Source of the DNA: Nitrospirota bacterium
Lineage (GTDB): Bacteria > JACPQY01
Assembly (NCBI GenBank): GCA_016180645.1
Contig: JACPAV010000007.1
Location: 140,951 to 204,950, forward strand
DNA length: 64,000 nucleotides
Direction: 5' to 3'
The stretch's first letter is position 1. Every line of letters starts with the position of its first letter. The notes below the pieces were generated by a model. The model was not told where the DNA came from and made no database searches. It saw only the letters and a list, made by a program, of their open reading frames with translations. The translations under genes and the position numbers were made by a program. Below, piece after piece: positions 1 to 64,000 of this stretch.

Positions 1-3000
1 GAAGACTTCCTCGTCTCCGGGGGCGGGTACAGTAAGGGCGACAAGTCGGCGTACGATCCTGCGCGGAGCTTGTTCCCCCAAGAGGTCTTGGGATTCATCC
101 GCGAGACTCAGCCCAAGGAATGGGAGTACCTCAAGAATCTCCAAAAAGAGAAAGCCGAAGAGATTCTTTTTGATGACCTCTGCCGCGCGCTCGACTCAAA
201 TCAGGAAGGCTGCCTCTCCGTGCTCCGGCACGGGTTCAAGTGCTTCGGAAAGCTGTTCCGCGTGGCGTATTTCTCTCCGGCCAGCGGTCTGAATCCGGAA
301 ATCCAGAAGCTCTACGATGCGAACCGGCTGACGATCACCCGTCAGGTCGTCTATTCAAGCCGGCACGGGAATTCAATTGATGTCGCGTTGGCGCTGAATG
401 GGATTCCCGTCGCCACCGCCGAACTTAAGAATCCCATGACCGGCCAGAACTGGCGTCACGCCATCCACCAGTACAAGAGCGACCGAGATCCTGCCGATCT
501 GATCCTTCAATTCAAGAAGCGGGCGCTGGTCCACTTTGCGGCGGACCCGGACGAGGTCTACATGACCACCCGCCTCGCGGGCGGCAATACCCACTTCCTG
601 CCCCTCAACCGGGGCCATAACAACGGCGCGGGGAACCCGGAAAATCCCACGGGGTGGAAAACGGCCTACCTCTGGGAGGAAATCCTGGAGCGGCACAGCT
701 TTCTGGATATTCTCGCGCGATTCGTCCATCTCCAGGTCGAAGAGAAGAAGCTGGGCGGGAAGACCGTCAAACGAGAGAGCATGATTTTCCCACGCTACCA
801 CCAGCTTGATTCGGTCCGGCGGCTGGTTGCGGACGTGCGCCGGGAGGGGGCGGGGACGAACTATCTTGTCCAGCATTCCGCGGGGAGCGGGAAGAGCAAC
901 TCCATTGCGTGGCTCGCCCATCGGCTGTCGAGCCTCTACAACGAGAAGGACGAGAAGGTGTTTGACTCGGTGGTGGTGGTGACGGATCGGGTTGTTCTGG
1001 ACCAGCAGCTTCAGAACACGATCTATCAATTCGAGCACAAGCAGGGCGTCGTCCAGAAGATCGACGTCGATTCCGAACAGTTGGCGAAGGCGCTCTCCGC
1101 CGGAGTCCCCATCGTGATTACGACGCTTCAGAAGTTTCCTTTCGTGACCGAGAAGATCGGCGATCTCCCCAAACGGAAGTACGCCGTCATCATCGACGAA
1201 GCGCACAGCTCGCAGGGCGGGGAGACGGCGGCTGATCTGAAGGGTGTTCTCGGCGGCGCGGCCATCAGGGAGGAAGCGCAGAAGAAGAAGGAAGAAGAGG
1301 GGCTGACGGACTACGAGGAGGAGGTCTTGCGGACGATGGCCAAACGTGGTCGCCAGCCGAACATCAGCTTCTTCGCCTTCACGGCCACGCCCAAATACAA
1401 GACGCTCGAAGTCTTCGGTCGTCCAGGAGCGTACGGAAAGCCTCAGCCATTCCATCTCTACAGCATGCGCCAGGCCATCGAGGAACGCTTCATCCTGGAC
1501 GTTCTCAAGCACTACACGACTTACCAGACCTACTACCGCCTTGTGAAATCCATCGAGGACGATCCCAAGGTGGACAAGCGCAAGGCAGCCCGCGCGCTTG
1601 CACGGTTTATGAGCCTGCACCCGCACAACATCGCCCAGAAGACGGAGGTTATGGTCGAGCATTTCCGCCATTTCACGATGCACAAGATCGGAGGCCGCGC
1701 GAAGGCCATGGTGGTCACGTCCAGCCGCCTCCATGCCGTGCGGTACAAATTGGAATTCGACAAGTACATCAAGGAAAAGGGCTACAGGGGCATCAAGACG
1801 CTCGTCGCTTTCTCCGGAAGGGTGATCGATCCGGATGTACGGGGGATGGAGTTCACCGAGGAGGGCATGAACATCGATGCCAAGGGGAATCGAATCCGTG
1901 AGAAGGAACTCCCGGAGCGGTTCGGGACGGATGAATATCAAGTGCTTCTCGTGGCGGAGAAGTTCCAGACCGGGTTCGACCAGCCGTTGCTGCACACCAT
2001 GTACGTGGACAAGCGACTTGCGGGAATCCAGGCCGTTCAGACCCTATCGAGGCTGAATCGGACATGCCCCGGCAAGGAGGACACCTTCGTGCTGGACTTT
2101 GTGAACGACCCGAAGGAGATCCAGGATGCGTTTCAACCGTATTACGAGCAGACGCTTGTGGGGGAGCGCGCCGAGGCGAAGCAACTCTACGAACTTCAGG
2201 CCAAGCTGAACGCGCATCAAATCTATCACGCGGAGGAAGTCGAGGAGTTTTGCAAGGCGTTCTATCGTCCCGCGCGGGAGCAAACCCCCGCCGATCATGC
2301 CCGCATGAACGCGTGTCTCGATCCCGCCGTGGGACGATTCAAGGAACTCGAGGAGGACAAGCGGGAGGAGTTCCGGAAAACCTTGATCGCGTATCGGAAC
2401 CTGTACGCGTTTCTGTCGCAGGTGATCCCGTTCCAGGATTCGGACTTGGAGAAGCTCTACACGTACATCCGATTCCTTCTGGCGAAGCTTCCGAGGGAGG
2501 ATCGGGGTCCCGTCTACGACTTCGAGGATGAGGTGGCGCTCAAGTACTACCGGGTCCAGAAGATCGGCGAGGGTTCGATCAAGCTGGATGCGGGGAAGCA
2601 AGCGCCCATCTCCGGGCCGACGGAAGTCGGAACGGGAGTGGTCCGGGGAGTCCAGATCGAGCTGTCGAAATTGATCGACATCTTGAACGAGCGATTCGGG
2701 ACGGAGTTTAAGCCGGGCGATCAACTATTCCTGGACTCGATCAAGGAGGACGCAGTGGGCAACTCCAATTTGAGGCAGGCGGCATTGGCTAACACGATGG
2801 AGAACTTCGGATACGTCTTCCTGAAGGCGCTCGAAGGATTGTTCATCGACCGGATGGAACAAAATGAGGAGATGACGGCGCGGTTCATGAACGACGGGGA
2901 GTTCAAGGAGGTGATCGGGAAACACCTCTTGAAGGAAGTCTACCAGCACATCCGGTCACAGGGATCGAAAGGGCAAGCGGAGGTCCTGCCATTCCGGCGC

Positions 3001-3474
3001 GTGACGCCCTCGGAGAAGGACAAGTACCGGACTTGCCTGCCGTTGGTGCCGCTTCAGGCCGCCGCGGGCGCATTCAGTGGATCGCAGGCGGTTTCGCCGC
3101 AGGATGGCGAGTGGGTGGAAATTGATTCGGGGCACAAGTTGAGGCTGGGCATGTTCGTGGCGCAGGTGAAAGGTCGTTCCATGGAGCCGCGCATCCCGGA
3201 TGGCGCATACTGCCTGTTTCGCGCTCCTGTGGAGGGCTCCCGGCAGGGTCGGACTGTGCTGGCGCAGCATCGCGACATCCACGACCCCGATTCCGGCGGG
3301 CAGTACACCGTCAAACGGTATACCAGTCGCAAGGTGGCGGATGGCGCGGGTGGCTGGCGGCACGTCGAGATCGCCCTCCAGCCTGAGAACAAAGATTACG
3401 CCCCCATCATGCTGAAAGCCGACGACGAAGGTTCCATCTCCGTCATCGCCGAACTTTTGGAAGTGCTCAAGTAG
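1..3474 (+). CDS. hsdR: Type I restriction endonuclease R subunit fused to a C-terminal S24 (LexA-like) domain; 5' end outside window
   Basis: The frame is open from base 1, so the N-terminus lies upstream. Counting from the codon at 70, the order is an HsdR nuclease domain (D-x..ELK near 104-120), Walker A SAGSGKS near 269-275, IIDEAH near 374, motif III FAFTATP, then helicase domain 2. This is the ATP-dependent translocase/nuclease subunit of a type I restriction enzyme. The last 120 or so residues are unlike normal HsdR. They contain KGRSMEPRIPDGAYC near 1034 and TVKRYTSRK near 1080, matching the Ser and Lys of the LexA/UmuD S24 fold. No M or S gene is visible; they may lie upstream. It differs clearly from the second HsdR at 38348-41107. 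The R-subunit call is firm; a role for the S24 part is inference. Confidence 0.9.
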   Translation, partial: EDFLVSGGGYSKGDKSAYDPARSLFPQEVLGFIRETQPKEWEYLKNLQKEKAEEILFDDLCRALDSNQEGCLSVLRHGFKCFGKLFRVAYFSPASGLNPEIQKLYDANRLTITRQVVYSSRHGNSIDVALALNGIPVATAELKNPMTGQNWRHAIHQYKSDRDPADLILQFKKRALVHFAADPDEVYMTTRLAGGNTHFLPLNRGHNNGAGNPENPTGWKTAYLWEEILERHSFLDILARFVHLQVEEKKLGGKTVKRESMIFPRYHQLDSVRRLVADVRREGAGTNYLVQHSAGSGKSNSIAWLAHRLSSLYNEKDEKVFDSVVVVTDRVVLDQQLQNTIYQFEHKQGVVQKIDVDSEQLAKALSAGVPIVITTLQKFPFVTEKIGDLPKRKYAVIIDEAHSSQGGETAADLKGVLGGAAIREEAQKKKEEEGLTDYEEEVLRTMAKRGRQPNISFFAFTATPKYKTLEVFGRPGAYGKPQPFHLYSMRQAIEERFILDVLKHYTTYQTYYRLVKSIEDDPKVDKRKAARALARFMSLHPHNIAQKTEVMVEHFRHFTMHKIGGRAKAMVVTSSRLHAVRYKLEFDKYIKEKGYRGIKTLVAFSGRVIDPDVRGMEFTEEGMNIDAKGNRIREKELPERFGTDEYQVLLVAEKFQTGFDQPLLHTMYVDKRLAGIQAVQTLSRLNRTCPGKEDTFVLDFVNDPKEIQDAFQPYYEQTLVGERAEAKQLYELQAKLNAHQIYHAEEVEEFCKAFYRPAREQTPADHARMNACLDPAVGRFKELEEDKREEFRKTLIAYRNLYAFLSQVIPFQDSDLEKLYTYIRFLLAKLPREDRGPVYDFEDEVALKYYRVQKIGEGSIKLDAGKQAPISGPTEVGTGVVRGVQIELSKLIDILNERFGTEFKPGDQLFLDSIKEDAVGNSNLRQAALANTMENFGYVFLKALEGLFIDRMEQNEEMTARFMNDGEFKEVIGKHLLKEVYQHIRSQGSKGQAEVLPFRRVTPSEKDKYRTCLPLVPLQAAAGAFSGSQAVSPQDGEWVEIDSGHKLRLGMFVAQVKGRSMEPRIPDGAYCLFRAPVEGSRQGRTVLAQHRDIHDPDSGGQYTVKRYTSRKVADGAGGWRHVEIALQPENKDYAPIMLKADDEGSISVIAELLEVLK

Positions 3475-3569
3475 GTTGGGCCGCTTTGAATTCGTCCAGT
3501 GGCGGCTCGTATTACGGAGAACCCGCGAGGCTCAGTTGTCCATGGATGGGGACCTGCGGGCCTTCCCCG

Positions 3570-5342
3570 TCAGACAAGGAGGTTCAAGCGGCCGTTCGAA
3601 TCGAAGTCGGAGCGGAGTTTTTCAAAATCTTCCCGTGCGAGGGGATGGTACGTTGCGTCGTTGCGGCGGCGGAAATAGATGACCTCGGCGCGTTCAGGAT
3701 GAAAATAGCCCGCCTTCAGCTCGCGCACGATGATCTTGTGGGTTTCGGTCAGAGGGAAAGTGTTCACAATTCGAATGAAGTCGGGGAACCATTTCCGATC
3801 CCGACCGTTGCGGCTGACTTCGCGTTCGCAATAGTCGAAAAAGGCCTGGGGATCGAAGGCCCGGCCGTCCTTGAGCTGAATCGCGGCCATGACCCATTCA
3901 TCACTCACCGGATTGGGGACACCATAGGCGGCGGCTAGATACACGTCCGGGAAACCGCTCACGAGATCCACGACACAATCGGCGCTGAAGTTCTCGCCGT
4001 CTTTTCGAATCCAATCATCGGTCCGCCCGACAAAGTAGAGATAGCGATGGCCGTTGATCAGCCGGATCATTCCCAAGTCGCCGGATCGGTAGAGGCCATC
4101 GGAGAATTTCTTCTGCGTGGCGGCCTCATCCCCGTGATAGCCTTGGAAGAGTCCGGTAGGTGTACCCCCTCGCACGATCTCTCCCACCGCTTCCGCGTAG
4201 TTGAGTATATTTGCGCTCCCATCGAATTCAGCGGGGGGGCACGTTGCACCGCTCCCGTTTCGGATGAAGACGTTTTCGTCGGTAACCTCACCTACGCTGT
4301 CGATGGGGTCTCCTGGTCGGCAACACGTGGCGATTTCCGCCTCGGTGCTTCCGTACATCTCGTAGAAGTGTTCGAGTCCGAGCCATCGGATGAACTTGAT
4401 GCGCTGCTTGCCGCTGGCGCCGGTTCCGAGGGCGAGGCGGAGCTTCCGGCGGGGATGGTCCCGCACCTCGCGGAGGATGCGGGATTCGTCGTCTCCGTAT
4501 TTCTTTGCGATGGCTTCCAGGATGTATTGGACCGGCTGGCCGACGTAGTTCCAGTAGGTGGCGCCATGGTTGAATATGTCGTCCAGGTAGGCTGAAGCGG
4601 AGAACTTTTCCCGGAGAATGATCTTCGCCCCGACCGCATAGGCGGGCATCCAGTTCAGGTAATGCGCGTTGGAGTGGAAGAGCGGCATGCAGATGTAGCC
4701 GACGTCGTCAGGTTTGAGTCCGATCAGGTTGGCCGTGTAGGCCCCGATGGCGCGTAGCTTTCCGTGGCTGTTGAGGATCCCTTTGGGGAGGCCGGTTGTG
4801 CCGGAAGTATAGATCACCATCCAGGGAGTAGAAGCGTCGACTGGAACATCCGGCGGTTCTTCCGCCGCCGATCGGAGGCTGGATCGAAGGGAGGAAAACC
4901 TTGACTCAATCGTTCCGCCGGGGCCCGCGAGCAGGAGAGACTTGGCGGCGAGATCTGGGCTATTTGCTCTTGCCTTCTCAAGGACCGGCCGGTGAGTGTC
5001 GTCGGCCACGAGGATATCGGCGCCGCTTTTCTCGATGACGCGTGCGAGTGTATCGCCTCCGAGACCGGTGTTGATGGCGAAGAGTGTGCCACCCGAGAAA
5101 GCGGCTCCGCCGAAGAGATACAGGTAGTCGAGGCTATTGCGCATCAGCGCAGCCACCTGCGGTGGCTTCGAGGAGTCCCGCCGTGCGGCGAGGAGCATGT
5201 GGGCCCACAGGCAGGAGGTCCGGAGGTAGTCCGCGTAGGTTACGGTCTGATCTCCAATTTGCACCATGACGCGCCCCGCGGATTCGGGATCGGTCCCGCG
5301 CTGAATGACCAACTCATTAAAGGTGAAAGGAGAGACCTGCAT
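3570..5342 (-). CDS. AMP-dependent acyl-CoA synthetase (fatty-acyl-CoA ligase, FATP-like)
   Basis: An adenylate-forming ligase of about 590 residues that should activate a carboxylic acid with ATP and join it to CoA. The P-loop-like YTSGTTGLPKG lies near residues 178-188, YGSTEAE follows in the core, and a GRTDDWIRKDGENF hinge begins the C-terminal domain. Layout and length fit the very-long-chain/FATP branch of the acyl-CoA synthetases, but the substrate cannot be read from sequence. The start is uncertain: ATG at 5342 matches the family N-terminus, while a TTG at 5384 would add 14 residues; neither has a strong Shine-Dalgarno. It diverges from the RetSat-like gene at 5444 with about 100 bp between, so the two may share a control region. 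It converges on hsdR at 3474. Confidence 0.88.
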   Translation of the reverse strand: MQVSPFTFNELVIQRGTDPESAGRVMVQIGDQTVTYADYLRTSCLWAHMLLAARRDSSKPPQVAALMRNSLDYLYLFGGAAFSGGTLFAINTGLGGDTLARVIEKSGADILVADDTHRPVLEKARANSPDLAAKSLLLAGPGGTIESRFSSLRSSLRSAAEEPPDVPVDASTPWMVIYTSGTTGLPKGILNSHGKLRAIGAYTANLIGLKPDDVGYICMPLFHSNAHYLNWMPAYAVGAKIILREKFSASAYLDDIFNHGATYWNYVGQPVQYILEAIAKKYGDDESRILREVRDHPRRKLRLALGTGASGKQRIKFIRWLGLEHFYEMYGSTEAEIATCCRPGDPIDSVGEVTDENVFIRNGSGATCPPAEFDGSANILNYAEAVGEIVRGGTPTGLFQGYHGDEAATQKKFSDGLYRSGDLGMIRLINGHRYLYFVGRTDDWIRKDGENFSADCVVDLVSGFPDVYLAAAYGVPNPVSDEWVMAAIQLKDGRAFDPQAFFDYCEREVSRNGRDRKWFPDFIRIVNTFPLTETHKIIVRELKAGYFHPERAEVIYFRRRNDATYHPLAREDFEKLRSDFDSNGRLNLLV

Positions 5343-5443
5343 GATCCACGATCGTACCATCCCTGTGGGGGAGAACCCAATCAAACCTTGCCAAAAGGCT
5401 TGTCACGAGGATGCCTTGGAGTACACTCCGTGCGAGGCAAGAA

Positions 5444-6982
5444 ATGGCGCGAGCATTCGACGCGATCGTGATCGGGACCGGCATTGGCGGCCTCACGGCG
5501 GGTCTGTCCCTCCAACGCGCCGGACGAAGCGTCCTACTTCTCGAAGCCGGAAAGCAGTTCGGTGGGATGCTCAATCCGTTCGCGCGGAAGCACTATCATT
5601 TCGACGTGGGCATCCACTATGTGGGCGAGGCGGGTCCCGGCCAGACGATGCGCGGGGTACTCGATTCGCTCGGCCTTGAGGAGATTCGATTTCGTGAGAT
5701 CAATCCCGACTGCATAGACCGGTATGTGTTCGATGGCTACGAGGCAAAGCTTGTGAAAGGCATCGACCGCTGGGGCGACCTCCTTGTGAAGGATTTCCCA
5801 AAGGAAGAAGTCGCGATCCGCCGGTTTCTGGATCTCATGAGGGGCTGCGAGACACTCTCGAAGGCCGCCATGAAACGGCCCACGCTGGCGGAGGCGGTCC
5901 GCGTGCTCAAGATGTCCGGAGACTTGATTCCCTTGTTCACTCGTCCGTACTCGGATCTTCTCGCCCGCTATTTCAAGGATCCGGTTCTGCGAAACGTGTT
6001 CGCGGGCCCGGGCGGCGACATCGGCGTGCCGCCCAGCCGCGCGAGCGCCATCACCTCCATTGTTCTCCTGACGCACTATCTGGGCGGCGCGTACTATCCC
6101 GTCGGCGGGAGCGGCGCCATGCGCGACGCCTATGTGACCGCACTGGAGAAACACGGAGCGGAGTTGAAGCGAAACGCGTTGGTTCGTCGGATCGAGGTCC
6201 TCGGCAAACACAAGTTCGCGGTCGAAACGGAGAAGGGAGAACGCTTCGAAGCGCGTTCGGTGATTTCGAACGTGGACGTGAAAAACACCGTCGAAATGAT
6301 CCATGGGAAGAAACCGAGCTACCGAACGCGACGGAAAGCCAAGAGCATCCGCCCCAGCCTGGGATCGTTCTGCGTGTATGTGGCGACCGATCTCGATGTT
6401 TCGAAGTCCGGCGTCACCGACGCCAACATTTGGCACTACGGAACGAATGACATCGAGGCGCTCTATCAAACGGTCTATGACAATCGGATTCCGGAAAAGC
6501 CATTTTTTTTCCTCACCTCGCCCACGTTGAAGGACCCGGAGTCCGAGCGCGCGCCCGCGGGTCACCAGATCGTGGAGTTCATCACCTTTGCGCCCACGGA
6601 ACCGTTCAAGCCGTGGTTCGAGAAGCCGGCCATGAAGCGGGGTCCGGCGTATGGCGCGATCAAGGAGGAGATCGCTGAGAAGGTCCTGGAGAGTGCCGAG
6701 CGGTATGTGCCGGGACTGCGTGATCACATCGTATTGAAGGAGAGCGCGACCCCGGCCACGGTCTGGCATTTTGTGCGCGGACGCGAAGGGGGCATCTACG
6801 GTCCCGAGCACAGTCCCGATCAGACGACGTTCCGCAGATTCACTACTCAAATAGGGATACCGGGGCTTTACCTCGCCGGCGCCAGCGTGCTCGGGGCGGG
6901 GATCATGCCGTGCCTGATCAGCGGGATGATGGCCTCGAAGGCTTGCATGAAGCATCTGGGGCGCCAAAAGGCCGGTGCATAA
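5444..6982 (+). CDS. FAD-dependent oxidoreductase of the phytoene desaturase / retinol saturase family
   Basis: A 512-residue flavoprotein. The Rossmann FAD-binding motif GTGIGGLTAGLSLQRAG is at about residues 10-26, followed by LLLEAG, and the FAD-closing segment GLYLAGASVLGAGI lies near the C-terminus. The segment HFDVGIHYVGE is typical of all-trans-retinol 13,14-reductase-like (RetSat) members of the CrtI family, which saturate or desaturate polyene or isoprenoid chains. No carotenoid gene is nearby, so the substrate is unknown. ATG 5444 is preferred over the upstream ATG 5411 because GAGG sits 8 bases before it and the flavin motif then starts at the usual position. Its last bases overlap the next hydrolase gene, suggesting a two-gene transcript. 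Confidence 0.88.
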   Translation: MARAFDAIVIGTGIGGLTAGLSLQRAGRSVLLLEAGKQFGGMLNPFARKHYHFDVGIHYVGEAGPGQTMRGVLDSLGLEEIRFREINPDCIDRYVFDGYEAKLVKGIDRWGDLLVKDFPKEEVAIRRFLDLMRGCETLSKAAMKRPTLAEAVRVLKMSGDLIPLFTRPYSDLLARYFKDPVLRNVFAGPGGDIGVPPSRASAITSIVLLTHYLGGAYYPVGGSGAMRDAYVTALEKHGAELKRNALVRRIEVLGKHKFAVETEKGERFEARSVISNVDVKNTVEMIHGKKPSYRTRRKAKSIRPSLGSFCVYVATDLDVSKSGVTDANIWHYGTNDIEALYQTVYDNRIPEKPFFFLTSPTLKDPESERAPAGHQIVEFITFAPTEPFKPWFEKPAMKRGPAYGAIKEEIAEKVLESAERYVPGLRDHIVLKESATPATVWHFVRGREGGIYGPEHSPDQTTFRRFTTQIGIPGLYLAGASVLGAGIMPCLISGMMASKACMKHLGRQKAGA

Positions 6983-8246
6983 CGTGAAAGACCGAAAGAC
7001 GTCGCCGGAGGACTCGCGATCCACGATTGTCTCGCGCATCGCTCACGAGGCCTACCAGCATGCGCCACGGATTCTGCCCAAGGGCCCGTGGTGGAGATAC
7101 CTCGAAAGCAACTTCAGCGAACGGCCGGAAGGGTTTGAGCTGAAATTCCGCGACCTGTGGCGTGTGGAAGCCACGGCCGCATCCGACGTCTTCATCCGTA
7201 CTGCCGGCGCCTCGCTGATTGGAGCACTGGCCCTTCCCATCGGCTACCACCCCTTCAAGATCCGAGAGATGTTTCGAGATCGGGACTTTTATGAGTTGAT
7301 GGCGGATAGCGGCGACCCGCAACAATTCTTTCACGAGCCTCCAAAGGACCACCCGATTCGGAGGGAAACGCCGCGGTGGCCGTACTTCCGTCCGGAAGGG
7401 GGGGTGTGCGAGGACCTCAGCTTTGAGAGTCCTTTCGAACCGGTGAATCCGCACCTTCGGAAGAGCTACCTCAGCATTGGGGAGAACCGGATCGCCCGCG
7501 CGAGGTATTGGAGACACAACGAAGGGCCGAGGCCGACGATCATCGCGGTGCACGGGTTTTTTGCCGACCCCTACTGGTTGAACGAGTGGTTCTTCGCCTT
7601 GCCGTGGTTCTATCGCAAAGGGTGCGACGTGCTGCTGTACACGCTGCCCTTCCACGGTCGAAGACAGTCAAAGTTTTCTCCTTTCAGCGGGCACGGTTTT
7701 TTTGCCTACGGGCTTTCCCATATGAACGAGGCTTTCGCGCATGCCGTGTACGATTTCCGGATCCTGATGAATTTTCTTGAGCGCGAGATGGGTGCGAAGA
7801 AGATCGGCGTGACAGGGGTGAGCCTGGGGGGATACACGTCGGCCATCCTGGCCTGTGCCGAACCGCGCCTCCAGTTCTCCGTTCCCAACGTGCCGGTGGT
7901 GAGCATTGCGGACCTCGTGTTGGAATGGGAACCGGTGGGGAAGGCCGTGCGGCTGATGCTCTTCGCGCTTCGGAGGTCGGTGAAGGACATCCGCCACATG
8001 CTGGCCGTGCACTGCCCTCTGACCTACCGCCCGGTGCTCCCCAAGAACCGGTTGATGATCATCGGCGGCGTGGGCGACCGGTTGGCCCCTCCCAAGCATT
8101 CGCGTCTCCTTTGGGACCATTGGGGCCGCTGCCGCATCCACTGGTACCCCGGCAGCCATCTGCTTCATCTCGACAAAGGCGACTACCTCCGCCAGATGGC
8201 GAAGTTCCTCACCGAGATCCGATTCTTGGAGCCTAGCCACCGTTGA
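6975..8246 (+). CDS. Alpha/beta hydrolase, ABHD18-like
   Basis: A 423-residue serine hydrolase-like protein. It has the oxyanion-side HGFF motif near residue 193, a nucleophile elbow GVSLGGY with Ser near 283, a later Asp-bearing GGVGDRLAPP, and a His-bearing YPGSHLLHLDKG near the end, so a full catalytic triad is available. The long N-terminal extension before the hydrolase fold resembles the ABHD18/DUF2048 group. The GTG at 6975 overlaps the stop of the RetSat-like gene by 8 bases, indicating translational coupling; a second GTG at 6984 is possible. Coupling to an FAD polyene reductase suggests a lipid ester substrate, but this is inference. Confidence 0.85.
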   Translation: MHNVKDRKTSPEDSRSTIVSRIAHEAYQHAPRILPKGPWWRYLESNFSERPEGFELKFRDLWRVEATAASDVFIRTAGASLIGALALPIGYHPFKIREMFRDRDFYELMADSGDPQQFFHEPPKDHPIRRETPRWPYFRPEGGVCEDLSFESPFEPVNPHLRKSYLSIGENRIARARYWRHNEGPRPTIIAVHGFFADPYWLNEWFFALPWFYRKGCDVLLYTLPFHGRRQSKFSPFSGHGFFAYGLSHMNEAFAHAVYDFRILMNFLEREMGAKKIGVTGVSLGGYTSAILACAEPRLQFSVPNVPVVSIADLVLEWEPVGKAVRLMLFALRRSVKDIRHMLAVHCPLTYRPVLPKNRLMIIGGVGDRLAPPKHSRLLWDHWGRCRIHWYPGSHLLHLDKGDYLRQMAKFLTEIRFLEPSHR

Positions 8247-8319
8247 TGTGTGGGGAGCTCCTGAGCCGGAAGCCGGAGTTCCTTGACTGAAAGCCGTGGG
8301 GTAAGAACCTATCAGGGTT

Positions 8320-8622
8320 ATTGAAGACTACCGCGGGGCGAGTGTCCGACTTACCGATGAACGCCTCAAACACATCCTCGGTCATCCCGAAATGGCCGGC
8401 ATGGAGGGCGAAATTGGAGAAGTTCTCAAGGCACCGGAAAAGGTCCTTCAGTCAGCGACGGATGAGCACGCCCACTTGTTCTACCGGCATCTTGAACGGA
8501 CGAACCTGGGCGGAAAGTGGCTATGCGTTGTGGTAAAGTATTCCGGTGATGACGCCTTCGTCTTGACGAGTTACTTGACCGACAAGCCGAAGAAAGGAGA
8601 GCAACTATGGCCCAAAAAGTGA
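8320..8622 (+). CDS. Putative toxin of the PBECR / DUF4258-like type, with no standard start codon
   Basis: The frame is open from the stop at 8302-8304 and reads VIEDYRGASVRLTDERLKHI and on to ATFLTSYLTD-like and LWPKK. The pattern RLTDERLKHILGHPEM, LYYR-like LFYRHLE, KWLCVVVKY and TSYLTDKPKKGE is that of small putative nucleases (PBECR/DUF4258-like) found beside DUF2283 genes. The first ATG in frame (8392) would delete the conserved first 24 residues. No ATG, GTG or TTG lies upstream, so translation must start at a rare codon such as ATT 8320, or the gene is damaged at its 5' end. It overlaps the DUF2283 gene by 16 bp, as toxin-antitoxin pairs do. The toxin role is inferred. Confidence 0.55.
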   Translation: MEDYRGASVRLTDERLKHILGHPEMAGMEGEIGEVLKAPEKVLQSATDEHAHLFYRHLERTNLGGKWLCVVVKYSGDDAFVLTSYLTDKPKKGEQLWPKK

Positions 8623-8843
8623 AAATCTGGTTCGATCCGGAGGGGGATTACCTTGAGGTGCTTTTTTCGGACCGGCCGGGATTCATGCGTGCGACGCAGA
8701 ACGACGCGGTCATGGAGAGGGTGGACAAGCAGGGCAACATTCTCGGTTTCTCGATCATGAAAGTCAGCCGCTTGAAAGGCGAAGCTCCCCTCGTTGCGAA
8801 TCTCTCCGGCGGTCCGATGCACGATTCAAGACCTGTCCCTTAA
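8607..8843 (+). CDS. DUF2283 family protein, likely antitoxin partner
   Basis: A 78-residue protein with the DUF2283 layout: KIWFDPEGDYLEVLFS near residues 5-20, then a glycine-rich turn and ILGFSIMKVSR. AGGAGAG stands 7-12 bases before ATG 8607, giving a firm start. The gene begins inside the last 16 bp of the PBECR-like gene, which implies coupled translation. DUF2283 proteins commonly accompany small toxin-like genes, which suits an antitoxin role, but no DNA-binding motif is obvious and the role is inferred. Confidence 0.75.
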   Translation: MAQKVKIWFDPEGDYLEVLFSDRPGFMRATQNDAVMERVDKQGNILGFSIMKVSRLKGEAPLVANLSGGPMHDSRPVP

Positions 8844-8873
8844 GTTGTAACCATGCAAGGCTGGAGTTGAGAC

Positions 8874-8999
8874 CTACTCGCCGATGATTTTGACGAGGAC
8901 GCGTTTCTTGCGGCGGCCGTCGAACTCGGCATAGAAAATCTGCTCCCACGGGCCGCGGAGGCTGCTTCTGTAGAGCGAGGGATGCGGCTGTGGTAGGGT
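8874..8999 (-). pseudogene. 3' remnant of a YjbQ/UPF0047 family gene
   Basis: On the minus strand about 40 codons end in [19 protein letters not shown] then LVKIIGE and a stop, which is the characteristic C-terminus of the YjbQ/UPF0047 family (about 135 residues when complete). Upstream of SLYRSSLRG the similarity stops, and the acyl-CoA dehydrogenase gene begins on the other strand at 9006. Only the last third of the gene survives, so it is a truncated relic. Confidence 0.6.
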
Positions 9000-9005
9000 C
9001 GAGAC

Positions 9006-10163
9006 GTGGATTTCGGCGTCCCGGATCAGCTGAAGGACATTCGCGCAGCCGTGCGGGATCTGTGCAAACAGTTCCCGGGGGAGTACTGGCGCGGTCTGGA
9101 ACCGGACCGATACCCTGAAGCATTCGTTTCCGCTCTCACGAAACATGGCTGGCTCGCGGCCCTAATCCCACAGCCGTACGGCGGCGCCGGTCTGGGACTA
9201 ACCGCCGCGAGTGTGATTCTCGAAGAGGTGAATGCATCCGGCTGCAACGCGGCGGCATGTCACGCCCAGATGTACATCATGGGCACACTGCTTCGTCACG
9301 GGAGCGAAGAACAGAAAAAGAAGTTCCTTCCGAAAATCGCCTCCGGTGAACTGAGACTCCAGGCGTTCGGTGTCACTGAACCCACCGTGGGTTCAGATAC
9401 CACCAAAATCCAGACGACCGCGGAACGGACGGGCGCCGGCTATGTCATCCGGGGACAGAAGATCTGGACCTCCCGCGCGGAATATTCCGATCTCATGCTG
9501 CTCCTGGCACGAACGACGCCGCTCGACAAGGTGAAGAAGAAGACGGAAGGGCTTTCCACGTTTCTCATCGACATGAAAGCCGCGGGGAAGAAGATGACCA
9601 TCAAGCCGATCAAGACGCTGATGAATCATTCCACTACGGAAATCTTTTTCGACGGAGTGGAAATCCCGGCGGACGCGTTGGTCGGCGAAGAAGGGAAAGG
9701 GTTCAAGTACATCCTGGACGGGATGAACGCCGAGCGGGTGCTCATTGCAGCTGAGTGCATCGGCGATGGACGGTGGTTCATCGAGAAGGCGGTCAAATAT
9801 GCCTCGGAGCGGGTTGTCTTTGGCAAACCGATCGGAGCCAATCAAGGCGTGCAGTTCCCGATAGCGCGCGCGCATGCGGCCATCGAGTCGGCAGACCTCA
9901 TGCGATACAAGGCGGCGTGGCTGTTCGAGAAGGGGCAACCGTGTGGGGCGGAGGCCAATACGGCGAAGCTTCTGGCATCTGAAGCCTCCTGGCAGGCCGC
10001 GAATGTCTGTCTCGATGCGCATGGGGGTTTCGGTTTTGCGCAGGAGTACGACGTGGAGCGGAAGTTCCGCGAGACACGGCTGTATTCGGTCGCGCCTATC
10101 TCGAACAATTTGATTCTGGCGTACTTGGGGGAGCATGTGCTCGGGCTTCCGCGTTCGTATTGA
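9006..10163 (+). CDS. Acyl-CoA dehydrogenase
   Basis: A 385-residue flavoenzyme expected to introduce an alpha,beta double bond in an acyl-CoA and pass electrons to ETF. FAD and substrate signatures are present: [27 protein letters not shown], and [18 protein letters not shown] near the end. The usual YEGT segment with its catalytic Glu is replaced by [11 protein letters not shown] Glu in [10 protein letters not shown] could serve as base, as the helix-G Glu does in isovaleryl-CoA dehydrogenase. Start is GTG 9006 after GTAGGGT. The CaiB-type transferase follows after a 90-bp gap holding a dispersed repeat, so the two probably act on the same CoA ester pathway. The exact substrate is unknown. 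Confidence 0.9.
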
Positions 10164-10187
10164 GGGATCGGGAGGCCAGGGGTCCAT

Positions 10188-10215
10188 GAGATTGCTTCGC
10201 TGCACTCGCAATGAC
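10188..10215. repeat. Dispersed repeat of the GAGATTGCTTCG ... CAATGAC type
   Basis: The short gap between the acyl-CoA dehydrogenase and CaiB genes holds gagattgcttcgct followed by ctcgcaatgac. Variants of the same ends occur at 14082-14128, 15698-15742 and, inverted, at 15754-15801, always between genes. It behaves like a REP-like intergenic repeat. Confidence 0.6.
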
Positions 10216-10253
10216 ATTGGGGACGCCGGTCACAATCTTACTCGGCAGTCTTT

Positions 10254-11450
10254 ATGAGCCGGCCGCTAGACGGGATTCGCGTCCTGGATCTGACAACCTC
10301 CATAGCGGGACCGTATTGCACTTTGATTCTGGGAGCGCTCGGCGCCGACGTGATCAAGATCGAGCACCCTGAGCGAGGCGACGACACGAGAAGTTGGGGA
10401 CCCCCGTTCTGGAACGGCATCAGCGCGGCGTATCTCTCGATGAATGCGAACAAGAAATCACTGGCGGTGGATCTCAAGAAGCCATCGGGCCGGGACATCG
10501 TGCTGCGCCTTGCGGAGAAGGCCGACATCTTCGTACAGAACCTACGTCCCGGTGAAGTGGAGAGGCTTGGACTTGGATTTGATGTGGTGAAGAGTCGAAA
10601 TAGCCGGGTGATCTACTGCTCGATCGGGGCCTACGGCGATCGCGGCCCGCTGAAAGACCAACCGGGGTACGATCCGCTGATGCAGGCTGCGGCGGGAATC
10701 ATGAGCGTCACGGGTGAACCGGAGCGCCCACCGTCGCGAGCAGGGGTATCTGTGGTGGATCAAGGGACGGGGATGTGGGCCGTGATCGCCATCCTCTCGG
10801 CCCTCCGGGTACGGGACACCGCCGGAGCGCAGCACGTCAAGACTTCGCTTTACGAAGTGGCGGTCAATTGGCTCGCGTTTCAGATTGCGGGCTATTTGGG
10901 TACGGGAAACACGCCCAGACCCATGGGCTCGGCGCTGGGCTTGATCGCGCCCTACGAGGCGTTCCAAGCAGGTGATGGATGGCTCATGCTGGCTGCGGGG
11001 AACGATCGACAGTTCGCAGCCCTGTGCAGGTTGCTCGGAATGGAATCTTGGGTTTCCGACCCGCGGTTCAAATCGAACCCTGATCGGGTGGCCCATCGGG
11101 CCGTTTTGTCGGCATCCATAGCGGACAAGATTCGGGGTGAGGCCGTTCAGGTGTGGCTGGAACGTCTGCGTGGCGCCGGCGTTCCTGCCGCCCCGGTTCA
11201 GGACATCGCGCAGGTCGTGTCCCATCCCCAAACCGAAGCGACGGAAATCCTCAAGGCGCTGCCGCATCCCAAGATTCCAGAACAACGACTGGTCCGATTT
11301 CCTCTGGATCTGGGCGGGGTCTCCGTCGATCATGTATCTCCGGCGCCCTCGCTGGGAGAGGATTCGGCAGCCATTCTTGCGGCGGCCGGATATTCACCGG
11401 CTGAAACCCAACTTTTCATTTTGGAAGGGGTCGTTCGTGGAGATTCTTGA
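10254..11450 (+). CDS. CaiB/BaiF family CoA transferase
   Basis: A 398-residue family III CoA transferase, which moves CoA between acyl groups through an aspartyl-CoA intermediate. The N-terminal LDGIRVLDLT and GPYCTLILGALGADVIKIE, followed by NANKKSLAVDLK, are classic. The catalytic Asp is expected in PGYDPLMQAAAG near residue 142. It sits 90 bp after the acyl-CoA dehydrogenase and overlaps the next gene by 14 bp, indicating a shared transcript. The acid substrate is not evident. Confidence 0.92.
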   Translation: MSRPLDGIRVLDLTTSIAGPYCTLILGALGADVIKIEHPERGDDTRSWGPPFWNGISAAYLSMNANKKSLAVDLKKPSGRDIVLRLAEKADIFVQNLRPGEVERLGLGFDVVKSRNSRVIYCSIGAYGDRGPLKDQPGYDPLMQAAAGIMSVTGEPERPPSRAGVSVVDQGTGMWAVIAILSALRVRDTAGAQHVKTSLYEVAVNWLAFQIAGYLGTGNTPRPMGSALGLIAPYEAFQAGDGWLMLAAGNDRQFAALCRLLGMESWVSDPRFKSNPDRVAHRAVLSASIADKIRGEAVQVWLERLRGAGVPAAPVQDIAQVVSHPQTEATEILKALPHPKIPEQRLVRFPLDLGGVSVDHVSPAPSLGEDSAAILAAAGYSPAETQLFILEGVVRGDS

Positions 11451-12600
11451 GCTTGACGGCCGCAGTTGGTTGCGCGAGTTCTTTCAGATCCAGTTGGAGG
11501 TCTACCGGAACGATGCGAATTTCGTGGCCCCGCTTAGAGTCGAACGAAAACACTTCTTCAACCCTGAGAAGAATCCCTTTTTCAAGCATGCCGAGTGCAG
11601 CTACATCGTGGCTCGGGAAGGAAATCGGCCCTTGGGGTGCCTGATCGCCTTCATCGACCGGGCCTTCGCAAACTTTCACAAGGAGGACACGGCCCACTTT
11701 GGGTTTTTCGAAACCACGAACGATCCCAAAGTCTCCGGCGCCCTCATAGGGGCAGCTCTCGATTTCGCAAAGAGGAAGGGAATGAAAACACTGAGGGGCC
11801 CGTTCAATTTCTCGACCAATCATGAGTGTGGACTCCTCGTTGACGGATTCGGTTCAACGCCCATGATTCTTATGACCTACAATCCCGCCTACTACGTAAA
11901 GCTGTTGGAGGCTGAAGGCTTGACCAAGGCGATGGATCTTCTGGCCTACCGGCTGGATGCGAAACCGCTGCCCCCTGCGCTTCGCTCCGGGGACGGCGAG
12001 GTGAATCGCCATGGGACCCTCGCGCCGCCCGAACCCTTGAAAGCGGTCGCGCAGAGTGTCGGGCAGAAGCAGGGCGTCCGTGTTCGCAATATGCGAAAAC
12101 GGGAGTTCGACACCATCGTCGATTTCTTCGGCGAGGTGTACAACGACGCGTGGAGCAAGAACTGGGGATTTGTGCCGATGGACCGTGAAGAGTTCCGATT
12201 CGTCGCGTGGGGCCTGAAGTACTTTCTGGATGAGGACCTGTGCTACTGGCTTGAACTGGACGGCAAGCCGATCGGCCTTTCGATTACCATTCCCGATTAC
12301 AATGTGCCCCTGCGCCCAATGCAGGGGAAGATCCTGCCCTTTGGGCTGCTGAAGTTCCTTGCGGCCCGAAAGCGGATAAATTCAGCCCGTGTGTTCGCCC
12401 TTGGTGTGAGGAAGGAGTTCCACGATCAAGCCTTTGCCTCATTGCTGTACCTCAAGACGTGGGAAGAAGTGTTGAAGCGCGGCTACGAATGGGTCGAGAT
12501 GTCGTGGATTTTGGAATCCAACCCCCGCATGCGCCGCGCCATCGAGATGGCCGGCGGGAAGGTTTACAAGACCTATCGGGTATTCGAGCGAAAGGTCTGA
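11437..12600 (+). CDS. YghO-like protein with GNAT-type fold
   Basis: A 387-residue protein of the widespread YghO-like group. The signature GPFNFSTNHECGLLVDGF, then MLMTYNPAYY-like ILMTYNPAYYVKLLEAEG, marks the family, which is predicted to have a GNAT acyltransferase fold. An open frame runs upstream to 11137 inside the CoA transferase, but the family start corresponds to GTG 11437, preceded by GGAAGGGG. It overlaps the transferase stop by 14 bp and is therefore probably coupled to it. Substrate and role are unknown; company with acyl-CoA genes suggests lipid metabolism. Confidence 0.8.
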   Translation: MEILELDGRSWLREFFQIQLEVYRNDANFVAPLRVERKHFFNPEKNPFFKHAECSYIVAREGNRPLGCLIAFIDRAFANFHKEDTAHFGFFETTNDPKVSGALIGAALDFAKRKGMKTLRGPFNFSTNHECGLLVDGFGSTPMILMTYNPAYYVKLLEAEGLTKAMDLLAYRLDAKPLPPALRSGDGEVNRHGTLAPPEPLKAVAQSVGQKQGVRVRNMRKREFDTIVDFFGEVYNDAWSKNWGFVPMDREEFRFVAWGLKYFLDEDLCYWLELDGKPIGLSITIPDYNVPLRPMQGKILPFGLLKFLAARKRINSARVFALGVRKEFHDQAFASLLYLKTWEEVLKRGYEWVEMSWILESNPRMRRAIEMAGGKVYKTYRVFERKV

Positions 12601-12688
12601 TTGCGCTTGGGAGGTCGCCCGGGGATCCCGTTTGTCGGGGTTGACGAATACACATTGAACTGGCATTCTATACACACGGGAAGGAGAG

Positions 12689-12898
12689 ATGGCGATGCGG
12701 ACGAATATCGTGATCGATGACAACTTGATGGCGCGAGCTCAGCGCGCGGCGGGACTCCCCACGAAGAGGGCTACCGTCGAAGCGGGTTTGCAGCTCCTTC
12801 TTCAGATCAAGGCACAAGAAGGCCTACGTCGGTTGAGAGGGAACATCCGCTGGATCGGCGACTTGAATCGGATGCGCAGGTCTCGTTCGGAGCGCTGA
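12689..12898 (+). CDS. vapB: VapB-type antitoxin
   Basis: A 69-residue protein starting MAMRTNIVIDDNLMARAQRA, the ribbon-helix-helix start of VapB antitoxins in the VapBC family, followed by a helix with KRATVEAGLQLLL and a basic tail. It should bind and neutralise the PIN toxin encoded immediately downstream and repress the pair. AAGGAG lies 6 bases before the ATG. A TTGACG hexamer at about 12641 may be part of the promoter, but no good -10 stands at the right distance. Confidence 0.85.
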   Translation: MAMRTNIVIDDNLMARAQRAAGLPTKRATVEAGLQLLLQIKAQEGLRRLRGNIRWIGDLNRMRRSRSER

Positions 12899-13302
12899 TC
12901 CCGCTGGTTATCGTTGATACGACGGTCTGGATCGACTACTTCCGGGGAACGCCAACTCCTCACACACGGTGGCTTGACCTTGAACTTGGACGTCAGCGAC
13001 TTGGGATTACCGACCTCATTTTATGTGAGGTGCTCCAAGGCATTCCGGACGATCGGACCTTCGATCGGGTGCGGGGGGAGTTGACTTCGCTCGAAGGGTT
13101 CGCGACGGGTGGGATGGATTTCGCGATGGAGGCCGTCAGAAACTACCGTCGGCTCCGTGCCCACGGGAAGACCGTGCGCAAGACGATGGACGTGTGGATT
13201 GCCACTTTCTGCATTCGTGAGGGACATTCACTCCTTCACAACGACCGTGATTTCGACGCGTTCGAGCGTTTTCTGGGCCTCTCCGTCATCCATCCCGACT
13301 AA
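12895..13302 (+). CDS. vapC: VapC-type PIN-domain ribonuclease toxin, CTG start
   Basis: The frame reads IPLVIVDTTVWIDYFRGT at its beginning, ILCEVLQGI in the middle, KTMDVWIATFC and HNDRDFDAF, giving the four acidic residues of a PIN-domain RNase. From CTG at 12895 the protein is 135 residues, normal for VapC. CTG overlaps the vapB stop as CTGA, the usual VapBC spacing, with CGGAG just upstream. The only standard start in frame (GTG 13030) would remove the first active-site Asp, so a CTG start is the best reading. The gene converges on msrA. Confidence 0.8.
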   Translation: MIPLVIVDTTVWIDYFRGTPTPHTRWLDLELGRQRLGITDLILCEVLQGIPDDRTFDRVRGELTSLEGFATGGMDFAMEAVRNYRRLRAHGKTVRKTMDVWIATFCIREGHSLLHNDRDFDAFERFLGLSVIHPD

Positions 13303-13353
13303 CGCCTACTGCGCGGCGGAGACCCCGATGGGGGCCGCTCCGGACTCCTGTCC

Positions 13354-14007
13354 TCACGCGGCACTACCCCATCCTTGGGGGGCGCATGTTACGCCGGTGC
13401 CGCCGAGGCCGCAGTAGCCCATGGGGTTCTTGGCGAGGTACTGCTGGTGGTAGTCCTCGGCGTAGTAGAACTGCGGTGCGGACAGAATCTCAGTGGTGAT
13501 CGCCCCGTATCCGGCGGTCTTGAGCGCGCGCTGGAAATCGTCGCGTGAAGCTTCGGCGGGGCGCTTCTGCTCCGGCGAGTAGGCGTAGATTCCGGATCGG
13601 TACTGGGTACCGACATCATTGCCCTGACGCATGCCCTGGGTGGGATCGTGACTTTCCCAGAAGATTTTGAGGAGGTCGGTGTACCGAACCGCGGCGGGAT
13701 CGAAAACGACTCGCACCACTTCCGCGTGGCCGGTCCGTCCGGAGCAGATTTCCTCGTAGGTGGGATTCGGGGTGTGACCTGCGGCGTATCCGACGGCAGT
13801 GGAATAGACGCCAGGAGCCGACCAATACTTTTTCTCGGCGCCCCAGAAACATCCCATGCCGAACATGGCCAACTCCTTGCCGGGAAACGGCGGCGAGAGG
13901 GGATTCCCGTTGACATAGTGACGGGAAGGCACGCGCATGGGTTCTGTCCTCCCCGGCAGGGCTTCATCCTTCGACGGCACTCGCAATTTGTTTGACTTGC
14001 CAAACAT
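13354..14007 (-). CDS. msrA: Peptide-methionine (S)-S-oxide reductase MsrA
   Basis: A 217-residue protein that repairs oxidised methionine using thioredoxin. The catalytic [10 protein letters not shown] has its Cys at residue 53, followed by [16 protein letters not shown] and the [14 protein letters not shown] signature. A second cysteine in [12 protein letters not shown] near the end could be the resolving residue. A roughly 40-residue extension precedes the usual MsrA start. GGGAGG lies 8 bases before ATG 14007. It is probably a single-gene unit. Confidence 0.95.
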
Positions 14008-14081
14008 GGTGTTGCCTCCCTCGATGAATGGGTGAAGGTGCAGGGCCGAATGTTACTGGAGAAGTCCACAATGACGGGCGG

Positions 14082-14128
14082 GAGATTGCCACGTCATCCG
14101 CCTTCCGGCGGATTTGACTCGCGATGAC
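14082..14128. repeat. Dispersed repeat, GAGATTG ... GCGATGAC variant with internal hairpin
   Basis: Between msrA and aroD the ends gagattgcc and ctcgcgatgac enclose a perfect small hairpin, atccgccttccggcggat. The ends match those of the copies at 10188 and 15698. Confidence 0.5.
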
Positions 14129-14145
14129 CTCCGCCTCGGTCGTGG

Positions 14146-14859
14146 CTACAATCTTCGCGCGATGTCGCGGAAGTTGGGGAGAGAGTACTGGCCGGGAGCG
14201 GTGGGGGAGTCGAGGTAGGCGTAGGCCCAGCGGGAGCCGAAGAGGGGCGCGAGAAGACGCAGAGGCCGGGCGAGGTCGCCCATCGGAATGGCGACGAGGG
14301 GTGTCTTTCGGTTTTTCAAGGCGAAATTGAGGAGGCGGAGCGCGTCCTCCAACGAAGCCGCGTGACATGCGATTTTCACAACGTCGGCTTTGGCGGACTT
14401 GGCCTTCTTGAGCCACGAGATGAGCACCGAATCCGGGGGCGTCCTCTTGAAATCGTGAACCGAAACCACCAGCGTCTTCTTCCGCTGTGCGCAGAGGGCA
14501 GCGACTTTTCCGGCGATCAGAGAAGCCAGTTCAACGTCGATCCCTTCGACTTCCTCCGCCAGGCAGTCGAAGAGAAAATACCGCTGCTTGTCGTCCAGCG
14601 ATTTCGATAGTGGTCCGCCCCCTTCCTTGTTGGAGCGAACCGTCAGCAGGAAGGGGCACGGAAGAACGGCCTTGAGTGATTGAACCATGCGAAGGTATTC
14701 CGGGAGCGGTTTCGGATCGAAATGGTCGAGCCGAACTTCCACGAGGTCCGGCCCCCATGAACGCCACGTGGGAAACATCTTCTCAGTGCCCTTCCCCGTG
14801 TACACCCCGGCCACAGGAAACTGGACATTGAACGTGAAGCGCCCTATCGTGGTGGCCAT
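14146..14859 (-). CDS. aroD: Type I 3-dehydroquinate dehydratase
   Basis: A 237-residue class I DHQase, which makes 3-dehydroshikimate in aromatic biosynthesis through a Schiff base. The catalytic His is in VVSVHDF (His135) and the Schiff-base Lys in DVVKIACHA (Lys162); the substrate-phosphate-side DLVEVRLDHF and the C-terminal SPTAPGQ loop are also present. Shikimate kinase is encoded elsewhere in the window (26518), so the pathway genes are scattered. It diverges from the hydrolase at 14915. Confidence 0.92.
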   Translation of the reverse strand: MATTIGRFTFNVQFPVAGVYTGKGTEKMFPTWRSWGPDLVEVRLDHFDPKPLPEYLRMVQSLKAVLPCPFLLTVRSNKEGGGPLSKSLDDKQRYFLFDCLAEEVEGIDVELASLIAGKVAALCAQRKKTLVVSVHDFKRTPPDSVLISWLKKAKSAKADVVKIACHAASLEDALRLLNFALKNRKTPLVAIPMGDLARPLRLLAPLFGSRWAYAYLDSPTAPGQYSLPNFRDIARRL

Positions 14860-14914
14860 GCGGGAAAGGTTAGCACTACTCCGCCGCTTTTCGTAGGTCC
14901 GGTCTCAGGCGAAC

Positions 14915-15673
14915 ATGCAGAGCAAAATCAGTTTCAAGAACTCGAAGAACCAGTTGCTTTCGGGCGTGGTTCACGTGGGGAGCGAGGGGAAGAACCGGCC
15001 GTGGGTGATCTTGTGTCACGGCATGTTTTCCAGCAAGGAGGGGCGGAAAGCGAGGGCGCTGGCGGAGCGGTGCGAGGGGGCCGGATTGAACGCACTTCGG
15101 TTTGACTTCACTTCCTGCGGGGAGTCGGAGGGTGAACCGGGGCTGATCCTTTACGGCCAACAGGTGCGTGATGTTTCCTCCGCGGTCGATTTTCTCGAGG
15201 ACGGGTATACCCCTTCGAGGTTGAGTTTGGTCGGTTCCAGCATGGGTGCCGCCACGGCGATCCTCCATGCGGCTCGGAGACCCTACAAGCTCGCCTGTGT
15301 CGTCCTCATCGCCTCGCCATCCAGCACGTTGCAGTATGTAAACGACTTCATGTCCGAGGATCAGGTTCGGGAATGGAAGAAGACCGGGATGTGGGAGTCC
15401 GGCGCGAACCGTGTGCGTTACGAATTCGCGGATGATGCGCGGCCATTCAATATTCTGGAGTCGGCCCGCCTTCTCCATCTCCCCACGCTGGTCCTCCACG
15501 GGAGCGGCGACGAGCTTGTTCCGCTGAAGTGCGCCCAGGAGATCTATGCCGCGCTGCCGAAGACGCGCAGTCTGACCATTCTGAACAAGGCGGACCACCA
15601 GTTCACGAAGGAGGAAGATCGTGAAAGGGTGGTGAAGCTGACCGTGGAATGGTGCCGGACGTTCGGGGCGTAG
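14915..15673 (+). CDS. Alpha/beta hydrolase, BAAT/acyl-hydrolase-like
   Basis: A 252-residue cytoplasmic hydrolase with a complete triad: nucleophile Ser109 in LVGSSMGAA, Asp in LHGSGDELVPL and His in ADHQFTKEED. The oxyanion loop is LCHGMFSS, and LRFDFTSCGESEGEPG is typical of small peptidase-like or acyl-ester hydrolases. The real substrate is unknown. ATG 14915 is preceded by AGGCGA. It is followed by repeat sequence, not by a partner gene. Confidence 0.85.
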   Translation: MQSKISFKNSKNQLLSGVVHVGSEGKNRPWVILCHGMFSSKEGRKARALAERCEGAGLNALRFDFTSCGESEGEPGLILYGQQVRDVSSAVDFLEDGYTPSRLSLVGSSMGAATAILHAARRPYKLACVVLIASPSSTLQYVNDFMSEDQVREWKKTGMWESGANRVRYEFADDARPFNILESARLLHLPTLVLHGSGDELVPLKCAQEIYAALPKTRSLTILNKADHQFTKEEDRERVVKLTVEWCRTFGA

Positions 15674-15697
15674 TCGGTTGTTCTGCAAATGATTGTA

Positions 15698-15801
15698 GAG
15701 ATTGCTTCAGTCCGGGCCAGGATGCCCGTCCTTCGCAATGACGCTTGCTGGGAGTCGTTGCGAGCGAAGCCCCGCTTAGCGGGGCGAAGCGAAGCAACCT
15801 C
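15698..15801. repeat. Two facing dispersed repeat units between convergent genes
   Basis: Bases 15698-15742 are a gagattgcttc ... cttcgcaatgac unit. Bases 15754-15801 are its inverted partner, running gtcgttgcgagcgaag to cgaagcaacctc around a perfect hairpin, gccccgcttagcggggc. The pair fills the space between the hydrolase (ends 15673) and the fliL-like gene (ends 15841) and may also act as a two-way terminator. Confidence 0.6.
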
Positions 15802-15840
15802 GATCCCTGATACTCCGCCGACTCTTTTTCTTCGGAGCGT

Positions 15841-16311
15841 TTACTCGATGACGAATTCGGTGAAGTAGACTTTCTTGAGACCGCGGGGCGGGAGCGTGTT
15901 CCGGATCGCCTCGAAGATGGCGTAGCGCAAGTCATCGCGGGCGAAGGAGTTGAGGAGGTCGTTGGAAGATCGGTCGGCCAGGATCAGAATGATGTAGTCC
16001 TGGTATTCGTGCATGCGCCCCTCGGCTTCCCTCCGGGTTTCCGGGGAATCCAGATCGAGTACAACCACCAGTCTCAGCTTCTGACGGTCCGTCAGCGTGC
16101 CGGTGGTCGGAGGCAGGGTGAGGATCGTGGGGGCGTTCGTGGCGGCCGCTTCCGGGGCCTCGATTCCGCTCGGAACGAGGGCGGCCGCCGCTCCAAGCGG
16201 CACCTCTGCGGACTTCGTCGAGGCCGCCGATTTTTCAGGCGGTGTTCCCGGTTTCTTGCAGGAAGGTGCAAGGAGGAGCGCGGCAAGCGCGGCCACCGAC
16301 CAGATTTTCAT
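15841..16311 (-). CDS. FliL-like lipoprotein
   Basis: A 156-residue protein with a short signal peptide ending LLLAPSCKK, so it is probably a lipoprotein, then an Ala/Pro-rich linker. The C-terminal domain, with LRLVVVLDLDSPE, DYIILILADRSSNDL and the terminal KKVYFTEFVIE, matches FliL, the flagellar basal-body protein that supports stator function. Ordinary FliL has an uncleaved membrane helix instead of a lipobox. ATG 16311 overlaps the DUF2851 stop as ATGA, fixing the start and implying coupling. It is the last gene of a four-gene operon with no other flagellar gene. Confidence 0.75.
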   Translation of the reverse strand: MKIWSVAALAALLLAPSCKKPGTPPEKSAASTKSAEVPLGAAAALVPSGIEAPEAAATNAPTILTLPPTTGTLTDRQKLRLVVVLDLDSPETRREAEGRMHEYQDYIILILADRSSNDLLNSFARDDLRYAIFEAIRNTLPPRGLKKVYFTEFVIE

Positions 16312-17777
16312 GAGCGGGCAATCTCCATCAATGAGGAGGGTATGGGGCAACGCTCGCATCCGTCAAGCCCTTTCGAGCAGAAATCTTCGTAGATGCGGTG
16401 GAGCCCCTGCTGGAAGCGGGCCGAACGGAGCAAGGGATTTCCTTTGGCTGCCGGAGTCCGGAGGGAACGCCCCCCTCGGGTGAGCGAACTTCCGAACATC
16501 CGCCTTACTGCGGCCCTCTCGATGCGGTTCTCCGGAAGGCGCGGTGTGACTTCAAAAAGGGCATGCGCGGCCTTCTCGCGCTCGATCGAATTCTCATGGC
16601 GCGCCCAAGCCGAGGCGAACGGGAGCAGAAAATTCAGAAGGAGAATGTCCCGCGTATCGGCTCCGATTCGAGGAGCCGAAATCCCATGGCGACTCACACT
16701 CTGAAGGAGGGCGCACTTGGCCGGGCGAGGGATAAGCATCCCGAGTCCTTCCCGAAGGCGCTGAAGGCCCTTCCGAGGCGATTCGGCGGGATCGAGGGCT
16801 CGGATCATCTGTTCGAGAACCAGCCAACCCCGATCCAGAAACAGCGTAAGGAGCGTGTGCGTGATGAAGGCCACGCGGCGAGGATGGGAAAGGCTGGGTC
16901 GGGCGCTTCGGCGGGGGGATCCATCCAATCCGGAACGAAGGGCTCCCATCAGAAGTCTCTCCGTGCGCTCCTCCGCCGGGAGGGGACCGCCCTCCATAAG
17001 GGCGCGGAGACCGACATTTCGACATGCGAGGGCGGCGTGCAGGTAGGTTTCGCGAAAACCGCCGAAGCCCCAGTTCTCCACCCATGAGCAGACGAAGGCT
17101 TCGGAGAGGGAAGCCGACTCGCCAATCCAGCGTTGCGCGCGGCGGATTTTCGTCTCGAACCGCGCATCGGCGGCCTTCGAGATCCAATCCATCATCTTTT
17201 TCCGGGCAGGGCCCGCGTCGGCGATGTGCGGGTGGCAGAAACCCAAAGCCGAAGGGGAACGCCCCGGATAGTGCTCGGGATCGATTTCTCCCACAAGATC
17301 TTCAAGAGGTCGTACCAGACATTCCTCCAGTATGGCTTGCGGGATCGCCTTGTCCGAAAAATTGCGCGGCGGGGAAGAGCCGGATCCCCTCCATAGGGCC
17401 GCGTGCAGCACAACGCCGTTGTAGGCCTTGTCGGCCCCGTGACCGTGGGTCTTCCAGTCGCCTGCCCGGAGGTGCAACTCCACATCGCCCGTAACCTGTC
17501 GCTCACCGATCCTCAGCCGCGCCTGGGTGAAGTCCGGTCCCGGACCGACGTTCCAGAATCCGGGAAACTCGACCACGATGCGATCACCGCCCTCGGAGGC
17601 GAGGAGCCGTGGGATGAAGAGCTGGTCGTACCAGAGGCACCGAAGAAAACTTTCAGAGACGGGGGGCCGCGCTTCTCCGGTCCGTGACGTCTCGCGGAGC
17701 TCGGATGGCTGGGGCGCGTAGCGGTGGACCCACTCTTCGTACTCTGCGGCGTAGTTGACCTGGGAGTGGGGGGCCAT
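16308..17777 (-). CDS. DUF2851 family protein
   Basis: A 489-residue protein of unknown function. The diagnostic N-terminal region has SFLRCLWYDQLF, FPGFWNVGPGPDFTQARLRI and GDVELHLRAGDWKTHGHGAD followed by YNGVVLHA, which is DUF2851. A C-terminal Cys cluster (CSKGLDGCERCP) could bind metal. It overlaps hisE by one base (TGATG) and the fliL-like gene by four, so it is read from the same transcript. No function can be given. Confidence 0.88.
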   Translation of the reverse strand: MAPHSQVNYAAEYEEWVHRYAPQPSELRETSRTGEARPPVSESFLRCLWYDQLFIPRLLASEGGDRIVVEFPGFWNVGPGPDFTQARLRIGERQVTGDVELHLRAGDWKTHGHGADKAYNGVVLHAALWRGSGSSPPRNFSDKAIPQAILEECLVRPLEDLVGEIDPEHYPGRSPSALGFCHPHIADAGPARKKMMDWISKAADARFETKIRRAQRWIGESASLSEAFVCSWVENWGFGGFRETYLHAALACRNVGLRALMEGGPLPAEERTERLLMGALRSGLDGSPRRSARPSLSHPRRVAFITHTLLTLFLDRGWLVLEQMIRALDPAESPRKGLQRLREGLGMLIPRPAKCALLQSVSRHGISAPRIGADTRDILLLNFLLPFASAWARHENSIEREKAAHALFEVTPRLPENRIERAAVRRMFGSSLTRGGRSLRTPAAKGNPLLRSARFQQGLHRIYEDFCSKGLDGCERCPIPSSLMEIARS

Positions 17778-18100
17778 CAGCGGTCCGTTTTCGACTTACC
17801 CCTTCTCTTGCCTTTCCGGGCTTCCAGCTCCTTCAAGATGTCCTCGATGCCGACGTTTTCCGCGGCCATGAGCACAAGGATGTGGAACCAGAGGTCGGCC
17901 AATTCGGAAATCAGCCTCCTCCTACGCCGCGTGAGCGAGGCCAGGGCGGTTTCAAAAGCCTCCTCGCCGATTTTCTTGAGAATTTCCACGCGGCCTTTCC
18001 TGATGAGCGATGCCACGTAGGACCCTTCAGGCAGGGTGCGCTTACGGGCCTCGATGACGTTCGTCAATTCAATAAGAGTGTCGAACCTACCTCGCTTCAT
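17777..18100 (-). CDS. hisE: Phosphoribosyl-ATP pyrophosphatase
   Basis: A 107-residue MazG-like helical protein of histidine biosynthesis step 2. KKIGEEAFETALA and SELADLWFHILVLMAAENV carry the metal-binding Glu and Asp residues of HisE. Length is normal. It is away from any other his gene, embedded between the fused MFS/spermidine-synthase gene (14-bp overlap) and DUF2851 (1-bp overlap). A different MazG-like nucleotide pyrophosphatase is an alternative reading. Confidence 0.85.
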   Translation of the reverse strand: MKRGRFDTLIELTNVIEARKRTLPEGSYVASLIRKGRVEILKKIGEEAFETALASLTRRRRRLISELADLWFHILVLMAAENVGIEDILKELEARKGKRRGKSKTDR

Positions 18101-21100
18101 CGAGCCTCCTCATCACGTATCGGGCCGTCATATTTCTGGCGTTCAGCTCCAGTGCGCTCCGTGCCAGTTGCACGGCCTGAGTGGTCTTCCCCGCCTCCAG
18201 AAGAGACAGAGACGCCATGGCCAGAAGCTCATCGTTGGATCTCTTCATCCCACCGGCTTCCTGTACGGCGCGGAGAAAATACGTGGCCGCCGCATCGTGC
18301 TCGCCGTACCGCCATGCGATTTCCGCCAACCGTCTCCAGTTCGGCAAGCGATCGGTGGCCAGCCGTGGTATGGCGGCTGCCACTTGGTTGAGCGCTTCTA
18401 CCATCGATCCTCGCTGGGTCCATGATACGGCGTTTTCGGCTTCTTTGAACAGCATCTCAATGAACGTCTGGACCAGCCAGCGGTCTTTCCAGTCTTCGGG
18501 GGACGCCTTCAGGTGCTTGCGGAGGATCTCCATTGCCTTCTCCGGACGGTTGATGGCGTTGTAGAAGCCGATGCGGTACCGATCCTGCGCGTAGTTGGGG
18601 TGGGGGGAAAGCTCCTCCATGGTCCGCATGAGCACGGAGGCGATCTGCCCGGTTTCCGCGCCTCGTGATAGGTAGTACTGGAGGATCGAGGTCAGGTCGC
18701 TTTCCCTCAGTGGATGTTGTTGAGTGTAACGGGCGAGGAAGAGGCCGCTCCGATCGAGTGATCGCATCCGGGCATCATGATTCCGAAGGGCCGTCGAGGT
18801 GGCCCCGGAGTAGAAGTTGCGCGCCGCAGCGTAGTCGAGAAGCGGGGCGTCGTCCGTGTGCACCGGCCGGTCGCCCGAAACGAGGAATCGAAACGCTTCT
18901 TCCGGAAGGGCTTGGAGGGCGAGGAGCGTTGCCGGTTCGGTCACCTGAATGCGACCGAGGTCTTCGCGAATGGCGGCGTTGTCGAATTGGGCGCGAAGGT
19001 GGTCGAAGTCCATCCCGATCGAGCGATTTGATCCGATAAGCAGAAGGTCGGTGGCCAGGGTGTTCCATACCGTTACATGGGGGAACACCGATCCGAAGGT
19101 GTTCAGGATGATGGAGAGAGTCGGGTCGTCCATTTCGTACAGGTGGAACCATTGCACCATCAATCCGCCCGACCGCAGATGATCTCGGGCGGACTCGAAG
19201 AATTCCTTTGAGAAGAGGCCGGCCACACCCGCCATCCACGGATTGGACGGCTCGCTGATGATGAGGTCGAACCGACCGGGAGAAAGCTTCAGGTATGTCT
19301 TGGCGTCCTCGACGTGGACGTGAAACCGGGGATTCGAGTGCACGAATCGGTTGTGCTGTTCGAAGCCGCGGGAAGCCTCCACCACGGCGGGAGAGATCTC
19401 AACCTGATGCACCGAGGTTCCCGGATACAGGAGGACCGAGGAGGCGGTGATCCCGCTTCCCATTCCCACGACCAGGACGTCCTCGGTGCGGGGCTTGATG
19501 AGCATCGGGATGTGCGCGCTAAGGAGTTCAGTCGGTAGATCGGCATAGGAGGAGGCGTCGGTCTTGGCGCCCACCTTCAGACTGATCTCTCCATTCAAAT
19601 CCCGGACGAGGGAGACGGAGCCGTTCGAGTCGTCCTTCAAGTACAGGACTTGACCGGCCCGGACGCTTTCTTCCCGCCATTTGTTCACGGGCAGAGGCGG
19701 CGGTGCGCCGCGGAACCGGTATGGCCCGGACTGCAAGGCCATGGGACTCCAGTGGACAGCCCTCATTCCCAGAGGGACCACCACGAGAACGACGGCGCCC
19801 CCGGCCGCGAACGGGAGCGTAAAACGCGAAATCGCGCTCGCCCAAAGGAGCAGGCCGGCGCCCAAATTGAGGGCAATCACCACTTCAACGGCCGGTTCGA
19901 TGCCGAGCCACGGGATGAAGAGAAGAGCAGCGACCAATGCCCCGGAGAGATTGCCCGCCGTATTCCAAAACAGGACATTGCCGACCCGCCTGCCGAGCGA
20001 TTCGGGCGCGCGGGCGGTTGCCGAGGCGGCCAGGGGGAACGTCATCCCAATCAGTACGGTGGGCACGAACATCACAGCGACCAGTCCGATGAAGGTCAAA
20101 CCGTTGTACAACCAGAAACTGGGGGCGCCCGGCTGAAGCAGCATACGGAGCTTGGCAAAATAGAACGGGAGATCTTGAAACAAAGGGTAGAGGAGGAGCA
20201 GGCTGGCGCCGATTCCGAATTCAGCGATCATGAAAACACGCAGAGGATCCATCTTTCGCAGTGCCGGAGCCCCGACCGCCAGGCTGCCCAGCGCGATGCC
20301 GAGGATGAACGTGGCCAGCATGATCGAAAACGCGTAGACGGAAGACCCGAGCGAAAGCCCGATGATTCTGGCCCAGAGCACTTCGAGCGCGAAGGACGCG
20401 AAGCCCGAGATGAAGATGCCCGCCAGTGCGACGGCCTGCCGGCCCGTGCCGTAGTCGGGTTCGCTGGACGGTTCCGGGGGGGGGGGAGGTGTTCTGCGGA
20501 CCGCTCCCACAATCGTCCTCCTGAAGCCCATGACGAGGAGGCCGACCGCGATATTGGCAAAGGAGCCGACATGCATCGAAAGGCTCAAGCCGATCGTTTC
20601 AATGAGTACGAATCCGGCCAGGAGGGTTCCGGCCACGGCTCCAATCGTATTGGCCGCGTTCAACCAACCGGCGGTCTTTCCCACCGCTGTGCCGGCCGGC
20701 CGGCACAGGCGGACAAGCACCGGGATCGTTCCGCCCATGAGGAACGTCGGGATCAGCATGGTGAGGATTGAGAACGCCGCCTTGAGAAGCGTCACGGCGC
20801 CCGGCCATTCTTCGTACCATCGTTCTCCGATGATCGTGTAGGCGGTGCCTAGTCGTGTGAATATTTCAGGATAGAGACCGCAGTAGAAGCCGATGAGGAT
20901 CTCGATCCACGCGTAGACCGTCAGGAGGTCGTACGTATTGGCCGGTGCGGCCTTGGACCCCAGCCGATCCGCCCATCGCCCGAGCGTGGCACTGCCCAGC
21001 GCGATGCCGCCCATGAACACGGAGAGCACGATGGCCTGTGCATGACTGGTGTGGCCGAGATACAGATACAGAAATCGCGCCCACAGAGTTTCGTAGAGCA

Positions 21101-21161
21101 AGCCGGCGAATCCCGAGAGCAAAAGGCAGAAGCAGAGGAGGGGAAAAACGAAGTAAGGCAT
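18087..21161 (-). CDS. Fused MFS-type membrane protein and spermidine synthase-like protein with C-terminal TPR-like region
   Basis: A 1024-residue protein. The first 480 or so residues are many hydrophobic segments beginning CFCLLLSGFAGLLYETLWAR, as in fused MFS/spermidine synthase proteins. Residues from about 520 hold a SpeE-like methyltransferase fold with the SAM-type loop VLVVGMGSGITASS, QVEISPAVVE and DLIISEPSNPWMAGVAGLFS. The last 250 residues are helical and repeat-like. Such proteins are widespread but their product is rarely known; aminopropyl transfer is possible, not shown. A run of 11 C on the coding strand encodes five prolines between two membrane halves. It leads the hisE-DUF2851-fliL-like operon. 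Confidence 0.82.
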   Translation of the reverse strand: MPYFVFPLLCFCLLLSGFAGLLYETLWARFLYLYLGHTSHAQAIVLSVFMGGIALGSATLGRWADRLGSKAAPANTYDLLTVYAWIEILIGFYCGLYPEIFTRLGTAYTIIGERWYEEWPGAVTLLKAAFSILTMLIPTFLMGGTIPVLVRLCRPAGTAVGKTAGWLNAANTIGAVAGTLLAGFVLIETIGLSLSMHVGSFANIAVGLLVMGFRRTIVGAVRRTPPPPPEPSSEPDYGTGRQAVALAGIFISGFASFALEVLWARIIGLSLGSSVYAFSIMLATFILGIALGSLAVGAPALRKMDPLRVFMIAEFGIGASLLLLYPLFQDLPFYFAKLRMLLQPGAPSFWLYNGLTFIGLVAVMFVPTVLIGMTFPLAASATARAPESLGRRVGNVLFWNTAGNLSGALVAALLFIPWLGIEPAVEVVIALNLGAGLLLWASAISRFTLPFAAGGAVVLVVVPLGMRAVHWSPMALQSGPYRFRGAPPPLPVNKWREESVRAGQVLYLKDDSNGSVSLVRDLNGEISLKVGAKTDASSYADLPTELLSAHIPMLIKPRTEDVLVVGMGSGITASSVLLYPGTSVHQVEISPAVVEASRGFEQHNRFVHSNPRFHVHVEDAKTYLKLSPGRFDLIISEPSNPWMAGVAGLFSKEFFESARDHLRSGGLMVQWFHLYEMDDPTLSIILNTFGSVFPHVTVWNTLATDLLLIGSNRSIGMDFDHLRAQFDNAAIREDLGRIQVTEPATLLALQALPEEAFRFLVSGDRPVHTDDAPLLDYAAARNFYSGATSTALRNHDARMRSLDRSGLFLARYTQQHPLRESDLTSILQYYLSRGAETGQIASVLMRTMEELSPHPNYAQDRYRIGFYNAINRPEKAMEILRKHLKASPEDWKDRWLVQTFIEMLFKEAENAVSWTQRGSMVEALNQVAAAIPRLATDRLPNWRRLAEIAWRYGEHDAAATYFLRAVQEAGGMKRSNDELLAMASLSLLEAGKTTQAVQLARSALELNARNMTARYVMRRLDEAR
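20476..20486. repeat. Eleven-base G/C homopolymer inside a coding region
   Basis: Eleven consecutive G on the plus strand (C on the coding strand) encode part of TPPPPPEP in the membrane region of the fused MFS/spermidine-synthase gene. A one-base slip would frameshift this gene and could affect the coupled hisE. Confidence 0.85.
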
Positions 21162-21279
21162 GGGGCGATTGTAGGCACGGCAGGCATGCAGTGCAACCGG
21201 ATGGAATGGATGAGAGATGTGGACTGCGCGAGTCCTTCAATTTTACTTTACTGGAGGGGGGCGCTATCGTGAATTCGGT

Positions 21280-23369
<2,090 letters not shown>

Positions 23370-23373
<4 letters not shown>

Positions 23374-25082
23374 GTCAACTCAGGGCTTGGCACCGTGCGC
23401 CGGGTGCAGAGCCGCGCACCGCTCCATTTTTCAAGAAACTCAACGCCTTCATCCTTCGCGACGGAGAATTCAGCCTCTCCACCTTCGTGGATCTCGTGGC
23501 GGACGTGTATGGGGAGCGGACGGTCCTATTTCTGGAAGGACCATCGGCCTGTTTTTCGGCCAAGACGCTGTCCTACAACGAGGCGCGGAGATTCGTGGAG
23601 CGCGCAGCGGGGGCCTTGGCCGGGCGCGGCGTGAAGAAAGGCGACCGTGTGGTCCTCTTCATGGGCAACTCCGTCGAACTGGGGCTCCTGGCCTTCGCCG
23701 TCATGCGCCTGGGCGCTGTGGTCATCCCCGTCAACGCTCAGTATCGAAGCGCTGAAGTGGATTACATCATCACACACAGTCGGGCCGGCACCGTGATTAC
23801 GGATGCGACCACCCGCTCAAGCGTCTCGCCCGGTGCGCCCGGTTTGACCGCCGTCCGGAATTGGCTGGACCTTGATCCGAAGGCGCCTTCGCCGTTCGAA
23901 TCTCTCTCCTCACTCCTGGCCGCGGCCGCTCCGGCGCCCCCCGCACCCCTCGCGGACGATGATCCCGTGGGCATTTTCTACACATCCGGCACGACGGGGC
24001 ATCCCAAAGGGGCGGTGCTGACCAACAAGGGCTTCATGTTCCACATCCGCCGGAGCCTCCGGATGGGTACGCTGATTCCGAAGCGCAACATCCATGCGAT
24101 CCTCCATGCCCTTCCGCTCACCCACATCATGGGATTCTTGGTCTTCATGGCCTTTTTCTGCTCGGGCAGTCCGATAGTGTTCCTGGGTGGATTTGAAGCC
24201 GGAAAGGCGATCGAGGCGATCGAGCGATACGGGATCACCCTGTTCGTCGGCGTCCCCGCGATGTACGGGATGATCCTTCAGGAAAAAATCCCCAACGGCG
24301 CTCTCCAAACCATGCGGGTCATGGTCTCGGCGGCGGATGTTCTCCCACCGGAGTGGGCCGAGCGGATTCGCCAACTGGCCTCCCGACCTTTCCTCGGACT
24401 GTTCCGCAAGAGGCCGATCTTCGCCGAGTTCTACGGTCAGGTGGAGACGACCGGTGTCACGTGCGCCAAGTTGAGCCTTCCGTTCGTAAAGTACGATGCG
24501 GGATGCGTCGGCCGGCGGATGCCGGGGGTCGAGGTCAAGATCATCGGGGCGGACGGGAAGGAAGTGAGGAAAGGCGAAGTGGGAGAGGTCGTCGTGAAGG
24601 GCGACAATGTGCTCCAAGGCTATTGGGGCTCGGCGGAGCAAAAAGATGTGTTCACGGCGGACGGATGGTTCCGAACGGGCGATCTGGCGAAGAAGGGAAG
24701 TCTTGGGTTTTTCTATTTTGTGGATCGGGAAAAAGACATGATCAAGAGCGGAGGCTATTCGATCTTCACGCGCGAGGTGGAGGAGTTGCTCATGAGTCAC
24801 CCTCAGATCCTGGAGGCGAGCGTTTTCGGGATTCCCCATGCGGTTAAGAAAGAAATCCCGGTGGCTGCCGTGAGGCTCAAGCCCGGCGAATCCGTCGCGG
24901 GAGAAGAGATTGTCGAATGGGCGAAGCAGCATATCGCGCCGTACAAGTCTCCGCGGAAGGTGGTTGTCGTCGATGATTTTCCCAGGGGATCGACGCAGAA
25001 AATTCTGAAGAAGGAACTGAAACGTCTGTATGCGCACCTGGGTGAGGCGCTGCGGGAAGAGGCGGCGGCAAAGGCGTCGTGA
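23370..25082 (+). CDS. AMP-dependent long-chain acyl-CoA synthetase
   Basis: A 570-residue adenylate-forming ligase. The phosphate loop [13 protein letters not shown] lies near residue 208, the FYGQVETTG adenine motif near 355, and [13 protein letters not shown] with the hinge [16 protein letters not shown] near 445. Fatty acid activation is likely but the chain length is unknown. The frame is open far upstream, but the real start is ATG 23370, which overlaps the YyaL stop as ATGA. Its own stop is overlapped by the UbiB-like gene (GTGA), so the three are one coupled operon. Confidence 0.9.
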
Positions 25083-26380
25083 CGGACAGCTATCTCGCCA
25101 CCCATCCGCGCCTTCGCCTCCTGACCGTGGCCGGCGTCCTCGTCCGGATGTATGCCCGGACGTGGGGAATCCGGCCGCTCAAGCCCGCTCTCGGGCGCGA
25201 CCGCTATTGGGAGGTCAAGAAAGGCGTGGCGCGGCGCAACGGACGGATGCTGTACAAAAACATCCTTCGACTCAAGGGACTGTTCATCAAGGTGGGACAG
25301 TTTTTATCGGTGAGAGTCGATCTGCTGCCCAAGGCCTATACACGCGAACTGACCAAGTTGCAGGATCAAGTGCCGGCGGCGGACTACGCGCAGATCCGCC
25401 GACGCGTTGAGGCCGAATTGAAGCAGCCCATCGAGAAGGCCTTCAGGGAGTTCCGGCCCGTTCCCATCGCCGCCGCCTCGCTGGGGCAGGTGCATGAAGC
25501 CTGGCTGCACGATGGGACGCGCGTGGCCGTCAAGGTGCAGTACCCGGGCATCGAGGATGTGGTGAACTGCGACCTCGAAATCCTCCGACTGATCATGAAA
25601 TGGTACGCCATGTTCCGGAGGGAATTTCAGAGTACATTCCTCCTCGAGGAATTTCGTCAGCATGTTTCGCGGGAACTGGACTATGTACAGGAGGGGAAGA
25701 GCGCGGAGCGCGTGGCGCGGAATTTCGGAGACGACTCGCGCGTGGTGGTGCCCAAGGTCATCTGGTCCCACACGACCCTGAAGGTTCTCACGCTGGAGTT
25801 CATCGAGGGGATCAAGATTACGGACAGGGATCGGATCCTGGCGGCCGGATACGAAATGGCCGATATTTCAAAGCTCCTGATGGACTGCTACTTCCGCCAG
25901 ATCTTCCGCGATGGATTCTTTCACGCCGACGCCCATCCCGGCAACCTTTTCATCGTGCCGGGGCCGAAACTCGCACTTCTGGATTTCGGCCTCTCGAAAG
26001 AAATGGACCCCAAGTTCCTGCCGAATTTCATCGGGTTGGCCGCCGCCATCTACGGGAAGGATCCGAAACAGGCGTCGGAATGCTTCCGTGAACTGGGGCT
26101 GCGGGTCCTGAATCAGAAAGAAGATACCTTTCTGGAATTCTCGGAGTTCATCATCAAGAACATGGATGACGTGATTTACAAGAACCCCAAAAAAATCGAC
26201 TACCAGAGCATCATGGATCAGGTGCTGGAGATGGTTCGGACGCATCCCGTAGTGAACATCCCGAGTGATTTCGTACTTCTCGGACGACTCCTGGGCCAGC
26301 TCTCCGGCATCGGGCGCCAGCTTGGGGTGAGCGTGAACATGCAGGAAGTCCTCCTCCCTCATCTGGCCGGCGCGCGGTAA
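25079..26380 (+). CDS. ABC1/UbiB family atypical kinase
   Basis: A 433-residue protein of the ABC1/ADCK/UbiB group, which supports ubiquinone or other isoprenoid-lipid metabolism. The family motifs are clear: KVGQFLSVR (KxGQ) near residue 71, AAASLGQVHEA near 133, the ATP-site Lys in VAVKVQYPG, HADAHPGNLF near 282 and LLDFGLSKEM near 300. GTG 25079 overlaps the ligase stop by four bases. No quinone biosynthesis gene is nearby. The overlap suggests a link with lipid or acyl-CoA handling. Confidence 0.9.
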   Translation: MTDSYLATHPRLRLLTVAGVLVRMYARTWGIRPLKPALGRDRYWEVKKGVARRNGRMLYKNILRLKGLFIKVGQFLSVRVDLLPKAYTRELTKLQDQVPAADYAQIRRRVEAELKQPIEKAFREFRPVPIAAASLGQVHEAWLHDGTRVAVKVQYPGIEDVVNCDLEILRLIMKWYAMFRREFQSTFLLEEFRQHVSRELDYVQEGKSAERVARNFGDDSRVVVPKVIWSHTTLKVLTLEFIEGIKITDRDRILAAGYEMADISKLLMDCYFRQIFRDGFFHADAHPGNLFIVPGPKLALLDFGLSKEMDPKFLPNFIGLAAAIYGKDPKQASECFRELGLRVLNQKEDTFLEFSEFIIKNMDDVIYKNPKKIDYQSIMDQVLEMVRTHPVVNIPSDFVLLGRLLGQLSGIGRQLGVSVNMQEVLLPHLAGAR

Positions 26381-26385
26381 CCGCA

Positions 26386-26449
26386 GTACCATGTTGCTGA
26401 AGTCTTTGAGCAGATATGGAATCCGTTTCCAGTGTTGGCAACATGGTAC
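26386..26449. repeat. 12-bp perfect inverted repeat between ubiB-like gene and aroK
   Basis: gtaccatgttgc at 26386-26397 is repeated in inverted form, gcaacatggtac, at 26438-26449, with 40 bases between. No T-run follows, so it is not a typical terminator; a small mobile or regulatory hairpin is possible. Confidence 0.55.
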
Positions 26450-26517
26450 ATACGCCCCGCCGCCATGCAGAGTGTCGAAATGAGAGCGGGGCTACCGTAC
26501 CGCGCGCCAGCGTGTAA

Positions 26518-27087
26518 TTGCTCAATCAACTCCTCAACGCGGTACTAGACTTGGCAACCCTGATCGGCGTCGGCTCCAACGTAATCTTCACCGGTTTCAT
26601 GGGGGCCGGGAAGACCACTGTGGGAGGCATCGTGGCCGCGCGGTTGGGGCGGGCTTTCCACGACGTTGACGTCCTCATCGAAAAGGATTCCGGGATGAGT
26701 ATCAACGACATTTTCGACCGACGGGGCGAGGCTTTTTTCCGGGACGAGGAAACCCGCATGCTCACCCGGTTGGAATCAGCGGAGCAGGCCGTGATGGCCA
26801 CGGGAGGCGGGATCGTCCTGCGCGAGGAAAACTGGGCGATCATGAGGCGGATGGGAAAAGTGGTGTCCTTGCTCGCGTCGGCCGACGTGCTCTATGAGCG
26901 CGTGAAAGACCTTGCCCATCGGCCCCTCTTGAAAGTGGTCCACCCCAAGGATGAATTGGTCCGGTTGCTCGGCCTCCGGGCGCCGCTCTATCGGAAGGCG
27001 GATCTGTTGATCGATACGGATCGGCGCACCCCCGAGGATGTGGCCGCCACCGTGCTGCGCGAACTGGGTCTTCTGCCGAAATCCTGA
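26518..27087 (+). CDS. aroK: Shikimate kinase
   Basis: A P-loop kinase that phosphorylates shikimate in chorismate synthesis. Walker A is GFMGAGKTTVG near residues 26-36, shikimate-binding residues lie in HDVDVLIE, RRGEAFFRDEE and TGGGIVLR, and the lid Arg in HRPLLK. The full frame gives 189 residues from a TTG at 26518; a TTG at 26551 would give 178 and a more usual N-terminus. No good ribosome-binding site marks either. The gene is separated from the UbiB-like gene by 137 bp containing an inverted repeat. Confidence 0.92.
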   Translation: MLNQLLNAVLDLATLIGVGSNVIFTGFMGAGKTTVGGIVAARLGRAFHDVDVLIEKDSGMSINDIFDRRGEAFFRDEETRMLTRLESAEQAVMATGGGIVLREENWAIMRRMGKVVSLLASADVLYERVKDLAHRPLLKVVHPKDELVRLLGLRAPLYRKADLLIDTDRRTPEDVAATVLRELGLLPKS

Positions 27088-27127
27088 AAACGAAATCTTT
27101 ATTTAGGCGTGCGGGAGATCGAACCCC

Positions 27128-28597
27128 TCATGACGATGGGACGTCTTCTTCAATCGCTCGGAACTGCCCCAATGCGGATTCGAGGTCATCGGCGATCTCG
27201 GCAGCGATGACGCCCGGGGAGGGAAGATTCGCCCACTCTTCGAGAGATTCGTCCTTCAGCCAGAAGATGTCGAGGTTGGCCTTGTCCCGCTTGATGAGTT
27301 CGTCGTAGGAGAAGGACTTGAACCGTTCGCTCTCCTTGCGTTGGTGACGGTTCTTCGGGTTGAAGCAGCGAACGAAATCGTTCAAGTCCTCGCGTTTGAG
27401 CGGGTTCTCCTTGAGCGTGAAGTGCATGTTCGTCCGGAGATCGTGGATCCAGAGCTTTTGCGTCCAGGGCTTTTCGCCGGCAGGTTTTCGGTCGAAGAAC
27501 AGGACGTTCGCCTTCACGCCTTGCGCGTAGAAAACCCCGGTGGGCAGACGCAGCAGGGTGTGAACGTCCGCCTGATGAAGGAGCTTCCGGCGAATCGTTT
27601 CCCCGGCGCCGCCTTCGAAGAGGACGTTGTCGGGGACAACAATCGCCGCCCTGCCGTGCTGTTGGAGCAAGGTGAACACGTGCTGGAGGAAATTGAGCTG
27701 TTTGTTGCTCGTTGTCGCCCAGAAATCGTCCCGATGGATGGTCAGGCTTTCGCGCTCGGCGCGCCCCTCGTCGTTCACAATGGTTACGCTGCTCTTTTTC
27801 CCGAAGGGCGGATTCGTTAGGACCATTTCGTAGTGGCGTCCGCCCTGGTCCGCCAGGGCATCCCGGACATCGATGGGAACCTTGTCCGCGCCATTCCCGC
27901 CGATGCCGTGAAGGAGCAGGTTCATGCAACAGAGCCGGGCGACGCCGTCAACCAGTTCAAGGCCGTAAAGCGTCCCGCTCTTGAGGCGTTTCTTCTGTTC
28001 GCGGTCCAACGTGTGGTGCTTGGCGATGTAGTCGTGGGCGGCGAGGAGGAACCCGCCCGTTCCGCACGCGGGGTCGCAGACGGTCATGCCCGGTTCAGGC
28101 CGCATCACCTCCACGAGGGCGGCGATGAGCGGACGCGGCGTGAAGTACTGGCCGGCGCCGCCTTTCACGTCCTCGGCGTTTTTCTGGAGCAGGCCCTCGT
28201 AGGCGTCGCCCTTCACGTCGGCGGATAGGGACGACCAATTTTCCTTGTCAATCAGGTCCACGATGAGTCGCCTGAGTTTTGCGGGGTCCTGAATCTTGTT
28301 CTGGGCCTTTCGGAAAACGAGTCCGAGCATGCCCTTTTCTTTTCCGAGCGATTCCAAGACGCGCCGGTAATGCGTTTCGAGTTCTTCGCCGTCGCGGGCC
28401 AATAGACTCGGCCAGTCGGAACCTTTCGGAACGGGTGAGGGCTTGTTGAGCGGAGGTCGCGTCTGCTCGTCCGCCATCTTGAGGAAGAGAAGGAACGTCA
28501 GTTGCTCGACGTAATCGCCGTACGACAGCCCATCATCCCGAAGGATGTTGCAATAGTTCCAGAGCTTCTGGACGAGTTGTTGGGAATGTTCGGCCAT
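27128..28597 (-). CDS. hsdM: Type I restriction-modification DNA methyltransferase M subunit
   Basis: A 489-residue N6-adenine methyltransferase subunit. It has the HsdM N-terminal helical domain (HSQQLVQKLWNYCNILRDDG, FLLFLKMADEQ), the SAM motif DPACGTGGFLLAAHDY and the catalytic NPPFGKKS. It should methylate host DNA with HsdS and form the nuclease with HsdR. ATG 28597 fits the family start; ATG 28618 would add seven residues. It is the last gene of the minus-strand hsd operon and lies 7 kb from hsdS, although the two are normally adjacent. A degraded copy of its 5' end is at 31962-32024. Confidence 0.93.
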   Translation of the reverse strand: MAEHSQQLVQKLWNYCNILRDDGLSYGDYVEQLTFLLFLKMADEQTRPPLNKPSPVPKGSDWPSLLARDGEELETHYRRVLESLGKEKGMLGLVFRKAQNKIQDPAKLRRLIVDLIDKENWSSLSADVKGDAYEGLLQKNAEDVKGGAGQYFTPRPLIAALVEVMRPEPGMTVCDPACGTGGFLLAAHDYIAKHHTLDREQKKRLKSGTLYGLELVDGVARLCCMNLLLHGIGGNGADKVPIDVRDALADQGGRHYEMVLTNPPFGKKSSVTIVNDEGRAERESLTIHRDDFWATTSNKQLNFLQHVFTLLQQHGRAAIVVPDNVLFEGGAGETIRRKLLHQADVHTLLRLPTGVFYAQGVKANVLFFDRKPAGEKPWTQKLWIHDLRTNMHFTLKENPLKREDLNDFVRCFNPKNRHQRKESERFKSFSYDELIKRDKANLDIFWLKDESLEEWANLPSPGVIAAEIADDLESALGQFRAIEEDVPSS

Positions 28598-28628
28598 ATC
28601 TACAGTGGTCCCAGACATCTGTTCGGAT

Positions 28629-29633
28629 TCATGCCAGCGTGTATCGTCCGGATTTTCTTGTTCCGCTGCGTTCTACCAGCTTCGCATCAATAAGCGGCGT
28701 AAGCAGATCCAGTGCCCCTTGTTTCGAGATCTTCAAGGCTTTCCAGATTTCAGCGGGCCTCATACCGCCACGGTCGCGAAGCAATTCGAGCAACTGTTCC
28801 TGTTTCGGTCTGAGCAGGAGCTTCTCTCCATGACATCCGGTAGACCATTCCCGGATTCGGCCCCAAACGTTTTCCAAGGTCACATGGACACCCTCGGCGG
28901 TATATTCGAGCCAGCTCGTCAGATTGCCGTCTGCCCGCTTGGGCTCGTCCAGGGCTTCGTAATATCGGTGCCGGTCGTTCCAATAGAACTCATCAACCGA
29001 GAAAATATGCTGCGTGTCGAAGCCTCGTCGGTACAGTTCCCACAAAGCCAGAATTCGGCCGGTCCGTCCGTTTCCATCGGCGAACGGGTGTATGTCCTCG
29101 AATCGGTGATGGACGACGGCCGATGTGATGACCGGCGACCACCGGAGCGAACGATCGTTCCACCACGCCAATAGTTCAGACATCAGGCCGGAGACTTGCA
29201 AGGGAGGCGGGGGCATGTGCTTCCCCACCCTGACTTGAATGTCCCGATACCGGCCTGCTTCCCCTTGTTGCATGACCCCCGTTGAGATAAGGCGGTGGAT
29301 TTCCAGAACATGCCCGTGAGTCACCACCTTCACGGAAGAATTCTTTTCAACGTATCGTAGGGCCGCCAGATGGTTCAAAACCTCGCGTTTTGACCGGGGC
29401 GTGGCGTCCGGCAGCGATTTGCCTTCAGCCAGTGCGCGCACTTTCTCCAACGTCAGTGGGTTTCCTTCGATTGCCGTGGACGAGTGGGCCGTTCGGGTTC
29501 GGCTGTCCCTTTGAAGTTTCGGGACCCATGGCGCCTGGAGGGTGGACATGAGGATTTTCTCGCGCAGGGCCGCGATCTTCTCGATCCACTCGACGAGGAG
29601 GCCGGTTACCTGAAAGAGGGGTTCGTATGCCAC
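28629..29633 (-). CDS. Fic family protein with winged-helix C-terminus
   Basis: A 334-residue Fic protein, predicted to transfer AMP or a related group onto a target protein. The active-site loop HPFADGNGRTGR is intact at about 182-193. An N-terminal inhibitory motif SSTAIEGN (residues 51-58) marks an autoinhibited class II Fic. The C-terminal 60 residues (MRPAEIWKALKISKQGALDLL) look like a winged helix. It starts at GTG 29633, and its end is close to the hsdM start. Fic genes are known companions of type I restriction loci; here they may monitor or modulate the system, which is inference. A second, unrelated Fic gene is at 37290. Confidence 0.9.
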   Translation of the reverse strand: MAYEPLFQVTGLLVEWIEKIAALREKILMSTLQAPWVPKLQRDSRTRTAHSSTAIEGNPLTLEKVRALAEGKSLPDATPRSKREVLNHLAALRYVEKNSSVKVVTHGHVLEIHRLISTGVMQQGEAGRYRDIQVRVGKHMPPPPLQVSGLMSELLAWWNDRSLRWSPVITSAVVHHRFEDIHPFADGNGRTGRILALWELYRRGFDTQHIFSVDEFYWNDRHRYYEALDEPKRADGNLTSWLEYTAEGVHVTLENVWGRIREWSTGCHGEKLLLRPKQEQLLELLRDRGGMRPAEIWKALKISKQGALDLLTPLIDAKLVERSGTRKSGRYTLA

Positions 29634-29657
29634 CCCGTCACACTACAGATAAGTCCA

Positions 29658-29679
29658 GTATTAGTCAAGTATGAGTCAA
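29658..29679 (-). promoter_or_regulatory. Tandem 11-bp direct repeat before fic, candidate operator with -35-like elements
   Basis: gtattagtcaa at 29658-29668 is followed at once by gtatgagtcaa at 29669-29679. Read on the minus strand, each unit contains TTGACT, 25-45 bases before the fic start; the proximal one has a weak TAGTGT 17 bases downstream. Confidence 0.4.
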
Positions 29680-29715
29680 CCGTCAAGGGTCCGGGTGTGT
29701 CCAGACCCGGCACCT

Positions 29716-29820
29716 GCCCGAGGATGCGGCGTGCAAGTTGGACTGGCGGAGGCGGGAGGCGCGAGAGAGGTCGGAGGCGACGAGTTTTTCGATCTCCTCG
29801 ACCGCGCTCAGGCGGCGCAT
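29716..29820 (-). pseudogene. Orphan hsdS 3' end (tail A)
   Basis: About 35 codons read RRLSAVEEIEKLVASDLSRA then SRLRQSNLHAASSG, matching the last conserved coiled-coil segment of the intact HsdS (35525-36928). The similarity begins where the DUF4276 gene ends; that gene's last codons run into it in another frame. The 23-base core starting gactggcggaggcggg (29741-29763) is identical to the same segment in the other copies. Confidence 0.8.
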
Positions 29821-30437
29821 TGAGAAGTGGGCCCCGTCCTCAGACTCTCCAGCATCTTCCTGATCTCGCGATAGCATTTGTCGAAGGAATCGGAATTGCG
29901 GGCCGTGGCCATGTCGAACACGGCGGCTAATGCCGGCTGATCATCCGTTTCAGAATAGCTCTCGCCGCTCGACATATGCGCACTTAACCAACCCTTTGCA
30001 TCGCGGATGCCCTCCGGATCTGGAGGAGTCGTGATCCTTGTTGCCAGGTTACGCTTGCCGCACAATGATCCCACCGCCGCAATGAACCACGCTTCGAATT
30101 CCCTTTTTGCCAGGATTACGGAAATGAGTGTGTCGCCCCGGGCGCGCCGCGCGCGTTCCAGAAGAATCGGCCCTTCCCTCGCTGGGCAGCAACCATTCCA
30201 ATCACAGTCAAGAATTACGAGGATTCCACCTCGCCCCCGGAGCTTCCTGGCGGCAAGCTCGACCGAGCGCTCGACTTCTCCAGCCTTGATGAGGCGTGAG
30301 GCGGGCACCCGAAGGGGAGGCAGGACATGAGGGACGAAGCCGGCATCTATCTCCTGCGCGATTCGGCGCACAAGAATCGGAACGGCCTCGATTTCCCCGT
30401 GGCCCTCCACAATTGCCGCAATTCTCACTTCCATCAT
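29808..30437 (-). CDS. DUF4276 family protein, TOPRIM-like
   Basis: A 209-residue protein of the DUF4276 family. Near the N-terminus IVEGHGEIEAVPIL supplies a TOPRIM-type Glu (residue 11), and VILDCDWNG supplies the DxD pair (77 and 79), consistent with a metal-dependent nuclease-like fold. AKREFEAWFIAA is another family hallmark. The ATPase gene upstream overlaps it by four bases (ATGA), so the two are translated together. ATPase plus TOPRIM pairs include OLD/Gabija- and PARIS-like defence systems, so an anti-phage role is plausible but not shown. Its 3' end runs into hsdS tail A. Confidence 0.75.
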   Translation of the reverse strand: MMEVRIAAIVEGHGEIEAVPILVRRIAQEIDAGFVPHVLPPLRVPASRLIKAGEVERSVELAARKLRGRGGILVILDCDWNGCCPAREGPILLERARRARGDTLISVILAKREFEAWFIAAVGSLCGKRNLATRITTPPDPEGIRDAKGWLSAHMSSGESYSETDDQPALAAVFDMATARNSDSFDKCYREIRKMLESLRTGPTSQCAA

Positions 30438-31654
30438 GCTTTCAGATCGGCAAAGAGATCCAATTGCGAAGGGACGATCTTGTCTAGAGCTTCCTCATCC
30501 GGTTCCAATTGGTTGAGTCGCATGAGTTCGCCGGCGCTGTACAGACGATCTCTGATGGCTGACCTACCGGCGTCGTCGAGCGGTCCGATCTTGGTTTCTC
30601 CATTCCGATTGATTACAGCCAGGATGTTATGGTCCGCGATTTCCTTATCGTCCAACAGATCGGGGCTGTGACTGGTTACCGCCGTCTGAGTGGTTCTCGA
30701 TGCAGCGCGCAATCCATCCCGCAATACGCCGGCCGCGCCGGGGTGCACCGCAGCTTCCGGCTCTTCGATGCCCACGAACAGAACTTTCTTTCGGCCGCCA
30801 TCGGATGACTGAAATAGTGCGGTCAAGACGCCAAGAGCGCGCAGGGTGCCGTCGGACATGTTCTCAGCCATGAACCGCCAAGGATCCCGGCTGGTTCCCA
30901 CGAGCTGGCGAAATTCCAGCGTTTCCTTCTTGCCGATATGTTTGACGTCTATGCCTTGGATGCCCGGTACCACCTTGGAGAGCAAACCTACGATGCGAGC
31001 ATGCAGATCCTTGTTTTCCCTTTCCAGTACCCCTAACACGCTCGCCAGATTACTCCCGTCACGCTTGAGGACGCTTCCGGGATCGGGGGGCTGTAAGTCG
31101 CGGATTTCGTCTGGGTTCAGATTATAGAATCCCATGTGGGACAGCGCATCATAGATTGGCCTGAAGGATGGCAAACCCGCCGCTGCCACCAGGTACAAAC
31201 GATCACATGCCGCGGGGGGTGTTACGTCCATGCTGGACTGCTTCACACTACCGTCGATCACTTTGTAAAAGTTCGCGGGCAGGCGGCCCTTGTCACGAAC
31301 ATGGCATTCTTCCTGCTGGACCTCGAATCCCCCCTTTTTCTGAGCACCGACACGAAAGGCATAGAATCCCTCGCTTTGATCCGGCAACCGCCAATCCACG
31401 CGGATGCCGAAATGGGTTGGATGCCCCGATGACCGCCGCCGAACCTCATTGATCCCGCCACGGTCTCGCAGGGCGTGCTCCAGAGATGAATTGATGGAAT
31501 CGGAAACCAGCCGTAGAGCGTCGAGAAAGTTGCTCTTGCCTGCGCCGTTTTGTCCGACGAGGAAGGTCAACGGACCCAATGCGACAGAGCACTCCTTGAT
31601 GCTCTTATAATTGTTCAGTACCACCCTGTTCAGAAAAATAGAATCAGGCACCAT
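30434..31654 (-). CDS. AAA family ATPase (SMC/RecF-like, AAA_15/AAA_21 type)
   Basis: A protein of about 406 residues with Walker A FLVGQNGAGKSNFLDAL near residues 33-48, an ABC-like signature segment MSDGTLRALGVLTALF, Walker B VLFVGIEEPEAAVHPG and a switch His in VTSHSPDLLD. This is the layout of chromosomal AAA ATPases paired with TOPRIM effectors. It is coupled by ATGA to the DUF4276 gene. The start is ambiguous: GTG 31657, ATG 31654 or GTG 31651 all follow GGGAGG closely. A 12-codon leader frame (MKRISVLWRTGR) ends in TGATG at this start. It has its own upstream promoter. Confidence 0.85.
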   Translation of the reverse strand: MVPDSIFLNRVVLNNYKSIKECSVALGPLTFLVGQNGAGKSNFLDALRLVSDSINSSLEHALRDRGGINEVRRRSSGHPTHFGIRVDWRLPDQSEGFYAFRVGAQKKGGFEVQQEECHVRDKGRLPANFYKVIDGSVKQSSMDVTPPAACDRLYLVAAAGLPSFRPIYDALSHMGFYNLNPDEIRDLQPPDPGSVLKRDGSNLASVLGVLERENKDLHARIVGLLSKVVPGIQGIDVKHIGKKETLEFRQLVGTSRDPWRFMAENMSDGTLRALGVLTALFQSSDGGRKKVLFVGIEEPEAAVHPGAAGVLRDGLRAASRTTQTAVTSHSPDLLDDKEIADHNILAVINRNGETKIGPLDDAGRSAIRDRLYSAGELMRLNQLEPDEEALDKIVPSQLDLFADLKA

Positions 31655-31704
31655 CACCTCCCGGTTCGCCAGAGTACCGAAATTCGTTTCATAGTGTATA
31701 GACG

Positions 31705-31732
31705 CTTATACTGCACTCGGTGATTCTTTCAA
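31705..31732 (-). promoter_or_regulatory. Sigma70-like promoter of the AAA-DUF4276 module
   Basis: On the minus strand TTGAAA (31727-31732) stands 16 bases before TATAAG (31705-31710), a near-consensus pair about 50 bases upstream of the ATPase start and within 75 bases of hsdS tail B. Confidence 0.65.
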
Positions 31733-31802
31733 ACGTCGGGTGCCCATCACCGGGGATTTCGGATACCAAAGCATTCGTGGCGGGTAGGGATCTCACCGGT
31801 TC

Positions 31803-31946
31803 CTACCACAGATCGCCGGAGAAGGCGGCGTGCAGGATGGACTGGCGGAGGCGGGAGGCGCGGGAGAGATTGGCGGCGACGAGCTTCTCCAATTTTCCGA
31901 CTGCGCTCAGCCGGCGCTCAGCCTCGGCGACGATGCGGTCGTATTC
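31803..31946 (-). pseudogene. Orphan hsdS 3' end (tail B)
   Basis: The frame reads EYDRIVAEAERRLSAVGKLE, continues through the conserved RASRLRQSILHAAFSG and ends GDLW-stop. It corresponds to the last 45-48 codons of HsdS, with a C-terminus different from the intact copy. It is preceded on the same strand by a scrap of hsdM 5' sequence rather than by target-recognition sequence. The shared core is at 31840-31862. Confidence 0.82.
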
Positions 31947-31961
31947 ATCCGATGATGATGG

Positions 31962-32024
31962 TAGGCCCCTCATCCCGCAAGATATTGCAATAATTGCCAG
32001 AGCTTCTGGACGAGTTGTTGCGGA
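31962..32024 (-). pseudogene. Degraded hsdM 5' fragment fused to hsdS tail B
   Basis: On the minus strand caacaactcgtccagaagct and following bases match the start of the intact hsdM, where they encode QQLVQKLW, and the match continues through tattgcaa and cgggatga. An extra base after the Trp codon breaks the frame. The fragment lies between the DUF1828 stop and hsdS tail B, so an hsdM-hsdS pair seems to have lost everything between the beginning of hsdM and the end of hsdS. Confidence 0.7.
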
Positions 32025-32063
32025 CTGTTCACGTCCCACCAATCAACGAGACGCCCCCCTTTC

Positions 32064-32831
32064 TCAAGAAGAAAGGTGGCCTAGCGCTTGGTCTTTCTGG
32101 GACCAATAGAGTGGTTGAACTTCGTAATTTCGCAGGACGTTCAAATACTCTTCATTCGGAGGGTTCACCGGATCGTTGATTATGGTAAACGCCTGCAAAG
32201 GTTCTGGCCTGATAAGTTTAACATCGGCGACCGCGAACGCGAACAAGGTCGATTGTTCCCTCGTGAGGTTGTTAATGGCTTGGAGGACTCTCTCCGGACA
32301 CTTGCTCGATTTTGGAAGGGCGAAATCGAACTTGTGATCAATGCCACCTTTTCCGGCCAGCTTGAAGTCTCTGAAGACGGATACCCCCCGCTCGCTGAGG
32401 AAATGCGCCACGTCTTCCTTGAAAAAAGACACGACGTGTTCTTGGCCCATGACGAATAGGTCGCCGATGGCCAGGATTGCTTGAATCAGATTGTGCTTCT
32501 TCTGCGGAAAATCGTGTTCACCACTCGTGACAACGATATCATCGTTCTCCCGGCGAACGCCAAATCCGTTCAGAATTGCCGTAAGATGAGCGTTCCGTTT
32601 TTCGGTGGAAAACTCAAGCCCCGATGCTCTGAGATCGCCTAAAGTCTCCCCGTCGTCGGTGAGAAGAAGCATTCCGTTCCTCTTTTCTACAAATATCTCA
32701 ATGGCATCATTGAATCTGTCGAGAAACGGCGTGGTGATACGGCAAGCCTCCCCCACCTTGGTGGCAGAAAACTCCTCTCTCAGCCATCGAAGGTATCGCT
32801 CAATCAGCACTTGGCAGTCATTCTTTGTCAT
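32064..32831 (-). CDS. DUF1828/DUF1829 domain protein
   Basis: A 255-residue protein with the DUF1828 N-terminal half (CRITTPFLDRFNDAIEIFVE, LLLTDDGETLGDL) and the DUF1829 C-terminal half (GIDHKFDFALPKSSKCPERV, FAVADVKLIRP). The biochemical activity is unknown. It begins inside the end of the previous gene (ATGA overlap at 32828-32831), so the two work as a pair. Its place in a run of defence-like modules within an hsd operon suggests a defence or toxin-antitoxin role; this is inference from context. Confidence 0.8.
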   Translation of the reverse strand: MTKNDCQVLIERYLRWLREEFSATKVGEACRITTPFLDRFNDAIEIFVEKRNGMLLLTDDGETLGDLRASGLEFSTEKRNAHLTAILNGFGVRRENDDIVVTSGEHDFPQKKHNLIQAILAIGDLFVMGQEHVVSFFKEDVAHFLSERGVSVFRDFKLAGKGGIDHKFDFALPKSSKCPERVLQAINNLTREQSTLFAFAVADVKLIRPEPLQAFTIINDPVNPPNEEYLNVLRNYEVQPLYWSQKDQALGHLSS

Positions 32832-33298
32832 GGCTGGAAGGTGGTTTGAAACTCGGGCCGGTTCAGAATTGCACAGAACGCAAGGAATTTATCGAACATC
32901 GCGAAGTCCGATCCGTCACCTCCAGATGGCCAAGACGGCAAGTCATGGAGTTCGTACGCCACGGCTACATCAAAGCCCTCACGATAGATGTGCAGATGGG
33001 TTCGATCTATCCTGATACCGGGTTTGTAAGGCGCATTGGGAGGGTTCTTGTGCGGTCTTGCCTTGAGGCAAAGCCGGGCCAGAACAATGACAACTCGTCC
33101 CCGCGTTTGATAGTGCACCTTGAACTGATCGCGCTTGCTGCGGTCATAATTCAAGATGAACACCTCTCTCTGATCCGTGGAACGCAGAGACCTCTCGTAT
33201 TTCATCGGCGTGCTGGGGGAGAACTCTATGAGAGTCCTTTCCAGGAACTCCTTGGGAAGAGCCAGCAAGAAATCAGCTTCAGACTGAGTCAGCGGCAT
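32828..33298 (-). CDS. DUF6978-like small protein, partner of DUF1828 protein
   Basis: A 156-residue protein beginning MPLTQSEADFLLALPKEFLE, with a beta-rich middle (FKVHYQTRGRVVIVLARLCL) and HLHIYREGFDVAVAYELHD followed by an acidic stretch. The pattern resembles the DUF6978 family, usually found beside DUF1828 proteins; I am only moderately sure of the family. It overlaps the DUF1828 gene by four bases. A promoter lies about 80 bases upstream, at the end of hsdS tail C. Confidence 0.65.
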   Translation of the reverse strand: MPLTQSEADFLLALPKEFLERTLIEFSPSTPMKYERSLRSTDQREVFILNYDRSKRDQFKVHYQTRGRVVIVLARLCLKARPHKNPPNAPYKPGIRIDRTHLHIYREGFDVAVAYELHDLPSWPSGGDGSDFAMFDKFLAFCAILNRPEFQTTFQP

Positions 33299-33369
33299 TC
33301 GTGCCTGATCATTTCTGCATCCTTAACAAAGACGCTCATCACGACGTCTCTGCCGGAGGGGATGCCCAT
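33289..33369 (-). CDS. Possible leader peptide of the DUF6978-DUF1828 module
   Basis: A 26-codon frame MGIPSGRDVVMSVFVKDAEM then IRHECR lies between the promoter at 33379-33406 and the DUF6978-like start, and its stop overlaps that start by ten bases. It has no recognisable family and may simply be chance, but its position would couple translation to the module. Confidence 0.3.
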   Translation of the reverse strand: MGIPSGRDVVMSVFVKDAEMIRHECR

Positions 33370-33378
33370 TTGTTTCAG

Positions 33379-33406
33379 AGTATACTTTCTCCGGCTGATT
33401 AGACAA
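33379..33406 (-). promoter_or_regulatory. Sigma70-like promoter of the DUF6978-DUF1828 module
   Basis: On the minus strand TTGTCT (33401-33406) is 16 bases before TATACT (33379-33384). The -35 lies within the last codons of hsdS tail C, so the tail supplies part of the promoter. Confidence 0.55.
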
Positions 33407-33560
33407 CTTCCCCATCGACCTCACGCGGAAGCAGATTTCCGGAAAATGCCGCGTGGAGAATGGACTGGCGGAGGCGGGAGGCGCGGAGGAGGTTGGCGGC
33501 GACGGTCTTTTCAAGTTCTTCAACCGCGCTCAAGCGACGTTCGACCTCGACGATGATGCG
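33399..33560 (-). pseudogene. Orphan hsdS 3' end (tail C)
   Basis: A frame of 53 codons reads RIIVEVERRLSAVEELEKTV, RASRLRQSILHAAFSG and NLLPREVDGEVV-stop, a natural-looking HsdS C-terminus that differs from the other copies after AFSG. It begins within a few bases of the tcmP stop at 33566. The shared core is at 33463-33485. Confidence 0.83.
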
Positions 33561-33565
33561 ATCAA

Positions 33566-34726
33566 TCAAGTCCAGATGAGAATATGTTTCTTGCCCCGAG
33601 CAGGTACTCTCTGCCGTTCCCGCAGTCCCTCGATGTTCAGGTGCCCTGCTTTCTGCCATTCCTCAAGCCACATTTTCAGATCGGACCCCCATGTCATCGG
33701 TTCGGACAACGCGAGCAGCCATGCCTCGTCGTAGGGCAAACGGCGCCGTTTCTCCAGGACCCCTAACAAGAGGCGACGCGACTTCTCCAGGTACCGCTCC
33801 CTCAATCGGTTGTAGTAGCTGGGGTCGTGCATCTCCTTGCTGTTGAATAGTTCGGATTGACCTGCCTTCGATATGCGCCGCCGTTGCTGAGCATCGGCGC
33901 GGGCCTTCTCCTGGACCTGCATGGCTTTCTTCTCGACATCCTTGAACACCTCGACGCCCTTCACATTCCGGGTTGCATAGATGAGGTGATAGTGGGTTTG
34001 GTCCTTTTGCGGATCAAGTACGATTGCCGTACAGGTGTGGTTGAACCCGCCCGTCCGCTTTACATTGAGAGCGTATTCGCCCACCGCCGCATCGTCTCGA
34101 TCCTGTCCGGACAATGTTGCAATTGTCTCGCGGAAATCTTCCGAGCCGAACATCTTCCTGAAGCTTTCTTTTGTCTCGTACTGTGGCGAATCAATGAATC
34201 GCCTTATGGCGCTGGTCATGAAATTGATCAGTACTTCCCCCGGCCGACATTGAAGGAGGGGGGCAATCGTATCGAGCTCGAACCCCGCCCAGCCGGACGG
34301 GTCAATCAGAATGAACGGAAAAGAGTTTTGGCCGCCACGCCGGACGAAATCGAGAATTTCTGGGATGGATTGTTCCAGGGCGGCATTTCGGGTCTCGATC
34401 GTCGCATAGTCGATGGTTCTTGCGAATTCGTCGAGCCTCGAATACGCCGTTGGGTCCGCTTCCAAGAAGAAACAGCGGATCGAGACATCCTTCCCACGTT
34501 GGGTGTGCGCGTCGCGAGCCTTTCGTAATTCATTCAATGCAGTCGCAAAAGAGCTGTCCGCAAACTTGTTCGAGCGGACGTTCCAAGGACCGGAAAAACA
34601 ATCCACATAAGTGATCGTGTTGCACCAGGAACCGATGATGTGCGCGAAACGCTCCAGGTATTTCTGGAGAACAAAATGTTTTACGAATGTTTGTTCGCGC
34701 CCAGCATACAATTCATCATTGCTCAT
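33566..34726 (-). CDS. tcmP: Three-Cys-motif partner protein TcmP
   Basis: A 386-residue protein of the TcmP family. It begins SNDELYAGREQTFVKHFVLQ and has YVDCFSGPW (a class I methyltransferase-like strand), FFLEADPTAYSRL and FPFILIDPSGWAGFELDTI. TcmP proteins are encoded next to three-Cys-motif radical-SAM-like proteins; the joint reaction is unknown. The partner is encoded directly upstream, and ATG 34726 overlaps its stop as ATGA, which fixes the start. The gene's 3' end touches hsdS tail C. Confidence 0.88.
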   Translation of the reverse strand: MSNDELYAGREQTFVKHFVLQKYLERFAHIIGSWCNTITYVDCFSGPWNVRSNKFADSSFATALNELRKARDAHTQRGKDVSIRCFFLEADPTAYSRLDEFARTIDYATIETRNAALEQSIPEILDFVRRGGQNSFPFILIDPSGWAGFELDTIAPLLQCRPGEVLINFMTSAIRRFIDSPQYETKESFRKMFGSEDFRETIATLSGQDRDDAAVGEYALNVKRTGGFNHTCTAIVLDPQKDQTHYHLIYATRNVKGVEVFKDVEKKAMQVQEKARADAQQRRRISKAGQSELFNSKEMHDPSYYNRLRERYLEKSRRLLLGVLEKRRRLPYDEAWLLALSEPMTWGSDLKMWLEEWQKAGHLNIEGLRERQRVPARGKKHILIWT

Positions 34727-35532
34727 CCACTTGCCCACCTTCGAGCTTCAGCTTCAATCTCCCGCATGGCCTGAAGTCGTTCTTCTTCCACCGGCGATCG
34801 CACCGGCGGACGTGTGGGGAATTCGTCATAGGTTTTCCCATCCAGTCTGCGACCGGCCTCGCTCTTGCGCACGCCGCCCCATTGCTTGAAAAAGAGGGGG
34901 ATTCCCGCCGCTCGACACTGGCGTCGAATCTTCCGCACCCACTCTGCTTTCATCGGCCTGGCGCCCGAACCGCTTTCACCGCCGACAATCACCCAGCCAA
35001 TACCGCGCAGATTGATTCTTCCCAGATCTTCCAAGAGGGGCTCGATTGAAAGGAATCGCATTTGAGCGGGCGCGGTTCGCAGGTGGTCTACGCGTGGCAG
35101 TCCACGTTTTCGGTTTTCGACGCTCGCGCCCCACCAGATATGCTCTTGCCGACCCGCTCCGCGCAACTTTGAGCGCAGCATCGTCACCATTCGTGCAGTG
35201 CGCTTGGTAAGAACCTGAAATGTGTGCCAATTGGCCCGAACCATGACTTGTGCGACGGCGGCAATGTAATCGTCCGGGATGTCCTCGTGGAAGAGGTCGC
35301 TCATCGAATTGACGAAAATCATCCGGGGGGTGCTCCAGCGTAGTGGATCGAAAAGCTTCTCAGGGACCAGGCGAAGCTCGAACCCATCCTCAAAGGGATG
35401 GCCGGGTACGCCGCGAAACCGCTCGGCGAAGGTCTCGGCATAGCAATGGGCGCAACCCGGACTGATCTTGGTGCACCCGCGAACCGGATTCCATGTTGCA
35501 TCTGTCCACTCAATCTTGGAGTGATCAGCCAC
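34723..35532 (-). CDS. DUF5131 (phage Gp37/Gp68-like) three-Cys-motif protein
   Basis: A 269-residue protein starting KIEWTDATWNPVRGCTKISP with cysteines 20, 27 and 30 in a Cx6Cx2C pattern followed by YAE, as in the DUF5131/Gp37-Gp68 family related to radical-SAM proteins. Further hallmarks are FVNSMSDLFHEDIP, FQVLTKR, WWGASVENR and GWVIVGGESG. It is probably an iron-sulfur protein acting with TcmP. The GTG start at 35532 lies inside the last codons of hsdS (8-bp overlap), so this module depends on hsdS translation and shows no promoter of its own. Confidence 0.88.
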   Translation of the reverse strand: MADHSKIEWTDATWNPVRGCTKISPGCAHCYAETFAERFRGVPGHPFEDGFELRLVPEKLFDPLRWSTPRMIFVNSMSDLFHEDIPDDYIAAVAQVMVRANWHTFQVLTKRTARMVTMLRSKLRGAGRQEHIWWGASVENRKRGLPRVDHLRTAPAQMRFLSIEPLLEDLGRINLRGIGWVIVGGESGSGARPMKAEWVRKIRRQCRAAGIPLFFKQWGGVRKSEAGRRLDGKTYDEFPTRPPVRSPVEEERLQAMREIEAEARRWASG

Positions 35533-36928
35533 GAGAAAGCCCTCCTGAAAACGCTTGGTGAAGGATCGACTGGCGGAGGCGGGAGGCGCGGGAGAGATTG
35601 GCGGCGACGAGGTTCTCCAGTTCTTCGACCGCGCTCAACCGGCGCTCGACCTCGGCGACGATGCGGTGTTGCTCGGGGAGGGGCGGAATGGGAACACAGT
35701 CAACTCGTAAATCCTCCAGATGTATATGCTGGAGTCCCGAACCTTTCGGAACCATTTGTGCTTGGACTTGCGGTGAGGACAGAGAAATGCCCAGGAAGTC
35801 GTTCATTTCGTAAAGGACAGGCTTAACCAACGCGACTGAAACGAAAATGCTGAATTCAGTGTCAGTCTTCACCACCCTGACCACACCGAGCGTGCCGTCT
35901 TTAGAAATCAGGATGTCTCCCTGCTCAGGGTTCGCTCGTTTGATGAACTCCTCATGATCTTTTTGCGTCACATGATTCAGCTTTTTGAAGTCGACACCGG
36001 GGCCTGCTGTCAGATTACGTACAGTAACGAACGGCACACCGCTTGAAACGTAATTGGGCTTCTTGTGAACGCCATCGACAACTTTTGTTGATAACGAGTC
36101 AACCGAAGCCCATGTCCAGCCCTTGGGAAGCGGCGGGAGGTTGGAGGTGTCGGGGGGCTTGGGTTCCGTGTAAGCTTTCAGCGGTCGGCCGTCAGCTCTC
36201 AGCTTTTTTCCCGACGCTTCACGGCGGGCGGTGAGGATGCGTTCGAGGAGTTGGGCGCCGGATTCGAAGGGGCGGCCTTCCTTCCGGGCGAGTTCGGCCT
36301 CCGTTGGGACGAGTTTCCCTTCGCAGGCGGCTTTGAGCACGGCGGCTCGGTAACGCTTCAGATTCTCCTGCACGCGCTTGAGCGCGGCCACCCCCGCGTC
36401 CAGCCGCGTGAACTGCTTCTCGATCTCCGCGACGATTTGAACCTGTTCATTCGCGGGAGCAAGTGGGAAAGTGATTTTGCCAAGCGTTTGCCCGTTGACG
36501 TTTGGCTGTCCGATCCCGCGTTTGCCCGTTTCAATTTGCGTCCAGTAGTCTGGACTTTGAAAGTAAGCATAGAGATAACGAGGTGAGACTTCAGGTGATA
36601 GGCGGACACGGATCAGATACGAGGCAAATACAGAAGGAGGACATTCTCCAATAAGGTAACTTTTCCCGGTCGTCGCGCCGGTCCGCGCAAATACTATGTC
36701 ACCGGGCAAGAGTCGGTATTTCTGAAAATCTGTTTTCGAGATGCTGCAAGATGGAACTGAAGACCAGATTACTTTTCCATCTTGAATATCGGTGATGCGA
36801 AGAAAACGCGGCCCGTCCCTTCCCTGGATTGCTGATGCAGTGTACCCATATTGAACGAGGGGAGCCACATCCTTGACACGAACACGTTTCCACAAACGTG
36901 AGGTGACTCGGGAACGATCAGATCTCAT
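35525..36928 (-). CDS. hsdS: Type I restriction-modification specificity subunit S
   Basis: A 467-residue DNA-recognition subunit with the expected two target-recognition domains and two conserved helical spacers. The central spacer is near 180-215 (EIEKQFTRLDAGVAALKRVQ, YRAAVLKAACEGKL), and the terminal one (HRIVAEVERRLSAVEELENL) ends LHQAFSGGLSRG. It sets the methylation and cleavage site of the HsdM/HsdR complex. ATG 36928 overlaps the stop of a 13-codon leader as ATGA. Its last 45 or so codons recur as three orphan tails downstream, while hsdM lies 7 kb away. Confidence 0.92.
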   Translation of the reverse strand: MRSDRSRVTSRLWKRVRVKDVAPLVQYGYTASAIQGRDGPRFLRITDIQDGKVIWSSVPSCSISKTDFQKYRLLPGDIVFARTGATTGKSYLIGECPPSVFASYLIRVRLSPEVSPRYLYAYFQSPDYWTQIETGKRGIGQPNVNGQTLGKITFPLAPANEQVQIVAEIEKQFTRLDAGVAALKRVQENLKRYRAAVLKAACEGKLVPTEAELARKEGRPFESGAQLLERILTARREASGKKLRADGRPLKAYTEPKPPDTSNLPPLPKGWTWASVDSLSTKVVDGVHKKPNYVSSGVPFVTVRNLTAGPGVDFKKLNHVTQKDHEEFIKRANPEQGDILISKDGTLGVVRVVKTDTEFSIFVSVALVKPVLYEMNDFLGISLSSPQVQAQMVPKGSGLQHIHLEDLRVDCVPIPPLPEQHRIVAEVERRLSAVEELENLVAANLSRASRLRQSILHQAFSGGLSRG

Positions 36929-36966
36929 TCCGCCAACGCCTCGTTGAAATCGAGCGTAGAGGTCAT
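36925..36966 (-). other. 13-codon leader frame resembling the hsdR 3' end, coupled to hsdS
   Basis: MTSTLDFNEALAE-stop ends in ATGA with the hsdS start. LDFNEALAE resembles LDELNEALAA at the end of HsdR, and the intact hsdR likewise ends in an ATGA overlap with the next gene. It is probably what remains of an hsdR end retained for translational coupling; the match is short. Confidence 0.45.
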
Positions 36967-37051
36967 ACCCTCACTATTACCCTTATTTGAGGGCATTACC
37001 CTTTTTCGCAGACACACGCCTGCCTGAACCGGCTGTTCGCGGCCCAAACTG

Positions 37052-37084
37052 AATAGGATCACGAATACGGGCCGTGATCCTATT
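37052..37084. repeat. Perfect 12-bp inverted repeat with 9-base loop
   Basis: aataggatcacg (37052-37063) and cgtgatcctatt (37073-37084) form a perfect stem in the spacer upstream of hsdS. No T-run follows. It is a candidate operator or attenuator for the distal part of the hsd operon. Confidence 0.6.
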
Positions 37085-37186
37085 AATCGCTCCCGGATCA
37101 GATTCGTTCCCATTTGGCATCCCGTCCTTTTCCCAGGCACCGAATCCTTCTTGCGCGCCGCGCCTCAGCCAAGTCTCGTTACCTCT

Positions 37187-37243
37187 TCACGCGGCGAGCG
37201 CCTCGTTGAGTTCATCCAGCAGCTTCGGAAAAGACTCGCCGAA
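37187..37243 (-). pseudogene. Orphan hsdR 3' end
   Basis: The codons FGESFPKLLDELNEALAA-stop repeat the end of the intact HsdR (FGELFPKLLDELNEALAA) just beyond the inserted fic gene. Upstream of this segment the resemblance is lost. It mirrors the arrangement of hsdS tails after the cargo modules. Confidence 0.8.
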
Positions 37244-37289
37244 GGACGGGCGGGTCTTTCCGAAGCATTCCACGATATTACCCTTATTA

Positions 37290-38351
37290 TTACCCTCTTT
37301 TAAGGGTAATACCTCTTCTCGTCCAACGGGTGCCGGGACCCCGACCAAGGCACGCCACCCCGCCGCTCTTCTGAAGGGCGCGAAGCACGTGCCGAATCAT
37401 GTCCCGGCTCACGCCCGGGCAGGCCCGCTCAAGATCGGTGAGGCTGAAATCCGTGTCGAATCCCCGAATGGCGTCCTCGATAAGGGCCGTCTTTGCTCCC
37501 CGAGGCGCCTTGATGTTCCCCACGCGTTCCTCGAATTCTTTGTAGGCGGTCTTGAGGGTGTAGAGGAGATAATTTGCGAACGGCCAGGGGTCGTGCTTGC
37601 CCTCATGCCAACCATGCGAACTTTGTTCAAGGGTCTCGTAGTAGCGGTCCTTGTTCTGCTCGATGAGGCGCTCCAGGCTGATGTAACGACCCACCTCGTA
37701 GCCCAGATGGTAGCACTGAAGCAGGAGGAGAAGTCTTGAAACGCGGCCGTTGCCATCGCGGAAGGGATGAATGCAGAGAAAATCGAGATTGAAGGCGGCC
37801 AGGACGATCAGGGGATGAACCGCACGGTCTCGCATGGCCGAGCCCCAAGCGTTCACAAGGTCGCGTGTGGAGGCCGGAGTCTTGCCGGCGGGAACCGTCT
37901 TGAATCGGACGCGGATACGCCCGCCCGGGTACTTTTCGATGATGTCGCTGTCCTTTTCCTTGTATTTTCCGGCGTCCCATATTCTTCCCCTGGCCAAACG
38001 GTGAAGCTCCCGCACGGCCTTCTCCGTCACCGGCAGCCTCGATCCCTTCTCATGGATGAGTTTGAGCGCCTCCCGGTAGCCGTGGACTTCCTCCTCGTTG
38101 CGATCCCGGAGGACGGGCCTGCCGAGCACCAAAGTGCGGATTCGCTTCTGATCGACGACAACGCCCTCGATCCGGTTCGAGGAGATCGCGCTTTCGATCA
38201 AGGCGTGTTCGCGCAGTACCTTGAGACGCTGAGGAGACTGGCGGGTGAAGAGCTCCTGCCTTCCGCGCGATTCGCCGAGTTCGGCGAGGTACCATGCCGT
38301 GGCCGTCGGAACGGAATCCATGCCTTTGGCCAGCAGGCGAAACGTCATCAT
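37290..38351 (-). CDS. Fic family protein (second copy, different subfamily)
   Basis: A 353-residue Fic protein with active loop HPFRDGNGRVSR near residues 195-206 and N-terminal inhibitory motif SSNRIEGV near 57-64, so a self-inhibited AMP-transferase-like enzyme is expected. The C-terminal region (FSLTDLERACPGVSRDMIRH) is a likely winged helix. It overlaps the hsdR stop as ATGATG, so it is coupled to hsdR. It has little likeness to the other Fic protein (28629) outside the core. A copied hsdR 3' end follows it. Confidence 0.9.
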   Translation of the reverse strand: MMTFRLLAKGMDSVPTATAWYLAELGESRGRQELFTRQSPQRLKVLREHALIESAISSNRIEGVVVDQKRIRTLVLGRPVLRDRNEEEVHGYREALKLIHEKGSRLPVTEKAVRELHRLARGRIWDAGKYKEKDSDIIEKYPGGRIRVRFKTVPAGKTPASTRDLVNAWGSAMRDRAVHPLIVLAAFNLDFLCIHPFRDGNGRVSRLLLLLQCYHLGYEVGRYISLERLIEQNKDRYYETLEQSSHGWHEGKHDPWPFANYLLYTLKTAYKEFEERVGNIKAPRGAKTALIEDAIRGFDTDFSLTDLERACPGVSRDMIRHVLRALQKSGGVACLGRGPGTRWTRRGITLKRG

Positions 38352-41107
38352 GCCGCCAACGCCTCGTTGAGTTCATCCAGCAGCTTTGGAAACAACTCGC
38401 CGAAAAGCTGATGGGCCTTACCCAAGCCTCCGCGCTGACTGAAGGGAGAGTAGTCGAAGTCTTGTGCCTCGATGCTGAGGCTCGTGGAGATATGATCTCT
38501 GATGAATTCGAGCCACGCAAGCTGCTCGGCGTTGAACAACGTCCCCTTCGACGATTTTGACTCCAGCCACGTCTTGAATCGGGTGTGGACGCTCTCGGCA
38601 AACGGTTGAAGGATAGGTTGGTGGGCCAAAGAGAAATGAACCAATGATACAAGGTCGGCGAACCGGCCCGTTTGCGAACGTCCCCGCACTTTCGTCGGCT
38701 CGACGGAAGCAAACGCATCCCATAGACGATCCTCCGTCCACGCCGCGTGATTTTCCCGGAGTTTCCGTTCCAAATCCTTCAACATGGCCTCCGTCAACCG
38801 GTGGCGATAGGGCCGCGAATAGAGGATCTGAAGCGCCTCGATCTCGGACTTGTGCTGCTCGATGTATTCGCGAAATGACGCTGTGGTCTTCCGAGCGTTA
38901 AGATCAGACTGGGGCGTGCCGCCCGCAAAGAGTACGCGGTCCCGTGAAATCACGTCGATCACTTGGTCCGCCGTCCGATGCACTTTGATCAAGAGTTGCC
39001 GCAGATCCGGATTCCCCGCGAGCGGCGCGGCAGCCGCCTGCGCAAGGCCGTCGGCGGCAGTTTTCAGGGCGGCGGCCGTCGGCTCCTTGTAGCCCGGCGT
39101 ACTTCCAGCCGCAGCCTCTGCGATTTTGTCCGGATTCACGGCATCCAGGAGCCTGCCGGCGATCTCGGACAGGGTCTTCCCTTTCGCGGTCGCCGTCACT
39201 TCATCGGCGAGGTGTTCATCAAGCCGCTTTTCCAGTCGGATGAGACGGCCGGCCAGACTTTCGAGAGAGTCCGCATCCCGTGCCCCGAGGGCAACGGCAT
39301 CCAGGAGCTTCTCGAATAAAACATTCGGCTTTTTCTCGAATGGACGAGAATCGGTCTTGTCGCGTTCACAGACCCCGACGGCGTCCACGATCACGAACCG
39401 CGATTTTCTCTTGATTCCGGGGTTGACCTGTTCCATTTCGGTCTGGGAAATGACGCGCACGCCCCGGCCCTTCATCTGCTCGAAAAAACTGCGGGATTTC
39501 ACGGAGCGCATGAAAAAGACGATTTCCAACGGCTTGATGTCGGTTCCCGTCGCGATCATATCGACGGTGACGGCAATGCGAGGAAAGTAGCTGTTCCGGA
39601 ACGTCTTGATGAGGGTTTTCGGGCTTACGCCGGTGGTGCGATAGGTGATCTTCTGGCAAAAGTCATTCCCCTTGTCAAAGACTTCGCGGCAGATGCGGAC
39701 GATGTCCTCCGCGTGGGAGTCGTCCTTCGCGTAGATCAACGTCTTGGGCACATCCTCCCGGCCCCGAAAGATGTCCGTGAACAACTTTTCCTTGAAGGTT
39801 TTCAGCACCGTGCGGATTTGGTCCTCGGCGACCACGTCCCGGTCGAGTTGTCCGGCCTCGTAGCTCAGATCTTCATCGAGCAGCTCCCACCGTTTCTTTC
39901 GCGTCAGTCGGTCGCGCTTGTCGACGTAGAATCCGGCGTCGATTTTCGATCCCGCGTCCGTGATGTGCGTCCGGATTTGGTAGACGTCGTAGGGCACGTT
40001 TACGCCATCCGTTACCGCCTGCTCATGACCGTATTCCATCACAAGATTTTGTTTGAAGAATCCGAATGTCTGTTTCGAGGGCGTGGCCGTAAGTCCGATG
40101 ATCTTGGCGTCGAAATACTCCAAGACCTGCCGCCAAAGGTGGTAAATCGAGCGATGGCATTCGTCCGTGATGATGAAATCGAACGTCTCGATGGGGAATT
40201 TCGGGTTGTATTCGACGGGGACGGGCTCCTTGAATACGGATTCCGCCGACTCGATGCCAAGTTCATCCAGATCGGGCGGCGGTTCCGACTCGCCCTTCAA
40301 CATCGAATAGACCCGCTGGATGGTGCCGATGACCACGCGGGCCGGGGAGTCGAGGGTGTTGGAGGTCAAATGTTGAACGTTGTACTCCTCTGGGAACTTG
40401 TAATTGTTGACCGGGGAAACGAATTGCTGAAATTCTTTCAGGGTTTGTTCGCCCAGATTGCCCCGATCCACGAGGAAGAGAATGCGGCGCGCGCCGGCAT
40501 ACTTGATCAGGCGATAAACGAAATTGACCGCGGTGAAAGTCTTGCCTGAGCCGGTGGCCATTTGGATGAGAGCGCGGGGGCGGTTGGCGGCAAAGGATTC
40601 TTCCAGTTTCTTGATGGCGCGTATTTGGGCGGACCAAAGGCCCTTCTCGATCAGTTCGGGCATTTCGCGAAGGCGCTGGTTGAGCTGATTTCCTGCGTTC
40701 ACCCATTCGAGCAGGGTCTCCGGTCGATGGAATGCAAACACAAGGCGGCTGCGCGGCTCCGGATCGAGTCCGTTGGTGAAGTAGGTTTCCGTCCCGGTGC
40801 TCTCGTAGGCGAATGGAAGCGGATCCCGCCACGCCTGCATGCCGGAGGGGACTCCCCTGATGTACTTCCCGGACTGTTCTTCGACCCCGCTGAGGGTGTG
40901 CCCTTCTTTCTTGGCCTCGACCGTTCCGATGGCCTTGCCGTCTACGAACAGGGTGTAGTCGGGCTCTCCCGTCTTCATGGAGAGGTTGCATAGCGCGACG
41001 CCCCTGGATGCGGCCAGGTTGGCGGCCGCTTTTTCCTGTACGACCCACCCACATTGATCCAATAAGCTATCGATGGTGGTTCGAGCTTTGTCTTCAGGAG
41101 TTCTCAT
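38348..41107 (-). CDS. hsdR: Type I restriction enzyme R subunit (EcoKI/EcoR124-like helicase-nuclease)
   Basis: A 919-residue restriction subunit. The nuclease core has GEPDYTLFVDGKAIGTVEAK near residues 46-65; Walker A ALIQMATGSGKTFTAVNF is near 180, the DEAD-type box IITDECHRSIY near 316, and motif III LTATPSKQT near 341. The C-terminal helical domain ends LFGELFPKLLDELNEALAA. It translocates DNA and cuts unmodified DNA with HsdM and HsdS. It is the first gene of the minus-strand operon, directly after a recognisable promoter, and its stop overlaps fic. Confidence 0.95.
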   Translation of the reverse strand: MRTPEDKARTTIDSLLDQCGWVVQEKAAANLAASRGVALCNLSMKTGEPDYTLFVDGKAIGTVEAKKEGHTLSGVEEQSGKYIRGVPSGMQAWRDPLPFAYESTGTETYFTNGLDPEPRSRLVFAFHRPETLLEWVNAGNQLNQRLREMPELIEKGLWSAQIRAIKKLEESFAANRPRALIQMATGSGKTFTAVNFVYRLIKYAGARRILFLVDRGNLGEQTLKEFQQFVSPVNNYKFPEEYNVQHLTSNTLDSPARVVIGTIQRVYSMLKGESEPPPDLDELGIESAESVFKEPVPVEYNPKFPIETFDFIITDECHRSIYHLWRQVLEYFDAKIIGLTATPSKQTFGFFKQNLVMEYGHEQAVTDGVNVPYDVYQIRTHITDAGSKIDAGFYVDKRDRLTRKKRWELLDEDLSYEAGQLDRDVVAEDQIRTVLKTFKEKLFTDIFRGREDVPKTLIYAKDDSHAEDIVRICREVFDKGNDFCQKITYRTTGVSPKTLIKTFRNSYFPRIAVTVDMIATGTDIKPLEIVFFMRSVKSRSFFEQMKGRGVRVISQTEMEQVNPGIKRKSRFVIVDAVGVCERDKTDSRPFEKKPNVLFEKLLDAVALGARDADSLESLAGRLIRLEKRLDEHLADEVTATAKGKTLSEIAGRLLDAVNPDKIAEAAAGSTPGYKEPTAAALKTAADGLAQAAAAPLAGNPDLRQLLIKVHRTADQVIDVISRDRVLFAGGTPQSDLNARKTTASFREYIEQHKSEIEALQILYSRPYRHRLTEAMLKDLERKLRENHAAWTEDRLWDAFASVEPTKVRGRSQTGRFADLVSLVHFSLAHQPILQPFAESVHTRFKTWLESKSSKGTLFNAEQLAWLEFIRDHISTSLSIEAQDFDYSPFSQRGGLGKAHQLFGELFPKLLDELNEALAA

Positions 41108-41156
41108 CGTGGCCGGTATCCTCGCTGCCGAAGGTCATGTTTTTCCGTCAATGCGG

Positions 41157-41185
41157 ATTCTATGGGAATCTTGGCAGGGGGACAA
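41157..41185 (-). promoter_or_regulatory. Sigma70-like promoter of the hsd operon
   Basis: On the minus strand TTGTCC (41180-41185), a 17-base spacer and TAGAAT (41157-41162) lie about 50 bases before the hsdR start. The gene order downstream suggests this one promoter can serve the whole 14-kb block. Confidence 0.6.
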
Positions 41186-41244
41186 GTTGGCGCCCCGCTT
41201 GGGGAAGGAGGGGGAATCAGAGGAACGGGCAGGGTGAAGAGGAA

Positions 41245-42264
41245 CTAGAAGGTTTTCAGGACGCGGTGGGTCTGCTTGCAGTGGGGCCCATATTTCATAA
41301 GCTGGTCAAACCACGTCAGATAGTCGAAGCCGATCGCAAAGTTCATGGAGCATCCGGTGTGGCCGTCCGGGTGGTCGTAGTGGAAAATCAGGTGGCCCAA
41401 TTCGTGGGTCTGATACCACGCGGTCATCTCGAGGGCGCGTGGGTCATTCCCGGAGAATTTCCGTTCACGGAGGAAGTACTTCAGGTCTGAGAGCAGGGGA
41501 AAGCTGGACATGATGACCATGCCATCCAATTCCGTCTTGCTCCGGTATGTGACCCCCGTGGAAACCCCGCCGCGGAGGGAGGAGTGGAGCGCCGGGCTGT
41601 AGGTCTCGATGCTGGCGACGAGCTGGTTGGTCACGACGATATCGTATTCCTTCTGATTTCTCGCGAGCCATTCCCAATTCAGGAACTGTTCGTACGGGGC
41701 GCCGGTGAGCAAGGGCTTCCCATTGTCGAGCTTGACCTCCCGGAGCTCGCGGTACTTCGAAACGTGACAGCGGGCGAGTTGATCCGCCAGCTCCTCCTTC
41801 GTCGGTGCCGATTGGAGCGGCCCGCAGCCGGTGTAGGATCCAATGGAGCGTTTGATTTCCTCGATCGGCTCATCCTTCCAGATCTCCACGAAAGCTTTCC
41901 CCAAATCGGCGGGATCATCCTCCTCGGCGTTGAAGTAGTTGGACTTGTAAGGGTTCTGTTCCGCCACCGGATCGTAGTAGGTGTGGAAATAGGCGTCGAT
42001 CGGAAGGCGGCCGCGATCGACGAAACGGATGTGGTAGTCCCACTCCTTCTTGAATGCCTCCTCCATGATCACCAGCATCTTGCGGTAGTCCGAAATGGAG
42101 ATGCCGGGGATTTCGGGATTCGTCACGAAGACCGTTTGCAACACGGTGACCTTCGGCTCCTGCTTCATCGATGAAATCCAATTGCAGGAAGGCGCGAACA
42201 GGGCCATGAGCAGGCAAGCCCCTGCGACACGGGTCGCCCAGGGACGTTTCAACGACACGGACAT
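41245..42264 (-). CDS. Predicted lipoprotein with HExxH metalloprotease-like motif
   Basis: A 339-residue exported protein. ATG 42264 gives a signal peptide (RPWATRVAGACLLMALFAPS) ending at a Cys. Near the C-terminus THELGHLIFHYDHPDGH gives HExxH plus further His and Asp residues (from about 287), followed by GCSMNFAIGF, YGPHC and a terminal basic tail. HExxH with a downstream Cys-x-Met resembles metzincins and archaemetzincins, but the third His spacing is not canonical. No close family is recognised. It probably acts at the envelope as a zinc protease; this is inference from motifs only. Confidence 0.7.
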   Translation of the reverse strand: MSVSLKRPWATRVAGACLLMALFAPSCNWISSMKQEPKVTVLQTVFVTNPEIPGISISDYRKMLVIMEEAFKKEWDYHIRFVDRGRLPIDAYFHTYYDPVAEQNPYKSNYFNAEEDDPADLGKAFVEIWKDEPIEEIKRSIGSYTGCGPLQSAPTKEELADQLARCHVSKYRELREVKLDNGKPLLTGAPYEQFLNWEWLARNQKEYDIVVTNQLVASIETYSPALHSSLRGGVSTGVTYRSKTELDGMVIMSSFPLLSDLKYFLRERKFSGNDPRALEMTAWYQTHELGHLIFHYDHPDGHTGCSMNFAIGFDYLTWFDQLMKYGPHCKQTHRVLKTF

Positions 42265-42280
42265 CGGGAGCGGATGGCTT

Positions 42281-42583
42281 TCAGAATCGCTTGGGGATCG
42301 CATTCTTGGAATCCGGTTTGATCTTCTGGAGGAACATCTCGACCTGCCGACGGCCGTAGAGGGGGATAACGTACCGATCGTGCTTGGCGAAAACCTTTCC
42401 CGCCCGAAGTTGGAGTTTTCGAAGCAGGGCGCGAACGCCCTCGGCTTCCCGCCTTGAGGGCAGGGAGAGTCGGATTTCCCAGCCCGTGCGTTTACCGCCG
42501 AGTCGTTTGTCGACTTTTACGCGGATGTAGCCGTGGCGTTCGTAGATGCCACGAAGAGCCCGTCCGGAATCGGCCTTCTCCGT
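42281..42583 (-). CDS. Small basic protein of unknown function, apparent ACG start
   Basis: A 100-codon frame reads EKADSGRALRGIYERHGYIR, GWEIRLSLPSRREAEGVRAL, then KVFAKHDRYVIPLYGRRQVE and ends IPKRF. The composition looks coding, with alternating strand and helix segments faintly like one half of a LAGLIDADG fold. There is no ATG, GTG or TTG at its beginning, but a strong GGAGG stands six bases before ACG 42583. It is followed by the lipoprotein gene after 16 bases. The family is not recognised. Confidence 0.5.
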   Translation of the reverse strand, partial: TEKADSGRALRGIYERHGYIRVKVDKRLGGKRTGWEIRLSLPSRREAEGVRALLRKLQLRAGKVFAKHDRYVIPLYGRRQVEMFLQKIKPDSKNAIPKRF

Positions 42584-42694
42584 TGTTTCCTCCCTAGTTC
42601 CTAATACCTTTTACGGTCGCCAGCCAGATTATCTTGAACCTTGCGCATCTGTCAACGAGATTCGTGCGGAGTCCGGCATTGCGACCTGTCGGAC

Positions 42695-42730
42695 GGGGGG
42701 GGGGTGGTCCCTGGGCGGTCGGGGGGGGGG
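42695..42730. repeat. Two runs of ten G separated by 16 bases
   Basis: Ten G at 42695-42704 and ten at 42721-42730, with GGG and GG between, lie just after the stop of the M48 protease gene (minus strand, ends 42738). They could form a G-quadruplex on the plus strand or be hypervariable. Confidence 0.85.
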
Positions 42731-42737
42731 AGGCGTC

Positions 42738-44165
42738 CTATTCCCTGAAGATTTCACGCATTTCGCGCTTGATCCGTTTGCCGTCCGGGCTGTCCTCGCC
42801 GAAGAACGAAATGGATTTCTTGAAGTGGACCAGCGCCTTCTCCGGGTCGTCGTTCGCGAGAAACGACAGGGCCAGATAGTAGTGGGCAGGGCCGAGCGAT
42901 TCACGTTTTCCGTACAGGACGCCGAGCTGGTAGTTGGCCTCCGCGGAGCTCCGGCGTTGCTCCACCGCCCGTCGATAGAGGGCGATGGCCTCGTCGGCCT
43001 GTCCCTTCGTTTCAAGCGCCTTGGCGAGGGACAACGCGCTCAAGTAGTCGCTGGGGTAGGCTGCGGCCGATGCGCGGAATCTCTCGATCGCGGCGTCGGT
43101 TTGACCCATTTCGAAGTAGACGCGGCCGAGATCCCGCTCCACGTAGGGTTTGTTCCGGAACTCCGCCCCGAGCTGTTTGAACTGTTCGATGGCGTTCGCC
43201 GGGCGGCCGGCGGCAAAATAGGCCAGGGCGAGAAGGTATCGCGAGGTGTCATCCTTCTTCGTTTCGGCATCCTTCTCGTATGATGGGATCAGAGAGGCTC
43301 CGCCCGGGGAATACCGCACGCGGAGGAGGGTGCGGAATTTTTCGAAGGCGAGGTCGAAGGGCCGGGCCGGAGCCTCGCCCTCTTCAGGAGGGGCGGCGGC
43401 GGAGCGGATGCGTTCTTCTTCAAGGGGGTGGGTCAGGAGATAAGGGGGAAGTCCCGTGGGGCTGAGACGTGTAGCCAGCTTCATTTTCTCGAAGAGCGAC
43501 TGCATCCCGCGCGTATCGCGCCCGCCTTTCCGCATGTATCGCATCCCCTCCGCGTCGGCCTCCCGCTCCTGCTGACGGCTGAAAGCGTACTTGGCTTGAG
43601 CATTGGCGCCGACGGCGCCGGCCATGATGCCCATGGCCGCTTTCGGATTGTCCGGCGCCAGGAACATGCTTCCAAGAATGGCCGCCATCATGCCGATATC
43701 AAGAAGGTTGTTCTTGGAGAAACTCTGGGACGCGTGGTGCTTGTTCACATGGGCGATTTCGTGTGAGAGGACGGAGGCCAGTTCGTCCGGCGTGTCGATA
43801 ATGGTGAGCAGCCCGGTATTGACGTAGACGTACCCGCCGGGAACGGCGTAGGCGTTGATGTCGTCATCTTCCACGGCGGTGAACCGGTAGTGGAAGGGCT
43901 GAGGTTCGATCGGTTTGAGGAGGGACCCCCCGAATCCGTCGAGGTAATCCTGCACGTCCGGATCGCGCACGAGCTTGAGGTAGTCCCGGACTTGGCCGTT
44001 GAAGCGACGGCCGATCTCTTCCTCCTGCGAATTGGTGAGAGAGGAGGAGCGGCCACCGCCGGTTGCCCAGGCGTGGGCGATGGGAAGGCCCGAACAAGCG
44101 GACACGGAGCCCTGCAATACGAGGAGAAGCCATGCGATTCGAATCACGAAACCCCTGAAAACCAT
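42738..44165 (-). CDS. M48 family periplasmic metalloprotease with TPR domain (BepA-like)
   Basis: A 475-residue exported protein. ATG 44165 gives a signal peptide with a lipobox-like SVSACSG. The zinc site is SHEIAHVNKHHASQSF (HExxH near residue 130), with the third-ligand region EREADAEGMRYM downstream. The C-terminal half is TPR repeats (PYVERDLGRVYFEMGQTDAA, SALSLAKALETKGQADEAIA). This matches BepA/YfgC-type proteases that supervise outer-membrane protein assembly, including NPKAAMG-like hydrophobic plugs. It implies an outer membrane. Confidence 0.9.
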   Translation of the reverse strand: MVFRGFVIRIAWLLLVLQGSVSACSGLPIAHAWATGGGRSSSLTNSQEEEIGRRFNGQVRDYLKLVRDPDVQDYLDGFGGSLLKPIEPQPFHYRFTAVEDDDINAYAVPGGYVYVNTGLLTIIDTPDELASVLSHEIAHVNKHHASQSFSKNNLLDIGMMAAILGSMFLAPDNPKAAMGIMAGAVGANAQAKYAFSRQQEREADAEGMRYMRKGGRDTRGMQSLFEKMKLATRLSPTGLPPYLLTHPLEEERIRSAAAPPEEGEAPARPFDLAFEKFRTLLRVRYSPGGASLIPSYEKDAETKKDDTSRYLLALAYFAAGRPANAIEQFKQLGAEFRNKPYVERDLGRVYFEMGQTDAAIERFRASAAAYPSDYLSALSLAKALETKGQADEAIALYRRAVEQRRSSAEANYQLGVLYGKRESLGPAHYYLALSFLANDDPEKALVHFKKSISFFGEDSPDGKRIKREMREIFRE

Positions 44166-44226
44166 CGTACTCCCATCGGCAGAATGTGTCACTTGGGGCG
44201 CCTTGCCCAGAGACAAACGCGGGATT

Positions 44227-44901
44227 TCAATCGGCTTGCGAAAGGTCGAAGGGTCCCCCGCGAGGCAAAAGGGGCTGGAGGGGACAGGCTTCGCAGCGGG
44301 GTTTCTTCCGACAGAAGTGCTTCCCGATCATGACGACGAGGGCGTGATACTCGTTGAAAAACGCCGGATCGGATTCGATTCCGCTTGTGATCAGGGTCTG
44401 GACGGCATGGTAGTCCGCGTCTTTCTCCGCCCAACCGTGGCGATGGAAAATTCGCAGGGTGTAGGCGTCCACGACGAAAATGGGATGGCCCAAGGCATAG
44501 AGGAGGATACTGTCCGCTGTTTCCGGCCCGACCCCATGGACGCCGAGAAGTTCTTCGCGCAGTTCTGCCGTGGGCCGGCGCGCCATTTTCTTCCAATCGC
44601 CGCCGTATCGTTCGACGAAATAGCGCACGTAGCTGCGGAGTCTCCGGGCCTTCACACGGAAGTATCCCGCCGGACGAATCAAGGCTGCGAGCTTCGGGAG
44701 CGAAAGAGCCGCAATCCGCTCCGGTTTCAGCATGCGGGCTTCCTGAAGTCGGGCGATGGCTTTCTCCACGTTCCCCCAGTTCGTGTTCTGCGTGAGGACG
44801 GCCCCCACCATCACCTCGAACGGCGAGTTGGCGGGCCACCAGTGTTGCGGGCCGAGCCGTGAGAACATGAGACGAAAGATCCTACGTACCGGTACGGACA
44901 T
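44227..44901 (-). CDS. HhH-GPD endonuclease III-like protein (COG2231-like)
   Basis: A 224-residue DNA glycosylase-fold protein. The helix-hairpin-helix is LLGVHGVGPETADSILLYAL and the conserved Asp is in FVVDAYTLRIFHRHG. Two features differ from true Nth: Glu stands where Nth has its catalytic Lys (VGPETAD), and the C-terminal cluster FCRKKPRCEACPL has three cysteines but lacks the fourth. This suits the COG2231 group, whose activity is not well defined. ATG 44901 is chosen; the frame continues upstream without family likeness. It diverges from queA. Confidence 0.85.
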   Translation of the reverse strand: MSVPVRRIFRLMFSRLGPQHWWPANSPFEVMVGAVLTQNTNWGNVEKAIARLQEARMLKPERIAALSLPKLAALIRPAGYFRVKARRLRSYVRYFVERYGGDWKKMARRPTAELREELLGVHGVGPETADSILLYALGHPIFVVDAYTLRIFHRHGWAEKDADYHAVQTLITSGIESDPAFFNEYHALVVMIGKHFCRKKPRCEACPLQPLLPRGGPFDLSQAD

Positions 44902-44985
44902 CCGTGAACGGTAGGACACGTGAACGCGGATCTCAAGTCTGCCCCGGACCTTCCCCCCTTTGCGCGGGAAGGTTACGATGAGACC

Positions 44986-46050
44986 ATGTCTTGGATCGAC
45001 GAATTCGACTACCACCTTCCTCGGGAACGGATCGCTCAGATTCCGGCGGAGAAGAGGGATCAGTCCCGGCTGCTGGTGCTCGATCCATCTGCCGGGTCCA
45101 TCGACCACGATACGTTCGAGCGCCTGGATCGATATTTTTCCAATGGGGATCTGATGGTGATCAACGACTCCAAGGTCGCTCCCCTGAGGCTGCGGGGAAG
45201 GAAGCCCAGCGGGGGAGCGGTGGAATTGCTTCTCATCCGACCGGAGATATCGGACCGGCGCTGGTACGCCCTTGCGAAGCCTCTCGGACGCCTGCCGTTG
45301 GGTTCGCCCATCGTCCTCGATGGAGGGGGGTCTGCCGTTATTCGGGCGAGAGGGAGAAGACAGATCCTGATTGAGTTCGAGATCGACGGGTTGACCGTGG
45401 GTGAGTATCTTTCGCGCCATGGTGAAATGCCCGTTCCTCCCTATATTCGGAGAAAGGCGGGTGACCCCAGGCTGGCGGTGGATCGGGACCGATACCAGAC
45501 GGTCTACGCGAAGGAGGAGGGATCCGTGGCGGCGCCGACGGCGGGGCTCCATCTCACGCCGGAGCTTCTGGATCGATTGCGGGCCGTCGGGGTGACTCTG
45601 GCGAGAGTGACTCTAAGTGTGGGCCCGGCCACCTTCATGTCCCTGGATGATCTGGAGGAAGATTCGGCCACCCTGCCGCCCGAAAACTATTCTATTTCTC
45701 CCGAGACCGCGGATCTGCTTTGTCGGGCCCGTCGGGACCGAAGAAGGGTGGTCGCCGTAGGGACCACGGTGACTCGCACGTTGGAGGACTGTTTTGGAAG
45801 AGAGGGTGAGATCCGATCCGGCCGATTCGCCGCCTCACTTTTTGTGAGACCGGGGCATCGATTTCGGATTGTCGACGGCCTGATCACGAACTTCCATCAA
45901 CCGCGCACGGGGGTTCTGGCTTTGGCGTGCGCATTTGCGGGGACGGAATTTCTAAGAAAGGCATACGCGGAGGCGATTCGATTGAAGTACCGCTTTCTCT
46001 CGTATGGGGATTCGACTTTCATCCTCAGAGCCGCGGGTCGTACCGGTTAA
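44986..46050 (+). CDS. queA: S-adenosylmethionine:tRNA ribosyltransferase-isomerase
   Basis: A 354-residue enzyme that adds the epoxycyclopentane moiety from SAM to preQ1 in tRNA during queuosine synthesis. It begins FDYHLPRERIAQIPAEKRDQ, then has LMVINDSKVAPLRLRGRK, HGEMPVPPYIRR, YAKEEGSVAAPTAGLHLTP and FHQPRTGVLALACAFAG, all diagnostic. ATG 44986 matches the family start; the frame is open 22 codons further up. It stands alone, followed by a 284-bp spacer rich in hairpins. Confidence 0.95.
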   Translation: MSWIDEFDYHLPRERIAQIPAEKRDQSRLLVLDPSAGSIDHDTFERLDRYFSNGDLMVINDSKVAPLRLRGRKPSGGAVELLLIRPEISDRRWYALAKPLGRLPLGSPIVLDGGGSAVIRARGRRQILIEFEIDGLTVGEYLSRHGEMPVPPYIRRKAGDPRLAVDRDRYQTVYAKEEGSVAAPTAGLHLTPELLDRLRAVGVTLARVTLSVGPATFMSLDDLEEDSATLPPENYSISPETADLLCRARRDRRRVVAVGTTVTRTLEDCFGREGEIRSGRFAASLFVRPGHRFRIVDGLITNFHQPRTGVLALACAFAGTEFLRKAYAEAIRLKYRFLSYGDSTFILRAAGRTG

Positions 46051-46109
46051 GAATACGTCCAGGAATGTCCAGAAATGCCAAATGAGCCGGTTCGTAGCCT
46101 GGGAGCAAG

Positions 46110-46240
46110 CAGCGAGTAGGGGAGCAGCTTTAGCTGCTCCCAAGCAGGGAGGACCCCGTGCCACGGAGGGTACGGGGCCATGCAATGTCGCCGCGCCAGG
46201 GATGGCGCGGCATGGAACATGGCCTGAAGGTCCTCCCCTA
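46110..46240. repeat. Array of short hairpins in the queA-SCP2 spacer
   Basis: The spacer 46051-46334 has no gene. It holds consecutive stems: gggagcagct/agctgctccc (46120-46141, centre CTTTAG), a ccccgt/acgggg stem near 46153-46177, and ccgcgcc/ggcgcgg near 46191-46209. The first has the same design as those at 63611-63898. Confidence 0.6.
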
Positions 46241-46274
46241 CGGCAGGTGAGTTTTCGGACGCACTCTCATACCC

Positions 46275-46311
46275 AAAACAAAACCGCCCCTGCCGTGAGG
46301 CAGAGGCGGTC
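46275..46311 (-). terminator. Rho-independent terminator of the SCP2-like gene
   Basis: On the minus strand a 12-bp stem (46300-46311 with 46284-46295, one wobble pair) with a four-base loop is followed by TTTTGTTTT, 24 bases after the gene's stop. Confidence 0.8.
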
Positions 46312-46334
46312 GAGTTGTTTCTTGTTTGGAAAAA

Positions 46335-46778
46335 TCAGGCCGTTCCGAGAATGGCTCCAAGTCGCATGGCCAAGCTCATGTCGCCTTGGATTCTCAGTTT
46401 GCCCTGCATGAACGCGGCCTGCGGGTTGAGCGTACCGGTGTTCATCGCCTTCCAGTCGTCAACCTTCAGCGTGATCGTGCACTGGGCGGGATCGGGGGTG
46501 CCGCTGGCCACAGCCAAGGCCCCATCGGCGACCTTGATCTGCCACTGGCCCCCGCCGTCGCCTTCCAGATTGAATTGATAGACGGCCTTCACGCCCTTTA
46601 ACCGTTCGGCACCCTGAGGGTTCTTGGTGGCGCCGTAGGGCATGATGATCTCGAATACCTGTTTCGGAGTAGCATTCTTGAGGACCTGTTGACGCAGGGC
46701 GTTCCGATCGGCGCCCACGCTGTCAATGATCTTCTTGATTTCCTCCGGACTTGATTGCGGAGTGACTTCGTCTGCCAT
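46335..46778 (-). CDS. SCP2 sterol-binding domain protein
   Basis: A 147-residue protein with the SCP2 lipid-binding fold: AVYQFNLEGDGGGQWQIKVA, CTITLKVDDWKAMNTGTLNP and AFMQGKLRIQGDMSLAMRL. It probably carries or presents a hydrophobic ligand. GGAGG six bases before ATG 46778 fixes the start; an upstream TTG would add ten residues. It is a single-gene unit ended by a clear terminator. Confidence 0.9.
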   Translation of the reverse strand: MADEVTPQSSPEEIKKIIDSVGADRNALRQQVLKNATPKQVFEIIMPYGATKNPQGAERLKGVKAVYQFNLEGDGGGQWQIKVADGALAVASGTPDPAQCTITLKVDDWKAMNTGTLNPQAAFMQGKLRIQGDMSLAMRLGAILGTA

Positions 46779-46856
46779 AAATCCTCCTTTTCCTGGCTGA
46801 TTTAGCATTGGGTCCCTTTTTTGTCAAGAGAAGCTGGAGTAGAATGCCGCTTTGGC

Positions 46857-48095
46857 GTGAAAATTCTTTATCTGGACTGCTTTTCCGGCCTGAGCGGAGA
46901 CATGTTCCTCTCGGGTCTGGTGGATCTTGGCCTGCCGGTTCGAACCCTGGCGGAGGAACTCGCCAAGCTTCACGTGGGGAGGATCGGACTTCGATTCGGT
47001 CACGTTCGGCAGAAAGCGATCCGGGCCCGGCGGCTGACTCTTTCACTCCCCGGTTCACCCCATGCGCATGCGGGCCATCCCCACCCCCAGTCGCATCCGC
47101 ACGCGCACCGCAGTTTTGGCGACATCGAGCGGCTGATCCGAAAGAGTTCGATTCGACCGGAGGTTCAAAAGAAGGCCATCTCCATCTTCCGCATCGTGGC
47201 GGAGGCGGAGGGAAAAGTACACGGAGTGCCGTCGTCGAAGGTTCATTTTCATGAAGTGGGAGCGCTGGACTCGATCATCGACATTGTGGGCGCCGCCATC
47301 GGACTGGAGTATTTCCAATTCAATAAAGTCTACTGTTCGCCCCTCCCCCTGGGTCGTGGTTTCGTGAATACGCTTCACGGCCGTTACCCCGTGCCCGCCC
47401 CGGCCACGCTTGAGATCCTCAAGGGATTTCCTCTGGCCCAGCATCCGGACGCGGGCGAGTGGACCACACCCACCGGCGCGGCCATCGCGAAGGCCGTTGC
47501 GGAGCCGGTGGAAGGGATGCCCAGGATGAAGGTCACCCGGATCGGATACGGCTCGGGATCACGGATGGGCGAGACTCTGCCCAATGTTGTGCGAATGGTG
47601 GCCGGGAGCCGGGAAGATCGTCCCGAAGGGCTCCAGGGCGTGGAGCGCGACGAGGTCTGTGTGATGGAAACGGATATCGACGACATGACGCCTGAGATGT
47701 GTGCTCCGCTCATGGATCGGCTTCTCGCGAGGGGTGCGCTTGACGTGCAGTGGATCCCGACCCACATGAAGCGGGGACGTCCCGGATTCAGATTGGAGAT
47801 CCTGGCCACCGACGAAACGCAAGAGGCCCTGGCGCAGACCCTGTTTGAGGAAAGCAGCACCATCGGGCTCCGCTTCCACAGGGCGGAACGAATGAAGCTT
47901 CCCCGGAGAATCATCAATCTCCGCACGGCCTACGGGATGATCCGGGCCAAGGTTTCCTCTCTCAACGGGCGGGTGGTTGCGGCGAAGCCGGAAATTCTTG
48001 ACGTCGTGCGTGCCGCGCGGGAGCACGATGAGCCGCTGCCGCGCGTCCTCCGGGTCGTCCAGCAAACGTTGGACCGGCATGTCCGACCCCGGTAG
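46857..48095 (+). CDS. larC: LarC-like nickel-pincer cofactor biosynthesis protein
   Basis: A 412-residue protein of the LarC/TIGR00299 family, which inserts nickel into the pyridinium thioamide cofactor. GTG 46857 gives KILYLDCFSGLSGDMFLSGL, the family start. A His-rich loop (HAHAGHPHPQSHPHAHR, near residues 66-82) may hold metal, and HFHEVGALDSIIDIVGAA, TPTGAAIAKAV and ETDIDDMTPEM follow. Unlike some firmicute genes it needs no frameshift. No larA, larB or larE is in the window. It overlaps the sensor kinase by 17 bp. Confidence 0.9.
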   Translation: MKILYLDCFSGLSGDMFLSGLVDLGLPVRTLAEELAKLHVGRIGLRFGHVRQKAIRARRLTLSLPGSPHAHAGHPHPQSHPHAHRSFGDIERLIRKSSIRPEVQKKAISIFRIVAEAEGKVHGVPSSKVHFHEVGALDSIIDIVGAAIGLEYFQFNKVYCSPLPLGRGFVNTLHGRYPVPAPATLEILKGFPLAQHPDAGEWTTPTGAAIAKAVAEPVEGMPRMKVTRIGYGSGSRMGETLPNVVRMVAGSREDRPEGLQGVERDEVCVMETDIDDMTPEMCAPLMDRLLARGALDVQWIPTHMKRGRPGFRLEILATDETQEALAQTLFEESSTIGLRFHRAERMKLPRRIINLRTAYGMIRAKVSSLNGRVVAAKPEILDVVRAAREHDEPLPRVLRVVQQTLDRHVRPR

Positions 48096-51006
48096 CCCCC
48101 TCCTCTCCCGGCCTACCGCTCCGCTGTTCCAGCGGGAGCGGCTCCAGAACATGTTCTTCGCGGTCAGCGTTCGTGTCGTCATCGCCGCCGTATTTCTCGG
48201 CTCGTATGTGCTGGCGGCCTACTTCGGTCTCGGCAAGCCGCCTTGGTGGGCGCGCCTGGTCCCGTATCTCTATGCCGGCTACGCGGCCGGACTGACCTAT
48301 GCCCTGCACCTGCTTCGAAAAGGGAGATCTCCCGCCCCCGGTTTCCACGCGTTTTGCTATGTGGTGGACGCCTTCGCCATCACCGTCTTCGTGTTCTACA
48401 CGGGGGGAATGTACAGCCCCTTTCTCCTGATCTATCTCCTGGCGTTTCTGGTGGCCTCCATGCTGGAGCGCGCGCGACTCGCGGTGCTCGTGGGCGTTTC
48501 GCAGGGCGTGCTGTTTTTCGGGATGGCCCTCGGCCAGGTCCTGGGGTGGGTACCCATCCACAGTGAGGCGATTCTCCGGGCCGATGCGCGGGTGGGCGTG
48601 TTTCTGCTGATCACGTGCTTCCTCGGGGTGGTCGATTTCCTGGTGATTTATCTTTTCCGCCGCATCAAGATCTCGGAGGAAGAGGGAAACAAGCAGTACC
48701 AGAAACTCGGCACGCTCTACTCCTTGACACAATCTCTTCTGGGGCGGCTCTCCCTCGACGAGCAAATGGAACGGGTCTGCGAGACGGTGGTGCATGCGTT
48801 GAAATTCGAATTCACCGCGATCTTTCTCTACGAGGAGGAGCGAGATGCCCTGGTGCTGAGCATGTCCGCCCCGAAGGGTTACCGGGAATGGCTTGAAGCA
48901 GCGGTGGGCGGCCCCCTCCGTCGGTTCTCCTATCCCCTCCAGCAGCCGGACCGGCCATTCATCGAGGCCATCCGAAAGAAACAGTTCTACGTGTCCAGGG
49001 ATCTCCGCGAAATGATGGAAGCGATCGATCCGAAAATCCCCGAGGGCACGTTCGAAGCGGTGGCGCAGGGGATTGGCGCCCGGTTCATCTATCAGGTTCC
49101 GCTGGTGCACCAGGACAAGCTGATCGGGCTGCTGAGTTCGATCGGGGGAGAAGTGGCCCTTTCCACGGAGGACCGGGATACACTCCTGAGCTATGCCGAC
49201 GCGGCGTCCCTCGCGGTTGCAGACGCGAAGATGTGGTCGGACCTTCAGAGCAGCCGGAACGACTTGGAGCGGAGCCTGGAGGAATTGTGGATTGCGAATG
49301 ACAAACTAAAGGCTTCCTACGAGCAGATTCGTGAACAGGCTTCGGACCTGGAGCGCTCCCGGCGGGAGGTGGAGGCCTCGGAAAAGGAGATCGAGTCGTC
49401 GCATTTGCGCCTGGAGCGGAAGCACCGATATCTTCAAAGCGCGGTGGACATCTCACAGAATCTCCACTCGTTGACCGATCCGGGCCGGTTGGCCCATGAT
49501 TTCGCCAAGCTCCTCAAGAAGAGTTTTCCGGTCACCCAGGCGGCGATCTATATTCGGTCCGAAGAAACCATTGAGCCGAGGGCCGCCGCGGGTTTTCCCG
49601 AGGGCTCGCTGCGTCCCCTCACCACGGCTGAACTCCGTAAAGAGATCGTCTGGAAGGCGATCCAGGACCGCACGCTGATCCAGGCCTCGGTTCCCGCCTG
49701 GAAGCGAGCCTTCCCGGTGCTCGACAAGACCGTCGCCTTCGCAGCCGTTCCACTTCTCAGCGGAGCCGAATGGCTCGGATTCTTCTATTTTGAGAGCGGT
49801 GTGTCCAAGCCTTTTGATGAGGACGATACTTCGATGCAGGTGCTCCTAGCGAATCAGTTTACCCTGGCGTTGAAGAATTCGCTTCATTTTGAAGAAGCCA
49901 TGTTCTACCGGAACTACCTGGAAAATCTGATCGAGCATGCGGGGGCGATTTTTCTGGTTCTGGATCGCCGGAGCCGGATCCAGCTCTTCAACCGCTACGC
50001 GGAGGTAAAATCCGGGTATCGGCGCGAGGAGGTCATCGGGCGCCTCGCCGCGCGGCTCTTCGTCTCCGCCGACAAGCGGGAAGACTATTTTCGCCGGATG
50101 TCCGAACTCGTCCGCAGCCGTGTCCTGACCAGTTTCCAGGGTGAATTTCGAACCAAATCCGGACGGGTCCGGAAAACCCAGTTCACCTTGATCCCCGTCG
50201 TGAATGCCAAGGGAGAGGTCGAGCAGTCCATCCTGATGGGTGAGGACATCACGGACCTCAAGAATCTGGAGCGTCAGTTGGTGGAGACCGGGCGCATGGC
50301 GGCTCTGGGACAGTTGGCGGCGGCGGTGGCGCACGATCTGAACAACCCACTCTCTGTCATGAGCGCTCAGATGCAGCTTCTGGCTCGGGAGCTTTCGGCC
50401 GATGAGGGGAAAATGGCCCAACGCGTGCGGAAGGCGCAAACCGCCACGGAACACATCCGGATGCTCATCGACAACCTCATGGGGTACGCCAAGCCGGGTC
50501 GGGAGCGGAGAATCCGTCTCAGCCTCAACGATGTGATCCGCGAGGCCCTGTCCTTCTCGGAATATGAAATCCGCCGGGGGGGGGTGAAGGTGGTCTGTCA
50601 ACTCGATGAGGAGCTTCCGAGGATCGCCGCCGTCAAGGGCGAGATTCAGCAAATTGTTCTCAACTTGTTGGTCAATGCAAACCGGGCCATTCGGGAAGTG
50701 TCTTTCCGGGAGGGGCGGAACAATCACCGAGGGGAGATCCGGATTGAGACCCGGCTCCTGGAGGACGGACAGGTCGCGCTCGTCGTATCGGACAACGGGA
50801 TCGGGATTCCGGCACAGATGCAGGAGAAGATCTTCGAGCCGTTTTTCACCACGTGGTCCAACAAGGAAGGAACGGGGCTGGGACTGGCGGCCGTGCGGAG
50901 GATTGTGGAGCGCCACTCCGGTCGAATCTCCGTTCGGGGCGCGGACCCCAAAGGGGCGGAATTCGAGATCCTTCTTCCGGTGAATCCGCCTGAGGAGCGG
51001 GTCTAG
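48079..51006 (+). CDS. Multidomain membrane sensor histidine kinase (GAF-coiled coil-GAF-PAS-HisKA-HATPase)
   Basis: A 975-residue kinase. About six membrane segments occupy residues 20-195. A GAF-like domain follows (YSLTQSLLGRLSLDEQMERV on), then a coiled coil near 395-460, a second GAF-like region, and a PAS domain (RRSRIQLFNRYAEVKSGYRR). HisKA has its His in AVAHDLNNPLSVMS, and the ATPase domain has N box LLVNANRAI and G1 SDNGIGIP. It should autophosphorylate and signal to a response regulator not seen next door. A run of nine G at 50576-50584 lies in the coding sequence. ATG 48079 overlaps larC. Confidence 0.9.
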   Translation: MSDPGSPLLSRPTAPLFQRERLQNMFFAVSVRVVIAAVFLGSYVLAAYFGLGKPPWWARLVPYLYAGYAAGLTYALHLLRKGRSPAPGFHAFCYVVDAFAITVFVFYTGGMYSPFLLIYLLAFLVASMLERARLAVLVGVSQGVLFFGMALGQVLGWVPIHSEAILRADARVGVFLLITCFLGVVDFLVIYLFRRIKISEEEGNKQYQKLGTLYSLTQSLLGRLSLDEQMERVCETVVHALKFEFTAIFLYEEERDALVLSMSAPKGYREWLEAAVGGPLRRFSYPLQQPDRPFIEAIRKKQFYVSRDLREMMEAIDPKIPEGTFEAVAQGIGARFIYQVPLVHQDKLIGLLSSIGGEVALSTEDRDTLLSYADAASLAVADAKMWSDLQSSRNDLERSLEELWIANDKLKASYEQIREQASDLERSRREVEASEKEIESSHLRLERKHRYLQSAVDISQNLHSLTDPGRLAHDFAKLLKKSFPVTQAAIYIRSEETIEPRAAAGFPEGSLRPLTTAELRKEIVWKAIQDRTLIQASVPAWKRAFPVLDKTVAFAAVPLLSGAEWLGFFYFESGVSKPFDEDDTSMQVLLANQFTLALKNSLHFEEAMFYRNYLENLIEHAGAIFLVLDRRSRIQLFNRYAEVKSGYRREEVIGRLAARLFVSADKREDYFRRMSELVRSRVLTSFQGEFRTKSGRVRKTQFTLIPVVNAKGEVEQSILMGEDITDLKNLERQLVETGRMAALGQLAAAVAHDLNNPLSVMSAQMQLLARELSADEGKMAQRVRKAQTATEHIRMLIDNLMGYAKPGRERRIRLSLNDVIREALSFSEYEIRRGGVKVVCQLDEELPRIAAVKGEIQQIVLNLLVNANRAIREVSFREGRNNHRGEIRIETRLLEDGQVALVVSDNGIGIPAQMQEKIFEPFFTTWSNKEGTGLGLAAVRRIVERHSGRISVRGADPKGAEFEILLPVNPPEERV

Positions 51007-51023
51007 TCACGGGACGCGCGCCG

Positions 51024-52208
51024 ATGACGGCAACATCCGGCCGATCGAAATTCCTCCCCGCCTTGCTTCCCTTCATCGAGGAAGACGACATACGTGCCGT
51101 CAATGAGGTCCTCCGTTCGGGTTGGCTGACGGTGGGAAAGCGGTGCCTGGATTTTGAGTCGGCCTTGGCGAAATTCATGGGGGCTCGACATGTCCATGCG
51201 GTCAGCTCCTGCACGGCGGCCCTGCATCTGGCCTTGACCGCTCTGGGATTGAAGAAAGGGGACGTCGTCGTCACATCCCCGATCACGTTTACAGCCACGG
51301 TCGCGGCCATTGTGCACACAGGCGCGACTCCCTTGCTGGCGGACGTGGACAGGGACACGGGCAATCTGGATCCCGCGCAGGTGGAAAAGCTGGCGCGGAC
51401 GAATCGGCGCATCCGCGCGATCATTCCGGTCCATTTTGCCGGCCACCCGTGCGAGATGGATGCTCTGCTGTCTCTGGCCCGGAAGCATCGTTGGCTGGTG
51501 GTGGAGGATGCCGCGCATGCACTTGCCGCGGAGTACAAGGGCACACCGATCGGAGCTCTCCCTTCGACGGCGACCTGCTTCAGCTTCTACGCCTGCAAGA
51601 ACTTGTGCGCGATCGAGGGTGGGGCGATCGCGACGGATTCGGCCACCCTCGACAGGAGAGTCCGCCTCTGGAGTCTGCACGGGATCAGTCGAGATGCATG
51701 GAAACGATACGGGGAGGGGGGCTCCTGGCGGTATGACGTTGTCGAACCGGGATTCAAGAACAACTTTACCGATGTGCAGGCGGCTCTGGCCCTGTCGCAA
51801 CTGGGCAAGCTGGATCGGCTCCAGCGCCGCCGGGAAAAGATTGCGCTGCGGTATGGTGAAGTCTTTCAGCCGCTGGAGGCGCTGGAGGTCCCCGTCGTCC
51901 GATCCGACGTCAAAATGGCCTGGCACATCTACGTCCTCCGCCTCAGGAAGAGACGTCTCAAGATCGGCCGCGACGGCTTCATCGAGGAACTTCGGCGACG
52001 CAACATTGGAACCAGCGTTCACTTTGTTCCGATCCATCTTCACTCGGCGTATAAGAAAATCCTGAAGAAATCTGCGAAGGACTATCCTGTGGCGATGGAC
52101 TTTTACTCACGGGCACTCACGTTGCCCCTTCATCCGGGAATGACCGACGAGGATGTGCAGGACGTGATTGAATCCGTACTGGACATCTGCCGACGGAACC
52201 GTGCGTAG
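51024..52208 (+). CDS. DegT/DnrJ/EryC1/StrS family aminotransferase
   Basis: A 394-residue PLP-dependent sugar aminotransferase. PLP-binding features are SSCTAALHLALTALGL, VVEDAAHALAAEYKG and the Schiff-base Lys in FYACKNLCAIEGGAIATD, with GFKNNFTDVQAALALSQL after it. Enzymes of this type make amino sugars for polysaccharide or glycoprotein. Being 225 bp upstream of flagellin, on the same strand, it could supply a sugar for flagellin glycosylation (PseC-like); this rests on context alone. It starts 17 bases after the kinase gene. Confidence 0.92.
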   Translation: MTATSGRSKFLPALLPFIEEDDIRAVNEVLRSGWLTVGKRCLDFESALAKFMGARHVHAVSSCTAALHLALTALGLKKGDVVVTSPITFTATVAAIVHTGATPLLADVDRDTGNLDPAQVEKLARTNRRIRAIIPVHFAGHPCEMDALLSLARKHRWLVVEDAAHALAAEYKGTPIGALPSTATCFSFYACKNLCAIEGGAIATDSATLDRRVRLWSLHGISRDAWKRYGEGGSWRYDVVEPGFKNNFTDVQAALALSQLGKLDRLQRRREKIALRYGEVFQPLEALEVPVVRSDVKMAWHIYVLRLRKRRLKIGRDGFIEELRRRNIGTSVHFVPIHLHSAYKKILKKSAKDYPVAMDFYSRALTLPLHPGMTDEDVQDVIESVLDICRRNRA

Positions 52209-52325
52209 GGCGACCCGTAGCGCCCGGTTCGAGGCCGCAAGGACTGAATCGATCTTCTCGGCCTCGCCGGGCGATCACCGTCCGGCATAAAGCCGGACGC
52301 GACGAAGACCCCGCCCCTACGAAAG
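52208..52325. repeat. Large imperfect palindrome between aminotransferase and flagellin genes
   Basis: Arms at 52220-52236 and 52258-52272 pair with a two-base bulge, a second hairpin gtccggc/gccggac is at 52279-52297, and outer cgtaggg/cccctacg ends enclose both. The whole block can fold as a branched structure just upstream of the flagellin promoter. It may end the upstream transcript or be a repeat element. Confidence 0.6.
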
Positions 52326-52339
52326 ACCGCCGTCCAGGA

Positions 52340-52366
52340 TCAAGTTTTGATCCTCCCGTCCGATAG
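52340..52366 (+). promoter_or_regulatory. Sigma28 (FliA)-type promoter of flagellin
   Basis: TCAA (52340-52343), exactly 15 bases and TCCGATAG (52359-52366) match the sigma28 pattern TAAA-N15-GCCGATAA at nine of twelve positions, and stand 66 bases before the flagellin start. Confidence 0.7.
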
Positions 52367-52374
52367 GCTTAATT

Positions 52375-52425
52375 GAGCCGTCAGGGAAGACGGCTCGTTA
52401 GTTGATCCCTATGTGAACAAGGAGG
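52375..52425 (+). promoter_or_regulatory. Flagellin leader hairpin and GGA-bearing ribosome-binding site, candidate CsrA target
   Basis: A perfect eight-base stem, gagccgtc with gacggctc (52375-52396), exposes the loop AGGGAA. A second GGA lies in the Shine-Dalgarno AAGGAGG (52419-52425). A GGA in a hairpin loop plus one over the ribosome site is the arrangement of the CsrA-controlled hag leader of Bacillus. No csrA gene is in the window. Confidence 0.45.
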
Positions 52426-52432
52426 TTCGTGC

Positions 52433-53491
52433 ATGGGAACGCGGATCAATACCAACCTGGCGGCCCTCAATGCCGCGATGAATCTGAACAACACCCAGAG
52501 CCGTGTGGCCAAGAGCGTCGAGAGGCTCTCCTCGGGCCTCCGGATCAATAAGTCCTCGGATGATGCGGCGGGGATGCTTCTGTCGCAGACCTTGAGGGCG
52601 GATCTTCGATCCCTCGAGCAGGCCATCCGGAACGCCAACGACGGCTTCAACGTGCTCGGCATCATCGACGGCGCCTCCGGCGAAATCCACGACATCCTGA
52701 TCCGGATGAGGCAATTGGCTCAGCAGAGCGCGAACGGAGTCCTGGGTACGGACTCCCGACTGACGGTCCAGGCGGAATTTTCGCTGCTCCAGAGCGAAAT
52801 CACGCGCATCGCTTCTACGATCACCTTCAACGGCCTTCGTCTGGGTGTTGGGGGTACAACCACTTCTGCCGGGGTGTACATGGCGTCGAGCGCGCTGACC
52901 GTGAGCACGGCGGCAACGAGCATGAATCTGCAGGTCGGCATCCGAAATGACGTCGCCGACCGGATCGGGGTCGATATCAGTCTTGGAAACATTACCAGCG
53001 CCGGCAATGATCCGGGCGGATCACGGCGACTGGGGCTCACCGCCGTTGGACTTCGGATCTACCATGTGGGGGAGGGGGGCGGAACTTTCAACGGCGTAAC
53101 CTATGGCAACGGGGTGGCCACGTTTACGAACAACCCGGCGTCTGGGAATTTTATCGGGGGAATGAATGGGGCCACGCTCAACGCGGCGGGTGTCGCCGTT
53201 TCCTCCGTGTCGGCCGCTCGAAGTTCCTTGACCGCCATCGACTACGCGATCCGGAGCCTTTCGCTCTATCGCGCCAGAATCGGCTCCTCGGCCAACCGGC
53301 TCGAGCGGACGATCTCAAACTCCGAAGTGACCGTGAGAAATGTTTCGGCGAGCGAGAGCTTCATCCGGGATACCGACTTCGCCCACGAAACGGCGAACCT
53401 GGTCCGATCGCAGGTTCTCGCCCAAGCGGGCGCGGCGGCCCTCGCGCAGGCGAACTTGATTCCTCAATCCGTTCTCACACTTCTAGGCTAA
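52433..53491 (+). CDS. fliC: Flagellin
   Basis: A 352-residue filament protein. The conserved N-terminal D0/D1 helices are INTNLAALNAAMNLNNTQSR and VERLSSGLRINKSSDDAAGM. The C-terminal partner runs RIGSSANRLERTISNSEVTV, then SASESFIRDTDFAHETANLV to QANLIPQSVLTLLG. The variable middle is short, so the filament surface domain is small. AAGGAGG lies eight bases before ATG 52433. It has a sigma28-type promoter and a structured leader, and a strong stem-loop follows. No other filament gene is adjacent. Confidence 0.97.
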   Translation: MGTRINTNLAALNAAMNLNNTQSRVAKSVERLSSGLRINKSSDDAAGMLLSQTLRADLRSLEQAIRNANDGFNVLGIIDGASGEIHDILIRMRQLAQQSANGVLGTDSRLTVQAEFSLLQSEITRIASTITFNGLRLGVGGTTTSAGVYMASSALTVSTAATSMNLQVGIRNDVADRIGVDISLGNITSAGNDPGGSRRLGLTAVGLRIYHVGEGGGTFNGVTYGNGVATFTNNPASGNFIGGMNGATLNAAGVAVSSVSAARSSLTAIDYAIRSLSLYRARIGSSANRLERTISNSEVTVRNVSASESFIRDTDFAHETANLVRSQVLAQAGAAALAQANLIPQSVLTLLG

Positions 53492-53516
53492 AAGTCAGCC
53501 CATGGTGTTACCTCCT

Positions 53517-53594
53517 CCCCCCGCCCCGTCCAAGATCTGAGATCTTAGATTTCAAATCTCAAATCGTAGGAAGGGGTGGGGGGTGCCTTTTTTT
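53517..53594 (+). terminator. Terminator-like stem-loop after flagellin
   Basis: ccccccgcccc (53517-53527) pairs with ggggtgggggg (53573-53583, one wobble), enclosing a smaller agattt/aaatct hairpin, and is followed by tgccttttttt. It lies 26 bases after the flagellin stop. Confidence 0.6.
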
Positions 53595-53719
53595 CCCCCG
53601 AGAGACCACCCACCTGCACTCAGCCTCCCCAGCACTGGACCCAGTGGTCTCCTACAGGACAGCGCCTTGCCGCCGATAGCTGAAAACGCTCCGAGTTGGT
53701 ATAGTCGCCGCCGATTGAG

Positions 53720-55492
53720 ATGAGTACAGAATCCCGACTGCGATCCCACTATTGCGGCGACCTTCGGAGCGAACATCTTGGACAAGATGTCACTCTCATG
53801 GGATGGGTCCACTCCGTCCGCGATCACGGCGGGATCCTTTTCATCGATCTCCGCGACATCCACGGGGTGGTCCAACTCGTCTTCAGTCCGGAGGGCGATC
53901 CGGCCGTATATCAGGTCGCACAAAGGCTGCGGAGTGAATTTGTCATCTGTGTACTGGGCTCGGTCGCGAAGAGACCCGCGGGCACTGAAAACGCGGGACT
54001 GCCCACGGGTCAGGTCGAAGTCCACGTGAGCCGGGCGGAGGTCCTGAACGAATCCAAACCTCTGCCGTTCACCGTGGACGACGACGTGAATGTCTCCGAG
54101 AACACCCGCCTCCAGTACCGCTATCTCGATTTGCGGCGCCCCCGGATGCAACGCATCCTGATGGCCCGACACCGCATGGCTCAGGCCATCCGTGAATACC
54201 TCAGCGCGCAGGATTTCCTGGAAATTGAAACGCCCATGCTGTCCAAAAGCACACCCGAGGGCGCAAGGGATTTCCTTGTCCCGAGCCGCCTCTCTCCCGG
54301 CGCTTTCTACGCGCTGCCTCAATCCCCACAGCTGTACAAACAAATCCTGATGATGAGCGGCCTCAATCGCTACTTCCAGATCGTCCGCTGTTTCCGCGAC
54401 GAAGATCTCCGAGCCGACCGGCAACCCGAGTTCACCCAGCTGGACATCGAACTTTCCTTCACCGAGCCGGAGGAGATCTATCGGATCATCGAGGGCTTGA
54501 TGCAAGCGGTTCTGGAGCGGGTTTTCGGGCGAATGGTGTCCATACCCTTTCCCCGGTTGAGCTATCAGGAAGCCATCGACCGGTATGGCAAGGATGCTCC
54601 CGATCTCCGATACGGACTCCAGTTGCAGATTCTCGGCTCGGTCTTCGCCAAGACAGGATTCAAGATTTTCAAGGAGACGCTCGCGAAAGGGGGCTCCGTA
54701 CGGGGCTTCTGCGCGCCGGCGAAAAAGGCCTGGAGCCGCGCTGATTTCGACCGCAAAACGGAGTGGGTGAAGGAGTTCGGCGCGAAAGGGCTCGTCTGGC
54801 TCACCCATGAGAAAGGCGGATGGGCCGGCCCCGTCGCCAAGTTCCTCAGCGCCGAAGAATCGGCGGCCCTGAAAGGTATCTTCCGTCCCGGTGAGGGAGA
54901 TACGGTGTTCGTGGTCGCCGATCGCGCTCCACTGGCGGCCAATGTGCTCGGCCGGCTTCGGGAGGAAATCGCGAAGGAATTGGACCTCGTTCCAAAGAAC
55001 GATCTCCAGCTCGCGTGGATCACGGACTTTCCGATGTTTGAATTCAGCGAAGAGGACAAGCGTTGGGTGGCGATGCATCATCCGTTCACCGCGCCAAAGT
55101 GGGAGGATCTGGATCGGATGGAAAAAGACCCCGGTTCGGTGAAGGCTCAGGCCTACGACCTCGTTCTGAATGGAACGGAAATCGGCGGGGGGAGCATCCG
55201 AAACCATCGGAGCGACGTCCAATCCCGGGTATTTGACACGTTGGGGCTGAAGCCGGATGAGGCTCGGGCGAAATTCGGCTTCCTCCTGGAGGCGCTCCAG
55301 TACGGGGCGCCGCCGCATGGCGGCATTGCGTTCGGTCTGGACCGAATCACCATGCTTCTCACCGGTTGCGAGTCGATCCGAGATACCATTGCGTTTCCCA
55401 AGACTCAGAAAGGGACCTGTCTTCTGACCGACGCGCCCAGCCCCGTGGACGAAAAACAACTTCGGGAGATCCACATTCGAACCCTGCTTTGA
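53720..55492 (+). CDS. aspS: Aspartyl-tRNA synthetase, bacterial type
   Basis: A 590-residue class II synthetase. The anticodon-binding OB fold comes first (VTLMGWVHSVRDHGGILFID). Motif 2 is FRDEDLRADRQPEFTQLDIE, the bacterial GAD insertion lies near 300-410, and motif 3 is HGGIAFGLDRITMLLTG. Length and the insertion identify the bacterial form, which charges tRNA-Asp and possibly tRNA-Asn. Gly-Ala-type residues at the discriminating positions were not assessed. gpsA starts two bases after the stop, so the two are co-transcribed. Confidence 0.97.
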   Translation: MSTESRLRSHYCGDLRSEHLGQDVTLMGWVHSVRDHGGILFIDLRDIHGVVQLVFSPEGDPAVYQVAQRLRSEFVICVLGSVAKRPAGTENAGLPTGQVEVHVSRAEVLNESKPLPFTVDDDVNVSENTRLQYRYLDLRRPRMQRILMARHRMAQAIREYLSAQDFLEIETPMLSKSTPEGARDFLVPSRLSPGAFYALPQSPQLYKQILMMSGLNRYFQIVRCFRDEDLRADRQPEFTQLDIELSFTEPEEIYRIIEGLMQAVLERVFGRMVSIPFPRLSYQEAIDRYGKDAPDLRYGLQLQILGSVFAKTGFKIFKETLAKGGSVRGFCAPAKKAWSRADFDRKTEWVKEFGAKGLVWLTHEKGGWAGPVAKFLSAEESAALKGIFRPGEGDTVFVVADRAPLAANVLGRLREEIAKELDLVPKNDLQLAWITDFPMFEFSEEDKRWVAMHHPFTAPKWEDLDRMEKDPGSVKAQAYDLVLNGTEIGGGSIRNHRSDVQSRVFDTLGLKPDEARAKFGFLLEALQYGAPPHGGIAFGLDRITMLLTGCESIRDTIAFPKTQKGTCLLTDAPSPVDEKQLREIHIRTLL

Positions 55493-55493
55493 A

Positions 55494-56579
55494 ATGAGCT
55501 CCATCGCCGTACTGGGCGCCGGGAGCTTCGGCACGGCTCTCGCCTATCTGCTCGGCTCCAAGGGCTTGGAGGTCAGGCTTTGGTGTCGTCGGAAAGACCA
55601 GGCGGAATCCATCCGGCAATCGCGCCGAAACCCCGACTACCTGGCCGATACGATTCTGCCGGCGAGTGTGGCGTCGACTTCGGACTTGGCCGCCGCCGTT
55701 CGGGGTGTCGAAACGGTCGTGCTGGTCACGCCCACGCACTCGCTACGGGAGACGATACGAACCGGGGGCGGATCGCTGGATGGGGCGAAGACGATTGTGT
55801 GCGCTTCGAAAGGAATCGAAAACGAAACCTTCCTGACGCCCACGCAAATCGTTCGATCGCTCCTTCCCGGATCGGATCGGCGCGTCGCCGCGCTTTCAGG
55901 CCCCAGCTTTGCCAAGGAAATCGTGCGCGGCGTTCCGACGGCCGTGACCATTGCCTCTCTGGCGCCGGAGACGGCGAAAGAGATGCAGGCCCTGTTCCGG
56001 ACGCCCACGTTCCGGACCTACACTTCGGGAGATCTGGTGGGGGTCGAACTGGGGGGCGCCATGAAGAACGTGATCGCCATCGCGGCGGGGATTTGCGACG
56101 GCCTTCAATTCGGTCACAACGCGCGCGCCGCGCTCATTACGCGGGGCTTGGCGGAAATTACCCGAATGGCCGTGCGTCTCGGCGCCGAACCGCTTACGCT
56201 GGCAGGGCTCTCCGGACTGGGCGATCTCGTGCTGACCTGCACGGGCGATCTGAGTCGAAATCGCACGGTGGGCCTCCGGTTGGGTCAGGGGGAATCGTTG
56301 GACGCGATCGTCAAAGGCATGCACATGGTCCCACCACCCGCAACAGGCCGCGGGGCGGCCTCCCGGCCACTCGGTTCGCCTGGCGAAACGGTTGCAGGTG
56401 GTGCGATGGTGGCGGAGGGCATACACACCGCCCGTTCGGCCCGCCACTTCAGCCGGAAGCAGGGGGTGGAGCTTCCGATCACGGAGAAAGTTTACGAAGT
56501 GCTGTACGAGGGACTCCCGCCGCGCCGGGCCGTCGAAGAGCTCATGGGGCGGGAACTGAGGGCGGAAAGTACCGGCTGA
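55494..56579 (+). CDS. gpsA: NAD(P)-dependent glycerol-3-phosphate dehydrogenase with an in-frame insertion
   Basis: A 361-residue enzyme that makes sn-glycerol-3-phosphate for phospholipids. The Rossmann loop is AVLGAGSFGTALAYLL, the substrate region SGPSFAKEIVRGVPTAV, the catalytic Lys in GGAMKNVIAIAAGI, and the helix SGLGDLVLTCTGDLSRNR. The usual continuation GMHMVAEG is interrupted after MHMV by 27 extra residues rich in Pro, Gly and Arg, encoded by a palindromic 81-bp insert, after which AEGIHTARSA resumes. The frame is kept, so the enzyme may still work. It overlaps the convergent receiver-like gene by 38 bp. Confidence 0.95.
   Translation: MSSIAVLGAGSFGTALAYLLGSKGLEVRLWCRRKDQAESIRQSRRNPDYLADTILPASVASTSDLAAAVRGVETVVLVTPTHSLRETIRTGGGSLDGAKTIVCASKGIENETFLTPTQIVRSLLPGSDRRVAALSGPSFAKEIVRGVPTAVTIASLAPETAKEMQALFRTPTFRTYTSGDLVGVELGGAMKNVIAIAAGICDGLQFGHNARAALITRGLAEITRMAVRLGAEPLTLAGLSGLGDLVLTCTGDLSRNRTVGLRLGQGESLDAIVKGMHMVPPPATGRGAASRPLGSPGETVAGGAMVAEGIHTARSARHFSRKQGVELPITEKVYEVLYEGLPPRRAVEELMGRELRAESTG
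56325..56410. mobile_element. In-frame palindromic insertion within gpsA, with 5-bp direct repeat
   Basis: ATGGT occurs at 56325-56329 and again at 56406-56410. Between them the outer arms caccacccgcaac (56332-56344) and gttgcaggtggtg (56391-56403) are inverted with one mismatch, and ggccgcggggcggcc is a further palindrome. The spacing of the direct repeats is 81 bp, 27 codons. The design recalls the Rickettsia palindromic elements, which insert in frame in genes. Confidence 0.75.
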
Positions 56580-56907
56580 CGATTTCTGCGAAGCGGTCGG
56601 CGAACGCCGATTTCGGGAGGACCTCGCCACAACCCTGTTCTTTGGCCTTTTTCTTCTGCTCCGTCTGGACGTGCGAAAAAAAGGCGACCACGGGAAGATC
56701 CGGTCGCCCCGAAGACGCTCTCAGACGGGTGACCGGATCCGAATCGTTCGAGGTGAAACAGCCCAGGTCGAGTACGGCGAGTTGCGGCGGCGGACCTTTG
56801 GGCAGGGCTGAGAGGCTCGGTACACGCACGATCGCCATTCCCTGCTTCTCCGCGACGCTCCTGAGCTTCGAGTAGTAGAACAAATCCTGCGTCAGAACCC
56901 AGATCAT
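56542..56907 (-). CDS. Small response-regulator receiver-like protein
   Basis: A 121-residue protein beginning MIWVLTQDLFYYSKLRSVAE. It has a CheY-like alternation of strands and helices, with AVLDLGCFTSND where the phospho-acceptor strand would be, FFSHVQTEQKKKAKEQGC, and VLPKSAF at the end. The DD pair and the conserved Lys of true receivers are not evident, so it may be an unphosphorylated relative. Its 3' end overlaps gpsA on the opposite strand. Confidence 0.65.
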   Translation of the reverse strand: MIWVLTQDLFYYSKLRSVAEKQGMAIVRVPSLSALPKGPPPQLAVLDLGCFTSNDSDPVTRLRASSGRPDLPVVAFFSHVQTEQKKKAKEQGCGEVLPKSAFADRFAEIVSRYFPPSVPAP

Positions 56908-56994
56908 TTCTCTTCTCCGCTTGCTTCACGGTAGGCCGGTTGGGGCTCGAGAGCAAGCCAGGCCTTTGAGCCGAACTTCATCCGAAGTGTCAAC

Positions 56995-57018
56995 TTTACT
57001 TGCAAAACTTAAAGTAAA
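56995..57018 (+). promoter_or_regulatory. AT-rich inverted repeat before the 57035 gene, possible operator
   Basis: tttactt (56995-57001) and aagtaaa (57012-57018) form a perfect seven-base inverted repeat in an unusually AT-rich patch that ends 16 bases before the gene. It may bind a regulator or overlap the promoter. Confidence 0.4.
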
Positions 57019-57034
57019 ATGCTAACATTCCAAC

Positions 57035-57886
57035 ATGGCGCAGAGGGTGGAAGGATTCCTGAACCAGCTTTCCAACGCTCAGCCGCTCATCCAAAGGCCC
57101 CGCGAGGAAACGCTCCCCACCGATCTCAATCGACCCACCGCGGGCCCGGCTGTTCGGAAACGACCTGCCGGCGCCGAGGGCGAGCCTGCGCCGAAGCCTC
57201 AGAAGGGGGTATCCCCCGAACTCATCGTTTCGCTGCGGCCGCGGCAGGCGGAAGCCCCTGCGGAAGGAGGCGAGCTCGGTCTGGCCCGCGCGCGAGCGGC
57301 CTTGGTGGCCTTGGTCGAGCGCCCGGCTCCTTTTGAGAGAATCTCCGAGGTTGAATTCGACGCGGCCAGGGTAAGAGATATCCTCATCCATGTTCGGGAA
57401 CCGGTTTCCGAGTCGGAGTCAAAGGCAGTGATCGAGAAGCTGTCCCGGATCGAGGGGAGGGAGGCGCCCACACCGGAGGCGCCGAGAAGCCGTGAGGCTG
57501 AAGCCGGTGCAGCGCGGGTTGGGGCGAGAACCAGAGAGGCCGTACCTCAACCTGAGCGCAATCCTTTTGTTCGAGGGCCGGTGGCCGAGCGATTGGGCGT
57601 GGTTGAGAAGCCACCCGAAGCCGTAAATCGGCCTATCGAAGTTGAAGAAGCCCCTCAGCGGCCGGCTGCACCCCGTCGTTTGCCGGTGAACGCGGAGGCC
57701 GAGCGACCCGCTCCACCCGTGCCCGAGCGGGCTCCCGCGGTTGTGGAGGAGCGCCCACGTCGCGAGCCGGAAACTCCGGCGCCGGGACCCCGGCTCCAGG
57801 AGGCTCTGCAGCAGTCCGTGGCTTCCGCCAGCGTCCGCGAAAACGTTTCCGGCCTGGGCGATATCCGGCCGACAGCCGGACGTTAG
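57035..57886 (+). CDS. Pro/Ala/Glu-rich protein of unknown function
   Basis: A 283-residue protein with no signal peptide. The N- and C-terminal parts are low-complexity, dominated by Pro, Ala, Arg and Glu (REAEAGAARVGARTREA, PAPPVPERAPAVVEER). A short folded-looking segment near 90-130 (FERISEVEFDAARVRDILIH) may be a small domain. No family is recognised. The AT-rich upstream region and ATG 57035 support a real gene. It converges on the minus-strand gene at 57915. Confidence 0.6.
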   Translation: MAQRVEGFLNQLSNAQPLIQRPREETLPTDLNRPTAGPAVRKRPAGAEGEPAPKPQKGVSPELIVSLRPRQAEAPAEGGELGLARARAALVALVERPAPFERISEVEFDAARVRDILIHVREPVSESESKAVIEKLSRIEGREAPTPEAPRSREAEAGAARVGARTREAVPQPERNPFVRGPVAERLGVVEKPPEAVNRPIEVEEAPQRPAAPRRLPVNAEAERPAPPVPERAPAVVEERPRREPETPAPGPRLQEALQQSVASASVRENVSGLGDIRPTAGR

Positions 57887-57914
57887 GCCACTTCCGCCCG
57901 TCTGCCTTAATCCA

Positions 57915-58172
57915 CTATCGGCCCGGTCTCAGGTTGCCGATCAGATCGACGAGGAGCGCCGTCATTTCCGGCAGATTTCCCGAAAGGTCGGTATCGGAAG
58001 CGCCGATCAGTTTTCGAAAGGAGCGATACAGGTCTGAAAGCTCGGTGAACGGTGTGCCGGGGCGGCTCTCGACGGCCCGCACGAGTTCATCCAGGATCGC
58101 TTCGATTTTCTCGCGAAGATCGGAATGAACCCCGGGGGAGGCATTAAGCACGGTCTGGAGTTGGAGCAGCAA
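57915..58172 (-). CDS. Small helical protein of unknown function, start uncertain
   Basis: The supported frame, from TTG 58172, gives 85 residues (VLNASPGVHSDLREKIEAIL, TPFTELSDLYRSFRKLIGAS). Good coding-like sequence continues upstream in frame (ESLRYLDTQLRSAPPEYVFG) to beyond 58280, where a run of nine C occurs, but there is no standard start codon. Either translation starts at TTG 58172, or the gene is longer and its start frame is set by the homopolymer. It lies just downstream of frr on the same strand. The family is not recognised. Confidence 0.45.
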   Translation of the reverse strand: MLLQLQTVLNASPGVHSDLREKIEAILDELVRAVESRPGTPFTELSDLYRSFRKLIGASDTDLSGNLPEMTALLVDLIGNLRPGR

Positions 58173-58279
58173 GCGGGCCAGCTCCTCGTTCAGGATACCG
58201 AAAACGTATTCAGGGGGGGCCGAGCGGAGTTGAGTGTCGAGGTAGCGCAGCGATTCGCGCCGGTGGGCGGCAGGAGGCC

Positions 58280-58288
58280 GGGGGGGGG
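58280..58288. repeat. Nine-base G/C homopolymer between frr and the 57915 gene
   Basis: Nine G on the plus strand (C on the coding strand) lie just after the frr stop, inside the upstream open part of the next frame. A one-base change would alter which upstream frame joins that gene. Confidence 0.7.
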
Positions 58289-58300
58289 ACGGTTCGTTCC

Positions 58301-58876
58301 CTATGTTTCGAGGATTTCTTTTTCTTTGCTCTTGAGCGTTTCGTCAACTTTGTGGATCTCGTCGTCCGTCAACTTTTGAAGCTCGTTGAGAAAGCGTCGC
58401 AGGTCGTCCTCGGGGAGTTTGCCGTCCTTCTTGCGCTTCTCCAGGGCCTCCTTGGCGTCCCTCCGCGCGTTTCGCATGGAAACCCGGCATTCTTCCGCGT
58501 GCTTGTGCGCGAGCTTTACGAAATCCTGGCGCCGTTCCTGAGTCAGCGGAGGGATGGACACGCGCATGATTTGACCGTCGGTCGTGGGCACGAGTCCGAG
58601 ATTGGAATTGATGATGGCTTTCTCGATGAAGGGAACCGCCTTCTTGTCCCAGGCCTGAATGGTAATCATGCGCGCCTCGGGTACGGCGAGTGTGGCCACC
58701 TGGTTCAGCGGGAGGTGGCTGCCGTAGTATTCCACGCGGATATTGTCGAGAAGAGCGAGGGAGGCGCGTCCGGTGCGGAGGCCGGCTAGTTCCTTCCTGA
58801 GTGCTTCGGCCGCCTTGTCCATCTTGTCGCGGGCGACCTTGTTTTCATCCGCCGTCGCTTGTGTGGGACTGGCCAT
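58301..58876 (-). CDS. frr: Ribosome recycling factor
   Basis: A 191-residue protein that splits post-termination ribosomes with EF-G. Family marks are KMDKAAEALRKELAGLRTGR, VEYYGSHLPLNQVATLAVPE, and the C-terminal helix with VSMRNARRDA-like RVSMRNARRDAKEAL. Length is slightly above the usual 185. It is the fourth gene of the rpsB-tsf-pyrH-frr cluster. Confidence 0.97.
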   Translation of the reverse strand: MASPTQATADENKVARDKMDKAAEALRKELAGLRTGRASLALLDNIRVEYYGSHLPLNQVATLAVPEARMITIQAWDKKAVPFIEKAIINSNLGLVPTTDGQIMRVSIPPLTQERRQDFVKLAHKHAEECRVSMRNARRDAKEALEKRKKDGKLPEDDLRRFLNELQKLTDDEIHKVDETLKSKEKEILET

Positions 58877-58955
58877 CGAAGATTATTGTACTACGAAACC
58901 GGGCCTTTGGAAGTCATTTCCGGATTCACGCGGCTTCGGAAACCCGCGTGGTGTT

Positions 58956-59678
58956 CTACCCGTTGTAGACGAGCGTGCCGATCGGCTCCCGATGCACCAC
59001 GCGCTTGAGGTTCCCCTTTTTCCGGATGTTGAACACAATGATCGGGATCGAATTTCCCATGCAGAGAGATACGGCAGTGGCGTCCATCACCTGGAGACCC
59101 TTCTTGAGCACGTCCATGTAAGTCAGTTTCGTATACTTCTTCGCGTTCTTGTTCTTGAACGGATCGCTGTCGTACACGCCTTCCACCTTGGTCGCTTTGA
59201 GAATAATTTCGGCGTGGATTTCCTGGGCCCGGAGGCTGGCCGCGGTGTCCGTGGTGAAGAAGGGATTGCCCGTTCCCGCGGCGAAGATGACCACACGGTT
59301 CTTTTCCAGATGTCGGATGGCGCGGCGGCGGATGTACGGCTCGGCCACGCGGTCCATGTGAAGGGCGGTCTGTACGCGCGTATACACGCCCTTCTTCTCC
59401 AGCAGGTCCTGGAGGGCGAGACTGTTGATGACCGTGGCCAGCATGCCCATGTAGTCCGCGGTGGCCCGCTCAATCCCCCCGGCCTTGTCGGATGTTCCTC
59501 GAAAAATGTTGCCGCCTCCGAGGACGATGGCCGTCTGAATGCCTTCGGAGTAGACGCCCTTGATTTCATCGGAGATGGATTCCATCGCCCGGTGGCTGAT
59601 GCCGTAGCCTCCCTCTTCCGCAAGGGACTCCCCGGTGAGCTTGAGGAGGACCCTCTTGTAAGGTGGGGAGCTACCCAC
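58956..59678 (-). CDS. pyrH: UMP kinase
   Basis: A 240-residue amino-acid-kinase-family enzyme that converts UMP to UDP. It has [65 protein letters not shown] and [15 protein letters not shown]. The frame is open to 59816, but GTG 59678 gives the family length and overlaps the tsf stop by eight bases, so it is the likely start. It is placed between tsf and frr as in many bacteria. Confidence 0.96.
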
Positions 59679-60279
59679 GCGTGGATTCGCCGAGCTCGAA
59701 ACGAACGAAGCGGCGGACGACGATGTTCTCGCCGAGTTGAGCGATGCTCTGCTTGATGTAGTCGGTGACGGAAATGTTGGGGTCCTTGATGTAGGGCTGA
59801 TCCAAAAGGCAGACATCCTGAAAGAACTTGACGAGCTTGCCCTCGATGATCTTTTCTACGACCTGGGGCGGCTTCCCCGAGGCGGCGGCCTCTTTCCGCA
59901 GGATGGCCTTCTGATCTTCCAGAGCGGGGGCGGGAACGTCCGTGCGGGAAACGTAGAGGGGGTTGGACGCGGCCACCTGCATCGCGATGTCTTTGGCCAC
60001 GGCCTGGAAGTTCGGGGTGCGCGCCACGAAGTCGGTTTCGCAGTTCACTTCCACCAGGACGCCGATCTTGCCGCCGGCGTGAACATAGTTGCCGACCAAG
60101 CCCTCCGACGCCACACGCTGAACTTTTCGCTCGGCGCGGGCAAGGCCCTTTTCGCGGAGATAGCGGGTGGCTTTGTCGACGTCCCCCTGCATTTCGGCCA
60201 GCGCCTTTTTGCAGTCCATGATGCCGGCGCCGGTCTTCTCGCGCAGTTCCCTGATCCGATCGACTTCAGACGCAGCCAT
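59671..60279 (-). CDS. tsf: Elongation factor Ts, short form
   Basis: A 202-residue EF-Tu nucleotide exchange factor. The N-terminal UBA-like module is [20 protein letters not shown], followed by the core [20 protein letters not shown] and [18 protein letters not shown]. It is of the short type lacking the second core subdomain of E. coli EF-Ts (283 residues). It follows rpsB after 16 bases and overlaps pyrH by eight. Confidence 0.97.
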
Positions 60280-60295
60280 GGGAGGAATGAGGGGG

Positions 60296-61144
60296 CTAGG
60301 ACTTACGCGGCTCTTGCTTCTCGTCGTACGCGGCGATCAGCTCCTCGATCGTACGGCGCATCCGCACCTTGCCGCGCTCCACTTTGACGCCGGCGATGGT
60401 CGTCTGAGCGACCTGGACCTCGGGCTCGGCGGTCTGCCGCTGCTCGTGCATGCTCTTCTCCAGCGCCAGCCGTCCGTCGGAAATGGCTTCGCCGATGCGG
60501 GTGAGGAAAAGCCGGATGGATCGGACCGAATCATCATTGGCAGGGATGGGATAGGCCATTTCGTCGGGGTCGCTGTTCGTGTCGGCCAACGCCACCACCG
60601 GGATGGAGAGGCGGTGGGCCTCCTGAATGGCAATGTGTTCCTTCTCGCTGTCGACTACCACGAGCGCTCCGGGCAGCTTGTCCATGTTGAGAATGCCCTC
60701 CAAGGCGCTCTGCATCTTGTCCCGCTTGAGGATCATGCGGCGGACTTCCTTCTTCGTGAACGCGGGACTGAACCCTTCTTTTTCCATTCGCTCAAGCGCC
60801 TTGATCTGTTCGACGCATTTCTTGATCGTGTTGAAATTCGTTAGCGTGCCTCCGACCCACCGGAGATTGACGTACGGCATGTCGTGGGCTTTCGCGATCT
60901 CGCCGACGATCATCTGCGCCTGGGGCTTTGTTCCGATGAGGAGGACCTTCTCGCCCCGGGCTACAATATGACCGACGAAATTGCAGGCTTCCTTGCAAAG
61001 GTCGATGGTCTTATTGACGTTCAGGATGTGGATGCCCCGCTTGGCGCCGTAGATGTAAGGGGCCATCTTGGGGTTCCACTTTTGGGTCGGGTGACCCAGG
61101 TGGACGCCCGCTTCAATGAGCTCAGTGACCGTCAATTCCGCCAT
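60296..61144 (-). CDS. rpsB: 30S ribosomal protein S2
   Basis: A 282-residue protein of the small subunit, beginning LTVTELIEAGVHLGHPTQKW and NPKMAPYIYGAKRGIHILN, with PGALVVVDSEKEHIAIQEAH and PVVALADTNSDPDEMAYPIP. ATG 61144 is the family start; an upstream TTG would add seven residues. The C-terminal 40 residues are a charged extension. It is the first gene of the translation cluster; a weak promoter overlaps the end of the GH92 spacer. Confidence 0.97.
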   Translation of the reverse strand: MAELTVTELIEAGVHLGHPTQKWNPKMAPYIYGAKRGIHILNVNKTIDLCKEACNFVGHIVARGEKVLLIGTKPQAQMIVGEIAKAHDMPYVNLRWVGGTLTNFNTIKKCVEQIKALERMEKEGFSPAFTKKEVRRMILKRDKMQSALEGILNMDKLPGALVVVDSEKEHIAIQEAHRLSIPVVALADTNSDPDEMAYPIPANDDSVRSIRLFLTRIGEAISDGRLALEKSMHEQRQTAEPEVQVAQTTIAGVKVERGKVRMRRTIEELIAAYDEKQEPRKS

Positions 61145-61155
61145 AAGCGCGCCCC

Positions 61156-61184
61156 TGTATAGCACACCCCGAAACGGAGTGCAA
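61156..61184 (-). promoter_or_regulatory. Weak candidate promoter before rpsB
   Basis: On the minus strand TTGCAC (61179-61184), 17 bases and TATACA (61156-61161) precede rpsB, but the -10 is only 11 bases from the ATG, leaving almost no leader. It may be chance. Confidence 0.3.
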
Positions 61185-61195
61185 AACCCGGTAAG

Positions 61196-63499
61196 TTATG
61201 GAACGAGGGGGTCGGTCCGCCCCCAGGAGGAGGGGGAAGACCCCATGGTCAGGAGGAGCGAGCCGCCGGAGGCGAGGTCCGCGTGGCGAAACCACGGCTC
61301 GCGAAGCGGCCTGCCATTGAGCGAAGCGGACCGAATGTAAAGATTTTCCGGAGAAGCGTTCCTAGCCTCGATGACAAAGTTCCCGTCGGGGAGGTGCAGG
61401 ACGCTTCGGCCGAACACCGGACTGCCGATGAGGTAGACGTCGGTCCCGGCGAGCGGATAGATGCCCATTGCGCTGAAGACGTACCACGCAGAGAGAGTGC
61501 CCGCGTCATCGTTCCCGGGAAGGCCGTCCGGCCCGTCGGTGTACTTGGTGTCCATGATCCACCGAATCCATCTCGGGGCGAGATCCGGGCGGCCGGCGAG
61601 CGTGTACATGTAGGCGGCGTGGATGTCGGGTTCGTTGCCGTGCCAGTAGTAGGGATCGGGCATGGGGTAGGGGGTTCCGCCGAGGGGGATGACCGCCGCG
61701 GGATTTTCCACGGAGGATTGGAAAAAGGTGTCGAGCTTCCGGAGCATCGCGTCGCGGCTGCCGAAGAGTTGGATGAATCCGGACACGTCGTAGGGAACGA
61801 GCCAAAGATATTGCCAGGCATTGCCTTCGACGTAGTGGTCTTGGAGGATTCCCGCCGGATTGAATTTGTCCGGGTCGGCCCATGAACCGGATGTCGTTTT
61901 GGGCCGGAAGAACTGGGTGTCATCGTCCCACTGGTTTCGATAGGTTTGTGATCGTTCGAGATAGGTGGCGTGGTCGGATTCCAGACCCAAGGCCCTGGCC
62001 ATTCGAGCAATCGCGTAATCGGCATAGGCGTATTCGAGAGTGAGTGAGACCGACCCGCCCATTTTGTCGGCTGGACAGAAACCGGCCGCGAGGCAGTCCT
62101 TGATTCCGCCACGCGGGCCATCCGTTCCCGCCGATTTTTTCATGCCTTCGTAGGCCAGGGCCGAGTCGAATTCGCGAATGCCCTTCAGGTAGCTTTCGGC
62201 GATCACGATATCGGCCGGGGTGCCCACCATCGTGCCCGCTTCGCTCGATGCGAGCGGCCACCGAGGGAAGTTGCCGTGCTGCTCGTACATCTTGACCAGC
62301 GTTACCACCATCTCACGTTGCCGATCGGGGGCGAGCAGGGTCAGGAGCGAGTGGAGCGTGTGGTACGTATCCCACAGCGAGAAATCGGTGTAGTAGCGGA
62401 AACCGTCCGCCTGATGGATTTGCTTGTCGAGGCCGACGTACCGCCCGTCCACGTCGGTAAAGAGCGTGGGCATGAGATTCGAGTGGTAGAGGGCGGTGTA
62501 GAAAATCGTGCGTTCGCGCTCGGAACCGCCGGTGGCTTCAATTCCACCCATGATCTTGCTCCACGCGTTTTCGGCGGCTGCGCGTATTTCTTCAAACGAT
62601 TTCCCGGCGATCTCCCGCTCGCGGTTGAGCCGCGCCTGTTCCACGCTGACGTAGGAAAGTCCAACCTGTGCCTCGACGGTCGTGGCCCCGGTCACTTCGA
62701 ATCCCAGGTAGGCGCCGGCATCGCTGCCGTTCTCGAGGACTTCGAAGCCGGATTGACCGGGCAGGAGTTCGCCCTTGTTCCACAGGCTGTATTCTATAAT
62801 GGGCCGGTTGAACTGGGCCGAAAAATACACGTGGAAGATGGGCCCAAAGTCCCCCTTGTTGATCATCCAGCCGGAGATGTCACGATCACCAGGAGAGATG
62901 TCGATGCGAGCGCCCCGGCACTCACCGGTTCCCAACGTGTGGCAGACATCGATCAGGACCACCGGCGGCGCTCCGGCCGGAAAAGTGTATCGATGGGCCG
63001 CGCTTCTTTCCGAGGCGGTGAGTTCGACCCGGATCCCGCTGTCCTCCAGAGTCACGGCGTAGTATCCCGGACGCGCGGCTTCGGTGCTGTGGGAGAATCG
63101 GCTCTGGTAGCCGATTTCGTTTGTCTTGGAGACGTCCATTCCCACCGTGGGCATGAACAAGATGTTCCCGTAGTCCGCAACTCCCGTGCCCTCCATGTGC
63201 GTGTGGCTGAATCCCTGGATGAAGGTATCGGGGTACCAGTATCCGGCGGCATGGGCGAAACCGATCGCCGCGAGATCGCCCGACGTGTCGGGTCCCACTT
63301 TGACCATTCCGAACGGCATTGTTGCCCCGGGAAATGCATTTCCTTGGGCGAATCCGGCCCCGCCGCTCCCGATGAGCGGATTTACATATTCGATGGCCGG
63401 CTTGGCAAGTGGCTGAGCAATTGGTGCTTGGACGGCTTCAGAGTTGCAGGCCGCGCAAAAGATGACCACCTCAGCCAAGTGGACTCGACGCGTCCCCAT
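61196..63499 (-). CDS. GH92 family alpha-mannosidase
   Basis: A 767-residue exported glycoside hydrolase. After a short hydrophobic N-terminus with a Cys-rich AACNS (possible lipoprotein site) it has VNPLIGSGGAGFAQGNAFPG then ATMPFGMVKVGPDTS, GFSHTHMEGTG, RYVGLDKQIHQ, and the late GNDDAGTLSAWYVFSAMGIY with the acidic pair expected for the calcium-dependent inverting mechanism. These mark GH92 exo-mannosidases that trim mannose from glycans. No sugar transporter or regulator is adjacent. It is separated from rpsB by 51 bases on the same strand. Confidence 0.93.
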   Translation of the reverse strand: MGTRRVHLAEVVIFCAACNSEAVQAPIAQPLAKPAIEYVNPLIGSGGAGFAQGNAFPGATMPFGMVKVGPDTSGDLAAIGFAHAAGYWYPDTFIQGFSHTHMEGTGVADYGNILFMPTVGMDVSKTNEIGYQSRFSHSTEAARPGYYAVTLEDSGIRVELTASERSAAHRYTFPAGAPPVVLIDVCHTLGTGECRGARIDISPGDRDISGWMINKGDFGPIFHVYFSAQFNRPIIEYSLWNKGELLPGQSGFEVLENGSDAGAYLGFEVTGATTVEAQVGLSYVSVEQARLNREREIAGKSFEEIRAAAENAWSKIMGGIEATGGSERERTIFYTALYHSNLMPTLFTDVDGRYVGLDKQIHQADGFRYYTDFSLWDTYHTLHSLLTLLAPDRQREMVVTLVKMYEQHGNFPRWPLASSEAGTMVGTPADIVIAESYLKGIREFDSALAYEGMKKSAGTDGPRGGIKDCLAAGFCPADKMGGSVSLTLEYAYADYAIARMARALGLESDHATYLERSQTYRNQWDDDTQFFRPKTTSGSWADPDKFNPAGILQDHYVEGNAWQYLWLVPYDVSGFIQLFGSRDAMLRKLDTFFQSSVENPAAVIPLGGTPYPMPDPYYWHGNEPDIHAAYMYTLAGRPDLAPRWIRWIMDTKYTDGPDGLPGNDDAGTLSAWYVFSAMGIYPLAGTDVYLIGSPVFGRSVLHLPDGNFVIEARNASPENLYIRSASLNGRPLREPWFRHADLASGGSLLLTMGSSPSSWGRTDPLVP

Positions 63500-63559
63500 C
63501 TCTTACGTGTACCACAATCAGGCGCATCCTCCGAGAGCGATAAGTGCCCATCCCAAAAC

Positions 63560-63900
63560 GTATCGCGGACCCTGAAGGGCCCGCTACGGAGAAGCTGTTT
63601 TTCGCCTGTAGCGGAGCCTTTAGGCTCCGCGAATCCCGCTCCGGTTCTGTCGGGTTTTGGGATAGGTTCTGAGCTCGACTTTTGCCATTTTTCCATGCTG
63701 TGTGAACATCGCTTAGAATCTCGCTCGGATGGGAAGGTATCTTCAGACACCGCTCAAGAATGGCAAAAGTCGAGCTTAGAGCCTCTGACAGAATGCCGCT
63801 TCGTAGGGGAGCATCTTCAGATGCTCCCAATACGGGCGGATCTAAAGATCCGCCCCTACGAATTGCTCCCTCTTTCGGGAGGGCCTGAAGGCCCTCCCCT
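63560..63900. repeat. Hairpin array in the spacer 63500-63922
   Basis: This 423-bp spacer shows no gene. It contains a series of stems with CTNNAG centres: 63565-63584 (one mismatch), gcggagcctttaggctccgc at 63611-63630, 63807-63828, 63834-63855 and 63877-63898, the last four perfect. Neighbouring stems are joined by cctacg or similar linkers. Confidence 0.7.
63665..63783. mobile_element. MITE-like element with long terminal inverted repeats
   Basis: agctcgacttttgccatt (63672-63689) is perfectly inverted at 63759-63776, and the match extends imperfectly to 63665 and 63783. The 69-bp interior encodes nothing. A 119-bp non-coding unit with such ends resembles a miniature inverted-repeat element. 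Confidence 0.55.
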
Positions 63901-63922
63901 TTCTCTGAAAGCGGCTGCCTTG

Positions 63923-64000
63923 TCAACCTATACGTTTCTCCTTTTTCTTCTTCCTCCCGGTCGTTTGAATCAGGGTCTCATCTATCTCTTCGCCGTCAAA
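63923..64000 (-). CDS. 3' end of a gene continuing beyond the window
   Basis: On the minus strand 25 codons open from the window edge read FDGEEIDETLIQTTGRKKKK and EKRIG before a stop. The Lys-rich C-terminus looks like a normal protein end. Nothing can be said of its function. Confidence 0.45.
   Translation of the reverse strand, partial: FDGEEIDETLIQTTGRKKKKEKRIG

Follow-up and report, generated by a model that had tools for sequence, protein, structure and literature searches.

Defence modules in a Type I restriction-modification operon of a Nitrospirota bacterium are bordered by short orphan copies of the ends of the operon's own genes. Such gene-end scars recur at other hsd loci, where they keep the orientation of their gene and a strict side rule: copies of 5′ ends lie upstream and copies of 3′ ends downstream of the gene they resemble. 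The scars stem from different alleles, and one joint could be read together with both of its parents. We suggest, with a probability of about two in three, that the scars arise by slightly off-register illegitimate recombination between versions of a locus which hold different cargo in one slot.

The operon and its cargo

The window, that is, the whole stretch of 64,000 nucleotides analysed here, belongs to a genome of 65 contigs and 4.7 Mb. The locus is a Type I restriction-modification operon of the order R-S-M whose gaps are occupied by several independent cargo modules. Read along the minus strand, the locus runs hsdR, Fic1, hsdS, DUF5131-TcmP, tail C, DUF6978-DUF1828, tail B, AAA-DUF4276, tail A, Fic2 and hsdM; thus, three module pairs and two Fic genes are foreign to the span between hsdR and hsdM. 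The features, with the evidence in brackets, are as follows.

38348-41107, minus strand: hsdR, Type I restriction subunit (PADLOC REase_I, 2e-44)
37290-38351, minus strand: Fic-family cargo gene 1 (Fic1) in the hsdR/hsdS gap (Pfam Fic, 3.7e-13)
37187-37266, minus strand: orphan hsdR 3′ end R1, 80 bp, 80% identity with the intact hsdR end (self-blast, alignment)
36925-36947, minus strand: orphan hsdR 3′ end R2, 23 bp, which overlaps the start codon of hsdS (ATGA) (self-comparison, alignment)
35525-36928, minus strand: intact hsdS, with its conserved 3′ end at 35544-35667 (repeat and Pfam searches)
34723-35532, minus strand: cargo module 1a, DUF5131, 8-bp overlap with the hsdS end (Pfam, 1.3e-97; PDC-M41B/M30B)
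33566-34738, minus strand: cargo module 1b, TcmP-like (PDC-M30A, 6e-12; tblastn to annotated TcmP)
33439-33562, minus strand: tail C, orphan hsdS 3′ end that begins at the stop codon of TcmP (repeat search, alignment)
32828-33298, minus strand: cargo module 2a, DUF6978 (Pfam, 2.9e-26; PDC-M24A)
32064-32831, minus strand: cargo module 2b, DUF1828/DUF1829 (Pfam; PDC-M24B, 4e-83)
31965-32031, minus strand: orphan hsdM 5′ end, about codons 10-30, frameshifted, adjoining tail B (88% identity with its own hsdM and the hsdM of G001, see below)
31816-31939, minus strand: tail B, orphan hsdS 3′ end (repeat search, reading frames)
30434-31657, minus strand: cargo module 3a, AAA ATPase (HEC-01A, 1e-160)
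29808-30437, minus strand: cargo module 3b, DUF4276, stop codon inside tail A (HEC-01B, 1e-68)
29717-29818, minus strand: tail A, orphan hsdS 3′ end (repeat search, reading frames, self-comparison)
29648-29679, minus strand: 32-bp element, whose counterpart in the orthologous G001 locus immediately precedes hsdM (94% identity, alignment)
28629-29633, minus strand: Fic-family cargo gene 2 (Fic2), directly upstream of hsdM (Pfam Fic, 4.5e-22; PADLOC SoFic, 8e-54)
27128-28618, minus strand: hsdM (Pfam N6_Mtase, 5.8e-67)

A sequence-only reading of this DNA had proposed identities for the three modules, and the Pfam and PADLOC searches bear them out (DUF5131 with TcmP, DUF6978 with DUF1828/1829, AAA with DUF4276); the TcmP-like protein has no Pfam match and is recognised by its match to PDC-M30A and to plasmid proteins annotated as TcmP. 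The PADLOC families matched are HEC-01A/B, PDC-M24A/B and PDC-M30/M41, with Fic2 matching SoFic. Judged by these matches, the modules and the SoFic-type Fic2 belong to known or candidate defence families. The reading had also seen no integrase or transposase, and in our Pfam and PADLOC scans neither these nor any other recombinase was found among the proteins scanned in or near the arrays. New with respect to that reading are the two Fic genes, the two orphan hsdR 3′ ends, the hsdM 5′ fragment and the 32-bp element upstream of hsdM.

Orphan ends of hsdS, hsdR and hsdM in the window

A 124-bp direct repeat is present in four copies, at 29717-29840 (tail A), 31816-31939 (tail B), 33439-33562 (tail C) and 35544-35667 (end of the intact hsdS), which are 72-87% identical to copy B. 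With the reading frames, this repeat confirms the earlier claim that three orphan hsdS 3′ ends separate three two-gene modules. The frames were verified, as was the 23-base core CGCGCCTCCCGCCTCCGCCAGTC, which tails and intact gene indeed share without a difference. Tails B and C have the same first codon (D-R-I), and tail A begins about 8 codons further on. In an hsdS search of the whole genome the three orphans lie in open frames of 79-87 aa, whereas the intact gene encodes 481 aa. Tails C and A begin at or within the stop codon of the cargo gene before them, and tail B is preceded by the hsdM 5′ fragment. An inverting, phase-variable hsdS arrangement was not found: every copy lies on the same strand and is without recognition domains.

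The codon comparison gave nonsynonymous/synonymous ratios of 0.19-0.28 between the tails and 0.21 for two intact genes. Ratios this low show that the copies diverged under constraint as parts of working full genes, and they support the claim of the sequence-only reading that the tails derive from different hsdS alleles. As this divergence is older than the orphaning, dN/dS is unable to tell functional from dead tails. Tail A carries amino acid changes typical of decay and has lost conserved residues.

The other two hsd genes have left ends as well. Both orphan hsdR 3′ ends follow Fic1, and 67 bp of the hsdM 5′ end lie beside tail B. Thus, duplicated ends are a property of the whole operon and not of hsdS alone. 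On the minus strand (36905-37030 and 37170-37345) both orphan hsdR ends are preceded by a similar repeat-rich, operator-like stretch with GGGTAAT/TTACCCT motifs. R2 is itself a 13-codon frame overlapping the hsdS start; with the repeat-rich stretch it is possibly a promoter plus leader.

The nearest relative among the genomes compared is a groundwater 'Nitrospirae' MAG (JACPQY010000011, here G001). At its orthologous locus hsdR is 83.5% and hsdM 89% identical to the window, the recognition domains of hsdS and the cargo differ, and the tails are absent. The 32-bp element that lies upstream of hsdM in G001 sits between tail A and Fic2 in the window, which argues that tail A once neighboured hsdM. 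Tail A would then be the oldest hsdS end, and Fic2 was probably inserted later, directly upstream of hsdM. The element contains TTGACT-type direct repeats (TTGACTCATACTTGACTAATACTGGACTTATC) that are kept upstream of hsdM in G001; it is likely a promoter or operator, which now stands ahead of Fic2.

Survey of gene ends at other loci

We searched 386 diverse genomes, most of the surveyed genomes being MAGs, with a model of the tail. Orphans were present in the window's genome and in genome G370 only; about 20 intact genes were found elsewhere. A scan of contigs with narrow back-translated patterns yielded 10 loci. We then compared each hsd gene with its own locus, in a first pass at 81 loci and in a second at 115 loci; the second pass covered 281 hsd ORFs, with 825 other ORFs as controls. 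The hsd genes were recognised with few reference proteins, so that other Type I families are under-sampled, and the sampling is partly biased as G370 was selected for its tail.

The 115 loci contained 22 orphan gene-end copies of 26-172 bp and 80-97% identity, distributed over 10 loci. Nearly all same-strand orphan matches of hsd genes (22 of 23) are gene ends, where random placement predicts 17%; counted by locus the figure is 10 of 11 (binomial P ~2e-7). The side rule holds throughout: all 12 copies of 5′ ends lie upstream of their own gene, all 10 copies of 3′ ends downstream, and all have the same orientation. Scars were seen in five of 40 loci selected by hsdS (L134, L142, L145, L149, L162) and in one of 40 selected by hsdM (L222), both sets chosen irrespective of scars. 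Blastn self-hits of the 825 control ORFs gave about 15 same-strand orphan end matches, a lower rate than for the hsd genes, and interior copies too; two of these end matches belong to an ORF that runs antisense to the window tails. Because the genome with the L149 scar (G225) is a single contig, assembly error is unable to explain all cases.

For hsdS the distance between junction and gene end ranges from 14 to 78 codons and varies by locus, and the ends of hsdR and hsdM are used too; across these junctions and ends there is no fixed crossover point in a conserved site. The sequence-only reading had taken the conserved hsdS end for the recombination site through which cargo is gained. Recombination at hsd gene ends does appear to gain cargo between hsdS and hsdM, and G370 provides a second array with three tails. 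A dedicated hsdS site has to be given up, because the ends of hsdR and hsdM do likewise; the variable breakpoints and the tail-free PDC-M24 modules of other genomes (see below) also count against it.

Other arrays and junctions

The array of G370 (L125) is independent of the window's and carries toxin-antitoxin-like cargo. Its order is hsdS, a 291-aa ORF, a tail remnant, an ORF with a helix-turn-helix protein and a third ORF, a tail, further ORFs, a tail, and a helix-turn-helix/IrrE-like protein with a further ORF. In the same locus (L125:2019-2244) the hsdM 5′ end stands in three tandem copies directly upstream of hsdM. The locus L131 (genome G054) is built like the window, with three modules of abortive-infection or toxin-antitoxin type (a Gp49-like gene, AbiL-like genes and AbiE) and two hsdM 5′ scars between them. 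These scars contain a 66-bp segment missing from the resident hsdM.

The most informative joint is found in L134 (genome G210). Going from hsdS to hsdM, 598 bp comprising a module and the first 98 bp of hsdM are 94% identical to L155 and L139. Past base ~98 of hsdM the sequence switches to one that is 91% identical to L132 and L157, which at this region carry another small module ahead of hsdM. Microhomology at the joint is at most ~3 bp, and it is the sole joint that could be read with both parents. In L149 the hsdM 5′ end passes, at the joint, into the upstream border of a 138-aa module which is complete in L157. Shared cargo together with an hsdM 3′ scar is present in L142, L157 and L099, and at this place hsdM is joined directly to the next gene in L146, L149 and L155.

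Scars of the fused type, in which the start of the downstream gene runs into the end of the upstream one, are present in the window (hsdM-hsdS), in L162 (hsdM-hsdS) and in L031 (hsdR-hsdS). The last, at L031:7588-7971 on a Verrucomicrobiaceae contig, joins the hsdR 5′ end in frame to the hsdS 3′ end; no other hsd gene was noticed nearby, and two or three small cargo-like genes then follow. Among the hsdM alleles of the G040 phylum identity varies along the gene, giving a mosaic look that is in keeping with frequent exchange.

Origin of the scars

We suggest that the scars form in the following way. Versions of a locus would hold different cargo in one gap between a gene X and a gene Y. Recombination between two versions would be slightly off-register and take place close to where a conserved gene end gives way to unrelated cargo, with pairing anchored by hsd gene homology and completed by an illegitimate joint. 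The product would read X, module 1, start of Y joined to end of X, module 2, Y. No complete gene need be lost, and both modules would be stacked. What remains as a scar would be a short orphan piece of Y from its 5′ end, a short orphan piece of X from its 3′ end, or a fusion of the two, and repeated events could build up the array of the window. Long repeats may be absent because they would recombine and lose the module, or because joints would form near the edge of homology; the two reasons are not exclusive.

The observed sides of 5′ and 3′ scars are those demanded by this product structure. The joints of L134 and L149, the fused scars, the L131 array, the cargo with hsdM 3′ scar in L142, L157 and L099 and the comparison with G001 speak for it as well, and a single off-register event of this type would account for each of these products. 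Two findings count against off-register recombination. The L134 joint cost the first gene of module 2 most of its length, so that stacking does not always preserve function, and scar length never exceeds 172 bp, unlike what is expected for random illegitimate joints alone. Direct parents of the window's three junctions were not found among the genomes compared, nor was a trio of donor, recipient and product from one species; the window junctions would be explained by analogy with L134 and G001.

The idea of the sequence-only reading can be generalised to a cassette, an integrase-free analogue of gene cassettes in which a module travels as a circular or linear unit together with 30-170 bp from the end of an hsd gene, where RecA- or annealing-protein-driven recombination inserts it. 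Such cassettes would yield the same products. They would suit the tail-delimited module arrays in the window, L125 and L131, and the 8-bp overlap of hsdS and DUF5131 looks as though tail and cargo travelled jointly. We nevertheless consider them unlikely. The occurrence of the same modules without tails had been named beforehand as an outcome against the sequence-only reading, and for PDC-M24 this is what we find: among homologues from 386 genomes no tail was present at eight strong PDC-M24B loci of other genomes or at a second copy in the same genome, and one of the tail-free loci (L089) lies within an HsdM-linked operon. Further, TcmP-DUF5131 is encoded on two plasmids (Rhizobium and Sinorhizobium) without hsd genes, and the L134 joint falls inside a module. 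The tail-free relatives and the plasmid neighbourhoods rule out tail-bearing cassettes as the usual form of the modules. As far as tested, the tails do not appear to be part of the cargo modules; tail searches of plasmids and of viral contigs gave no match. The second same-genome PDC-M24 pair (L094:2830-13418, G000:C18) is situated between proteins of ~1000 aa and 918 aa in a large defence-like operon without tails.

Ordinary decay of duplicated hsdS genes was the alternative named in the sequence-only reading; copies of the complete gene would have arisen together with cargo, and deletions would then have spared only the 3′ ends. The changes in tail A are of this kind, and L031 and L099 are decayed loci. 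Yet none of the 115 loci has a long hsd gene remnant, hardly any pieces come from gene interiors and the side rule is strict; we regard random decay as quite improbable and rejected by the end-and-side rule. There is even less to be said for a mobile element that would insert cargo close to the ends of hsd genes with a target duplication of 25-170 bp. The scars do resemble variable direct repeats flanking cargo, but the copies are 80-97% identical instead of identical, the 66-bp segment of the L131 scars is missing from the resident hsdM, no transposase or integrase is among the proteins scanned, and one insertion cannot yield the fused hsdM-hsdS and hsdR-hsdS scars. That selection keeps the gene ends as short coiled-coil proteins or as translated leaders coupling the downstream gene is hardly credible: an in-frame ATG at the start of tail A, a TTG at the start of tail C overlapping the TcmP stop, and the 13-codon frame of R2 with its ATGA overlap would fit, but the hsdM 5′ scars are unable to serve in this way, the window's hsdM fragment is frameshifted and tail A has lost conserved residues.

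Relation to known systems

The nearest known process is homology-facilitated illegitimate recombination, where homology anchors one side and a few bp finish the other, and for which additive products are expected (PMC6382021, with reference to de Vries and Wackernagel 2002, Prudhomme 2002, and Meier and Wackernagel 2003). The L134 joint with its short shared sequence is alike; the difference is that here we infer the process from natural junctions. With integron gene cassettes and with islands at gene 3′ ends the window shares module arrays with short repeats and duplicated gene 3′ ends. It differs from both in that no recombinase is seen, the crossover point is not fixed, the repeats differ in sequence and 5′ ends are duplicated too.

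Embedding itself is known. Embedded defence genes have been used for discovery ('guilt-by-embedding'; the PADLOC HEC and PDC families), and the gap between hsdS and hsdR was termed a potential recombination hotspot (PMC12255303 for both, PMC12988326 for the former). The window modules match such families (HEC-01, PDC-M24, PDC-M30/M41) and are seated between hsd genes, whereas the sections of the two papers on this approach cover embedding without gene-end scars. The rlo and mlo genes of Campylobacter are a long-known case of genes that lie between hsd genes (PMC5183652, citing Miller et al. 2005). There, too, variable ORFs occupy the hsdR-hsdS and hsdS-hsdM gaps, and L131 includes an RloB-like protein in its cargo; scars at module borders are unmentioned in the account of these loci in PMC5183652. 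In the open-access literature searched, a scope outside which a preprint on embedding falls (10.1101/2024.01.29.577857), we found no account of gene-end scars or of the side rule. Thus, embedded cargo is known, the scars are without a description that we could find, and their mechanism is what we infer.

How defence genes enter restriction operons is unexplained in the literature examined, although their presence is known. Similar seams at loci of unrelated bacteria suggest a recombination route that collects defence genes without a transposase. The scars render this mechanism testable, as stacking from allele to allele by homology-anchored illegitimate recombination instead of by mobile elements. 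Directional gene-end scars are a signature for which genomes can be scanned, and since they mark functional module borders they help to delimit new defence systems. It is more doubtful whether Type I restriction-modification operons are general gene-collecting loci, in which defence modules would spread as units with short hsd ends as homology arms and be stacked without integrase or transposase; we hold this for rather improbable. If it were true, one could read off from the orphan gene ends the order of acquisitions and the borders of modules.

Further gene-end copies

Some additional copies may be mentioned. In the G040 phylum G185 and G198 (both at contig ends) and G203 have further candidate orphans. 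A Nitrospira contig (L033:9990-10087) carries a short decayed hsdS tail, from AEVERRLS on, directly after an unrelated gene. In L156 the 3′ end of a cargo gene (1109-2560) is repeated upstream of hsdS at 6232-6274; cargo ends may thus leave scars too.

Follow-up and report, generated by a model that had tools for sequence, protein, structure and literature searches.

Identification of a palindromic insert in gpsA

The gpsA gene of the window (the whole 64-kb stretch of DNA that was analysed) carries a short palindromic insert. The window belongs to a draft genome of 4.7 Mb in 65 contigs, in which no second GpsA gene was found. The segment 56325–56410 consists of ATGGT, 76 bases and a second ATGGT, and lies within the stop-free gpsA frame. 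An earlier note, made from the sequence alone, had placed an insert here that adds 27 residues without breaking the frame, which was confirmed: the element with one duplicated triplet spans 81 bp, or 27 codons (VPPPATGRGAASRPLGSPGETVAGGAM), and corresponds to GpsA residues 279–305.

Table 1. Coordinates of gpsA and of the parts of its insert in the window.
Feature	Position	Strand	Basis
gpsA, NAD(P)-dependent glycerol-3-phosphate dehydrogenase, 361 aa; insertion host	55494..56579	+	Pfam NAD_Gly3P_dh_N and NAD_Gly3P_dh_C
Left TGG, 3-bp target duplication	56326..56328	.	comparison of copies
Palindromic mobile element, 78 bp	56329..56406	.	copies and covariance model
Left arm TCCCACCACCCGCAAC	56329..56344	.	
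First inner hairpin region	56346..56371	.	
Second inner hairpin CGGTTCGCC/GGCGAAACG	56372..56390	.	
Right arm GTTGCAGGTGGTGCGA	56391..56406	.	
Right TGG, 3-bp target duplication	56407..56409	.	comparison of copies

The same note had described the insert as a palindrome bounded by a five-base target repeat, and both descriptions hold in part. The arms are inverted and paired at 14 of 16 positions. They enclose a second inverted pair, and the architecture is that of a 16-bp closing stem enclosing two short hairpins rather than one long palindrome. ATGGT is present on both sides; the element begins at the T of the left ATGGT and ends at the A of the right one, which leaves TGG as the duplicated unit. 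Folded alone, the 88-nt strand is stable, though just moderately more stable than shuffled sequences (z = -1.75). The case for the element is made by its copies, not by folding.

Copies of the element in the genome

When compared with its own genome, the gpsA element matched over its full length in two other places (E = 2e-16) and partially in many. Genome matches and arm-pattern matches share 16-bp arms, YCCCACCACCYGMAAC and GTTKCRGGTGGTGGGR, and differ in the interior that these enclose. A covariance model built from the arms identified approximately 31 full copies in this genome, 7 copies in one genome of the same family but of a different genus, which is the only same-family genome compared, and none in 58 other genomes. 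This census and the matches at E = 2e-16 rule out a chance origin of the gpsA insert. A stringent pattern of the full element matched this genome only among 386 genomes, mostly of other families; the pattern is too strict, since it misses the 7 diverged copies in the same-family genome. No full copy was found in plasmids, and a search of Rfam returned nothing above the gathering score. The Rfam match to mir-3017 on the minus strand, which was below that score, is a generic hairpin match.

The copies begin with YCCCACC and are flanked by TGA or TCA. Their lengths are 60, 66, 71, 72, 74, 75, 77 and 78 bp (30 of 31 copies) and, once, 135 bp; the 135-bp copy (C20:17099, L070:1500-1634) has normal arms and long extra inner hairpins. 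Contig C20 (119 kb) bears 7 of the 31 copies and contig C25 (68 kb) bears 6 more, far above the genome average, and these two contigs may be mobile islands.

Several partial or distant forms were also observed. At C27:7104 (L075:1501-1530), the left half of the element follows an ATG and runs into an open frame (MTPPPATGSPGEPKSSK...); it may be a gene-start copy that has been truncated. A decayed copy on contig C19 (L244:1226-1330) is located at a TTGA stop/start overlap after a gene for a CtpA-like protease. It contains the unrelated palindromes GGGGAGCAGC and GGAGGACC, which suggests that other small palindrome families are present in the genome. Outside the two genomes, the IMG/VR contig IMGVR_UViG_3300049167_000222, whose genes look rhizobial, carries a 54-bp palindrome (L221:8423-8476) with arms identical to the family (CCCCACCACCCGAAAC) and without a target duplication; it may represent chance, a relative or a transfer.

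Target site and duplication

Identical 3-bp flanks (TGA/TGA, TCA/TCA, and TGG/TGG in gpsA) were observed in 21 of the 31 copies, whereas shuffling would lead one to expect 10.7 and in 20,000 rounds never gave more than 19; because the copies are related, this count, like those of frame and length given below, is not independent and is weakened. The exact 3-bp duplication is absent in the other 10 copies. No common match of the flanks extends beyond 3 bp, so that the five-base duplication of the earlier note is rejected. TGA and TCA are one target on opposite strands. In the TGA orientation, the preceding base is A in 20 of 29 copies, compared with 25% of the TGA sites in the window (binomial P ~1e-6). 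The window holds 1,886 TGA/TCA sites in 64 kb; start codons are therefore a few percent of the targets at most (an estimate, with ~60 genes).

Empty sites and other invaded genes

Relatives of GpsA align to residues 3–279 and then from approximately 299–306 on, and the insert is absent from all 35 aligned relatives. The nearest named GpsA relatives belong to Desulfobacterales and Myxococcales (~50% identity). The same-family genome reads GAG ATG AAA ATG GTG GCC GAG at this site, with one ATGGT compared with two in the window, and the empty site AAAATGGTGGCC of the other genus thus stands against the filled CACATGG(78 bp)TGGTGGCG. With the copy search and these alignments, the two outcomes that the earlier note had named as speaking against it, namely a non-palindromic insert in the relatives and the lack of any other copy in the genome, are both excluded.

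A second internal copy (C16:97414) lies in frame within the gene for NAD+ synthetase (NadE), at residues 467–491 inside the NAD_synthase domain, and encodes the peptide TPPPETGPTGRKLTAASGGVSGSGV. It is missing from relatives that align across the site, and the same-family genome matches residues 4–468 and 490–590. Copies also form in-frame C-terminal extensions of lipA, of a GT9 glycosyltransferase gene and of a gene with a TSCPD domain; for lipA, no match was found in the other genus. In contrast to the gpsA and nadE copies, the one situated between cheW and an MCP gene is common to both genera. There, TGA is present on each side and the arms are conserved, the interior has diverged, and the flanking proteins are 66–69% identical between the genera. 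The cheW copy in both genera, together with the empty gpsA and nadE sites in the other genus, indicates that the activity of the element spans the split of the genera.

Stem pairing and reading frame

In 19 aligned copies, 95.7% of the cells of the outer stem are paired. The outermost pair (5/85) is C-G in 9 and U-A in 8 sequences, and pair 17/73 is A-U in 9 and C-G in 8, showing that the arm sequences vary among copies while pairing is kept. In the predicted folds of 20 of the 31 copies, 12 or more pairs make up the closing stem, and exactly two hairpins are present.

The length of the element modulo 3 is 0 in 22 copies, 2 in 9 and 1 in none. One frame, which encodes a Pro/Ala/Gly-rich peptide (PPP[AE]T...VSGGGM), has no stop in 59 of the 62 strand readings, compared with a mean of 50.7 (maximum 59 in 1000 trials) when the interiors were shuffled and the arms kept. 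All five copies in gpsA, nadE, lipA, GT9 and the TSCPD gene are read in the identical phase, PPP[AE]T.

Predicted effect on the GpsA and NadE proteins

AlphaFold (AF2) models were computed with alignments of relatives. Mean pLDDT is 90 for GpsA, where the insert (278–303) is near 32, and 88 for NadE, where residues 469–487 are below 50. According to these models, both proteins would stay folded, with the inserts as disordered loops. In the human glycerol-3-phosphate dehydrogenase, a lid loop closes over the active site (PMC12874384). Alignment of the conserved VAEG to the QG after human 292-LNGQKL-297 would place the GpsA insert within the counterpart of this lid loop, which makes a kinetic effect on GpsA plausible. 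A guanylate kinase of Rickettsia that carries a Rickettsia palindromic element (RPE) is still active, with altered substrate affinity (PMC2229807).

Copies at gene starts

In at least 13 of the 31 copies, the last base of the element with the duplicated TG, or an ATG 3 bases on, begins the next gene. These genes, several of which were identified by Pfam or NCBIfam, encode CheW, NuoC, an AtpI-like protein, a TetR regulator, a HAD hydrolase, GT2 and GT4 glycosyltransferases, an Nramp transporter, a Toprim protein and a nucleoside hydrolase. In several gene-start copies, the upstream frame ends on the left TGA. The end of the element, AGGTGGTGGG, is purine-rich and Shine-Dalgarno-like, and can pair with the tail of 16S rRNA; the mean energy of its anti-Shine-Dalgarno duplex is -7.6 kcal/mol, compared with -3.8 kcal/mol for random 20-mers. 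The Shine-Dalgarno-like bases are paired in the closing stem in the mRNA. The element end may be used as an initiation region.

Search for a mobilising enzyme

Direct duplications of 3 bp point to an enzyme of the DDE type. DDE_Tnp_1 is absent from the genome of the window, and two are present in the other genus. Y1-family transposase genes number 7 in the former and 8 in the latter, and none of these 15 loci, with 1.5 kb of flank, contains a copy of the element. Three rve-type matches lie at loci without matching ends. No autonomous partner with the same ends was found among the PF01609, PF00665, PF07592 and PF01797 genes, and a search for ISAzo13 returned zero matches, as did its control, which leaves it uninformative. 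The mobilising enzyme may have been lost, may be unassembled or may belong to another family.

Two candidates were rejected. The only convergent arm pair of the same variant 1.8 kb apart (C19:134731/136517) is not an autonomous element; it consists of a decayed copy and a fortuitous match within SurA-like coding DNA. The Tn3-transposase-like protein beside the copy C25:56011 is not a mobiliser, as the similarity is just a 113-residue match in a SEC-C protein. As an observation in its own right, this contig encodes on the minus strand (L213:2092-3873) a 594-aa protein that combines a SEC-C motif with a fragment resembling the DDE domain of the Tn3 transposase and adjoins an element copy; it looks like a reused transposase fragment.

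Discussion

We consider the insert in gpsA to be one copy of a lineage-specific, non-autonomous MITE-like element of 60–135 bp (most copies 60–78 bp) that is moved in trans, cuts at TGA/TCA with duplication of 3 bp, and does little harm inside genes or at their starts (probability approximately 0.85). The 3-bp duplication at TGA/TCA follows from the compared copies and from the gpsA site that is empty in the other genus. A trans-acting enzyme would cut the target and duplicate the three bases, and the inserted element would fold on either strand into a closed stem, usually with two hairpins. The phase N-TG-A|YC-CCA-CCA-CC is nearly always stop-free on both strands, and the length is usually a multiple of 3. 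With such an open phase and length and a disordered peptide, which is presumably translated, an intragenic copy would become a tolerated loop (gpsA and nadE) or tail (lipA, GT9 and the TSCPD gene). At ATGA starts or stop/start junctions, the left duplicated TGA would keep the upstream stop; on the right side, the last element base and TG would rebuild the downstream start codon behind the purine-rich end. The gene-start positions would reflect a balance between targeting and selection.

More tentatively, the element may itself be adapted to translation. It would target ATGA starts and stop/start junctions, restore the upstream stop and the downstream start, supply its own Shine-Dalgarno-like sequence, and keep one frame open on both strands for intragenic copies. 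We regard this as a possibility somewhat short of even odds. If it were true, cheW would have co-opted the copy before it, which both genera retain, as its translation initiation region.

Another route of movement would be that of a REP-like palindrome mobilised by a Y1 (RAYT) HUH transposase, in which TGA would serve as the recognition triplet on one side and on the other would belong permanently to the element, rather than being a target duplication. Y1-family genes occur in both genomes, the elements are structured palindromes, and the flanking triplet is nearly always TGA/TCA. However, the Y1 genes have no element within 1.5 kb, non-TGA flanks can change on both sides together (TGG/TGG in gpsA and TTGA/TTGA at C2:294357), and the foot of the stem lacks the GTAG or CGTC tags that define two superfamilies of REPs (PMC3733652). 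This route is therefore unlikely.

Two further readings concern the gpsA insert itself. A native GpsA would result if the insert were skipped or removed before the protein is finished, either by bypass between the duplicated in-frame ATGs or by splicing. Bypassing elements with a flanking codon pair and a strong stem-loop are known, and the gpsA insert is flanked on both sides by an in-frame ATG and forms a strong stem-loop. Yet the internal copies of both gpsA and nadE are in frame and stop-free, which bypass would not need, and in the AlphaFold models the insert sits in a loop that the fold tolerates; we consider such removal very improbable. That the genome is a draft in 65 contigs could also suggest that the insert is an artefact of assembly or a protein loop specific to the lineage. 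This last reading is refuted by the copies: the same arms and unit occur at 31 unrelated places with target duplications, and one of these places (cheW) is common to a separate genome of another genus.

High frequencies of in-frame palindromes in core genes are known mainly for the Rickettsiales. The MITE-like element described here is an in-frame case from another lineage, in a genome of 4.7 Mb; its insertion signature is clear, filled sites can be set against empty ones, and the hosts include two core enzymes. The survival of selfish DNA inside proteins thereby becomes a testable question, and the rebuilt start codon at gene starts suggests that there is another means by which a mobile element can do no harm, or be of use.

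The earlier note had likened the insert to the RPEs. RPEs are multicopy palindromes found in intergenic DNA and in frame in conserved protein genes, with a preferred open frame and an unknown mobiliser (PMC2229807, PMC10969869), and have also been reported in Wolbachia. A review table lists them as palindromic, with ORFs and with an unknown target duplication (PMC2229807), and a review from 2024 describes in-frame fusion of MITEs as frequent in Rickettsia and conceivable elsewhere (PMC10969869). The likeness is borne out insofar as the present element is multicopy, is located in spacers and in frame in conserved genes (gpsA and nadE, and C-terminally in lipA, GT9 and the TSCPD gene) of a non-Rickettsia lineage, and is absent from the relatives. 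Membership of the RPE family does not follow from it. RPEs measure ~105–150 bp, whereas 30 of the 31 copies here measure 60–78 bp and one measures 135 bp; RPE hosts are Rickettsia and Wolbachia, whereas the host here belongs to a different lineage. Moreover, wholly intragenic copies (gpsA and nadE) are a minority and most copies are located at gene starts or junctions. Compared with RPEs, the element exhibits a clear 3-bp TGA/TCA duplication and a strong gene-start preference, and is GC-rich. We therefore classify it as a probable analogue of RPEs, forming a MITE-like family of its own that is set apart by length and host.

Several features of MITEs are present: 16-bp covarying terminal inverted repeats, a 3-bp target site duplication in 21 of 31 copies with an empty gpsA site, and short size (60–135 bp) in 31 copies without a transposase gene of their own. 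ORF-carrying MITEs (ERIC, the 107-bp form of Correia/NEMIS, YPAL and QMITE1 of Coxiella) are likewise short, with terminal inverted repeats, RNA stem-loops, some in-frame fusions and, in several, a target duplication (PMC2229807). They differ from the present element in that several have TA termini and most are mainly intergenic, and we found no description of one that sits precisely on a start codon and rebuilds the start. REPs and BIMEs resemble it as short palindromes with paired hairpins and with Y1 transposases in the same genome. Conversely, REPs are 20–40 bp long, extragenic and tagged with GTAG or CGTC (PMC3733652), whereas the present element has no tag, no adjoining Y1 gene and 3-bp direct flanks. 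What is new here is the target specificity, the preference for gene starts, and the built-in Shine-Dalgarno-like sequence and start codon.
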